Of a DNA stretch of 34,108 nt, positions 1-34,108 are shown piece by piece. Within the stretch, counting starts at the first letter, position 1; the number at the start of each line of letters is the position of its first letter. The translations under genes and the position numbers were made by a program. The stretch is from Spirochaetota bacterium (lineage in GTDB: Bacteria; Spirochaetota; Spirochaetia; Treponematales; UBA12059): the NCBI GenBank assembly GCA_018262985.1, contig JADFDI010000016.1, positions 1 through 34,108 of the forward strand, written 5' to 3'. The notes beneath the pieces are model-generated. The model was not told the DNA's origin. It saw nothing but the letters and a program-made list of their open reading frames with translations, and did no database searches.

Positions 1-49
1 CGAGAGCCTTGAGCGCCGCAATGTCGTCGGGCAAATCCGCGGCCTTCAT
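1..49 (-). CDS. tnpC: IS66 transposase TnpC, N-terminal fragment
   Basis: Only the first 16 codons are inside the window (MKAADLPDDIAALKAL). The LPDD-x-xAL-KAL start is typical of IS66 transposases, and the gene lies just downstream of tnpB in the family's normal order, with a 46-base gap. The start is the ATG at 49. The DDE catalytic domain lies outside the window, so it is unknown whether the element is still active. Confidence 0.75.
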   Translation of the reverse strand, partial: MKAADLPDDIAALKAL

Positions 50-95
50 GGTGGGGGAATTCTATCATGGACGAATTCCCGCTGCAACGATTTCC

Positions 96-440
96 TTATC
101 CGGCGACTCGATACTCAAGCGGTTTGTGCTCCTTCCACACGTCGATGCCGCGAAGGAGCGCGCGGATCTTCGTTCTCGTCATCTCGTCGAGTTCGGCGCC
201 GCGGCTCGGCCAGGGAAACGCGTCGCGCTCGAGCCGCTTTTGCCAGAGGCAGAATCCCGTCGAGTCCCAGTACAGGATCTTCGCGACCCGGCGCGTCTTT
301 CCGCAGAAAACGAAGTAGCTCCCGTCGAACGGGCCTTCAGGCCGGAGCTCCTGCACGATGGCCGCCAGCCCGTTGATCTGCTTCCGCATGTCCGTGAACC
401 CGATCCTGACGAAGATCCGCTTATCCTTGGCGATGTGCAT
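96..440 (-). CDS. tnpB: IS66 family accessory protein TnpB
   Basis: A 114-residue protein, the usual length for IS66 TnpB (Orf2). Family landmarks are the N-terminal FVRIGFTDMRKQINGLA segment, the central FVFCGKTRRVAKILYWDSTGFCLW block and a C-terminal basic/aromatic tail. The protein is required with TnpC for transposition of this family, but its biochemical role is not settled. An AGG-rich ribosome binding site precedes the ATG at 440. The reading frame is intact, so the element may be a recent arrival. Confidence 0.93.
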   Translation of the reverse strand: MHIAKDKRIFVRIGFTDMRKQINGLAAIVQELRPEGPFDGSYFVFCGKTRRVAKILYWDSTGFCLWQKRLERDAFPWPSRGAELDEMTRTKIRALLRGIDVWKEHKPLEYRVAG

Positions 441-493
441 CCTGGCACCTCCGAACCGGCAACGATGCCGGATCCGAGGTCGATTGTCAGGAT

Positions 494-513
494 GGGGGGA
501 AATGGACGCTTAC
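494..513 (-). repeat. IS66 terminal inverted repeat
   Basis: Read inward on the minus strand the end is GTAAGCGTCCATTTCCCCCC. The GTAAGCG tip is characteristic of IS66 elements and marks the junction with host DNA at 513/514. An in-frame ATG at 492 lies inside this end and could supply a new start to the truncated acetyltransferase gene beyond. Confidence 0.8.
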
Positions 514-1415
514 GCTCGGCCGTGCCCTGCCTGCCAGCCGAAGGCGCGGCGGAAGCCCTCCGCGCCCGCCTCGAGGGGCTCTTTTCGCGCGGTCGCGGCC
601 TCGCGGCCTTTTCCGGCGACGCGCTCGTCGGCTACCTCGCGGGCTATCCCGTCCCGGCCCATTTCGGCGAAGCCGGGGGCGTCCACATTCCCCTCCACGG
701 CCACGCGCGCGCCGCCGGATACGGACCCGGCTTCGTGCTTTCGCTCTACGACCGCGCGGCGGCGTCCTGGGTCCGCGACGGCCTGCTTTCGCACACGGTC
801 ACCGCCTACGCCCACGACGCGCCCCTCATCGAGGCGTGGTTCCGGAACGGCTTCGGCATGCGCTGCGCCGACGCCATGCGCGCCGTGCCGGCCTCCGCGA
901 CCGAGGCCGAAGCGCCGCCCGGCGCGCGGATCGCCCCGGCGCGCGCGGAGCACGCGGAGGTCCTCGCGCCGCTCCACCGCGCCCACAACGAGTTCTACCG
1001 GCGCTCGCCGCTCTTCATGAACCACCCCGACGAGGACCCCGCGGCGGAATTCGTGGAATGGATCCACGACGGGGCGCGCCGCGAGTGGGCGGCTTTCCGG
1101 GGCGACGCGCCCGTCGCCTTCCTGCGCGTCGGCACGACGGCGGAGAATTTCGCCTCGAGCCTCGACTCCGTGCGGAACATCCAGGGCCTCTACGTCGACC
1201 CGTCCGCGCGCGGGCGGGGCATCGCCCGGGCCCTGGTCGACGCTGCCTTCGCCTGGTGCGCGCGCTCCGGAGTCCCGCTTCTCGGCGTCGACTACGAGAC
1301 GCTCAACCGTCCCGCCGCCAGCCTCTGGGAGGACCGCTTCGAGGTCTACACGCGCTCGCTCGCGCGCCGCGTCGACGAGCGCGTCCGAGCGTACGCCGGG
1401 CTCGAGCCGGAATGA
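514..1415 (+). pseudogene. GNAT acetyltransferase, 5' end removed by IS66 insertion
   Basis: About 300 residues remain of a protein with two tandem GNAT folds. The first half carries LAAFSGDALVGYLAGYP, the usual strand pair of an N-terminal GNAT-like domain. The second half has the acetyl-CoA loop LYVDPSARGRGIARALVDAA followed by GVDYETLNRPAASLWE, a classic GNAT C-terminus. The reading frame is open leftward into the insertion sequence with no host start codon, so the native N-terminus (perhaps 30-60 residues) was lost to the insertion. An ATG at 492 within the element end is in frame and might allow expression of a hybrid N-terminus. Substrate unknown. The frame is otherwise undamaged. Confidence 0.8.
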
Positions 1416-1548
1416 CGGGAACGCGCGAGCGAGCCTGTCCGCCCGGGGCCGGGGCCCGAGGCGGCCCGGACCGGGACGCTGGATTTTCGGGAGCCTTCCG
1501 TGCCATGATGGCGGCGCATCCTCCTCGCGTCCGGAGCGGTCTTCATCC

Positions 1549-2253
1549 ATGGAATTCGAGTTCCCCGTCAAGCGCGTCTTCTTCGATTCCGGCATGGTGC
1601 TCGTGCATCCGCGCACGGGGCACTGGTTCGCCACGGAAACCTTCAAGTCCGCCTGCGCCGCGCTCGGCGCGAGCTGGGAGGAGGTCCTCGCCGGGCCGAC
1701 CGCCGAGGTGGCCCGGGTCTACCTCGACGAGAACCACCTGATCCGCACCGAGGACGAGGAGCTCGCGCTCTTCTCGGATTATTACCGCATCCTGCTCGCG
1801 CCCTTCGCTCCCGACGAGCTCGAGGCGGTCGTGGAACGCTGCGCGCTCGCCAAGGTCAAGGATTACGCGAAGTACGCGTTCTACGCCGACGTGCGCGAAG
1901 CCGTCCCGCGCCTCGCCGCGCGCTTCCCCCTCGGCATCATCTCCGACGCCTGGCCCTCGGTGCTCTCGGTCTACGAGGCGGCGGGCCTCCGGCGCTGGTT
2001 CGACCCCTTCGTCGTCTCGTCGATCCACGGCTCGGTCAAGGCGGAGGGCACGCTCTTCGAGATCGCCCTCTCCGGCGTCGCCGAGGCGCCCGAGGAGTGC
2101 CTCTTCGTCGACGACAGCCCGAAGAACTGCGAGCTCGCCGCCTACTACGGCCTCAACCCCGTGCTCTTCCTCCGCGGCTCCCCCGCCCCGAACCGCTCCT
2201 CCCAGTTCCCCCAGGCCCGCAGCCTCGCCGAGCTCGAGAAGCTGCTCGGGTAG
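1549..2253 (+). CDS. HAD-superfamily (subfamily IA) hydrolase
   Basis: A 234-residue protein with the four HAD motifs in order. Motif I is VFFDSGMVLVHP with nucleophile Asp13. Motif II is GIISDAW near residue 126. Motif III is the Lys in HGSVKAEG. Motif IV is CLFVDDSPKNCELAAYYGL. A helical cap follows motif I. Position +2 after the nucleophile is Gly rather than Asp, as in YihX-like sugar-phosphate phosphatases (DLGNV). A phosphatase acting on a small phosphorylated metabolite is the best guess; the substrate is unknown. The start at 1549 is chosen because the conserved motif I begins about ten residues later. No strong ribosome binding site is visible. It is convergent with the permease gene that follows. 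Confidence 0.82.
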   Translation: MEFEFPVKRVFFDSGMVLVHPRTGHWFATETFKSACAALGASWEEVLAGPTAEVARVYLDENHLIRTEDEELALFSDYYRILLAPFAPDELEAVVERCALAKVKDYAKYAFYADVREAVPRLAARFPLGIISDAWPSVLSVYEAAGLRRWFDPFVVSSIHGSVKAEGTLFEIALSGVAEAPEECLFVDDSPKNCELAAYYGLNPVLFLRGSPAPNRSSQFPQARSLAELEKLLG

Positions 2254-2261
2254 CACGAACC

Positions 2262-2297
2262 CGGGAAGCGCGTCTTCCTGGTTTGCCGCGCTTCCCG
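2262..2297. terminator. Hairpin between convergent genes
   Basis: A perfect 10-bp inverted repeat, CGGGAAGCGC / GCGCTTCCCG, with a 16-base loop lies between the stop codons of the HAD gene (2253) and the permease gene (2339). It has no clear T-run, so it would be a weak intrinsic terminator, possibly working in both directions. Confidence 0.5.
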
Positions 2298-2338
2298 CAG
2301 GAATGGAATGAGGTTCTCCCCCTTCCCCGTGGCCTCGC

Positions 2339-3373
2339 CTATTTCGGTGCCCGTACCCGCGGGTCGAGGAGGCCGTAGGCGAGGTCGAGCAGGGCCATCG
2401 ACACGCAGATGACCAAGGCCAGGGCCGCGAAGGCGCCGGCGGTCAGGCGGACGTCGTTGCCGCGGATCGAGGTCCAGAGCAGGAGCCCGAGTCCCGGGCG
2501 CGCGAAGACGATCTCCACCAGCGCGTCGCCGCCGAAGCTCTGCACGAGCGCGATGACCGCGTTCGAGGCGATGGCCGGCGAGGAGCTGCGGAGCACGTGG
2601 GTCCGCATGATCTTGCCTTCGGGAATGCCGCGCCCCCGCGCCGACATGACGAAGTCCTCGTGGAGGTTCGCGTCGAGGGCCGCGCGCGCGAGCAGGGCGA
2701 AGGCCCAGACCCGCAGGCCCGCGATCGAGAGCACCGGCAGGACCAGGTAGGAAAGGCGGTCGAGCAAGGCCAGGATGGGGTTCTCCGGAGGCGGCACCGA
2801 GGCGAGCGCGCCGAAGGGGAAGACGCGGAGCTCGAGCGAGAAGGCCATGACGAGGAAGGCGCCCGCCCACCAGGTCGGCGCGCCGTGTATCATGGCGGCG
2901 ACGCGCGCGAGCAGGCGGTCCGTCCTTCCTCCCGGTTTCGACGCGGCCGAGAGCGCGAGGGCCAGCCCCGCGGCCACCGAAAGCGCGGTCGAGAGGGAGA
3001 AGAGGACGAGCGTGGAGCCGAAGGCCTCGAGCACCTTGGTCCGACGCGCGGCGGTGCCCGACATCCGGTTGCCCGTCTCGCCCAGGTCGAGGCTGACGAT
3101 GCGCCACCAGGACTTGAGGACGCGCGCGGCGAGGGGCAGGTGGAGCCCGTAGGCGCGCTCGAGCGCCTTGATCGTGTCGGCGCGGAAATCCTCCGGGCTC
3201 CTGCCCTCGCGCGATGCCTCGGTGCTCGCGCCGACCAGGGCGCGCGTCGTCTCGAGGATGTCCGCGCGCGCGGTCGCCTCGAGCGAGCCGTTGAGGATGG
3301 TGGAGATCGCCAGCACGGAGACTGCCCAGGCCAGGAGCGCCGTCCCCGCCCGCTTCAGCGCGTAGTGTCGCAT
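2339..3373 (-). CDS. DppB/OppB-type ABC transporter permease, orphan
   Basis: A 344-residue inner-membrane permease of the dipeptide/oligopeptide/nickel ABC family. An N-terminal membrane segment (LKRAGTALLAWAVSVLAIS) is followed by a periplasmic loop and about five further hydrophobic segments. The coupling EAA-type loop is visible as DFVMSARGRGIPEGKIMRTHVLR near residues 240-265. The ATG at 3373 is the first Met of the frame that precedes the membrane helix. Such permeases normally work with a DppC partner, two ATPases and a binding protein, but none of these is nearby. The downstream gene is convergent and the upstream gene is ygeW. The protein is either a remnant or uses subunits encoded elsewhere. 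Confidence 0.85.
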   Translation of the reverse strand: MRHYALKRAGTALLAWAVSVLAISTILNGSLEATARADILETTRALVGASTEASREGRSPEDFRADTIKALERAYGLHLPLAARVLKSWWRIVSLDLGETGNRMSGTAARRTKVLEAFGSTLVLFSLSTALSVAAGLALALSAASKPGGRTDRLLARVAAMIHGAPTWWAGAFLVMAFSLELRVFPFGALASVPPPENPILALLDRLSYLVLPVLSIAGLRVWAFALLARAALDANLHEDFVMSARGRGIPEGKIMRTHVLRSSSPAIASNAVIALVQSFGGDALVEIVFARPGLGLLLWTSIRGNDVRLTAGAFAALALVICVSMALLDLAYGLLDPRVRAPK

Positions 3374-3470
3374 GATGAATATGAACGCCGAGCCGCCGAG
3401 AACGCCGGGAGGAGAACGGGAAGGGAAAGCGGCCCGGCTGTAAGCTCGCTCACCCTTCTTCAGCGTTCTT

Positions 3471-3494
3471 CCCGGCGTCCCGGCGTCCCGGCGT
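3471..3494. repeat. Short tandem repeat, three 8-bp units
   Basis: Three direct copies of CCCGGCGT lie between ygeW and the permease gene. An approximate complement, AACGCCGGGA, occurs at 3399-3408, so the region could fold, but no T-run follows. The rest of 3374-3504 shows nothing recognisable. Confidence 0.6.
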
Positions 3495-3504
3495 CGTTCC
3501 TTTT

Positions 3505-4698
3505 CTAGATGGTCCGGGGCGTGGCGCGGGCGAGGAGGGCTTCGAGCGTGGCCGCCGGGTCCTTCCGCTTGCCGAGCAGGATCATGGCCGCGATGATGTA
3601 CGGCTTCCAGCTCGCCTCGCGGTAGGTGTCGTCGCGGTAGCGGTCGAAGACGCTCGCGGCCACCTCGCCGGCCTTGCACGAGACGCCGGTGATGTCGGCG
3701 GGCAGGCAGTGCATGTAGAGCGCCTTCCCCGCCTTCGTCAGCTTCATCTTCTCCTCGGTGCACTCCCAGTCCTGGAACTTCGCGTTGTTGGCGAGGCAGG
3801 ACTTCTCGAGCTCCTTGAGTCCGGCCTGGTCGCCCGAGTGGAGGAGGGGGACGCGCTGCTGCATCACGTGGAAGGGCGCCCAGCTCTTCGGGTAGACGAT
3901 GTCCGCGTCCTTGAAGGCCTCGTCCATCGACTTGACGTGGCTGAACGTGCCGCCGGACTCCTTCGCCTGCTTCCTCGAGAGCTCCACCACCTCGGGAATC
4001 AAGTCGTAGCCCTCGGGGTGGGCGAGCGTCACGTCCATGCCGAAGCGGGTCGCGAGGCCGATGATGCCCTGCGGCACCGAGAGCGGCTTGCCGTACGAGG
4101 GCGAGTAGGCCCAGGTCATGGCGAGCTTCTTGCCCTTGAGCTTGTCGAGGCCGCCGAAGTGCTTGGCGAGGTGGAGGAGGTCGGCCATCGACTGGGTCGG
4201 GTGGTCGATGTCGGACTGGAGGTTGACGATGGTCGGGCGGTCGGGCAGGACGCCCGCGGCCACGCCGTCGTCGAGACTGCGGCCGACCTCGCGCTGGTAC
4301 TTGTCGCCTTCGCCCAGGTACATGTCGTCGCGGATGCCGATCGCCTCGGTCAGGAAGCTGATCATGTTCGCGGTCTCGCGCACGGTCTCGCCGTGGGCGA
4401 TCTGGCTCTTGCCCTCGTCGAGGTCCTGCACGTACAGGCCGAGGAGGTCGCAGGCGCTCGAGTAGCTGAAGCGCGTGCGCGTGGAATTGTCGCGGAAGTT
4501 CGACACCGCGATGCCGGAGTCCCAGAGCTTCGGGCTGATCCCGGCGTCGCGCATGAGCCGCAGGGCCTCCGCCACGAGGAAGGTGGCCTCGAGCTCGTCG
4601 CGCGACTTCTCCCAGGTCAGGAGGAAGTCCTTGCGGTACATCCCGGTCTTCTTCTGCTTGAGCGCGCCGATCAGCGCCTTCACGTCGTCAGTCTTCAT
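3505..4698 (-). CDS. ygeW: Knotted carbamoyltransferase YgeW
   Basis: A 397-residue protein, almost the same length as E. coli YgeW (396). It matches over its whole length, including NSTRTRFSYSSACDLLGL (carbamoyl-phosphate motif STRTR at 72-76), QDLDEGKSQIAHGETVRETANMIS, MTWAYSPSYGKPLSVPQGI and HCLPADITGVSC (330 on). YgeW is a transcarbamylase that, in the uric-acid pathway of anaerobes, is thought to phosphorolyse a ureido intermediate related to 2,3-diureidopropionate, giving carbamoyl phosphate. The ATG at 4698 is chosen over an upstream frame extension because GGGAGGAAG sits just before it and the protein then aligns with the family start. It is last in the purine gene set, separated from xdhD by a palindromic repeat. 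No carbamate kinase is seen nearby. Confidence 0.95.
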   Translation of the reverse strand: MKTDDVKALIGALKQKKTGMYRKDFLLTWEKSRDELEATFLVAEALRLMRDAGISPKLWDSGIAVSNFRDNSTRTRFSYSSACDLLGLYVQDLDEGKSQIAHGETVRETANMISFLTEAIGIRDDMYLGEGDKYQREVGRSLDDGVAAGVLPDRPTIVNLQSDIDHPTQSMADLLHLAKHFGGLDKLKGKKLAMTWAYSPSYGKPLSVPQGIIGLATRFGMDVTLAHPEGYDLIPEVVELSRKQAKESGGTFSHVKSMDEAFKDADIVYPKSWAPFHVMQQRVPLLHSGDQAGLKELEKSCLANNAKFQDWECTEEKMKLTKAGKALYMHCLPADITGVSCKAGEVAASVFDRYRDDTYREASWKPYIIAAMILLGKRKDPAATLEALLARATPRTI

Positions 4699-4731
4699 TT
4701 CTTCCTCCCAAATTGCTTCGAAACGATCGAG

Positions 4732-4808
4732 CACACAAAGGCACGAAGGCACAAAGTTGGATGGCTTCGGATATCCTCCATCCCTCCGTGCCTTCGTGCC
4801 TTTGTGTG
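4732..4808. repeat. Dispersed palindromic repeat, copy 1 (xdhD-ygeW gap)
   Basis: A perfect 21-bp inverted repeat (arms 4732-4752 and 4788-4808; left arm begins CACACAAAGGCAC) encloses an inner GGATGG/CCATCC pair (4759-4764 / 4778-4783), so the whole unit could fold into one long hairpin. It begins 7 bases after the xdhD stop and ends about 33 bases before the ygeW start. A related copy lies at 27093-27165. The AAAGGCAC-x-AAGGCAC core is like repeats scattered in many bacterial genomes. It may act as a partial terminator or mRNA stabiliser inside the operon. Confidence 0.85.
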
Positions 4809-4815
4809 AGCTAAC

Positions 4816-7683
4816 TCATGAGAGCTTCCCCATGGCGCGGAGTATCCGCTCGGGGGTGAAGGGCCACTCGCGGCACCAGGCGCCGACGGCGTCGTGGATG
4901 GCGATGGCGATGGCGGGCGCGGAGCCGTTGAGCGAGATCTCCGACACGCTCTTCCCGCCGAAGGGCCCCACCTCGTCGGCGACGGGCACGAGCTCCACGT
5001 GGAAGTCCTCGGGCACCTCGTAGATCGAGGGGATCTTGTAGTCGAGGAAGCCGAGGTTGAGCGGCTTGCCCTTCTCGTCGAAGAGCAATTCCTCGTAGAG
5101 CGAGTGGCCGACCGCCTTCATGACGCCGCCGTAGATCTGCCCGAGCGCGAGGGCCGGATTGATGGGCGTGCCGCAGTCCTGGTAGGCGTGGTAGCGGCGC
5201 AGCTTCACCTCGCCGGAGCGGACGTTGACCGCCGCCTCGACGAAGTGCGCGCCGTAGGGGAAGGCCGCGTGCTCGGTCTTGAAGTTGCCGAAGCCCGTGA
5301 GCTCGTGGTGGCCCTCGCCCTGCACGCCCTGGTGGGCGAGCTCGGCGAGCGTCACCTGGCCCTTCTTCCCCTTGACGACGCCGCGGTGGACGAGGACGAG
5401 GTCGGAGACGCTCTCGCCGAGCATGACGGCGGCCGCCTCGAGGCACTTGCGCTTCAGGTCCTCCGCGGCCTTGACCGCGGCGTTGCCCGAGAAGTAGGTG
5501 CCGGAGCTCGCGTAGGCGCCCTTGTCGAAGGGGGTGGTGTCCGTGTCGCCCGAGACCACCGCCACGTCCTCCATGTCGAGGCCCATGATCTCGGCGGCGG
5601 CCTTGGTGGTCACCGTGTCGAGGCCCGTGCCGAGGTCCGCGCCGCCCGAGAGCATGAGGAGGGTCCCGCCCTGCAAGAGGCGGAGCTCCGCGTTGGCGGC
5701 GTCGAGGCCGGGGAGCCCCGAGCCCTGCTGGATGATGACCGCGCCGCGGCCGATCCTCCAGTCGCCGTCCGCGGCGCTCCTCGGCGCGTCCCAGGCGAAG
5801 GCCTTCTTCCCGCGCGCGATCATCTCGCCCAAGCCGCACTCGCCGAGGGTGACGGCCGCGCCGGGGCGGCCCTCGCCGAGCGAGCGCAGGATCTCGATGC
5901 GGCTGCCCGAACGCACGCGGTTCTTCTCGATGAGCTCGAGCTGGTCCATCCCGAGCTCGGCGGCCAGCTCCGCGAGCGCGGTCTGGAGGGCGAAACTGCC
6001 CTTGGGCGCGCCGTAGCCCTGGTAGGCGCCCGCGGGCGCGAGGTTCGTGTAGTAGGACTTCACCTCGAAGCGCGCGTTGTCGCAGAGGAGGAGGGGCAGG
6101 CTCTTCGAGATGGCGTTCATGGGGACGGTCAGGCAGTGCTGGCCGTAGGGGCCCGTGTCCGCGTCCAGCTTCATCAGGATGGCGGTGAGCGTGCCGTCCT
6201 TCTTCGCGCCGAGCTTGACGGTGATCTCCATCAGGTGGCGCGTGCGGCTCGCGGCGAATTCCTGGGCGCGGTCGTAGCGGAAGAACACCGTCCGGCCGGT
6301 CTTCCAGGCCAGGTAGCCGGCCAGGTCCTCGACGACGATGTCCTGCTTGGCGCCGAATCCGCCGCCGACGCGCTCCTTGATGATGCGGACCTTGTGCTCG
6401 GGGAGGCCGACCACGCGCGAGACGATGCGCCTGACGTGCCAGGGAACCTGGGTCGAGGCGTGCAGCACGAGGCGGTCGGCTTCGACCTTGGCGAGCACCA
6501 CGTGGGGCTCCATCGGCGTGCACTGGACGCGGTTGCCCTTGTAGGTTCGCTCGATGACGACGTCCGCCTCGGCGAAGCCCTTGTCCACGTCGCCGATGCC
6601 GTCGGCCACGCTGGCCGCCAGGTTGCGGTGCGGGTCGGCATGCAGGGGGAACTGGTAGACGATGGGGTCGTCGCGGCCGTCGCCCTCGGTGGAGCTGCCC
6701 GCGGGCGGGTCGCCGACCACGTACGAGACCTTGCCGTGGTGGACGACCGGCGCGCCGGGTCTCCGGGCCTCGGCGATGGAGAGCACGGGCGGCAGCACCT
6801 CGTACTCGACCTCGATGGCCGCGAGGGCGGCGCGCGCCTCCTCGAGGCTTTCGGCCAGCACGGCGGCCACGCGGTCGCCGACGTGGCGGACCTTGCGCGG
6901 GAACATGCGCTGGTCGTGGGGGCTCGGCTCGGGGAAGCCCTGGCCCGCGGTGGTGTAGACCTGGTCGGGGCAGTTGTCCTTGGTGACGACGGCGACGACG
7001 CCCGGCAGCTTTTCGGCCTTCGAGACGTCCACCTTCCTCACCCAGGCGTGCGCGTGCGGGCTCTGGAGGATGAGGAGGTGGCAGGCGTCGGACGGCACCT
7101 TGTCCTCGACGAAGGCGCGCTCCCCGCGCGCGAGCGCGGCGGCGTCGACCTTCCCGCGGTCCTTGCCGACGTGGCGGAGCTCCGGCGCGAACTCGGGCGC
7201 CGCGGCCTCCGCGTACGCGGGTTCCTTGAGGCGCTTCGCGGCGATGCGCGCGGCGTTGAAGAACTGCTCGTAGCCCGTGCAACGGCAGAGCGTGCCCGAG
7301 AGGGCGTCGCGCACTTCGTCCCCGGAAGGATCCGGACTGCGCTCGAGGAGCTCGTGGAGGGCGAGGGTCACCGCGGGCGTGCAGTAGCCGCACTGGACGC
7401 AGGCCGCGTCGATCAAGGCCTGCTGCACCCCCGAGAGCTTGCGGTCCTTCGAGTAGAAGTCGACCGTGTAGACCTTCTTCCCTTCGACCTGAACCGCGAG
7501 GATCTGGCAGGAGTTGACCTGCTTCCCGTCGAGGAGCACCGCGCAGAGGCCGCAGGAACCCTCGCCGTCGCAGCCGTTCCGCACCGACACGATGCCCTTG
7601 GCGCGGAGCGCGTCGAGCAAGGTGGTGCCGGGCTCGACGTTCCACGAGGCGGCGCGGCCGTTGAGTTCGAAATTAACCTTCAT
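4816..7683 (-). CDS. xdhD: XdhD-type molybdenum hydroxylase, fused 2Fe-2S and Mo domains
   Basis: 955 residues, as in E. coli XdhD (956). The N-terminal ferredoxin domain has Cys38, 44, 47 and 59. A second 2Fe-2S domain has Cys98, 101, 133 and 135. The rest is the molybdopterin domain with RVGGGFGAKQD, APAGAYQGYGAPKG and C-terminal GGKSVSEISLNGSAP, in which Glu915 is the probable catalytic base. Family members are annotated as selenium-dependent hydroxylases or selenate-reductase subunits and form part of the uric-acid gene cluster. The FAD subunit is the adjacent ygfM. The residues matching the substrate-binding Glu and Arg of true xanthine dehydrogenase are Gln here (AKQ and YQG), so the substrate probably differs from xanthine. 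Its ATG overlaps the ygfM stop by 4 bases. Confidence 0.93.
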   Translation of the reverse strand: MKVNFELNGRAASWNVEPGTTLLDALRAKGIVSVRNGCDGEGSCGLCAVLLDGKQVNSCQILAVQVEGKKVYTVDFYSKDRKLSGVQQALIDAACVQCGYCTPAVTLALHELLERSPDPSGDEVRDALSGTLCRCTGYEQFFNAARIAAKRLKEPAYAEAAAPEFAPELRHVGKDRGKVDAAALARGERAFVEDKVPSDACHLLILQSPHAHAWVRKVDVSKAEKLPGVVAVVTKDNCPDQVYTTAGQGFPEPSPHDQRMFPRKVRHVGDRVAAVLAESLEEARAALAAIEVEYEVLPPVLSIAEARRPGAPVVHHGKVSYVVGDPPAGSSTEGDGRDDPIVYQFPLHADPHRNLAASVADGIGDVDKGFAEADVVIERTYKGNRVQCTPMEPHVVLAKVEADRLVLHASTQVPWHVRRIVSRVVGLPEHKVRIIKERVGGGFGAKQDIVVEDLAGYLAWKTGRTVFFRYDRAQEFAASRTRHLMEITVKLGAKKDGTLTAILMKLDADTGPYGQHCLTVPMNAISKSLPLLLCDNARFEVKSYYTNLAPAGAYQGYGAPKGSFALQTALAELAAELGMDQLELIEKNRVRSGSRIEILRSLGEGRPGAAVTLGECGLGEMIARGKKAFAWDAPRSAADGDWRIGRGAVIIQQGSGLPGLDAANAELRLLQGGTLLMLSGGADLGTGLDTVTTKAAAEIMGLDMEDVAVVSGDTDTTPFDKGAYASSGTYFSGNAAVKAAEDLKRKCLEAAAVMLGESVSDLVLVHRGVVKGKKGQVTLAELAHQGVQGEGHHELTGFGNFKTEHAAFPYGAHFVEAAVNVRSGEVKLRRYHAYQDCGTPINPALALGQIYGGVMKAVGHSLYEELLFDEKGKPLNLGFLDYKIPSIYEVPEDFHVELVPVADEVGPFGGKSVSEISLNGSAPAIAIAIHDAVGAWCREWPFTPERILRAMGKLS

Positions 7684-8501
7684 GAGAGGGCCTCCGCTCC
7701 GGCGAGGGCGTCCGCGAGGATTACGGCGCCGCGTCGCTTCTTGTACGCGGCCGAACCGCGCTGGTCGGAGATCGCGTCGAGCAAGGGCTCCGCGAGCTTT
7801 TCGATCCCGGCCTTGTCCGGCAGGGCCTTGCCTTCGAAGAGGGCTTCCAGCTTCGGCATGCGCCGCGCTCGGGGGCCGAAGCCGCCCATCGCGATCCTGA
7901 GGTCCTTCACGGCGCCGCCCTCGAGGCGGTACGCCGCGCCCACCGTGGCGGTGGCCACGTCGCAGGCGGTGCGGCTCGCGCGGCCCGAGGCCGCGAGCAG
8001 TCCCGCGGGCGCCTCGAAGCTCACGGTGAGCGCGAGGCCATCCTTCCGCTCGAGCCAGGCGGCGAGCGGCGCGGTCTTCGTCGCGGCCTTGCCGTCGGCG
8101 CCGCGGACCGCGTACTCGAGCGTCGCGTCGAGCGCGAGGAGGATCGGGACGAGGCTCGCGCAGGACTTGTCCGCCCCCAGGTTGCCGCCGAGCGTGGCCC
8201 GGTTCCGCGTGTTGCGGTTGGCCATCGAAAGCGCGGATTTCCGCAGGCAGGCGGGCAGGGCGGGCGAGTCGGCGAGGGCCTGGAAGGTCGCGCCCGCGCC
8301 GACGCGCGCGGTCGTTCCCTTCCGCCCGATGTCCGAAGGCACGAGCTCCCCGATGTCGACGGCGCGGCCCAGGTCGCCCTTCGTGCCGTGCTCCTCGCCG
8401 ACGAGGAGCCAGGTGCCCCCCGCCAGCGCGACCGATCCGGGGACGGCGAGCGCGGCCAGCGCCTCGTCGAGGGTTTTCGGTTTCAGGTACTCGTTCACCA
8501 T
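7680..8501 (-). CDS. ygfM: FAD-binding subunit of molybdenum hydroxylase (YgfM)
   Basis: A 273-residue protein of the CO-dehydrogenase/xanthine-dehydrogenase FAD-subunit fold. Landmarks are YLKPKTLDEALAAL at the start, LAGGTWLL (FAD pyrophosphate loop) near 27-33 and NRNTRNRATLGGNLGADKSCASL near 95-115. The C-terminal third is the usual CODH FAD C-terminal domain. It should pass electrons between FAD and the Fe-S clusters of the XdhD protein encoded next. The gene overlaps the upstream deaminase gene by 7 bases and xdhD by 4, so the three are translated as a coupled set. Confidence 0.9.
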   Translation of the reverse strand: MVNEYLKPKTLDEALAALAVPGSVALAGGTWLLVGEEHGTKGDLGRAVDIGELVPSDIGRKGTTARVGAGATFQALADSPALPACLRKSALSMANRNTRNRATLGGNLGADKSCASLVPILLALDATLEYAVRGADGKAATKTAPLAAWLERKDGLALTVSFEAPAGLLAASGRASRTACDVATATVGAAYRLEGGAVKDLRIAMGGFGPRARRMPKLEALFEGKALPDKAGIEKLAEPLLDAISDQRGSAAYKKRRGAVILADALAGAEALS

Positions 8502-9895
8502 TCGGCTTTCACTCCCGCCTTCGAAAGAAGGCGCTTCGCGGCCTTGTTCGCCTCGTCGCGGATCTTTTCCTCGTCGGCGCCGACGAGCTTCCGGTTCCGC
8601 ACGACGAACGCACCGTTCACGACGAGGTGGTCCACGCCGTGGTCGTAGCCCGAGAAGAGCAGGGCCGCCGCGGGGTCCGAGAGGGCGCCCGCGTATTCCA
8701 TCTTCATCACGTCGAAGAGCGCGAGGTCGGCGAGCGCGCCTTCCTCCATCTTCCCCGCCTGGTCGTAGCCCAGGATGCGGGCGCCGCCCTCCGTCGCCAG
8801 TCCCAGCACCTCGCGCGCGTTGATGCCGGCCGAGCCGTAGCGCACCCGCTGGAGGAGTAGGGCCTGGCGCGCCTCGCCGAGCATGTCGGAAGCGTCGTTG
8901 GAGGCCGAGCCGTCCACCGCGAGCCCCACGGGCACGCCGAGGTCGAGCATCTCGCGGACCCGGCAGATGCCGGACCCGAGGCGCATGTTCGACGAGGGGC
9001 AGTGGGCCACGCCGGTCTTCGTCTCCGCGAGGACTTTCAGCTCCTCGTCGTTGAAGTGTATCCCGTGGGCGTACCAGACGTCAGGGCCGACGAAGTCGCA
9101 GTCCTGCATGACGCGCAGGGGGCGGCGGCCGTACATCTCGACGCAGAAGGCGTCCTCGTCGAGGGTTTCCGCCAGGTGGGTGTGGAGCCGCGCGCCGTAC
9201 TTCCGCGCCAGCGCCGCGGCGTCCTTCATGCTTTTCTCGGAGACCGAGAAGGGCGAGCAGGGCGCGAGCGCGAGCTTGCGCATGGCGTCGGGGGCGGCGT
9301 CGTGGTATTTCCGCAGCGCCGCCTCGCTCTCGGCGAGGATCGTGTCCTCGTCCTGCACCACGGAGTCGGGCGGCAGGCCCCCGTCCTTCTTCGAGCGCGA
9401 CATGGAGCCGCGCGTCGGCGCGAAGCGGAGCCCGATCTCGGAGGCCGCCCTGAACTGGAGGCCGGGCAGGTCTTCCTTGAACCCTTGCGGGTAGAGGTAG
9501 TGGTGGTCGGTCGAGAGGGTGCAGCCGGTCTTGGCGAGCTCCGCGAGCGCGAGCATGCTCGACCAGTACACCGCCTCCTCGTCGACGCCTTTCCAGACGT
9601 CATAGAGGTAGACGAGCCACTTGAAGAGCTTGGCGTCCTGCACCGCGGGCACGTTGCGCGTCAGGGTCTGGTAGAAGTGGTGGTGCGTGTTGACGAGGCC
9701 CGGCATCACGACGTGGCGCGAGGCGTCCACGACCTCGCAGGCCGCGGGCGGCACGATGCCCTTCGCGATCCGCTTGATGCGCTTGCCTTCGATGAGGACG
9801 TCCACGCCGGCCAGATCCTCGGACGAGGATCCCGCCGCGCCGCCGGCCCCGGTGCGCGGGCGGACCACCCGGAAGCAGTCCTTGAGCAGGATCAC
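8495..9895 (-). CDS. 8-oxoguanine deaminase / AtzB-like amidohydrolase
   Basis: A 466-residue metal-dependent amidohydrolase. It follows the 8-oxoguanine deaminase (hydroxydechloroatrazine ethylaminohydrolase-like) family throughout: NTHHHFYQTLTR (metal ligands His71, His73), TDHHYLYPQG, FAPTRGSMSRSKKDGGLPPDS, CSPFSVS, HTHLAETLDEDAFC, AHCPSSNMRLGSGI and AVDGSASNDASD (metal Asp). The reaction would be deamination of 8-oxoguanine to urate, or of guanine or a related azaheterocycle, which fits the surrounding urate pathway. The start is GTG at 9895: GGAGG lies 7 bases upstream and the GTGA overlaps the preceding stop. It is distinct from the SsnA gene in the same cluster. The exact substrate is inferred. 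Confidence 0.85.
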   Translation of the reverse strand: MILLKDCFRVVRPRTGAGGAAGSSSEDLAGVDVLIEGKRIKRIAKGIVPPAACEVVDASRHVVMPGLVNTHHHFYQTLTRNVPAVQDAKLFKWLVYLYDVWKGVDEEAVYWSSMLALAELAKTGCTLSTDHHYLYPQGFKEDLPGLQFRAASEIGLRFAPTRGSMSRSKKDGGLPPDSVVQDEDTILAESEAALRKYHDAAPDAMRKLALAPCSPFSVSEKSMKDAAALARKYGARLHTHLAETLDEDAFCVEMYGRRPLRVMQDCDFVGPDVWYAHGIHFNDEELKVLAETKTGVAHCPSSNMRLGSGICRVREMLDLGVPVGLAVDGSASNDASDMLGEARQALLLQRVRYGSAGINAREVLGLATEGGARILGYDQAGKMEEGALADLALFDVMKMEYAGALSDPAAALLFSGYDHGVDHLVVNGAFVVRNRKLVGADEEKIRDEANKAAKRLLSKAGVKAEW

Positions 9896-11352
9896 CCGAG
9901 CACCTCCGCGTTGAATTCCTCGATCATGGCGTCGAGGGCGCCGACCTGGGAGCGGAGGCCGCCCCAGTACTCGCGGTGCCCGTTCCACTGGGCGCGGAGC
10001 TCGTCGACGCCCTTGCCGAGCTGCTCCACCCAGGTGAAGTACTTGAGCTGGTGCACGCGGCGCTTGTCCACCTGCGAGAGCTCGAGCACGTGGTCGACCG
10101 AGAGGCCCATGAGCATGTCGAGGTCGCGGTCGGCCTGGCGCTGGGTGTAGGCGCCGCGCTCGGCGTTCATCTCCGCGAGGCGGCTGCCGTACATGGCCAT
10201 CGAGTCGGTGAACATGGTGAAGACCACCTCGTCCTCGCCGAGCTCGTAGTACTTGGCGAACTTGATGGCGGCGACCAGGTTGCCGACGCCGGAGATGCCG
10301 AGGAGGTCGAGCTTCGCGACGGTCTCGGGGAGCACGCCCGCCTCGACCAGGGTGGCGCGGCCGGCCGCCTCGTTGAAGAGGCGGATCAGGCGCACGGGCA
10401 GCTCGTCGTCGACGCCGACGGCCGCGTCGGTGTCGCGGAGGTTGTGGATCCAGGGGATGTGCTTGTCGCCGATGCCCTCGATGCGGTGGTCGCCGAAGCC
10501 GTTCTCGAGGATGGTCGGGCACTGCAGGGCCTCGGCCACCGCGACGCGCGCGCCGGGGAAGGTCTCGCGCAGGTAGGAGCCCGAGCCCAGGGTGCCGGCC
10601 GAGCCTGATGAGAGCACCGCGCCGCCCACGTGGTCGCCGCTCTTCGCGATCTTCTTGAACACTTCCTCCATGGCCGGCCCGGTGACCGTGTAGTGCCAGA
10701 GGTGGTTCGGCAGCTGGTCGAACTGGTTGAAGATGACGGCGTCGGGCCGGGTGGCCTCGAGCTCGATGCACTTGTCGAAGATCTCCTTGACGTTCGACTC
10801 GCAGCCGGGCGTCGCGATGACTTCCTCCGCCATGGTCTTGAGCCACTCGAAGCGCTCCTTCGACATGCCCGCCGGCAGGATGGCGATGGAGGGGCAGGAG
10901 AGCAGGCGCGATATGTAGGCGCCGCCGCGGCAGTAGTTGCCGGTGGACGGCCACACGGCCTTCTTCGCGGTCGGGTCGAAGCGGCCCGTCACGAGCTCGG
11001 GCAGGAGGCAGGAGAGCGCCGCGCCGACCTTGTGCGCGCCGGTGGGGAACCACTTGCCGACGAGGCCGACGATGCGCGCCTTGGTGCCGGTCAGCTCGCG
11101 GGGCAGCTCGAGGTAGTTGACGCCGCCGAACTTTCCGCCTTTCTCGACGGGCTCGTTGTGCCAGTTGACGCGGAAGAGGTTGCGCGGGTGCACGTCCCAG
11201 AGCCCGATGGTCCCGAGCTCGTCCTTGTACTTCTGAGGGATGAGCGAGGGGTCGCGCATCTGGGCGTAGGTGGGAAGGATTATGCCCTTCTCCCGGCAGC
11301 GCTTGACGTTGAGCGCGCGGGCGGCTTTGTCGGTGGTGCTCAGGTCGATCAT
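9892..11352 (-). CDS. PLP-dependent fold-type II enzyme of unknown specificity
   Basis: A 486-residue protein related to cysteine synthase, tryptophan synthase beta and diaminopropionate lyase by fold. The PLP lysine is Lys108 in WFPTGAHKVGAA, a motif like the GAHK of TrpB. The Ser/Thr-Gly-Asn loop is WPSTGNYCRGGAYISRLL (about 140-157). The phosphate-binding stretch is SSGSAGTLGSGSYLRE. It is usually annotated only as 'PLP-dependent protein, beta subunit'. It does not show the N-terminal pattern of YgeX (diaminopropionate ammonia-lyase), yet it occupies that enzyme's place in the pathway cluster. AAGGAG precedes the ATG by 7 bases. A lyase acting on the amino-acid end product of purine breakdown is inferred, not shown. 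Confidence 0.8.
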   Translation of the reverse strand: MIDLSTTDKAARALNVKRCREKGIILPTYAQMRDPSLIPQKYKDELGTIGLWDVHPRNLFRVNWHNEPVEKGGKFGGVNYLELPRELTGTKARIVGLVGKWFPTGAHKVGAALSCLLPELVTGRFDPTAKKAVWPSTGNYCRGGAYISRLLSCPSIAILPAGMSKERFEWLKTMAEEVIATPGCESNVKEIFDKCIELEATRPDAVIFNQFDQLPNHLWHYTVTGPAMEEVFKKIAKSGDHVGGAVLSSGSAGTLGSGSYLRETFPGARVAVAEALQCPTILENGFGDHRIEGIGDKHIPWIHNLRDTDAAVGVDDELPVRLIRLFNEAAGRATLVEAGVLPETVAKLDLLGISGVGNLVAAIKFAKYYELGEDEVVFTMFTDSMAMYGSRLAEMNAERGAYTQRQADRDLDMLMGLSVDHVLELSQVDKRRVHQLKYFTWVEQLGKGVDELRAQWNGHREYWGGLRSQVGALDAMIEEFNAEVLG

Positions 11353-11385
11353 TTCGGTGCTCCTTGCGTGGTCGGTGCTGAAAGG

Positions 11386-12585
11386 CTAGTCGGCGGAAAG
11401 GCCGACGGCGCGCGCGGCGGTCCGGACGTCCTTGAGGCCCGAGCCCGTGGCGAGCACCACGGGCAGGGCGTCGGACGGCAGGTCCTTCGCGGCGCGGAGG
11501 TACGCGGCCATGGCGGCCGCGCTCGAGGGTTCCATGAAGACGCCCGCCTTCGAGGCGGCGAGGCGCTGCGCGGCGAGGATTTCCGCGTCCGGCGCGGCGA
11601 GGGCCCGGCCCGCGTGGTGCTGCAGCTTTTTCAGGGCGAGGATGCCGGCGCGCGGGGCGTCGACCGCGATCGAGTCGGCCGCCGTGTCCGAGGGGACCGG
11701 TTCCCCGAAACTCCCGTCGCGGAGGGCGCGGAAGATGGCGGACGAGCCCTCCGCCTGGCAGGCCCAGACGGTCGGCACCCGGTCGAGGCGGCCGAGGCGC
11801 ACGAGGTCCTCGAAGCCCTTGTAGACGCCGCAGAGTATCGCGCCGTCGCCCGTGGGCACGAAGACGTGGAGCCGCGCCCCGGCGGCCTTCTTCCCCGCGC
11901 CGAAGGCCTCGGCCAGTTCGAGCTCCTCGAGGAGCTCGAAGGCGACGGTCTTCTTCCCTTCGACGGTGAGCGGGTTGTAGGCGGTGTTGCGCGACATGAC
12001 GCGCGAGGCCCGCACGGGGTCGAGCGAGTATTCGAGGCTCCTCTCGTAGGCGAGGTCGTAGCTGCCGTCGACGGGGACGAGCGTCGCGCCGTACTGCAGC
12101 ACCTGGACGCGCTTGGCGACCGGGGCTTTCGCGGGTACGAAGACCGTCACCTGGAGGCCGGCGGCGGCGCCCATGCAGGACATGGAGCTCGCCGCGTTGC
12201 CGGTGCTCGCGAGCACGATCTCCCCGATGCCTTCGCGCTTCGCGAAGGCCGCCACGAGGGCGCTCGCGCGGTCCTTGAAGGAGCCCGAAGGCTCGGCGCC
12301 GTCGTCCTTGAGGAAGAGCGCGCCCACGCCGAGCTCGGCGGCGAGGCGGGGGGCGGCGCGGAGCGGCGTGTTCCCCGCCGCGATCGGCGGGAACCATTTC
12401 GCCTCGACCGGAAGCGGCACGCGCTCAGCGGGCGCCTCGTCTTCCCACACGGCCTCGAGGATGCCCTCGAGCGGCCGCGCGCTTTTCGTTTTCGGCCCGC
12501 ACTCGGGACAGAGGTAGCGGCCCTTTTCGAGCGGGAAGAGCTTGCCGCAGGACGAGCACGCGTAGACCCATTTCGTCGGATTCAT
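11386..12585 (-). CDS. Threonine-synthase-like PLP enzyme with N-terminal zinc ribbon
   Basis: A 399-residue protein. A zinc ribbon (Cys10, 13, 26, 29) leads into a fold-type II PLP domain with LKDDGAEPSGSFKDRAS (PLP Lys104), LASTGNAASSMS and GDGAILCGVYKGF, followed by PSSAAAMAAYL. This architecture is that of short threonine synthases of the YcxK/ThrC type. Its position in a purine-degradation operon, far from homoserine genes, argues for another role: elimination or replacement on a beta-amino or ureido amino acid. The ATG at 12585 is chosen because the zinc ribbon starts nine residues later. It lies 33 bases before the next PLP gene, so the two may act together. True threonine synthase remains possible. 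Confidence 0.8.
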   Translation of the reverse strand: MNPTKWVYACSSCGKLFPLEKGRYLCPECGPKTKSARPLEGILEAVWEDEAPAERVPLPVEAKWFPPIAAGNTPLRAAPRLAAELGVGALFLKDDGAEPSGSFKDRASALVAAFAKREGIGEIVLASTGNAASSMSCMGAAAGLQVTVFVPAKAPVAKRVQVLQYGATLVPVDGSYDLAYERSLEYSLDPVRASRVMSRNTAYNPLTVEGKKTVAFELLEELELAEAFGAGKKAAGARLHVFVPTGDGAILCGVYKGFEDLVRLGRLDRVPTVWACQAEGSSAIFRALRDGSFGEPVPSDTAADSIAVDAPRAGILALKKLQHHAGRALAAPDAEILAAQRLAASKAGVFMEPSSAAAMAAYLRAAKDLPSDALPVVLATGSGLKDVRTAARAVGLSAD

Positions 12586-12605
12586 CTCGCCTTCTTCCCG
12601 GCGCG

Positions 12606-12622
12606 CCGCCCGTCGCGGGCGG
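12606..12622. other. Small hairpin in the ygeY-threonine-synthase-like gap
   Basis: Perfect 7-bp stem CCGCCCG / CGGGCGG with a 3-base loop, in the 92-base gap between the stop of ygeY and the start of the next gene. This gap, the 33-base gap after the threonine-synthase-like gene and the xdhD-ygeW gap are the only clear breaks in the otherwise overlapping gene set. A modest attenuator or RNA-processing site is possible. Confidence 0.4.
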
Positions 12623-12677
12623 CCGCCCGGTGTCGCGCGGCGCGGCCGGAACCCGCGGTCCCGGCCGGCGCGCGGTC

Positions 12678-13892
12678 TTATTTCTTCCCTTCGAGTCCGA
12701 GGGGCAGGGCCGCGTAGAAGGCGGCGCAGATCTCGAGGTCGTCGATCCGGTTGATCTCGTTCGGGGCGTGGGCCTGGTTCTCGTCGCCGGGGCCGAAGCC
12801 GATGGACGGGATGCCGTGCCGGCCCGCCACCGCGACGCCGTTCGTCGAGAAGGTCCACTTGTCCACCGTGGGCGCCTTGCCGAAGAGACGTGAGTGCGCG
12901 GCCACGCCGCCCTGGACGAGGGGGTGCTCCATGGGGAACTTCCAGGTGGGGAAGTAGAGCTCCTGCTTGTAGACCTTGCCGGTGTAGGCGGGCGCGGCGT
13001 ACTCGGGCATGAAGACCTTGTAGTTGTCGACGCCGGCTTCGGCGAGCGCCTTCTCCACCTGGCCGATGGCGAGCCTGTCGTCCTCGCCCCAGGTCAGGCG
13101 CCTGTCGCAGTAGAGCATGGCCTGGTCGGGCACCGCGCACTGGCTCGGGCCGTGGACCTTGATCTGGCTGACCGTGATGGTGCCCTTGCCGAGGAACTTG
13201 TCGTCGTCGGGGAGGAGGCGCTCGTTGAGCTTCTCGATGGCGAGCGCCGCGCGGGCGGCCTTGTACGCGGCGGAGTCGCCGCGCTCGGGCGCCGAGCCGT
13301 GGCAGGACACGCCGCGGATCTCGATCTGGATCTCCATGCGGCCGCGGTGGCCGCGGTAGAGGCGGCAGCTCGTGGGCTCGGTGGAGACGAAGAAGTCGGG
13401 GACGAACTTGTCCTCCTCGATCAGGTGCTTCCAGCAGAGGCCGTCGCAGTCCTCTTCCATGACGGTGAAGGCGAACCAGACCGTGTACTCGCCCGAGTAG
13501 CCCGATTCCTTGAGGATGCGCGCCGCGGCGAGCATCGAGGCCGCGCCGCCGAGCTGGTCGGAGGCGCCGCGTCCCTTCACGAGCCCGCCCTCGATGAGCC
13601 CCGAGTGCGGCGGGGTCTTCCAGGCCGCCGGGTCGCCGACGCCGACGGTGTCGATGTGGGCGTCGAAGACGAGCTTCTTCGGGCCCGTCCCCACGCGGCC
13701 CAGCAGCGAGCCGAGCGCGTCGATCCGGATGTCCTCCATGCCCGCTTCCTCGGCCAGCTTCTTGATGAGCTGGACGCGGGGACCTTCGGTGCCGGAGAAG
13801 CCGGGGACCTTGATCATCTCGGAGAGGGCGCGGGCGGTCCAGTCGCGGTGCTTGGCCGCGGCGGCCTTGATGCTCGAGTAATCCATGTTCAT
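12678..13892 (-). CDS. ygeY: YgeY-family metallohydrolase (M20 peptidase-like)
   Basis: 404 residues, as in E. coli YgeY (403). The M20 di-zinc pattern is present: FDAHIDTVG (His79, Asp81), GRGASDQLGG (Asp112), EEDCDGL (Glu146/Glu147) and STEPT. The dimerisation domain carries GHRGRMEIQIEIRGVSCHGSAPERG, and the C-terminus has the last ligand region (GIPSIGFGPGDENQAHAPNE). The family hydrolyses amide or carbamoyl groups. In the urate pathway it is assigned a ring-opened ureido intermediate, but the exact step is inferred. The ATG at 13892 overlaps the ssnA stop (ATGA) and is preferred over the Met two codons later. Confidence 0.94.
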   Translation of the reverse strand: MNMDYSSIKAAAAKHRDWTARALSEMIKVPGFSGTEGPRVQLIKKLAEEAGMEDIRIDALGSLLGRVGTGPKKLVFDAHIDTVGVGDPAAWKTPPHSGLIEGGLVKGRGASDQLGGAASMLAAARILKESGYSGEYTVWFAFTVMEEDCDGLCWKHLIEEDKFVPDFFVSTEPTSCRLYRGHRGRMEIQIEIRGVSCHGSAPERGDSAAYKAARAALAIEKLNERLLPDDDKFLGKGTITVSQIKVHGPSQCAVPDQAMLYCDRRLTWGEDDRLAIGQVEKALAEAGVDNYKVFMPEYAAPAYTGKVYKQELYFPTWKFPMEHPLVQGGVAAHSRLFGKAPTVDKWTFSTNGVAVAGRHGIPSIGFGPGDENQAHAPNEINRIDDLEICAAFYAALPLGLEGKK

Positions 13893-15232
13893 GCCTTCCT
13901 TTCCATGTCGGTCATTCGTTTCCAGAGCCGGTCGCCCGCCTCGGCGCAGCGGGCCGCGAGGGCCTCGGCGTCGTAGGCGGGAACCTTGTTTTCGATGACG
14001 AAGCGGCCGCCGACCATGACGGACTTCACGTGGCGGCTCGAGAGCCCGAAGGCCAGGTGGCCGGCCAGGTTGTCGGCGCCGAGGGCGGTCGGGGAGGGGT
14101 AGTCCCAGTGCACCAGGTCCGCAGGCGCGCCGGGGACGAGCTCGAGGGCTTCCACGCCGAGCAGGCGGGCGGCGAAGTTCCCCGCGCGGCCGAGGGCCTT
14201 GAGGTAGGCGTCGGGCCAGAGGGGGCCGCCGGCATCCTTGTGCTTGAAGAAGGCGAACTTGAATTCCTCGAGCACGTCGGCGCCCATGCCGTCGGTGCCG
14301 AGCATCCAGTTGCGGAGCGAGGGGAGCGCGGCCTGGTAGCCCACGGCGTTGTTCATGTTGGAGCGCGCGTTGTGCGCGAGCATGGCGCCGCGCGCGTCGA
14401 TCATCGCGATCTCCTCCGGCGAGAGCCAGAGGCCGTGCGCGACGATGGAGTCCTTCGGGAGGCAGCCGTGGCGGTCGAGCCGGACGAGGGGGTCGAGGCG
14501 GCGGCGCGCGCGCGAGTCGACCGCGTCGTACTTGTCCTCGGCGACGTGGACGTGCATGGGGCGGCCGCTGGCTTTGCAGAGGGCGCCGAGCGCGTCGAGG
14601 GTTTCGTCCTCGAGGGTGAAGGGCGCGTGCGCGCCGATCATGGCCGCGAAGAGGGGGGCGCCGCCCGAGAGCAGGCGCGGCATGCGCGCGGTGTCCGCCT
14701 CCTCGGCGAAGCGCTCGTTCTCGCGCACCCCCGCCTTCGCGCCGGCCTCGCCGTTGCGGTCGGTGGTCTCGTAGCAGAGCACCGAGCGGATTCCCACCTC
14801 GCCGATGCCCTCGGCGAGGACCGAGAGCGAGCCGTCGATCCACTCGGGGCTGGCGTGGTGGTCGATGACGGTGGTGACGCCGCAGGCGGCGGCGTCCATG
14901 GCGCCCGCCACGCCGGACCAGCGCGTCGTCGCGTCGTCGAGGGCCCGGTCGAGCCGCCACCAGAGGTGGTCGAGCTGCTGCGCGAAGTCCTTCGACGGCG
15001 CGATGTCCACGCGCAGGCCGCGGGCCAGGGCGGAGTAGAAGTGGGTGTGGCCGAGCACGAGGCCCGGCGAGACGAGGCCGCCCGAGCCGCCCTTCCGGGC
15101 TTCCGGGTGCGCGGCCGCGAGGCCGGGGCCGGCGGCCGCGACGCGGCCGTCGTCGCCCACCAGGAGGTCGATGGGCTCGGAGACGGCCGCGGGGTCCCAG
15201 CGGACCAGGCGGACGCGTTCGAAGACGGTCAT
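13889..15232 (-). CDS. ssnA: Aminohydrolase SsnA
   Basis: 447 residues (E. coli SsnA 442). It matches family blocks along its length: VLGHTHFYSALARG (metal ligands His62, His64), DFAQQLDHLWWRLDRALDD, TTVIDHHASPEWIDGSLSVL, CYETTDRNG, HVHVAEDKYD, AHNARSNMNNAVGY, GTDGMGAD (metal Asp) and FAFFKHKDAGGPLWPD. SsnA is part of the anaerobic urate cluster and is thought to hydrolyse a reduced urate product. The start at 15232 overlaps the ygfK stop (ATGA). A predicted cytoplasmic enzyme with a single metal site. Chemical step assigned by analogy only. Confidence 0.95.
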   Translation of the reverse strand: MTVFERVRLVRWDPAAVSEPIDLLVGDDGRVAAAGPGLAAAHPEARKGGSGGLVSPGLVLGHTHFYSALARGLRVDIAPSKDFAQQLDHLWWRLDRALDDATTRWSGVAGAMDAAACGVTTVIDHHASPEWIDGSLSVLAEGIGEVGIRSVLCYETTDRNGEAGAKAGVRENERFAEEADTARMPRLLSGGAPLFAAMIGAHAPFTLEDETLDALGALCKASGRPMHVHVAEDKYDAVDSRARRRLDPLVRLDRHGCLPKDSIVAHGLWLSPEEIAMIDARGAMLAHNARSNMNNAVGYQAALPSLRNWMLGTDGMGADVLEEFKFAFFKHKDAGGPLWPDAYLKALGRAGNFAARLLGVEALELVPGAPADLVHWDYPSPTALGADNLAGHLAFGLSSRHVKSVMVGGRFVIENKVPAYDAEALAARCAEAGDRLWKRMTDMERKA

Positions 15233-18200
15233 GAGGCGCTCCCTTCGGCCGGCGGGGCCAGCCAGGCGTAATCGCGGAAGATGCGGGCGGCGGCCAGGGC
15301 GAGGCGGTCGTCGGGACCGCGCGCGGAGGCGGCGGAGGCGGCGCTCCCGTGGCCGGCGGAGACGGCGGACTCGAGCACGCCGAGGGCACGGATCTTGCCC
15401 GAGTCGCAGCGCACGACGAACTCGTGCTTGCCGCCGCGGTCCGGCAGCGGCGCGAAGCCGGCGCGGTCCGAGGCCATCAGGGCGGCCTCCGAATCGAAGA
15501 GGTTGAGCTTGTCGCTGAAGGGCGCGCCTTCCCAGGGGCAGAAGGTTTCGCAGTTGCCGCACTCGTTGCAGAGCGCGTGCACGTGGACGATCTGCCAGCC
15601 CAGGCCCGGCCCCAGGTCGAGCGCGAGGTTGGCGCGGTTCGGGCACACCTCGACGCAGCGCATGCAGGCTTCGTCGCAGGCCAGGCAGCGTTCCGCCTCG
15701 CGCGCGAGGAAGCCGGGGTCGGTCTCGGGGAGCGGCTCGAGCAGCTTGCCGCGGGCGGCCAATTTGGCGCGCTCGGGCGTTTTGCGGACGTGCTCGTAAT
15801 CCGGGTCGAGGGCGCCGAGCGCGGCGATGACGGCCTTGGCCGCGCGCCGCCCGTCCGCCACCGCGGCGATGATCGAGGCCGGCCCGCGCCGGGCGTCGCC
15901 CACCACGTAGAGGTCCTCGCCCGCGGCGAGGGTGTCCGCCGCGATTTCCGGGCGGCCGTCCTTGCCGACCTTCACGCCCCAGGCTTCGAGCAGCTCGCGG
16001 TCCGGCGACTCGCCGATGGCGGCCACGAGGAGGCCGCAGCCGAGCTCGAAGGTCTCGTCGGAAGCGACGGGGCTCCGGCGTCCCGAGGCGTCCGCTTCGC
16101 CGAGCTTCATGCGGCGCACGACGAGCGCTCCGGGGCGGGCCGCCTCGGGCAGGGCCAGTTCGACGAAGTCCGCGCCCTCGGCCATGGCCGCCTCGAGTTC
16201 CTCGCGGTCGGCGGGCATCTCGGCCGCGGTGCGGCGGTAGACGATGGTGACCGCGGGCTTGCCGGGCAGGCGGAGGGCGGCGCGAGCGGCGTCCATGGCG
16301 GTATTGCCGCCGCCGGCGACCACGACGCGCCGCTCCGCCCCCGGGTCCGGGGCCGGCGCCTTGCCGAGCGCGGCCAGCTTGAGGAAGGAGAGCGCGTCCA
16401 CGACGCTCACGCCCGAGCCCGCGAGGGGCAGCTCGCGGGCCTTCTCGGCGCCGACGGCCAGCACGACGGGCCCGATGCCCCTGGCGCGGAGATCCGCGAT
16501 GCCCGCGGGTTCCTCGCCGAAGCGGAACTCCACGCCGAGCGCGGCGATGCGCTTCACGTCGCGCTCGATGTCCTCGCGGGCGATGCGGAAGCCGGGTATC
16601 AGGTTGGCGACGGCGCCGCCGGGCGCCTCGTCGCGGTCGTAGACGACGGGCAGGATGCCCGCGGAGGCGAGGGCCTCGGCGCAGGCGAGCCCGCCGGGGC
16701 CGGCGCCGATGACGCCGACGCGGGTGGTCGTGCGGAGCGCTACTTTCTCGCGGGCCGGCTCGTCGAGCCCGGCGCGGGCCGCGGCGCGCGCCACGGCGAG
16801 CTTCGAGGCGCGGATGGCTACCGGTCCCTCGTAGTCGACGCGGGAACAGGCGGTTTGGCAGACGTGGTCGCAGAGCACGCCCGTGATGAAGGGGAGGGCG
16901 TTGCGGTCCTTGACGATGTCGAAGGCCTCCGCCGCGCGGCCCGCGCCGCCGGAGCGGATGTAGCCGGGGGCGTCCTGGTTGGCGGGGCAGGCCTCGACGC
17001 AGGGCGCGACGAAGCAGTCGAAGCGGGGCAGGGCCTTACTGATGCTCGCGCGGCCGCGCTTCCGCTCGCCCGAGTAGTCCGGGTCGGCGAGCGCCGCCTC
17101 CGCGAGGGCGGCGAGGGCCTTCGCGTCGGGACGCGCCGGGGCGGAGGCGAGGGCTCCGGACGCCGCGCGCGCGATCTCGGTCAGGCGCTGGTAGCCGCCC
17201 GGCTTCAGGAGCTCGGTGGCCGTGGTGAGCGGGCCCAGGCCCGCCTGGACGCAGGCGGCCGCGTTGCGCGCCGAGACGCCCGCGCTGAAGCTGAAGGGCG
17301 GCGGGGCGGCCAGGGCGGCGGCGAGCTCCGCGGCCAGGCGCGTCGTTATCGGGAAGAGGGGGCGCCCCGAGAGGTAGGCCTCGCTGCCGGGCAGCGGGGT
17401 GTTCGCGTTCTCGTGGGCCAGGGTGTTGGAAAGCTTGAGCCCGAAGCCGACGCCGGCCTCCCGCGCGGCCGTCCCGAGCGAGGCGACGAGCTCGAGGGCG
17501 CGGCCGAACTGCAGGTCCTTCCCGAAGGCCTCCCGGCTGATGACGATCTTGCCCCAGCGCGCGCGGTCGAGGATGTCTCGCACGCGGTCGTAGCCGAGCA
17601 GGGTGGGGTTGAGCTTGACCGCGAGCGGCAGCTTCTTCACCGAGACCAGGTGCCGGGCGATGGCCTCGATCTCCTCGGGCAGGCAGCCGTGCATGGTGGA
17701 GAGGGCCGCCGAGTGGACGGGGCGCTCCGCGGGGTTCGCGCGCAGGGCCTTGACGGCGGCGACGGCGCGCGCGGCGGCTTCGGCGCCGAAGGCGAAGGCG
17801 AAGGCGGGCGCGGAGACTTCGCGCTCCGCGTCCTCGAGCTCGCGCTCCCACTCCGGGTCGAGCTCGGGGCGCCGGAGCTTCTCGATGAAGCCGTCCACCC
17901 GCTCGCCCCTGACGCCCGCGAGCGTGTAGCCGACGGACAGCACGAAGGCGGTCGGGTCCGGTTTGTCGACAGGCGCGCGCAGGGCCTCGAGCACGCGGAT
18001 CGCGAGCCAGGCGCGGCGGTACTCGCCGCGGGCCTCGTCGAGCGAAAGCTCGGTGGACCACTCGGTGTTGCGCCCCTCGTCGAGGGCGTCGATGCAGGGC
18101 TTCTCGATCTCGAGCCGATCCATTTCCTGCACCGTCTTGAGCTCGACGACGCGGGCGCCCGCGAGCCAGGAGGCCACGATGTTCGGGGCTATCTGGCTGT

Positions 18201-18396
18201 GCGGTCCGGCGGCCGGTCCGACCGGCAGCGAGACGCGGGTCCCGAAGAAGTCGAAGCCCGGGCTCGTCCGCGCGAGCGCGTCCGCGTCGCGGATGGTCTC
18301 CTCCGGGATGCCGTAGATCGAGCGGACGGACCGCCACTCGCCGGCCATGCGGGAGAGCAGTTCGCTGATGGAAGTCGTGCGCATCACGGCGCTCAT
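15229..18396 (-). CDS. ygfK: YgfK-type iron-sulfur flavoprotein oxidoreductase
   Basis: 1055 residues (E. coli YgfK 1032). Residues 1-450 form a dihydropyrimidine-dehydrogenase-like barrel. A Cys-rich linker follows (Cys461, 466, 470 and 509, 513, 517). A GltD-like FAD/NAD(P)H module comes next with GVIGAGPGGLACAEAL (561 on) and VVVAGGGNTAMDAA (691 on). The C-terminus carries ferredoxin-type 4Fe-4S motifs (Cys904, 907, 911, 914, 918 and Cys943, 946, 949, 953). The family is annotated as a putative selenate-reductase subunit, but in urate-degrading anaerobes it is proposed to reduce urate or a urate derivative with NAD(P)H. The large electron-transfer chain fits an oxygen-sensitive reductase. 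ATG at 18396 overlaps the preceding stop (ATGA). Confidence 0.95.
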   Translation of the reverse strand: MSAVMRTTSISELLSRMAGEWRSVRSIYGIPEETIRDADALARTSPGFDFFGTRVSLPVGPAAGPHSQIAPNIVASWLAGARVVELKTVQEMDRLEIEKPCIDALDEGRNTEWSTELSLDEARGEYRRAWLAIRVLEALRAPVDKPDPTAFVLSVGYTLAGVRGERVDGFIEKLRRPELDPEWERELEDAEREVSAPAFAFAFGAEAAARAVAAVKALRANPAERPVHSAALSTMHGCLPEEIEAIARHLVSVKKLPLAVKLNPTLLGYDRVRDILDRARWGKIVISREAFGKDLQFGRALELVASLGTAAREAGVGFGLKLSNTLAHENANTPLPGSEAYLSGRPLFPITTRLAAELAAALAAPPPFSFSAGVSARNAAACVQAGLGPLTTATELLKPGGYQRLTEIARAASGALASAPARPDAKALAALAEAALADPDYSGERKRGRASISKALPRFDCFVAPCVEACPANQDAPGYIRSGGAGRAAEAFDIVKDRNALPFITGVLCDHVCQTACSRVDYEGPVAIRASKLAVARAAARAGLDEPAREKVALRTTTRVGVIGAGPGGLACAEALASAGILPVVYDRDEAPGGAVANLIPGFRIAREDIERDVKRIAALGVEFRFGEEPAGIADLRARGIGPVVLAVGAEKARELPLAGSGVSVVDALSFLKLAALGKAPAPDPGAERRVVVAGGGNTAMDAARAALRLPGKPAVTIVYRRTAAEMPADREELEAAMAEGADFVELALPEAARPGALVVRRMKLGEADASGRRSPVASDETFELGCGLLVAAIGESPDRELLEAWGVKVGKDGRPEIAADTLAAGEDLYVVGDARRGPASIIAAVADGRRAAKAVIAALGALDPDYEHVRKTPERAKLAARGKLLEPLPETDPGFLAREAERCLACDEACMRCVEVCPNRANLALDLGPGLGWQIVHVHALCNECGNCETFCPWEGAPFSDKLNLFDSEAALMASDRAGFAPLPDRGGKHEFVVRCDSGKIRALGVLESAVSAGHGSAASAASARGPDDRLALAAARIFRDYAWLAPPAEGSAS

Positions 18397-19820
18397 GGGC
18401 ACCCCCGGGAAAGGAATCGGCCGAAGCCGGGTTCGAGCGCGACGCCGGGCGCCGCTTCGGATATGGAGCCTTCGCGGGGCAGGGCCCCGGGCCTCTCCTC
18501 GTCGCGCGCCGCGTCGTAGGCGAGGCGGCCGCGAAGGTAGACGGAACGTATGGAACCCTGGAGCCCGAGACCGTCGAAGGGCGTGTCGCGGCCCTTCGAG
18601 TAGAGCCTCTCGGCGCGCATCGTCGTCCTTCCCTTGGGATCGAAGAGGACCAGGTCGGCGTCCTTGCCGAGCGCGATGGCGCCCTTGCGGGCGGAGAGGC
18701 CGAAGCGGGCCGCCTGCGCGGCGCCCGAGGCCTCGAGGAGGCGGGGCAGGCTTAGCTTCCCCTTCAGCCAGCCTTCCGAAAGCAGGTAGGGAAGGGTGGT
18801 GCCGACGCCGGGGATGCCGCCGTAGGCGCTCCACGCGTCGCGGCCGCGCTTTTCCTCGGGACGGGCGGGCGCGTGGTCGCTCGTCGCGAAGGAGACCGCG
18901 CCCGAGGCGAGCAGCGTCCAGAGCCGTTCGCGCTCCGCGGCCGACTTGACCGGCGGCGCCGTCTTGAGCGAGGCGCCCTTCGCCGCGAAGTCCTCGCGCG
19001 AGAAGGCGAGGTAGTGCGCGCAGGTCTCGCACGTGCCGCCTGAACGCGAGACGAGTTCCGCCGCCGCCGCGGTGCCGACGTGGACGACGTGCAGGGTGCC
19101 TTCGCGGCCGCGCGCGAGCGCCATGAGGGCGGCGCAGGCGACGAGCTCGGCGGCCTCGGGCCGCGAGTCGACGTAGTCGTCCCAGGTCGGCGCTCCGGAG
19201 CCCCGCGCGGCCTTGATCCTCGCGGCGGCGGGCAGCACGTAGGCGGGGTCCTCGGCGTGCACCAGCACCGGGAGCCCGAGCTCCGCGGCCTTGGCGATCA
19301 TGCGCGAAAGCTGCTCGTGGTCGACCGCGGGGAAGGTGTCCATGCCGGACGCGAGGTAGGCCTTGAAGCCCGCGACGCCGGCCGCGGCCAGCTCCTCGAG
19401 GTCCCGCTCGGCGGTGGCGGGGCCGTCCGGGCCCGCCCCGCGGATGCCGCCGTAGAAGGCGTAGTCGCAAAGGGCCTCGGGCGCGACGGCCGCCAGCTTG
19501 TTCCGGAGGGCGGCCGCGTTGACGACCGGCGGCAGGCTCGTGCAGGGCATGTCGATTATGGTGGTGACGCCGCCGCGCAGGGCCTCGGCCGAGCCGCGGA
19601 GGAAGCTCTCGCGCTCCGTGAAGCCGGGCGTGTCGAAGTGGACGTGGCTGTCGACGGCGCCCGGCAGGACGAGGAGGCCCGACGCGTCGACCGTCTCCTC
19701 GCCGGCTTCCGGCTCGAGGCGCTCGGCGATTTCCGAAACGCGTCCTTCGCGGACGCGGATGTCGACGCGGAGCGGGGCCGACGCCCCGGGGAGCGCCGCT
19801 TCCCCGTTCCATACCAGCAT
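18393..19820 (-). CDS. Allantoinase-like cyclic amidohydrolase (HyuA position)
   Basis: A 475-residue amidohydrolase with the di-metal pattern of allantoinases and dihydropyrimidinases: DSHVHFDTPGFTERESF (His59, His61), AGVAGFKAYLASGMDTF (carbamylated Lys153), LVHAEDP (His188), HVVHVG (His247) and TSDHAP (Asp315). The blocks DYAFYGGIRGAG, DDYVDSRPEAAEL and AYGGIPGVGTTLPYLLSEGW resemble allantoinase more than the hydantoinase HyuA found here in E. coli. The reaction should be hydrolytic opening of a five- or six-membered cyclic ureide made by YgfK/SsnA. Its start overlaps the xdhB stop by one base and its stop overlaps ygfK by four. Whether the substrate is allantoin itself is unknown. Confidence 0.87.
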   Translation of the reverse strand: MLVWNGEAALPGASAPLRVDIRVREGRVSEIAERLEPEAGEETVDASGLLVLPGAVDSHVHFDTPGFTERESFLRGSAEALRGGVTTIIDMPCTSLPPVVNAAALRNKLAAVAPEALCDYAFYGGIRGAGPDGPATAERDLEELAAAGVAGFKAYLASGMDTFPAVDHEQLSRMIAKAAELGLPVLVHAEDPAYVLPAAARIKAARGSGAPTWDDYVDSRPEAAELVACAALMALARGREGTLHVVHVGTAAAAELVSRSGGTCETCAHYLAFSREDFAAKGASLKTAPPVKSAAERERLWTLLASGAVSFATSDHAPARPEEKRGRDAWSAYGGIPGVGTTLPYLLSEGWLKGKLSLPRLLEASGAAQAARFGLSARKGAIALGKDADLVLFDPKGRTTMRAERLYSKGRDTPFDGLGLQGSIRSVYLRGRLAYDAARDEERPGALPREGSISEAAPGVALEPGFGRFLSRGCP

Positions 19821-22141
19821 CAGTTCCCTCCGTCGAGGAAGTCGAGCGCCTTCTCCTGCGTCAGCGGCAGGTCGAAGAAGCCGGCCTTCCCGGGCCGCGC
19901 CGCCTTGAGCGCCTCGAGGACCGCGAAGTAGCCCGCGATCCCGTACTGGAAGGGCGGTTCGCCCACCGCCTTGGAGCCGAGCACGGCCTTCGGGTTCGCC
20001 GCGTCGTCGAGCAGCTCGATGTCGATCGGGAAGTCCATGAACCGCATGTCGGGCAGCTTGTAGGTGGAGAGCGTGTCGGAGAGGAGCTTCCCGTCCTTCC
20101 CGTAGACCAGGTCTTCGAGGATGGCCCAGCCGAGGCCCTGGGCGAAGGCGCCCTCGATCTGGCCGCGGTCCACCAGGGCGTCGATCGGCACGCCGCCGTC
20201 GTGCACGAGGTCCGCGCGCACGATCCGCGAGCTTCCGCGGAGGGTGTCGAGTTCCGCCACCACGAGGGCCGCGCCGTAGACGTGGTAGGCGAAGGGCGAG
20301 CCGCGCTCCGCCTGCATGTCGTAGGAAAGGCCCGGCGTGGCGTAGAAGCCGTGGGCGGAAAGGTCGACGCGCGCCTCGTGGGCCTTGGCGACCAGGTCCT
20401 TCCAGGCGAGCCCCGAGTCGCGGCCCCCGCGGAGCACGAGGCCGTTCCCGAGGGAAAGCTCGTTATCCGGGGCGCCGAGGAACGTCGCCGCGAAGGCGAG
20501 GAGGCGCTTCCGGATTTCCTCGCAGGCGGCGAGGGCGGCGGCGCCGTTGATGTCGCTGCCGGTCGAAGCGGCGGTCGGCATGGTGTTGGCCACGGTGGCG
20601 GTCCGCGTGCGCTCGATCCGCACGAGGTCCTCGGGGATGCCCAGGGTCCGGGCGGCCACCACGAGGACCTTGCGGCCCACGCCCTGTCCCATCTCGACGG
20701 CGCCGGTCGACACCGACACGGATCCGTCCGAGAACACGTGCACGAGGGCGCCGCCCTGGTTCATCATCAGCTTGGTGAACGAGACGCCGAAGGCGAGCGG
20801 GATGACCCAGGAGCCGCGCTTCCTGTCCGCGTGCGAGGCGTTGAAGTCCTCGATTTCCGCCTCGAGCCGGGCCGCCGGGTTCCGCGAGAGCAGGAGCTCG
20901 AAGGGGCGGCCGGCGCGGCAGTCTTCCATCTTCATGCCGTAGTGGGTCAGGTCGCCCTCGCGGAGCAGGTTGCGCCGCTGGAGCTCGAGGGCGGGGATGC
21001 CCGTCGCCTCCGCTGCCTTCGAGACGGCGGCCTCCATGGCCCAGATGGCCTGGGGGGCGCCGAAGCCGCGGAAGGCGGTGAAGGGCGGCAGGTTGGTCCG
21101 GCACATGTAGCCCGCCGCGCGCACCGCGGGAATCCGGTAGGCGCCCGCCGCGTGGTAGAGGCTGCGCGCGATGATGGCCGGCGAAAGGTCGCAGGCCGCG
21201 CCCGCGTTCTGGTAGAAGTCCAGCTCGAGGCCGAGGAAATTCCCTTCGGCGTCGAGGGCCAGGCGGAAGTCGGTGGAATAGGGATGGCGCTTGCCCGTCA
21301 TGCGCATGTCGTCGCGGCGCGAGAGCACCAGCTTGACCGGCCGGCCCGTGACGTACGCGCCGAGCGCCGCCAGCGCCGCCCAGGGCGCGGCCTGGTCCTC
21401 CTTGCCGCCGAAGGCGCCGCCGAGGCGCATCGCCTCGACCTCGAGCTCCCGCATGGGGACGCCGAGCACGCGGGCGACGGCCTTCTGGACGCCCGAGGGG
21501 GCCTGGGTGCCGGAGACGACGCGGAGGCCGCCGTCGACGGGCTCGGCGATGGCGCCCTGCGTCTCGAGGTAGACGTGCTCCTGCCCGTCCGACTCGGCGC
21601 GGCCTTCGACGATCCACCTGGCCTTGCCGCCCTCGGCCTCGGCGCGGAAGGCCCCGGCCAGGTCTCCCGAGCTCTGCACGCGGGGCTTGAGGATGAGCTC
21701 GCCCCTGGCGAAGGCCTCGCGCGGGTCCGTGACGACGGGCAGCTCCTCGCCCGTGACGCGCACCAGGGCGGCCGCCGCGCGCGCGAGGCGCTTGGAGGAA
21801 GCCAGCACCAGGGCGACCGGCTGCCCGGCGTAGTGCCACTCGCCGTCGGCGAGCAAGGGCTCGTCGTCGACCGCCGTGCCCATCTGGTTCTCGCCCGGGA
21901 TGGAGGCGGCCAGAAGCACGACGACCGAAGGGTCGAGCTCGCGCGCCTTTGACGCGTCGACGCGCATGCGCCGGCCGTGGCCCGAGGGGCTCGGGACGAC
22001 GGCCGCGTGGAGCAGGTTCGCGGGCTCCGGCAGGTCGTCGAGGTACTTCGTGGCCCCGGTGAGGTTGCGGAGGCTCTCGGGGCGGTCGCCCGGGTCGAAG
22101 CGGACGGCGGCCAGGGCGGAGGGGGCGGATCGGTCTTTCAT
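19820..22141 (-). CDS. xdhB: Xanthine dehydrogenase molybdopterin subunit
   Basis: 773 residues, close to Rhodobacter XdhB. The molybdopterin and active-site motifs of true xanthine dehydrogenases are complete: GGAFGGKEDQ (Glu248, substrate-binding), AFRGFGAPQ (Arg358, substrate-binding), VEMGQGVGRKV and SKAVGEPPF (Glu728, catalytic base). It should hydroxylate hypoxanthine to xanthine and xanthine to urate at the Mo centre, passing electrons to the XdhA subunit encoded just upstream. The ATG at 22141 overlaps the xdhA stop (ATGA). It differs from the XdhD-type enzyme in the same operon in both substrate-binding residues. Confidence 0.94.
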   Translation of the reverse strand: MKDRSAPSALAAVRFDPGDRPESLRNLTGATKYLDDLPEPANLLHAAVVPSPSGHGRRMRVDASKARELDPSVVVLLAASIPGENQMGTAVDDEPLLADGEWHYAGQPVALVLASSKRLARAAAALVRVTGEELPVVTDPREAFARGELILKPRVQSSGDLAGAFRAEAEGGKARWIVEGRAESDGQEHVYLETQGAIAEPVDGGLRVVSGTQAPSGVQKAVARVLGVPMRELEVEAMRLGGAFGGKEDQAAPWAALAALGAYVTGRPVKLVLSRRDDMRMTGKRHPYSTDFRLALDAEGNFLGLELDFYQNAGAACDLSPAIIARSLYHAAGAYRIPAVRAAGYMCRTNLPPFTAFRGFGAPQAIWAMEAAVSKAAEATGIPALELQRRNLLREGDLTHYGMKMEDCRAGRPFELLLSRNPAARLEAEIEDFNASHADRKRGSWVIPLAFGVSFTKLMMNQGGALVHVFSDGSVSVSTGAVEMGQGVGRKVLVVAARTLGIPEDLVRIERTRTATVANTMPTAASTGSDINGAAALAACEEIRKRLLAFAATFLGAPDNELSLGNGLVLRGGRDSGLAWKDLVAKAHEARVDLSAHGFYATPGLSYDMQAERGSPFAYHVYGAALVVAELDTLRGSSRIVRADLVHDGGVPIDALVDRGQIEGAFAQGLGWAILEDLVYGKDGKLLSDTLSTYKLPDMRFMDFPIDIELLDDAANPKAVLGSKAVGEPPFQYGIAGYFAVLEALKAARPGKAGFFDLPLTQEKALDFLDGGN

Positions 22142-23601
22142 GCCAGGAGCTCCTCGGCGGTGAAGGCGCCGGGGAAGAGCCGGAGGGCGTGGGCGGCGAG
22201 GAGCCGGCCGAGGACGCGCTTCCGGAACTCCGCGGAGCCGCGCACGTCGGAGATGGGCGCCACCTCGTCGCGGGCTGCCAGCATGGCCTCGCGGAAGGCG
22301 GCGACTGAAGGCTTCCGGCCCTCGAGCGCGGCGGCGGCCTTGCGGAGCCGCAGGGGCACCGGTCCCACGCCGCCGGCCGAGACGATGACGCCGCGCATCG
22401 CGCCGCCAGAGTCGACCGCGAGCGAGAGCGCGGTGTTGACCGCCGCGATGTCGAGCCGCTCTCGGCGGGCGGCCTTCTCGAAGGAGAACGCGCGCGGCGC
22501 GGCGGGCAGCAGGATGGTCTCGATGATGGCGTCCCCGTCGAGGGCGGTTTTCTTGTAGCCGAGGAAGAAGTCCGCGAGCGGGAGCTCGCGCGCTCCCGAC
22601 GCTCCCGAGAGGACGAGCCGGGCGTCCAGCGCGAGCAGCATGGCCGTCAGGTCGGCCACGGGCGAGGCGTTGGCGACGTTGCCCGCCAGGGTCGCGCGCG
22701 CGCGGATGTGAGGGCTCGCGACGAGGACCTCGAAGCGCTCGATGCCGGGGGCGATGGCGCGCACCGCTTTCGACGCGAAGAAGTCCGCAACCGTGACGCC
22801 GGCGCCGAGGGCCACGGTCGCGCCTTCGCCCGAGCCGCGCGTCTCGATGAAGCGCAGCTCCGGATCGCGGCCGACGAAGCGGGGCGAAAGACCGGGCGCG
22901 GGGTCGGTGTTGCGGACGTACCAGTCGGTCCCGCCACCTAATGGTGGCGAGCCGCCTAATGGTGGCGAGCCGCCTAATGGTGGCGAGCCGCCCGGGCCGC
23001 CCGCGGAGGCGGGTTCGGGCAAATCCTGCATGGTGGCCGCCAGGGCCGGGGGAATGACGCCGCGCGCCGCCAGGGCCGCGAGCCGGGTCGGAAAGTCGAG
23101 GGGCAGGCCGGAGAAGTCGGAGGAAAGCGCGCGCGCGGCGCGGCCTATGCTCGCGTAGCCCGTGCAGCGGCAGAGGTTGCCCTCGACGGAAGCCACCGCG
23201 GCGGCCTCGTCGCGCGGACCCTCGGCCAGCAGGAAGTGCGAAAGCGCCACCGCGACGCCCGGGGAGCAGAAGCCGCACTGGCTCGCGTTCTCGACGTGGA
23301 GGGCCTTCATGACGGGCGTCGGGCCCTCGCCGGCGAGTCCCTCGACGGTGACGAGGGCGCGGCCGTCCAGCTCGCCGAGGGCCAGCAGGCAGGTGGCCGC
23401 GCTCACCCACTCGATGCCGGTGCCTTCCAGGTTCCGGCGCCCGAGCAGGGCCAGGCAGGCCCCGCAGTCGCCCTCGCGGCAACCTTCGCGCGTCCCGGTA
23501 AGGCCCGCCTCCTCGCGCAGCCAGTCGAGGACGGGCTGTTCTTCCCTTCCTTCGATCTCGACCAGCTTGCCGTTCAGGCGGAACCTCAGGGACTTGAGCA
23601 C
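22138..23601 (-). CDS. xdhA: Xanthine dehydrogenase Fe-S/FAD subunit
   Basis: 487 residues: two 2Fe-2S domains (Cys41, 46, 49, 71 and Cys109, 112, 144, 146), then the FAD domain with GGGTDWYV (223 on), RARATLAGNVANASPVADL and PLADFFLGYKKT, and the CODH-type C-terminal domain. It takes electrons from the Mo subunit XdhB and delivers them to NAD+ or another acceptor. The start is GTG at 23601, with GGAGG 7 bases upstream. Oddity: a triple 18-bp repeat encodes GGSPPL three times (about 204-221) exactly where the first FAD-domain strand before GGTD normally lies. First gene of the long operon, with a good promoter in front. Confidence 0.93.
   Translation of the reverse strand: MLKSLRFRLNGKLVEIEGREEQPVLDWLREEAGLTGTREGCREGDCGACLALLGRRNLEGTGIEWVSAATCLLALGELDGRALVTVEGLAGEGPTPVMKALHVENASQCGFCSPGVAVALSHFLLAEGPRDEAAAVASVEGNLCRCTGYASIGRAARALSSDFSGLPLDFPTRLAALAARGVIPPALAATMQDLPEPASAGGPGGSPPLGGSPPLGGSPPLGGGTDWYVRNTDPAPGLSPRFVGRDPELRFIETRGSGEGATVALGAGVTVADFFASKAVRAIAPGIERFEVLVASPHIRARATLAGNVANASPVADLTAMLLALDARLVLSGASGARELPLADFFLGYKKTALDGDAIIETILLPAAPRAFSFEKAARRERLDIAAVNTALSLAVDSGGAMRGVIVSAGGVGPVPLRLRKAAAALEGRKPSVAAFREAMLAARDEVAPISDVRGSAEFRKRVLGRLLAAHALRLFPGAFTAEELLA
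22933..22986. repeat. Triplicated 18-bp in-frame repeat inside xdhA
   Basis: Three tandem units of GCCGCCTAATGGTGGCGA (first unit has one change, A for G at its fourth base). Each unit encodes Gly-Gly-Ser-Pro-Pro-Leu on the minus strand. Each also forms a mini-hairpin, CCACC-TAAT-GGTGG in the first unit. Being 18 bp, gain or loss of units keeps the frame. Confidence 0.95.
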
Positions 23602-23627
23602 GTTGCGACCTCCAGGTGGGGTCGACC

Positions 23628-23656
23628 AGTGTACGCCCGTTTCGCGGATAACGCAA
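23628..23656 (-). promoter_or_regulatory. Sigma70-like promoter of the purine operon (xdhA)
   Basis: On the minus strand: -35 TTGCGT (23651-23656), 17-base spacer, -10 TACACT (23628-23633). Transcription would start about 20 bases before the xdhA GTG, leaving room for the GGAGG site. The -35 box shares TTGCG with the promoters of the adenine deaminase and permease genes. Confidence 0.7.
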
Positions 23657-23657
23657 T

Positions 23658-23671
23658 GTTAAAAATTTAAC
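23658..23671. promoter_or_regulatory. AT-rich inverted repeat upstream of the xdhA -35 box
   Basis: GTTAAAAATTTAAC: arms GTTAAA/TTTAAC with a 2-base spacer, one base upstream of the -35 hexamer, in a setting that is otherwise very GC-rich. Its position fits an activator site or UP-like element. It lies partly in the short gap after the adenine deaminase stop (23675). Confidence 0.5.
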
Positions 23672-23674
23672 GAA

Positions 23675-25396
23675 TCAGTCGACCCAGAGCCCGACCCGTT
23701 CGAAGCGCTCCACGTCCACGAGGCCGCGGTCGGTGATCTTGAGCTTCGGGATGACCGGCAGGGCCATGAAGGCGAGCGTCATGAGAGGCTCGGAGTTCGC
23801 GAAGAGCTCCGCGGCGAAGAGCGCCGAGAAGCGGTCGAGCGCTGCCACCACCTCTTCCGCCGCGCGGTCCGACATGAGCCCGCCGATGGGCAGGGGCAGC
23901 TCCGCCAGCACCTCGTCGCCGAGGGCGGCCACGAAGCCGCCGCCGATCTTGTTGAGGCGCTTGGCCGCCTTGAAGATCGACTCGTCGTCCATGCCCGCCA
24001 CGATCATGTTGTGCGAGTCGTGGCTGACGGTGGAGCCGATGGCGCCGCGCTTCATGCCGAGGCCGCTCAGGTAGCCCTTGCCGATGTTGCCCGAGCCGCG
24101 GTGCCGCTCGATGACGTAGACGCGCGCCAGATCGCGCTCCGCGTCGCTCGCGCAGTAGCCGTCGGGGCCGACGGGCGGCTCGACGACGAGCTCGTTCGTG
24201 ACCAGGCTGCCTTCGGCGCAGGTGATGGCCCGGACGCGGCGGCCTTCCCTCGGGATGCGGAAGTCCTCCGCCTTGAGCCACTTGATGTTGACCGAGTCGC
24301 GGACCGCCACGGGCCTCGGCTCGATGGCCGCGACCATGCGGCCGTCGCGCGCCGCGAGGCGCCCGTCCTTCCAGACCGCCGCTACCTTGAAGGAGGATAG
24401 ATCCTCGAGCAGCACGAGGTCCGCGCGCTTCCCGGGCGCCACCGCGCCGCGGTCGCGGAGCCCGTAGTGCTCGGCGGGCACGAGGCTGGCCATGGCCAGG
24501 GCGTCCAGCGGATCGACCCCTTTGGCCACGAGGAGGCGCAGCATGCGGTCGACGTGGCCCTCGCTCGCGAGGTCGTCTGGGTGGCGGTCGTCGGAGCAGA
24601 GCATGAAGCGCCGCGCGTTCCGCGCCGTTACGGCGGACGCCAGGTTCTCCAGGTCGCGCGCCGCCGAGCCTTCGCGCAGCATTACGCGCATGCCCTTCGA
24701 CACCTTCTCGAGCGCCTCTTCCGCCGTGGTCGACTCGTGGTCGGAGAGTATGCCCGCGGCGATGTAGGCCGAGAGGTCCTTGCCCGAGAGGCCCGGCGCG
24801 TGGCCGTCGATGGCCTTGCCCGCCTCGCGGAAGAGCGCCACCTTGTCGAGCAGGATGCGGTCGCGCGCGAGCACCCCGGGGAAGTTCATCACCTCCCCGA
24901 GGCCCAGGACGCGCGGGTCGCGGAGCCAGGGGTGCATGTCCGCGGCGTAGATGGCCGCTCCCGCCGTGTCGAAGTCCGTGGCCGGCACGCAGGAGGGCGC
25001 CACCAGGAACACGTCCACCGGCAGGCCCTCGCTGGCGCGGAGCATATAGCTCATGCCGTCGTAGCCGAGCACGTTGGCTATCTCGTGGGGGTCGGCGACC
25101 ACGCTCGTGGTGCCGCGCGGGCACACGAGGCGCGCGTACTCCGCGGGCGAGAGCAGGCTGCTTTCTATATGGACGTGCGCGTCGGTGAAGCCGGGCGCTA
25201 GCACGCGGCCGGCCGCGTCGAAGGTCTCCCGCGCGCGGAGTCCGTCGTTCACGCCCACCACCGCGCCGCCCGCGATCGACACGGTCGCGCCCTCGACGAG
25301 CACGCCCCGGTAGAGGTCGGCCACGCGCGCGCCCACGATGTTCAGGTCGCAGTCGGCGTGTCCCGCCGCCGCCTCGATGTGTCGCGCTCCGTTCAT
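23675..25396 (-). CDS. ade: Adenine deaminase
   Basis: A 573-residue two-domain adenine deaminase (E. coli Ade 588). Diagnostic blocks are APGFTDAHVHIESSLLSPAEYARLVCPRGTTSVVADPHEIANVLG, the GEVMNFPGVL segment, IDGHAPGLSG, SDHESTT, LCSDDRHPDDL and the C-terminal TVSHDSHNMIVAG. It converts adenine to hypoxanthine and ammonia with a di-metal (Fe or Mn) centre, supplying XdhAB. GGAGG lies 8 bases before the ATG at 25396. It has its own promoter, divergent from the permease gene, and ends 73 bases before xdhA, whose promoter lies in that gap. Read-through into the operon is possible since no terminator is visible. Confidence 0.96.
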   Translation of the reverse strand: MNGARHIEAAAGHADCDLNIVGARVADLYRGVLVEGATVSIAGGAVVGVNDGLRARETFDAAGRVLAPGFTDAHVHIESSLLSPAEYARLVCPRGTTSVVADPHEIANVLGYDGMSYMLRASEGLPVDVFLVAPSCVPATDFDTAGAAIYAADMHPWLRDPRVLGLGEVMNFPGVLARDRILLDKVALFREAGKAIDGHAPGLSGKDLSAYIAAGILSDHESTTAEEALEKVSKGMRVMLREGSAARDLENLASAVTARNARRFMLCSDDRHPDDLASEGHVDRMLRLLVAKGVDPLDALAMASLVPAEHYGLRDRGAVAPGKRADLVLLEDLSSFKVAAVWKDGRLAARDGRMVAAIEPRPVAVRDSVNIKWLKAEDFRIPREGRRVRAITCAEGSLVTNELVVEPPVGPDGYCASDAERDLARVYVIERHRGSGNIGKGYLSGLGMKRGAIGSTVSHDSHNMIVAGMDDESIFKAAKRLNKIGGGFVAALGDEVLAELPLPIGGLMSDRAAEEVVAALDRFSALFAAELFANSEPLMTLAFMALPVIPKLKITDRGLVDVERFERVGLWVD

Positions 25397-25428
25397 GTCC
25401 CGAACCTCCGACTCCGGATGTTCGTCCC

Positions 25429-25457
25429 ATGATAGGCTAGGAAGCCCGAAGGCGCAA
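25429..25457 (-). promoter_or_regulatory. Sigma70-like promoter of adenine deaminase
   Basis: On the minus strand: -35 TTGCGC (25452-25457), 17-base spacer, -10 TATCAT (25429-25434). The predicted 5' leader is about 25 bases and carries the GGAGG site. Confidence 0.7.
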
Positions 25458-25538
25458 CGCGAAACTCGCCGGGTCGCGCGGGGCCGCCCGGCGCTGGATG
25501 CCTCCGCCCTGCCGGAACCGCCACCGGGACCCCGCGCC

Positions 25539-25554
25539 CCGCCACCGGTGGCGG
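25539..25554. promoter_or_regulatory. Perfect 16-bp palindrome A in the ade-permease control region
   Basis: CCGCCACCGGTGGCGG is identical to its reverse complement. It lies between the two divergent promoters, about 28 bases upstream of the permease -35 box. A dimeric repressor or activator site is the likely meaning; the regulator is not encoded in this window. Confidence 0.55.
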
Positions 25555-25563
25555 AATCGCCGC

Positions 25564-25579
25564 TTTTCCCGCGGGAAAA
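25564..25579. promoter_or_regulatory. Perfect 16-bp palindrome B next to the permease -35 box
   Basis: TTTTCCCGCGGGAAAA is identical to its reverse complement and ends two bases before the permease -35 hexamer. It has the same geometry as the AT-rich inverted repeat before the xdhA promoter but a different sequence. Probable operator or activator site. Confidence 0.6.
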
Positions 25580-25581
25580 CG

Positions 25582-25610
25582 TTGCGCGCTCGCCCGACGC
25601 GGTTTAGACT
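25582..25610 (+). promoter_or_regulatory. Sigma70-like promoter of the purine permease
   Basis: -35 TTGCGC (25582-25587), 17-base spacer, -10 TAGACT (25605-25610). It implies a leader of roughly 88 bases before the GTG start. That leader shows no purine-riboswitch pattern that I can recognise. Confidence 0.7.
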
Positions 25611-25704
25611 GCCCGGAACCGCCCGCTCCTCCGGATCCCGCTGGGCTCCCCGGCGCGGACGGATCCAACCAGTTTCCCTACCGGCACCGACAAGGAGGCA
25701 GTCA

Positions 25705-27000
25705 GTGGAGAAGTTCTTCAAGCTCAAGGAAAACGGGACCACGGTCAAGACCGAGATCCTCGCGGGCATCACGACGTTCATGACGATGGCCTACATCCTG
25801 GCCGTCAACCCCGGCATCCTCTCCGCCACCGGCATGGACAAGGGCGCGCTCTTCACGGCGACGGCGCTGTCCTCGCTCGCGGCCACGCTCGTCATGGCCC
25901 TCCTGGCCAACCTGCCCTTCGCGCTCGCGCCGGGCATGGGCCTCAACGCCTTCTTCGCCTTCTCCGTGGTCCTCGGCATGGGCTACAGCTGGCAGACGGC
26001 GCTGACCGCGGTCTTCGTGGAAGGCATCATCTTCCTCCTCCTCTCGCTCTTCAACGTGCGCGAGGCCATCGTCAAGAGCATCCCGCTCAACCTGAAGCGC
26101 GCGCTCTCGGTCGGCATCGGCCTGTTCATCGCCTTCATCGGCCTCCAGAACGCCGGCATCATCGTCAACAACGACGCGGTGCTGGTCGGGCTCGGCGCCG
26201 TCACCAAGGGACCGGCCCTCGTCGCCCTCATCGGCCTCGTCGTCACCGGCGCGCTGCTCGCGTTCAAGGTCAAGGGCGCCCTGCTCATCGGCATCCTCGC
26301 GACCACCGTCGTGGGCATCCCCTTCGGCGTCACCAACCTCGAGGGCTTCACCTTCGTGTCGATGCCGGCCAGCCTCGCGCCCATCTTCTGGAAGTTCGAC
26401 TTCTCGAAGATCTTCACGGGCGAAGTGCTCATCGTCATGTTCAGCTTCCTGGCCGTCGACATGTTCGACACCATCGGCACCCTCGTCGGCGTGTCGACCA
26501 AGGCCGGCATGCTGACCAAGGACGGCCAGGTGCCGCGCGCCAAGCAGGCCCTGATCGCCGACGCCGTCGGCACCACCTTCGGCGCCATCGTCGGAACCTC
26601 GACCGTGACCACCTACGTCGAGAGCGCCTCCGGCGTCGAGGAAGGCGGCCGCACGGGCCTCACCGCCCTGACCACCGCGATCCTCTTCGGCCTCGCGCTC
26701 TTCCTCTCGCCGGTGTTCCTGGTCATCCCGGGCGCCGCCACCGCCCCGGCCCTGATCATCGTCGGCCTCTTCATGATGTCCCCCATCAAGGAGATCGACT
26801 TCGACGACTGGACCGAGGCGATACCGGCCTTCCTGGCCATCATCGCCATGCCGCTGACCTACAGCATCGCCAACGGCATCGTGTTCGGCATCCTCGGCTA
26901 CGTCGTGCTCAAGACCGTCACCGGCAAGGTCAAGCAGGTCCCGATCGTCACCTGGATCGTCGCGGCCTTCTTCGTCCTCAAGTTCGTCTTCGGATTCTGA
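25705..27000 (+). CDS. AzgA-type NCS2 purine-base permease
   Basis: A 431-residue polytopic membrane protein with about 12-14 hydrophobic segments. It belongs to the AzgA branch of nucleobase-cation symporter 2 (E. coli AdeP/AdeQ/GhxP relatives). Signature stretches are EILAGITTFMTMAYILAVNP at the N-terminus, ALAPGMGLNAFFAFSVV, FLAVDMFDTIGTLVGVS and GTSTVTTYVESASGVEEGGRTGL. It imports adenine, guanine or hypoxanthine with protons, feeding the divergent adenine deaminase and the xanthine dehydrogenase operon. The start is GTG at 25705: a perfect AAGGAGG lies 6 bases before it and family proteins begin at this point. A strong terminator follows. Confidence 0.95.
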   Translation: MEKFFKLKENGTTVKTEILAGITTFMTMAYILAVNPGILSATGMDKGALFTATALSSLAATLVMALLANLPFALAPGMGLNAFFAFSVVLGMGYSWQTALTAVFVEGIIFLLLSLFNVREAIVKSIPLNLKRALSVGIGLFIAFIGLQNAGIIVNNDAVLVGLGAVTKGPALVALIGLVVTGALLAFKVKGALLIGILATTVVGIPFGVTNLEGFTFVSMPASLAPIFWKFDFSKIFTGEVLIVMFSFLAVDMFDTIGTLVGVSTKAGMLTKDGQVPRAKQALIADAVGTTFGAIVGTSTVTTYVESASGVEEGGRTGLTALTTAILFGLALFLSPVFLVIPGAATAPALIIVGLFMMSPIKEIDFDDWTEAIPAFLAIIAMPLTYSIANGIVFGILGYVVLKTVTGKVKQVPIVTWIVAAFFVLKFVFGF

Positions 27001-27020
27001 GTTTCCCGACCCCGCAGAGC

Positions 27021-27058
27021 GCCCGCGTCCGGCACAGCCCGGGCGCGGGTTCTTTTTA
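27021..27058 (+). terminator. Intrinsic terminator of the permease gene
   Basis: A GC-rich stem (CCCGCG ... CGCGGG at 27022-27027 / 27044-27049, with further pairing inside) is followed by TTCTTTTT. It starts 20 bases after the permease stop codon. Confidence 0.85.
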
Positions 27059-27092
27059 TCCGGGGATGAATGGCGAGTATCCTGAGGAGCTC

Positions 27093-27165
27093 ACACAAAG
27101 GCACCAAGGCACAAAGGGGAATGGGGCTCGGTAAAAATGCCGGTCCTGGCTTGGTGCCTTTGTGT
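27093..27165. repeat. Dispersed palindromic repeat, copy 2
   Basis: Perfect 16-bp inverted repeat (arms 27093-27108 and 27150-27165; left arm ACACAAAGGCACCAAG) with a 41-base loop. Arms and flanks (AGCTCACACAAAGGCAC, then AAGGCAC) match copy 1 at 4732-4808, while the loops are unrelated. It lies in the 336-base gap between the permease and lipoprotein genes; apart from this, the terminator and the promoter I see nothing else there. Confidence 0.85.
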
Positions 27166-27300
27166 CTTTGTATAAGGGTATTCTGGGATCATTTCTGGGG
27201 ACGAATGGCGCGGGCACGCTTGCCAGCTCGCTTCGACTCTCCCGGCGGGCCCGCGTCGTCCGGCGCGACGGCGCCTCCGGTCCCCCGACGGCGCCCGGCT

Positions 27301-27330
27301 CTGGCATTCGCCCCGGGCGGCGCGTATAAT
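27301..27330 (+). promoter_or_regulatory. Promoter of the PrcB-like lipoprotein gene, leaderless layout
   Basis: A consensus TATAAT (27325-27330) ends only 6 bases before the ATG at 27337. A CTGGCA at 27301-27306 lies 18 bases upstream as a -35 box. The transcript would begin at or next to the start codon, and no ribosome binding site is present. Confidence 0.7.
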
Positions 27331-27336
27331 CGCCGC

Positions 27337-27903
27337 ATGAAAGCATCGAACAACAAGGCCGTCGTCGTCGCGCTCGCGCTCGTCCTCGCCGTTTCCTGCG
27401 CCGGAAAGCCGGAGCCCGTCGCCGCTACGCCCGAACCCGAGGCCGTGGGCGCCGCCACCGAGTGGGTCGAAGGCGGCGAGGCCGACGCGTCCGCCCTCGC
27501 CGCGTCCTCGTCCGCCGTGGAGGCCGCCATGCCGCTCGAAGCCCGCATCCTGGCCCGGGGCCAGAACGCCCGCGCGGAGGAACCCTCCGTCGGCGTCGTC
27601 AGGAACGCCGCCGCGTTCGCGAGCCTCTGGGCCTCCGTCGCCGCGCCCGGCGCCGCGCGACCGGAGATCGATTTCTCCAAGGAAGCCGTCGTCGCGGCCT
27701 TCATGGGCCGGAAGAACACGGGCGGATTTTCCATCGAGCTCGCGGGCGCCGTTTCGCTCGCGGACGGCTCCGTCGTCGTGCGCCTGCGCAACCTGGCGCC
27801 TAAGCCCGGCATGATGGTGACCCAGGCGCTCACGAGCCCCTTCCTCGTCCTCGCCGTGCCCGCGGTCCAGGACGCGCCCGTGAGCGTCGAGTTCGTCGAA
27901 TGA
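27337..27903 (+). CDS. PrcB-domain lipoprotein
   Basis: A 188-residue predicted lipoprotein: signal peptide with lipobox LAVSC (acylated Cys21), an Ala/Glu-rich linker to about residue 65, then a C-terminal domain with KEAVVAAFMGRKNTGGFSIELAGA and RLRNLAPKPGMMVTQALTSPFLVLAVP. That domain resembles the PrcB C-terminal domain seen in the Treponema dentilisin protease complex and many uncharacterised lipoproteins. Likely anchored in a membrane facing the periplasm or surface, perhaps helping an exported protease. The start codon is fixed by the signal peptide and lies directly after a TATAAT box, so the mRNA is probably leaderless. Its stop overlaps the next gene (ATGA). Confidence 0.8.
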   Translation: MKASNNKAVVVALALVLAVSCAGKPEPVAATPEPEAVGAATEWVEGGEADASALAASSSAVEAAMPLEARILARGQNARAEEPSVGVVRNAAAFASLWASVAAPGAARPEIDFSKEAVVAAFMGRKNTGGFSIELAGAVSLADGSVVVRLRNLAPKPGMMVTQALTSPFLVLAVPAVQDAPVSVEFVE

Positions 27904-28397
27904 GCGAGGAGGCGCGCGGGGGACCCGCGACCTTCGTCGCCTCGCTCGCGGGCACCCTGCTCTTGGAGAACTTTCCCGCGCGCGCGCTCGCGTGGGTTCC
28001 GGCGCGTCCGCTCGCGGAGCTCGTCGAGGATCCGGACGCCCTGCGCGCGGAGCTCGGGCGCGAGGCCCGCGCGCTCGGGTGGCCGGAGGAGACCGTCGCC
28101 GCGCTCGACGCGGCCTTCCTCGACCGGCACGCGTCCGGCCCCGTCGCCTCGCGCGCCTTCGCCCTGCACCTCTTCCGCGTCGCGGAGGACAACTGGTTCG
28201 GCTTCGCGCGCGCGGTCGAGGCGGCGTCCTGGTTCGAGGCGCCCGAATACCACGCGGAGCGCCGCGAACTCTGGCTGGCCAAGGGCGTGCCGACGCGGGA
28301 CCTCATGGAAGGGCGCCTGACGCCGCCCGACCTGGCCGTCATCGCCGACCTCGGGACGGGCGAGCTCGCCTTCGTGCTGGCGGGCCTCGCGGACTGA
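27900..28397 (+). CDS. Conserved-looking hypothetical protein coupled to the PrcB-like gene
   Basis: 165 residues, no family recognised. It is rich in Ala, Leu and Glu, mostly helical in appearance, without signal peptide or membrane segment; one Trp/Phe-rich stretch (EDNWFGFARAVEAASWFEAPEYHAERRELW) stands out. It begins within the stop codon of the lipoprotein gene (ATGA), so the two are translationally coupled. A convergent hairpin follows its stop. It is probably a real gene because its codon use matches its neighbours and the overlap is typical of operons. Function unknown. Confidence 0.7.
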   Translation: MSEEARGGPATFVASLAGTLLLENFPARALAWVPARPLAELVEDPDALRAELGREARALGWPEETVAALDAAFLDRHASGPVASRAFALHLFRVAEDNWFGFARAVEAASWFEAPEYHAERRELWLAKGVPTRDLMEGRLTPPDLAVIADLGTGELAFVLAGLAD

Positions 28398-28409
28398 GGA
28401 TCCGGGAAT

Positions 28410-28434
28410 CGCCCCCTTCCGGCGAAAGGGGGCG
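28410..28434. terminator. Bidirectional hairpin between convergent genes
   Basis: Perfect 9-bp stem CGCCCCCTT / AAGGGGGCG with a 7-base loop, between the stop of the unknown gene (28397) and that of the metallopeptidase gene (28440). There is no T-run, so efficiency is uncertain. Confidence 0.65.
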
Positions 28435-28439
28435 CCTTC

Positions 28440-29288
28440 CTACAGAAGGTCGAAGGCCCCGGGGTCGCCGGTCTCGTAGCCGAGCTTGAAGTACTTGAGG
28501 CGCTGGGCCGCGCTGCCGTGCGTGAACGAGTCGGGCACCACGTAGCCGCGGGTGCGCTTCTGGATGGTGTCGTCGCCGACGGCGCTGGCCGCGCGCAGGG
28601 CCTCCTCGAGGTCGCCCTTTTCGAGGAGGTCGCGCGAGCGCTCGGCGTAGTGGGCCCAGACGCCGGCGAAGAAGTCGGCCTGCAGCTCGAGCCGCACCGA
28701 GAGCTCGTTGGCCTTCTCCTGGCTTGTGGCGCGCATGGCCGAATGCACCTCGCCCAGGATGCCGAGCTGGTTCTGCACGTGGTGGCCGACCTCGTGCGCG
28801 ATGACGTAGGCCTGCGCGAAATCGCCGGGCGCGCCGAATTGTGCCGCGAGCTGCTCGTACCAGGACAGGTCGATGTAGACGGAGTCGTCGCCCGAGCAGT
28901 AGAAGGGACCCATGGCCGCCTCGGCCTCCCCGCAGGCGGACGTGACCGAGCCCGAGAAGATGACGAGCTTCGGGTATTCGTAGGTCCGGCCCATCTTCGC
29001 GAAGATGGCGCTCCAGGTGTCCTCGGTGTCCGCGAGCACCACCGAGCACATGTCCGCGAGCCGGTCCTCCTCGGGGGAGGTCTCGACGGCCGCGCCGCCC
29101 GGCGCCTCGATGGCGGTCCCGCCTGCGAGCAGGTTCGACAGCACCGTGGCGGGGTCCCCGCCCATCAGCAGCATGATGACCGCGACCACGACGGCGCCGC
29201 CGCCCCCGATGGCCATTTTCCGACCCGCTCCGCCCGTCCGGCGGCGGTCCTCGACGTTCGCGCTTCTTCTTCCTGATTCCCACTTCAT
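28440..29288 (-). CDS. YpfJ-family neutral zinc metallopeptidase
   Basis: A 282-residue membrane-anchored peptidase. The N-terminus MKWESGRRSANVEDRRR is the conserved cytoplasmic start of the YpfJ family. A single membrane helix follows (about 26-42), then an exported domain with Cys81, Cys119 and Cys131, YIDLSWYEQL, the zinc motif VIAHEVGHHVQ (His165, Glu166, His169) and a downstream ELQADFFAGVW (201 on) that supplies the third ligand region. The C-terminus ends with RGYVVPDSFTHGSAAQR, also typical. Substrate unknown. The conserved N-terminus fixes the ATG at 29288, which lies only six bases after a -10 box, so the mRNA looks leaderless. Confidence 0.9.
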   Translation of the reverse strand: MKWESGRRSANVEDRRRTGGAGRKMAIGGGGAVVVAVIMLLMGGDPATVLSNLLAGGTAIEAPGGAAVETSPEEDRLADMCSVVLADTEDTWSAIFAKMGRTYEYPKLVIFSGSVTSACGEAEAAMGPFYCSGDDSVYIDLSWYEQLAAQFGAPGDFAQAYVIAHEVGHHVQNQLGILGEVHSAMRATSQEKANELSVRLELQADFFAGVWAHYAERSRDLLEKGDLEEALRAASAVGDDTIQKRTRGYVVPDSFTHGSAAQRLKYFKLGYETGDPGAFDLL

Positions 29289-29294
29289 GGCACG

Positions 29295-29323
29295 AGCTTA
29301 CGCCGCGCTCGGCATCCGGTCAA
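29295..29323 (-). promoter_or_regulatory. Promoter of the metallopeptidase gene, leaderless layout
   Basis: On the minus strand: -35 TTGACC (29318-29323), 17-base spacer, -10 TAAGCT (29295-29300), then six bases to the ATG. Same arrangement as the lipoprotein gene at 27337. Confidence 0.65.
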
Positions 29324-29370
29324 ATGGCGGTATCGTCGGGGGGCTCGTCGAGCGAGCGGGGATGAGAGGG

Positions 29371-29394
29371 CGCCACGGCGCGGGCGCCGTGGCG
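29371..29394. other. Perfect 11-bp hairpin with 2-base loop
   Basis: CGCCACGGCGC / GCGCCGTGGCG around GG. It lies upstream of the metallopeptidase promoter and is preceded directly by GGGATGAGAGGG, a 12-mer repeated at 29427-29438, again just before a hairpin. Role unclear: a second terminator or a duplicated remnant. Confidence 0.45.
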
Positions 29395-29439
29395 GCGACG
29401 ATGGCCTTGCCTTCGCCGATCATGCAGGGATGAGAGGGG

Positions 29440-29474
29440 CCGGGAGAGAAGGGGCGGAGCCCCTTTTCTCCCGG
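29440..29474 (-). terminator. Terminator of the endonuclease gene
   Basis: A 16-bp stem (one G-T pair) with a 3-base loop, arms 29440-29455 and 29459-29474, lies 13 bases past the endonuclease stop. Very stable; only a weak T-run follows on the minus strand. Confidence 0.7.
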
Positions 29475-29487
29475 ACAGTTCCCGGAT

Positions 29488-31038
29488 TTATTCGGTGAGG
29501 CTGAGGAGGCCGATCAGCTCGGGATAGTCGATGAAGGGATTGCGGTTGCCCTGCCAGGCCTGGACCGCGTTGTTGCGCGCGATTTCCTTGGCGCTGACCG
29601 GGTCGGCGGAGGCCCAGGAGCGGAGCATGGCGTCGTACCAGGGCAGCAGCTTGGCGCCTGAGGCCGCCCAGGCGCAGGAGAGGAACTTCGAGTCGCCATA
29701 GTAGCGGAGCGCCTGGTAGAAGTGCATGCGCGCGTGGTCGCCCTTGTAGAACGAGATCGGTTCGAACACGGTGCCCGTGTAGCCGAGCCCCGTGCGCGCG
29801 GAACCGAGCTTTGAGCCGTTCAGGCTGGTCCAGGTGGCGGTGCCGACTTCGCCGTAGGAATAGTTGGAGCGGCGGTTGTTGACGATCTTGTCGGTGGGGG
29901 TGAGCGAATGGCCGTCGGCGTAGGCGGCGGCGTTCGCGGTGCCGCCGAAGGTGGAGTTCGGCCAGGTGTGCTCGCGGTTGTAGTACTCGCCCTCGACGGA
30001 GCCGGAGCCCGTGTCCTGGTCGACCACGAAGGTGAACCAGTACGCGGCGCTCGTGCCGTCGCTCGAGGTGCTCGAGTACATGTCCCAGACCTTGCCGTTC
30101 GGCGCGACGTCGGTCGACTGGTACATGGTCCAGAGACCCGTGTAGGTCTTGATGGTGTGCGTTGATGTGACGATGTTCTTGAGCGCCGTCTTGAGGGCCG
30201 AGCCCGAGAGGCCGTAGGCGCTCCGGTAGTAGTCGCGGACGGCGACCGGCAGCGAGAGGTTTTCGGTGAAGGTGCCGCCTGAGGAGCTCGCGGTCCATTT
30301 CGCGTAGAGCGTGACGTTGGCCGAACCCATGGTGAAGGTTGCGCCGGGGGCGTAGGTGGTGCCCGTGCCCGTGGCGTTGGTGTTCCAGCCGGAGAAGAGG
30401 TAGCCGGTCTTGGCGAGGTTGCCCGTGTTCAGCTTGGTGGTGACCGTGGCGCCGGAGGCGTAGGTCGCGGTGTCGACCGGCACGGTGCCCGAGGTGGCGC
30501 CGTTGGCGTTGTACGTCACCGAGTAGGCGGTCGTGGCGGTAGGACCGGTGACGGAGATGGAGTAGCCGAGGTTCGAGCCCTTGGCCCCGCCGTAGGAATA
30601 GCACTTGACCGTATAGGTCTTGGTGAGGGGAGCGGTGAAGGAGATTCTCGAGCCGTAGTCGCTCGTCGCCTTGTCGTCGTTGTAGGCCTTCTGGGTCGAG
30701 CCGTCGTAGACCGTGAGCGTGGTGTCGGTGTAGCCGGACACGAAGCTCTCGATGACGTAGACCTTGCCCGCGGTGGCGGCGAACGAGTACCAGTCGTAGG
30801 CGTCGTCGTAGAAGTTGTGTTCCTGGAGCGCGCCCGTCGTGGCGATGGCCTTGGCGTTGCTCTGGTAGTCGTCCTGCTCGTAGGCGTCGGGGGCCGTCAG
30901 GCTGATGGCGCGCGACTCGGGCCGCGCGAGGGCGGGCTTGGCGCCTTCCGCGACTTCGCCGAACGCGGCGAGGGTCGGGTTGGCGCACGAGGCGAGCGCC
31001 ACTACGAGGGCGAGCGCGATGACGAGGGTCTTCTTCAC
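29488..31038 (-). CDS. Endonuclease I lipoprotein with PPC-like and InlB-repeat domains
   Basis: A 516-residue predicted lipoprotein. A signal peptide ends at VVALASC (Cys18). Residues about 48-155 are a pre-peptidase C-terminal-like beta sandwich (DAYEQDDYQSNA, DWYSFAATAGKVYVI). About 160-240 is one Listeria-Bacteroides (InlB B) repeat (YSVTYNANGATSG ... GYLFSGWNTNATGTGTTYAPG ... VTLYAKWTA). The rest is an endonuclease I domain with NREHTWPNSTFGG, DGHSLTPTDKIVNNRRSNYSYGEVG and HARMHFYQALRYYG. It likely cleaves extracellular DNA or RNA at the cell surface for nutrient recovery. The start is GTG at 31038 because AAAGGAGG lies 8 bases upstream and the signal peptide begins there; an upstream ATG would add an unlikely prefix. 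Confidence 0.9.
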   Translation of the reverse strand: MKKTLVIALALVVALASCANPTLAAFGEVAEGAKPALARPESRAISLTAPDAYEQDDYQSNAKAIATTGALQEHNFYDDAYDWYSFAATAGKVYVIESFVSGYTDTTLTVYDGSTQKAYNDDKATSDYGSRISFTAPLTKTYTVKCYSYGGAKGSNLGYSISVTGPTATTAYSVTYNANGATSGTVPVDTATYASGATVTTKLNTGNLAKTGYLFSGWNTNATGTGTTYAPGATFTMGSANVTLYAKWTASSSGGTFTENLSLPVAVRDYYRSAYGLSGSALKTALKNIVTSTHTIKTYTGLWTMYQSTDVAPNGKVWDMYSSTSSDGTSAAYWFTFVVDQDTGSGSVEGEYYNREHTWPNSTFGGTANAAAYADGHSLTPTDKIVNNRRSNYSYGEVGTATWTSLNGSKLGSARTGLGYTGTVFEPISFYKGDHARMHFYQALRYYGDSKFLSCAWAASGAKLLPWYDAMLRSWASADPVSAKEIARNNAVQAWQGNRNPFIDYPELIGLLSLTE

Positions 31039-31060
31039 TTTTCCTGCCTCCTTTGGCAAG

Positions 31061-31098
31061 GGCCGCCCCAAGCTCCCTGAACGGAGCGAGGGGCGGCC
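31061..31098 (-). promoter_or_regulatory. Stable hairpin in the endonuclease 5' leader
   Basis: Outer stem GGCCGCCCC / GGGGCGGCC (31061-31069 / 31090-31098) and inner stem GCTCC / GGAGC (31072-31076 / 31083-31087), placed between the promoter and the ribosome binding site. It could be an attenuator, an mRNA-stabilising structure or a protein-binding site. Confidence 0.6.
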
Positions 31099-31107
31099 GG
31101 TTCGACC

Positions 31108-31135
31108 ATGATGAGGCGTTATGCTGTTCTGTCAA
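31108..31135 (-). promoter_or_regulatory. Promoter of the endonuclease gene
   Basis: On the minus strand a consensus -35 TTGACA (31130-31135) is followed after 16 bases by CATCAT (31108-31113) as -10. The predicted leader of about 65 bases contains the hairpin at 31061-31098. Confidence 0.6.
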
Positions 31136-31172
31136 ACGGAAACGGAAAGGGAAGGGAAGGAAAAGGTGCCGT

Positions 31173-31206
31173 ACCGGAACCGCGCGCCTTCGCGGGCGGT
31201 TCCGGT
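31173..31206 (-). terminator. Terminator of the RCC1-type lipoprotein gene
   Basis: Perfect 11-bp stem ACCGGAACCGC / GCGGTTCCGGT (31173-31183 / 31196-31206), 22 bases past the stop codon. On the minus strand a CCTTTTCC stretch follows after about ten bases. Confidence 0.7.
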
Positions 31207-31227
31207 TCGGTCGGCGGAGCCGCGTCC

Positions 31228-32604
31228 TCAATAGACGACGTACTCCGGCAGCCGGATGGCGACCAGGGTGTCGAGGGGGCTCGCGGCCACCGCTATGTAG
31301 CCGTAGGAGCTCACGGGAACCTCGGTAACAATCGATGACGAGCCGTAGGCCTTGAGGCTGCCGTCGGCCCGCAGGCCGATTCCGGCGAATTTGCCCGCGG
31401 CGACCGCGACGTAGGGGCCGTCGCCGAAATCCTGCGCGAGGCCGTAGCCGGAGGCCGCCGCGCCCCACGAGACGAGCCGCCCGTCGGCGAGTACCCCGGC
31501 CGCGTGGTAATAGCCCACGTCGATGGCCGCGAAGGCGCCCGCGGGAATCGGCGCGCCGGCGACGCCCGCGTTGGAGCCCCAGAGCGTGGCCGCGCCGGAG
31601 CCGTCGAGGACCGCCGCGATCGAGCTTCCGGCCTTGACCGAGCCGAAGCCGCCCGCGGTCGGCGTCGCGGAACCGGAGCCGTTCCAGGCCTGCAGGGTGC
31701 CGTCCTCGAGGATGCCGTAGGCGAAGCCGAAGCCCGCGCCGATGGCCGTGTAGCCTGAACCCGTCGGGGCCGCCGGCATGTCCGCGAGCCCCGCGCCCCA
31801 GGAGACCACCGTGCCGTCTTCCTTCAAGGCCAGGGTGTAGAGGAGCCCCGCGTCGACCGCCACGTAGCCGCTGTCGGTCGGCGTGCCCGAGACCGCGCCG
31901 TTCCGGTCGTCGCCCCAGGAGACGAGCGTGCCGTCGGCCCGGAGGCCGGTCGCGTGGTAAGCGCCGACGGCCACCGCGACGAAGTCGTCGTAGGCGGGGA
32001 CGGCCCAGAGCTCGAGCGCGTTGCCGGACGGGTTCCAGACTTCGATGATGCCCTGCCGGCGCTCGAAGAGCTCTTCCTCGATACGGAATTTTACGGGGAC
32101 GGTGCGTCCCGCGACGAGCGCGAGGGTTCCCGCGGCGGAAGCCTTGGCCGCTCCGTTCGGCACGACGAGCGCCTCGAGCGATCCGAGGATCTTCCCGTCC
32201 ACGAGGACCTCGATCCTCAGGACGGACCAGGCCGGGGCGGGATGCCGGCGCAGGTCGAGGTTGACGATCCAGAATTCGCCCGCGGGGTCGGTGGCGTCGA
32301 CGCGGACCCGTTCCTTCGCGGAGCCTTCGACCGTGAACTCGGCGAGCGGGGTCACGAGTTCGCCGTCCGCGAGCGCCACGCGCACCACGGGCTCGACGTC
32401 CGCCGCGAAGGTGCCCGTTCCCGTCATGGGCGGGGCGAGCGGCGGCAGGAAGAAGAAATGGGGAACCTCGGTTCCGGCGGGCGCCGGAAGCCGGGCCGCG
32501 CGGGCAGCCGCCGGACCCGCGTCGTCCGCGAAGGGCTGCGCGCAGGCCGCGACGAGCAGACCGGCCGCGGCCAGGGCGATGATCCGGGGCAAAGACTTGT
32601 TCAT
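31228..32604 (-). CDS. Lipoprotein with RCC1-type beta-propeller repeats
   Basis: A 458-residue predicted lipoprotein: signal peptide with lipobox LVAAC (Cys21), an N-terminal beta-rich region to about residue 200, then repeats of the RCC1 type. Six clear copies of the pattern G-x4-A-x-L-x-DG-x-L-x-x-WG are seen (for example ATGLRADGTLVSWGDD and AAGVLADGRLVSWGAA), and a degenerate seventh reaches the C-terminus, enough to close a seven-bladed propeller. Such surface proteins usually bind partners; no ligand is known. GGGAGG lies before the ATG at 32604. The protein probably has no enzymatic activity. Confidence 0.85.
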   Translation of the reverse strand: MNKSLPRIIALAAAGLLVAACAQPFADDAGPAAARAARLPAPAGTEVPHFFFLPPLAPPMTGTGTFAADVEPVVRVALADGELVTPLAEFTVEGSAKERVRVDATDPAGEFWIVNLDLRRHPAPAWSVLRIEVLVDGKILGSLEALVVPNGAAKASAAGTLALVAGRTVPVKFRIEEELFERRQGIIEVWNPSGNALELWAVPAYDDFVAVAVGAYHATGLRADGTLVSWGDDRNGAVSGTPTDSGYVAVDAGLLYTLALKEDGTVVSWGAGLADMPAAPTGSGYTAIGAGFGFAYGILEDGTLQAWNGSGSATPTAGGFGSVKAGSSIAAVLDGSGAATLWGSNAGVAGAPIPAGAFAAIDVGYYHAAGVLADGRLVSWGAAASGYGLAQDFGDGPYVAVAAGKFAGIGLRADGSLKAYGSSSIVTEVPVSSYGYIAVAASPLDTLVAIRLPEYVVY

Positions 32605-32916
32605 ATACTACCTCCCGGCGTCGGCCGGGGCCGGAAACGGTGGCGGCGGCGCCTCTGCTTCCACCCTCGCGGAAGCGGGCGCGGGGGCGCAAGGGCTTCA
32701 AGCGGATTCCGTGGAGAAGGCCCGCGGCAGTCCGCGGCGGCCCGCGGAGCCCCCCGCGCGCCGAGGCGACCCGCCCGCCGAAGCCCGGAGCGCCTGTCCG
32801 GCGGACGGCTTGACCGCGCCCGCGCTTCGGCCAAAAATGGCCGCGCGCTCCGGCCGGGCACGCTTCGCTTCCTTCCCGCCCTCCCGGCGCGCCCCGGCAA
32901 CGGAAAGGAGCCTTTC
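32605..32916. other. Intergenic region between divergent genes
   Basis: 312 bases between the RCC1-type gene (minus) and the membrane-protein gene (plus). The only signal I can point to is the promoter candidate at 32810-32838. The rest is GC-rich without a recognisable promoter for the minus-strand gene, RNA gene or repeat. Confidence 0.6.
32810..32838 (+). promoter_or_regulatory. Candidate promoter of the small membrane-protein gene
   Basis: TTGACC (32810-32815), 17-base spacer, AAAAAT (32833-32838). The -10 box is embedded in a short inverted repeat GGCCA-AAAA-TGGCC (32829-32842), a possible repressor site. Confidence 0.5.
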
Positions 32917-33627
32917 ATGGATAACGGCGACGACCGCCGTCCCCTCTACCTGACCGCCTTTTTCGCGTCCGTCGCGATGCTGGCCATCATCCCCGCGCAG
33001 GTCGCGGCCTTCGCGCTCGTGCCCATGCCCTCCTCGGTGGAGCTCTGGTTCGACCTGTTCAACGGGAACTTCCTCGGGGGGCTCTTCCACGCGGATTTCT
33101 TCATCCTGGTGAACAACGTCCTCATCGCGGTCATCTACCTGGCGCTCTACCGCCTGCTCGAGGACACGAACCGGAGCCTCCTGCAGCTGGGCGTGCTGCT
33201 CGGCTGGATCGGCATCGCGGCCTACCTTTCGTCGAACCAAACCTTCGAGCTCGCCTCGCTCGCGCGCGAATGGGCGGGGGCGGGGGACGAGGCGACGCGC
33301 GCCATGCTGCTCGGCGCCGGGAGGGCGGCGCTCGCGGCCTGGCAGGGCACGGCCTTCGACGCCTACTACGTGCTGAACGGCCTCGCGCTGCTCGTCATCG
33401 CGCTCCTCATGTTCAGGAGCCCGCGCTTTTCGCGCGCGACAGCGGGCTTCGGCCTCGCCGCCGCCGTCCTCATGTCGGTGCCCTCCACCGCCGGGACGCT
33501 CGGCCTCGTCTTCTCGCTGCTCTCGCTTCTGCCCTGGTACGTCTTCACGATCATGTTCGCGCGCGTGTTCCTGCGCGAGGCGCGGGGCCGGGGCGCGCCG
33601 GAAGCGGGCGGGGCGAGGCGCCCGTGA
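32917..33627 (+). CDS. DUF4386-like multipass membrane protein
   Basis: A 236-residue integral membrane protein with six or so hydrophobic stretches: LYLTAFFASVAMLAIIPAQV at the start, a segment near FFILVNNVLIAVIYLALYRLL, LLQLGVLLGWIGIAAYLS, YYVLNGLALLVIALLMF, and two near the C-terminus ending LPWYVFTIMFARVFL. The general layout, with an N-terminal helix, an amphipathic loop (VELWFDLFNGNFLGGLFHADFF) and a charged tail, resembles DUF4386-type proteins of unknown function. AAAGGAG lies 6 bases before the ATG. Its stop overlaps the next small gene (GTGA). Confidence 0.75.
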   Translation: MDNGDDRRPLYLTAFFASVAMLAIIPAQVAAFALVPMPSSVELWFDLFNGNFLGGLFHADFFILVNNVLIAVIYLALYRLLEDTNRSLLQLGVLLGWIGIAAYLSSNQTFELASLAREWAGAGDEATRAMLLGAGRAALAAWQGTAFDAYYVLNGLALLVIALLMFRSPRFSRATAGFGLAAAVLMSVPSTAGTLGLVFSLLSLLPWYVFTIMFARVFLREARGRGAPEAGGARRP

Positions 33628-33863
33628 AAAGCCTCTACGACGAGCTGTCGGAAAAAGCCGAGGCCGAGGGCGCGACCAAGCGGGTCGGCGCGCGCGCGGA
33701 CCTCGGCATGCTGCTCTACGGCCGGCGCGAGGCCCTCAGGGAGCTCTGGCTCGCGGCTTCCGCGCGGCTCGGCTCGGGGGACGCGGAGGGCGACGGAGCG
33801 AACGGCGACCGGCTCGCCGCGGCCGTCAGGACGCTCGCGCCGCTGTTCGGCGAACGACCCTGA
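33624..33863 (+). CDS. Small hypothetical protein, coupled to the membrane protein gene
   Basis: 79 residues starting with GTG inside the stop codon of the preceding gene (GTGA overlap). Sequence MKSLYDELSEKAEAEGATK then a Leu/Arg-rich helical part (LGMLLYGRREALRELWLAASARL). No signal peptide or membrane segment, and no family recognised. The overlap and codon use support a real gene. It probably makes a cytoplasmic helical protein acting with the membrane protein. Confidence 0.6.
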   Translation: MKSLYDELSEKAEAEGATKRVGARADLGMLLYGRREALRELWLAASARLGSGDAEGDGANGDRLAAAVRTLAPLFGERP

Positions 33864-33864
33864 T

Positions 33865-33899
33865 CGGCGGAGGCCGGGCGGAAAGCGAAGTCTCCGCCG
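33865..33899 (+). terminator. Weak hairpin after the two-gene unit
   Basis: Perfect 8-bp arms CGGCGGAG / CTCCGCCG (33865-33872 / 33892-33899) with a 19-base loop directly after the stop codon. There is no T-run. Confidence 0.4.
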
Positions 33900-34016
33900 T
33901 CCGGGGCGGGGGCGTGTCGGTGCGGCCGCGCGGGCGGTCGGATGCTCAGGTCTTGAGTAGTGTCACGAAGCTTGGGGAAATGAAAGCGTGGCGGTGCCGT
34001 GGAGCGGTGACGGGGC

Positions 34017-34108
34017 ATGCACAAGCTCCTCGCGCTCTGCGGACCCGCGCTGGTTCCCCCCTTCTGTCCCCGGCCCGGGTGCGAACACCACCTCGAGCCC
34101 GCCCATCC
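34017..34108 (+). CDS. Probable transposase, N-terminal fragment
   Basis: The last 92 bases encode an open frame from ATG 34017 that contains PPFCPRPGCEHH. A Cys-Pro-x-Pro-x-Cys-x-x-His zinc-binding start like this is typical of one group of IS transposases (FCPNPxCxxH followed by a C-x-x-C). The upstream 33940-34010 stretch (GTCACGAAGCTTGGGGAAAT and neighbours) has lower GC than its surroundings and may be the element's end. The family cannot be named from 30 residues, and the frame could also be chance. Confidence 0.4.
   Translation, partial: MHKLLALCGPALVPPFCPRPGCEHHLEPAH

What the first reader, a model, noticed from the sequence alone, without database searches (positions are those of the whole stretch)
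9892..12585. Purine operon without YgeX but with two unrelated-looking PLP fold-type II enzymes
The known anaerobic urate clusters end with YgeX, 2,3-diaminopropionate ammonia-lyase, next to ygeW and ygeY. Here ygeW, ygeY, ygfK, ssnA and xdhD are all present, but no protein has the YgeX pattern. Two other PLP enzymes lie together instead: a zinc-ribbon threonine-synthase-like protein (Lys104) and a 486-residue enzyme with a TrpB-like GAHK motif (Lys108). They may jointly process diaminopropionate or its carbamoylated form, or route it to another amino acid, which would be a variant end of the pathway.
Basis: partly seen in the sequence, partly recalled or inferred. Interest (0 to 1): 0.82.

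Follow-up and report, generated by a model that had tools for sequence, protein, structure and literature searches.

The report
Two-enzyme substitute for urate enzyme YgeX
Many anaerobic bacteria that break down uric acid lack the known last enzyme (YgeX) and carry in its place a matched pair of uncharacterised vitamin-B6 enzymes, so the pathway probably has a second, unrecognised ending, and surveys that look for YgeX would miss these bacteria.

Summary
Confirmed and extended. Window 9892-12585 (-) encodes two adjacent fold-type-II PLP enzymes inside a complete reductive-urate operon, and the genome has no YgeX. The genome also has separate CysK, TrpB and ThrC genes, so the pair is not housekeeping.

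The pair is a conserved, widespread module (window's order, Clostridia, Halanaerobiales, Synergistota, Chloroflexota). 40 of 45 genomes elsewhere with the 486-aa protein carry SsnA. Among 21 YgeW-positive Clostridia, 16 have YgeX only, 5 have the 486-aa protein only, none has both and none has neither. The pair's ThrC-like partner is absent from 20 of 20 YgeX-only genomes. In the window's order, 43 of 51 YgeW-positive genomes have the 486-aa protein (4 of these also YgeX); 4 have YgeX alone.

The ThrC-like partner forms its own clade and lacks the Arg found in solved threonine synthases. The 486-aa protein has a CysK/CBS core, not a TrpB one, and an invariant Asp that aligns with Asp232 of Fusobacterium cysteine (hydroxyl) lyase. 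In Synergistaceae, serine hydroxymethyltransferase and formate-THF ligase genes flank it.

Best reading: a non-orthologous, two-enzyme replacement of YgeX acting on 2,3-diaminopropionate, perhaps via serine. The replacement is well supported by genomics; the chemistry is inferred and untested.

The parts
9892..11352 (-). 486-aa PLP fold-type II enzyme ('PLP486'), CysK/CBS-like core with extra N- and C-terminal helices; Schiff-base Lys108, invariant Asp296
11029..11031 (-). codon of Lys108 (PLP486), invariant in 33/33 relatives
10465..10467 (-). codon of Asp296 (PLP486), invariant in 33/33; aligns with Asp232 of Fn1055, where ordinary cysteine synthases have Ala
11386..12585 (-). 399-aa zinc-ribbon, threonine-synthase-like PLP enzyme ('ThrCl'), Schiff-base Lys104
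12274..12276 (-). codon of Lys104 (ThrCl), invariant in 36/36 relatives
12678..13889 (-). YgeY-family M20 hydrolase (yields 2,3-diaminopropionate in the known pathway)
   Evidence: 473.9 bits, cut-off 321; role from PMC12507026
13889..15235 (-). SsnA-like aminohydrolase
   Evidence: 432.5 bits, just under the cut-off of 444
15229..18348 (-). YgfK (purine-ring reductase), start codon approximate
   Evidence: 929 bits, cut-off 835.3
18393..19820 (-). cyclic amidohydrolase in the HyuA position (allantoinase/hydantoinase-like)
   Evidence: allantoinase 358.4 bits, cut-off 357.85
19820..22138 (-). xanthine-dehydrogenase-type Mo subunit
22138..23601 (-). [2Fe-2S]/FAD subunit of the same
8495..9877 (-). 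8-oxoguanine deaminase-like amidohydrolase directly downstream of the pair
   Evidence: 597.6 bits, cut-off 532
7680..8501 (-). YgfM-like FAD subunit
   Evidence: position next to XdhD; conserved
4816..7683 (-). XdhD-like Mo subunit with [2Fe-2S] domain
3505..4698 (-). YgeW knotted carbamoyltransferase
   Evidence: 688.9 bits, cut-off 453
23675..25396 (-). adenine deaminase-like protein, upstream end of the purine operon
   Evidence: translation; assignment from the sequence, not scanned
25498..27000 (+). NCS2/AzgA-type purine permease, divergent
   Evidence: translation; assignment from the sequence, not scanned

Best explanation
The two PLP enzymes are a non-orthologous, two-component replacement of YgeX: together they consume the 2,3-diaminopropionate (DAP) that YgeW and YgeY release at the end of anaerobic urate degradation. 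Proposed chemistry: PLP486, a beta-eliminating/beta-replacing CysK/CBS-type enzyme, forms an aldimine on Lys108, expels the beta-amino group of DAP as ammonia to give bound 2-aminoacrylate, and Asp296 activates water that adds to it, giving serine. This is the cysteine (hydroxyl) lyase reaction of Fn1055 with nitrogen instead of sulfur as leaving group. The ThrC-like enzyme then deaminates serine to pyruvate, or supplies PLP486 with the right enantiomer of DAP; where GlyA and Fhs are next door, serine would instead go to glycine, formate and ATP. Shown here: conserved pairing, tight link to urate genes, near-exclusion with YgeX, absence of YgeX and redundancy with housekeeping PLP enzymes, conserved catalytic residues. 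Inferred: that DAP is the substrate, the water addition, and the division of labour. Stated confidence is for 'the pair replaces YgeX at the DAP step'; for the serine route specifically it is about 0.3.
For: Full urate operon but no YgeX in the genome. The gene order XdhB-Hyd-YgfK-SsnA-YgeY-ThrCl-PLP486-OxoG deaminase-YgfM-XdhD-YgeW, or a large part of it, recurs in most of the 20 loci of the same order with enough flank. In 119 genomes of the order, PLP486 and YgeW go together (43 both, 8+8 one only, 60 neither). YgeX occurs in 8 YgeW+ genomes, 4 without and 4 with PLP486, and in no YgeW- genome. In 393 Clostridia, 21 are YgeW+: 16 YgeX only, 5 PLP486 only, 0 both, 0 neither. Pair-type ThrCl (>=495 bits) is absent from 20/20 YgeX-only genomes and is found elsewhere in 8 of 13 genomes where it is not near PLP486. 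In PLP486-type Clostridia the pair lies in the same cluster with YgeY, and usually YgfK, Hyd and YgeW, while YgeX-type clusters show no ThrCl. SsnA is over cut-off in 40/45 PLP486+ genomes of several phyla. The genome has its own CysK, TrpB and ThrC. PLP486 fold is CysK/CBS (Z about 31-35), and Asp296 is in the column of Fn1055 Asp232 and invariant. Fn1055 makes serine from cysteine and water (PMC9865163). Operon ThrCl-GlyA-PLP486-Fhs in a Synergistaceae genome, ThrCl-GlyA-PLP486 in a second.
Against: No activity has been measured. Four YgeW+ genomes of the order and several named genomes carry both YgeX and PLP486 (13 of 45 PLP486+ genomes have YgeX), so the pair is not strictly an alternative. 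In L047 PLP486 sits beside YgeX without ThrCl. Some PLP486+ genomes have no detected SsnA (5/45; several are small MAGs), and some have only a distant YgeW. The Clostridia counts are not phylogenetically independent, and one of the five (G138) was the centre of the sample. The serine step rests on one aligned residue and neighbours in one bacterial group. ThrCl's role is unassigned. The ThrCl model is only moderate (pLDDT 77.6).
Confidence: 0.7

Rival explanations
1. Division by stereochemistry: YgeX handles D- and L-DAP with one active site, and in pair genomes PLP486 and ThrCl are two simple lyases, each specific for one enantiomer, or ThrCl is a DAP racemase feeding PLP486. The end product is still pyruvate.
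For: YgeX is reported equally active on L- and D-DAP (PMC12507026), and the stereochemistry of the intermediates is an open question with R proposed (PMC12990295). ThrCl's relatives include serine dehydratases and serine racemases. Both proteins keep a catalytic Lys in every relative.
Against: Does not explain the conserved water-activating-type Asp296 nor GlyA/Fhs next to the pair. No stereochemical data.
Confidence: 0.25
2. Only the ThrC-like protein is the YgeX equivalent (DAP ammonia-lyase); PLP486 does a different reaction, for example on another beta-substituted alanine made from purines or on a carbamoylated intermediate.
For: In L047 YgeX occupies the place of ThrCl beside PLP486 and the genome has no pair-type ThrCl; ThrCl is closer to deaminating enzymes.
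Against: PLP486 is missing from the YgeX-only YgeW+ Clostridia (16/16) and the two genes are usually adjacent (50 of 104 loci within 300 bp, 23 more in the same locus). PLP486 is the more strongly conserved of the two.
Confidence: 0.15
3. The pair belongs to the same purine regulon but acts on another metabolite, and DAP is consumed by a third, unrecognised enzyme or excreted.
For: Some PLP486/ThrCl loci are not near YgeW or YgeY (L048, L049), and some genomes have pair and YgeX together.
Against: Near-exclusion with YgeX among YgeW+ genomes; 40/45 pair genomes have SsnA; the genome has no other unassigned PALP-fold protein.
Confidence: 0.15
4. They are an ordinary threonine synthase and an ordinary cysteine/cystathionine synthase that happen to lie in the operon.
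For: Superfamily membership and generic annotation; pair-type ThrCl of a Clostridial genome even passes the TIGR00260 cut-off.
Against: Separate ThrC, CysK and TrpB in the genome; window proteins below every equivalog cut-off; ThrCl is a separate clade (95/99) without the Arg found in all five solved ThrC and with EGKKT for EGQKT; link to urate genes across phyla.
Confidence: 0.02

Closest known systems
YgeX, 2,3-diaminopropionate ammonia-lyase (TIGR03528), last enzyme of the reductive urate pathway
   Same: PALP fold-type II PLP enzyme; same genomic place (with YgeY/YgeW/SsnA/YgfK); presumed same substrate
   Different: One ~400-aa enzyme instead of two (399 + 486 aa); the pair does not match the YgeX model; the ThrCl tree places YgeX far outside
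Fn1055, cysteine (hydroxyl) lyase of Fusobacterium nucleatum (PDB 5b53, 5b55, 5z5c)
   Same: CysK/CBS catalytic core, about 24% identity over 314 residues, Asp232 in the column of invariant Asp296
   Different: 340 aa against 486; substrate cysteine, sulfur leaving group; no urate context
Threonine synthase, zinc-ribbon/PRK08197 type and solved ThrC (2d1f, 1uim, 2zsj, 6cgq)
   Same: Fold (Z 36-37; 2c2b 41), Lys and STGN loop, GLKD motif
   Different: Separate clade; Arg of NPxR(I/L)EGQKT replaced by Leu/Thr and Gln by Lys in 36/36; VGNAGN loop replaced by a GDG loop; genome has another ThrC
Cysteine synthase A / cystathionine beta-synthase
   Same: PLP486 fold, Z 31-35
   Different: 78.7 bits against a cut-off of 350.95; extra N-terminal and C-terminal stretches; Ala or Tyr in place of Asp296 in the aligned enzymes other than Fn1055
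Reductive uric acid pathway of E. coli / C. difficile and its reported variants (UacX, UacY, Chloroflexota F420 enzyme)
   Same: XdhD, YgfK, SsnA, Hyd, YgeW, YgeY
   Different: The parts of the published text read here describe variants of other steps but not a replacement of YgeX

Membership tests
YgeX (TIGR03528) | match over the curated cut-off of 532.25 bits | tested here: not met
   no match in own genome at E<=0.001; not among NCBIfam hits of either protein
YgeX (TIGR03528) | diaminopropionate ammonia-lyase activity | not testable with these tools
   needs enzyme assay
Threonine synthase | score over an equivalog cut-off | tested here: not met
   window protein 172.9/303 (PRK08197), 124.2/167.1 (TIGR00260); the relative in L062 passes TIGR00260 with 221
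Threonine synthase | Arg in NPxR(I/L)EGQKT, present in all five solved ThrC aligned (phosphate binding recalled from memory) | tested here: not met
   Leu or Thr in 36/36 pair proteins
Threonine synthase | groups with ThrC of known type in a tree | tested here: not met
   36 pair proteins form one clade, 95/99, apart from 13 other ThrC-like proteins; the comparison ThrC set is small
Cysteine synthase / cystathionine beta-synthase | score over cut-off | tested here: not met
   PLP486 78.7 bits vs 350.95; 53.7 vs 510.25
Cysteine (hydroxyl) lyase, Fn1055-like mechanism | Asp at the position of Asp232 | tested here: met
   aligned column is D in wild type and N in the D232N entry; PLP486 Asp296 invariant 33/33
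Cysteine (hydroxyl) lyase, Fn1055-like mechanism | beta-replacement of the leaving group by water, giving serine | not testable with these tools
   needs enzyme assay
Reductive urate pathway cluster | YgeW, YgeY, YgfK over cut-off | tested here: met
   688.9/453, 473.9/321, 929/835.3
Reductive urate pathway cluster | SsnA over cut-off | tested here: inconclusive
   432.5 against 444 and 425.6 against 455.5; best family match by far
Reductive urate pathway cluster | YgeX present | tested here: not met

The most novel reading that the evidence does not exclude
PLP486 is the founding member of a new enzyme class, a 2,3-diaminopropionate (hydroxyl) lyase that swaps the beta-amino group for water to make serine, so that in these bacteria anaerobic urate breakdown ends in serine (then glycine and formate with ATP gain, or pyruvate through the ThrC-like partner) instead of going straight to pyruvate.
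Probability: 0.28. Interest if true: 0.78.

Novelty: new variant of a known kind. Interest (0 to 1): 0.66.

Why it matters
The anaerobic urate pathway was worked out only in 2025 and bears on gout and gut purine balance. YgeX is one of its marker genes, so surveys that require it miss a large set of probable uricolytic bacteria, among them many Oscillospiraceae from animal guts and most YgeW-positive members of the window's order.

Tried and rejected
Ordinary threonine and cysteine synthase: rejected (own genome has both, cut-offs not met, separate clade). TrpB-like reading of the GAHK motif: rejected; TrpB was not among the 50 best VIA rows for PLP486 and the best matches are CysK/CBS. YgeX-like D-specific Asp next to GN: from memory that Asp lies in YgeX's TDGN; both proteins have STGN instead, so no support either way. 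RNA families in the window: none. Plasmid homologues: only distant ones in Bosea and Rhizobium, useful for chemistry but not for the urate link. Paper searches for a PLP pair in urate clusters found none, but subscription papers, including the C. sporogenes study, and all supplements could not be read. ORF calling in high-GC loci gave some antisense artefacts, so gene presence was taken from tblastn.

Full report
What is there. The window carries one long minus-strand purine operon (25396 to 3505). Family scans place YgeW (688.9 bits, cut-off 453), YgeY (473.9/321), YgfK (929/835), an SsnA-like protein (432.5, just under 444), an allantoinase/hydantoinase-like amidohydrolase, an 8-oxoguanine deaminase and two xanthine-dehydrogenase-type enzymes in it. 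Between YgeY and the 8-oxoguanine deaminase lie the two genes of the finding: a 399-aa zinc-ribbon, threonine-synthase-like protein (here ThrCl, 12585-11386, Lys104) and a 486-aa protein (here PLP486, 11352-9892, Lys108), 33 nt apart.

YgeX is really missing. A whole-genome search with TIGR03528 finds nothing (99.8% complete). All PALP-fold genes of the genome were listed: the pair, a 307-aa CysK, a 389-aa TrpB and a 456-aa ThrC of the type without zinc ribbon. The pair is therefore not needed for cysteine, tryptophan or threonine synthesis, and no other unassigned PALP-fold enzyme could take YgeX's place.

The pair is a conserved unit of urate clusters. In 20 further loci of the same order (several families), the order XdhB-Hyd-YgfK-SsnA-YgeY-ThrCl-PLP486-8-oxoguanine deaminase-YgfM-XdhD-YgeW, or a large part of it, is kept in most loci with enough flanking sequence. 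ThrCl lies within 300 bp in 50 of 104 loci and elsewhere in the same locus in 23; 18 others stop at a contig end. Of 45 such genomes, 40 carry SsnA over its cut-off.

Pair and YgeX tend to exclude each other. In 119 genomes of the window's order, YgeW occurs in 51, PLP486 in 51, both in 43. YgeX occurs in eight, all YgeW-positive, four with and four without PLP486. Four YgeW-positive genomes show neither by these searches (G007, G056, G092, G098); G056 does hold a PLP486 fragment at a contig edge. In an even sample of 393 Clostridia, 21 have YgeW: 16 have YgeX and no PLP486, 5 have PLP486 and no YgeX, none has both or neither (Fisher 5e-5, or 2e-4 without the genome that centred the sample; relatedness not corrected). 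A profile of the pair's ThrCl separates it from other ThrC-like proteins (>=495 against <=317 bits; the higher group includes rows of the profile itself). It is absent from all 20 YgeX-only genomes tested and present elsewhere in 8 of 13 genomes where it is not near PLP486. In the PLP486-type Clostridia the pair lies in the same cluster with YgeY, and usually YgfK, Hyd and YgeW, while the YgeX-type clusters have no ThrCl. Exceptions: 13 of 45 PLP486-positive named genomes also have YgeX, and in L047 YgeX sits beside PLP486 where ThrCl would be.

What the two proteins are. The 36 pair ThrCl proteins form one clade (95/99) apart from 13 other ThrC-like proteins. Five solved threonine synthases share Arg in NPxR(I/L)EGQKT; all 36 pair proteins have Leu or Thr there and EGKKT. 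That this Arg binds the phosphate of O-phosphohomoserine is from memory. ThrCl's model (pLDDT 77.6) has the ThrC fold. PLP486 models well (pLDDT 88.8, pTM 0.91); its core is cysteine synthase/cystathionine beta-synthase (Z about 31-35), not TrpB. Lys108 and Asp296 are invariant in 33 of 33. In the HMMER alignment Asp296 falls on Asp232 of Fn1055: the wild type shows GISDEF, the D232N entry GISNEF, ordinary cysteine synthases GIGAGF or GLGAGF. Fn1055 turns cysteine and water into H2S and serine (PMC9865163), and the D232N crystal holds an aminoacrylate intermediate (entry title).

How it most likely works. In the published pathway YgeW and YgeY give 2,3-diaminopropionate, which YgeX cleaves to pyruvate and ammonia (PMC12507026). 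With everything upstream kept and only YgeX exchanged, the simplest reading is that the pair acts on diaminopropionate. From its fold, PLP486 should eliminate the beta-amino group through aminoacrylate; Asp296 suggests water is then added, giving serine. A supporting neighbour is the Synergistaceae operon ThrCl-GlyA-PLP486-Fhs with a FolD-like gene (L112), and ThrCl-GlyA-PLP486 in L081 (FolD judged from sequence only). Distant PLP486 relatives on Bosea and Rhizobium plasmids lie in amino-acid catabolic clusters with TauE/SafE exporters and, in Bosea, a RidA protein, as expected for a beta-eliminating enzyme that makes aminoacrylate. ThrCl could deaminate serine, act on the other enantiomer, or racemise. 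YgeX handles both enantiomers, so a stereochemical division is a serious rival. None of the chemistry has been tested.

Novelty. The parts of the pathway paper and its commentary that I read describe variants of the reductases and of YgeW but no substitute for YgeX. Text searches found none, but subscription papers and supplements were not available. I file this as a new variant of a known pathway with two uncharacterised enzyme families; a new enzyme class is possible but unproven.

Noticed in passing
window 9892-11352 versus L037 (same genus) 9118-10575: PLP486 is only 78% identical between two members of one genus although most neighbouring genes are 92-97% identical (YgfM is also only 78%); the two copies fall in different well-supported clades, as if the gene had been replaced in place.
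   Followed up: partly
L112:2925-8783 and L081:7478-11461 (Synergistaceae); L119: Operon ThrCl-serine hydroxymethyltransferase-PLP486-formate-THF ligase (L112), ThrCl-GlyA-PLP486 (L081); in Pyramidobacter an Fhs-like gene follows PLP486.
   Followed up: partly
L047:9968-13000 (Oscillospiraceae MAG) and L044: L047 has PLP486 directly followed by YgeX, without ThrCl; L044 has PLP486-ThrCl-YgeX-YgeY in a row.
   Followed up: partly
L170 and L171 (Bosea and Rhizobium plasmids): 41-45% identical PLP486 relatives in plant-associated aerobic bacteria, next to TauE/SafE exporters, M20 hydrolases, amino-acid or TRAP transporters and (Bosea) a RidA protein; substrate unknown, possibly a sulfur amino acid.
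   Followed up: partly
window 3505-25396: No carbamate kinase gene is apparent in the window although YgeW should release carbamoyl phosphate; many Clostridial clusters have it beside YgeW.
   Followed up: no
window 8495-9877: An 8-oxoguanine deaminase-like gene follows the pair in nearly all loci of the order, suggesting that 8-oxoguanine is also fed into this pathway.
   Followed up: no
window 96-440 (-): ORF resembling IS66-family TnpB (Orf2) at the left end of the window; judged from the sequence only.
   Followed up: no
L118:9300-10001 and 18 other loci: A conserved, unnamed ~220-aa regulator-like protein accompanies Clostridial urate clusters; no NCBIfam match at 1e-10.
   Followed up: no

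Follow-up and report, generated by a model that had tools for sequence, protein, structure and literature searches.

In the rrnB P1 promoter, UP-element subsites lie at -40 to -60, as given in an excerpt of PMC9655642. Genes for the reductive degradation of uric acid have been described as a set that includes XdhD, YgfK, SsnA, YgeW, and YgeX, again in an excerpt (PMC12507026). Our literature search returned no operator for a gene pair of the type formed by an adenine deaminase gene (ade) and a purine permease gene. Sites with which the present locus invites comparison are the Noc-binding site, ATTTCCCGGGAAAT, and parS, TGTTTCACGTGAAACA. Here, we analyze two palindromes in the ade/permease intergenic region of a member of the Spirochaetota. 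They lie in a window, i.e., the whole stretch of DNA that was analyzed, of 34,108 nucleotides (assembly GCA_018262985.1, contig JADFDI010000016.1).

Results

Palindrome 1 (CCGCCACCGGTGGCGG, positions 25539-25554) and palindrome 2 (TTTTCCCGCGGGAAAA, 25564-25579) read directly as perfectly self-complementary 16-bp sequences and are separated by a spacer of 9 nt (AATCGCCGC, 25555-25563), which is the same in the sister genome G001; none of the three is assigned to a strand. An earlier note had reported the pair, and its coordinates (25539-25579) and the self-complementarity are both correct. It had also rightly placed the pair between divergent promoters. The ade gene, with its ATG at 25396, runs on the minus strand (23675-25396; TIGR01178 above cut-off, 593 bits), and a gene for an NCS2-type purine permease of 431 aa, with a GTG start at 25705, runs on the plus strand (25705-27000; PF00860, E 3.9e-47, 161 bits), with 308 bp between the two. 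On the minus strand, the ade promoter reads TTGCGC at -35 (25452-25457; kept in G001) and, at a spacing of 17 nt, TATCAT at -10 (25429-25434), both read directly. The permease promoter on the plus strand consists of TTGCGC at -35 (25582-25587) and, again at a spacing of 17 nt, TAGACT at -10 (25605-25610), and a Shine-Dalgarno sequence AAGGAGG (25692-25698) could likewise be read directly. This TTGCGC-N17-TAGACT core is a poor match to the consensus; it has the TTGnnn, the 17±1 spacing, and the TAnnnT upstream of the start codon that define a sigma-70/sigma-A promoter. The A-run at 25576-25579 (plus strand) forms the right arm of palindrome 2; it lies close upstream of the -35 box, like the A-tract of a UP element, and is kept in orthologues. 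The claim that palindrome 2 abuts the -35 box is nearly accurate, but two nucleotides, CG, intervene before TTGCGC.

Pfam assignments on the contig comprise a carbamoyltransferase-like protein, molybdopterin dehydrogenase subunits, two PALP enzymes, an amidohydrolase, a Pyr_redox_2/Fer4_20 protein, and a second xanthine-dehydrogenase-type pair, followed by ade. Judged by these domains, the contig genes are a predicted purine/uric-acid cluster. No DNA-binding regulator domain was detected by Pfam in ade, in the permease, or in 16 further ORFs of the contig, and a regulator could still be encoded elsewhere in the genome. Two other features of the window were recorded: the motif GGSPPL occurs three times as a short in-frame tandem repeat in the xanthine dehydrogenase small subunit (about 22930-22990, in a minus-strand gene), and the region 29491-31071 combines endonuclease I, a Listeria-Bacteroides repeat domain, and a sub-threshold PPC match, and looks exported.

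Within the family, a permease match was found in 18 of 23 genomes and an ade match in 21 of 23, and in 14 of the 18 permease-matched genomes the two genes lie side by side on a single contig, in divergent orientation; as far as these gene calls go, the divergent arrangement is conserved. The promoter set comprised 20 sequences from 10 genera, 18 from the family and two (G028, G055) from its sister family. G002 and G008 entered the set through DNA search, and for G013, G014, G028, and G055 the ade start, which falls at the margin of the stretch, was identified visually. Four genomes with a permease lacking a neighbouring divergent ade (G004, G009, G049, and G030) were left out, and G047, with an 18-nt spacer and TATAGT, stands outside the 20 and was used in the 21-promoter dyad test only. 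All 20 divergent intergenic regions carry TTGC at -35 and TANNCT at -10; the -35 sites were picked by a TTG-17-TA rule (G007 by hand), and the independent evidence in these counts is the extra conserved C's only. The invariant bases that depart from the consensus are a C in the fourth position of the -35 box and a C in the fifth position of the -10 box (20/20 each). A run of at least four A's (A4) lies within 10 bases upstream of the -35 box in 15 of the 20 promoters; windows wholly further upstream hold such a run in 0-2 of 20, and a half-overlapping window in 11. On this comparative evidence, what selection keeps over 10 genera of two families is the putative promoter core with its A-run, not the symmetry. 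A permease-alignment search of genome contigs yielded 80 loci, chiefly from Bacteroidota and Bacillota and none of them congeneric. Among the 33 of these that were checked by looking for TTG-N16-18-TA upstream of the permease, TTGC..-N17-TANNCT was present at one (L099).

The core is also used elsewhere in the same genome, where TTGCGC-N17-TANNCT occurs 14 times (7 + 7), compared with four times (3 + 1) for the reversed control. At each of the 13 sites besides that of the permease, an ORF of at least 80 codons begins within 70 nt, compared with 1286 of 3000 random positions, and EF-Tu and adenylate kinase are among the genes that follow them. Because only one of these 13 sites has an A4 run just upstream, the A-run is special to the permease promoter. 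The pattern TTGCG-N18-TANGCT gave 35 matches against 16 in controls, summed over the three congeneric genomes, and 101 against 114, i.e., no enrichment, summed over the other 20 family genomes. The core thus seems to be in general use only in its own genus; elsewhere the weak core looks particular to the permease, because this similar pattern is not enriched in those 20 genomes.

The genus comparison covered three genomes, i.e., the one under study and its sisters G001 and G002. The earlier note had made its reading depend on conservation in related genomes, and the outcome is divided: the 14-bp core of palindrome 1 (CGCCACCGGTGGCG) is common to two of the three (own and G001), but palindrome 2 is perfect in one of three, the own genome. 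G001 keeps the palindrome 1 core and the spacer, and one substitution breaks the symmetry of its palindrome 2; G002, with a shorter intergenic region, is missing palindrome 1 and has TTTTTTCGCGCCAAACG at the position of palindrome 2. By this alignment, the perfect symmetry of palindrome 2 is apparently private to its own species. Between the own genome and G001, the block 25541-25610 differs at 2 of 70 positions, compared with 101 of 604 pooled fourfold sites (ade 72/343, permease 29/261; Fisher P 0.0005 for the comparison with the pooled sites and 0.022 for that with the permease sites alone). Its left part, from palindrome 1 to the left arm of palindrome 2 (25541-25571), changed at 1 of 31 positions (P 0.028 pooled, 0.14 against permease fourfold sites). 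In the left flank (25455-25540), 28 of 72 aligned positions differ and 14 more are gapped, and in the 5' leader (25611-25690), 16 of 79 differ, with one gap; the alignment with G001 collapses just where palindrome 1 starts. These substitutions show clear constraint over the entire block 25541-25610, but for the palindromes taken alone they do no more than suggest it.

The earlier note had proposed a search for further copies in the genome, which returned single copies only. Neither palindrome has an exact second copy in the own genome, and near-matches there were at or below control level, i.e., with up to three mismatches to palindrome 2, 12 per strand compared with 14 in the reversed control, and with up to two mismatches to palindrome 1, 7 against 43. 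Both sister genomes showed no clear excess of palindrome copies over reversed-pattern controls (near copies of palindrome 2: 14 against 10 in G001, 2 against 3 in G002). A regulon signal is absent for both palindromes. Of 31 near-match loci, 30 could be classified with a rough gene finder based on GC3, 15 within a predicted gene and 15 outside; at the unclassified locus (L189), the site lies at a contig end, and the finder errs at L005, where a site within the PALP-family ORF of the window was called intergenic. Locus L011, with the 14-bp TCTCCCGCGGGAGA, was rejected as a regulon member; its neighbours are a gene for a tRNA synthetase of the Trp/Tyr type and an ORF that weakly matches an RHS repeat, and it has no purine link. 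In G001, TTTTCGCGCGCGAAAC was seen near the ends of two contigs (L192, L195, L196), one of which holds two copies 67 bp apart, which suggests that it is a repeat that breaks the assembly.

The window contains six perfect palindromes of at least 16 bp, the pair and four others, compared with 2.6 per window in second-order Markov simulations, in which two palindromes within 60 bp of each other arose in 5 of 200 simulated windows. For the 308-bp intergenic region alone (first-order Markov, 4000 simulations), at least two palindromes arose in 0.05%. Thirty further loci of the own genome (90,294 bases, with match sites masked in loci retrieved by palindrome patterns) held seven palindromes of at least 16 bp and zero close pairs. 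The pooled density of the window and these 30 loci gives an expectation of about 2.3 pairs within 60 bp of each other in the whole 3.44-Mb genome. The pair is striking locally and, genome-wide, not improbable. A 24-bp perfect palindrome, TTCGAGCTCCTCGAGGAGCTCGAA, lies at 11917-11940 of the window, within a PALP-family gene.

Perfect dyads of at least 10 bp, up to 32 bases upstream of the -35 box, occur in 5 of the 20 permease promoters (G000, G008 with TTTGTATACAAA, G010, G017, and G028 with TTGTATACAA), compared with 0.53 in shuffles, which ignore relatedness. A genus-weighted test of arm matches over 21 promoters from 11 genera (G047 added) gave P 0.003 at 12 and 0.010 at 11 bases upstream of the -35 box, uncorrected for about 50 centres. 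In G008 (L024, about 1354-1393) and G028 (L028, about 1397-1436), which belong to two other genera, two GTATAC-centred dyads lie about 20 bp apart immediately upstream of the permease -35 box, an arrangement that we take to be reminiscent of a GntR-type operator pair.

Discussion

We favor, with roughly even confidence, the interpretation that the site is a sigma-A promoter with a UP-element-like A-tract upstream of the permease gene. RNA polymerase with the housekeeping sigma factor would read TTGCGC-N17-TAGACT, and the A-run upstream of the -35 box would act as a proximal UP-element subsite for the C-terminal domain of the polymerase alpha subunit, thereby possibly compensating for the weak permease core. 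Palindrome 2 would then consist of an A-run, a T-run, and a GC-rich middle, whose exact mirroring in the own species would be fortuitous and whose perfect symmetry would not be under selection. Palindrome 1 would represent further upstream sequence common to one sister and may be functionless. In its position the A/T tract corresponds to a UP element, as it lies directly upstream of the -35 box, with A4 or longer at 10-1 bases in 15 of the 20 promoters. Other observations fit this interpretation less well. It leaves palindrome 1 unexplained, as well as the 2/70 changes over the whole block 25541-25610 compared with 101/604 at fourfold sites, and a plain UP element does not predict the excess of upstream dyads (5/20 against 0.53 in shuffles). 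Moreover, A4 is short for a UP element, and 5 of the 20 promoters are without one.

The main rival, possible though doubtful in our view, is a pair of lineage-specific operators. A transcription factor that acts as a dimer and may respond to purines would bind palindrome 1 and/or 2 and control the permease, perhaps together with ade, and the operator sequence would have turned over between genera while its position was retained. The earlier note had called this the expected place for a purine-responsive regulator; the location and the conserved divergence of the two genes agree with this, but neither further copies in the genome nor a linked regulator gene on the contig (Pfam) was found. The block 25541-25610 is strongly kept in G001, in an alignment that falls apart just where palindrome 1 starts, which favours operators, yet both sisters have an altered palindrome 2, G002 is without palindrome 1, and the left part of the block (25541-25571), with 1/31 changed, gives P 0.14 against permease fourfold sites (0.028 pooled). 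Similarly placed dyads of other sequences in G008, G028, and G047 (AAATCC-TGC-GGATTT) are consistent with turnover, and so is the better match of arms within a promoter than between promoters at 12 and 11 bases upstream of the -35 box, but with about 50 dyad centres tested, the P of 0.003 fails correction. Two dyads in one 308-bp intergenic region are rare in simulation, whereas near-matches in the genome (12 against 14 for palindrome 2, 7 against 43 for palindrome 1) give no sign of the additional sites that a regulator might occupy. The dyad excess keeps the operator hypothesis alive without establishing it. A more specific proposal, rather unlikely in our estimate, is that uptake, encoded at the head of a cluster for purine and uric-acid breakdown, is controlled in this GC-rich spirochaete lineage by a regulator not yet described, which acts as a dimer and senses purines. 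The dyads that it binds would keep a constant distance from the conserved weak promoter downstream of them, while the operator sequence would have been exchanged between genera, with TTTTCCCGCGGGAAAA in the own genome and GTATAC dyads in G008 and G028 and, less clearly, in G055. If present, an operator would offer a way into studying how the use of purines and uric acid is induced in anaerobic bacteria.

It is quite improbable that both palindromes are random, functionless products of GC-rich DNA beside an ordinary promoter. Chance stays live for the symmetry, because the finding was picked for being striking, and it would account for the four palindromes of at least 16 bp that lie away from the pair among the six in the window, for the expectation of about 2.3 pairs per genome, and for the dispersal of palindrome 1 near-matches within and outside predicted genes. 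However, the A-run of palindrome 2 is kept and promoter-placed, so that at least this arm is not random, and the block that holds palindrome 1 is conserved with G001. A role of the palindromes as RNA hairpins, i.e., terminator or attenuator, is hardly credible. Each could fold as RNA in principle, but both lie upstream of both divergent -35 boxes and therefore outside the transcripts from either inferred promoter, and no gene on either flank is directed towards the site.

The analysis tells the selected part of the site, i.e., the core and A-run across 10 genera, apart from its eye-catching part, the exact symmetry. The present value of the finding is mainly cautionary and local.

With PurR, XdhR, HucR, and PecS, the locus shares the context of purine-use genes, and neither palindrome is known to match an established operator. 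Palindrome 2 has TTTCCC..GGGAAA arms like the Noc-binding site and parS, but was rejected as such a site: two extra central bases set its arms 2 bp further apart than the spacing of TTTC-4-GAAA or TTTCCCGGGAAA, and it is present in one genomic copy as opposed to many. Operators of GntR-type and other dimeric regulators are similar in the 16-bp perfect dyad beside the -35 box, in the pairing of dyads, and in the GTATAC dyads of related genera; unlike these, the dyads here are single copy, have no nearby regulator gene, and do not keep their symmetry within the genus. A UP element of the rrnB P1 type corresponds in the A-run adjoining the -35 box, the T-run further up, and the weak core hexamers, whereas at the present site the A-run has four A's only, the T-run lies somewhat farther from the core than it does in the consensus, and binding of the alpha C-terminal domain is putative. 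The gene neighbourhood resembles the reductive uric-acid degradation cluster as far as an excerpt of PMC12507026 portrays it, with YgeW-, YgeX-, SsnA-, YgfK-, and XdhD-like domains in the window at 2342-25396 and ade and the permease at its head.
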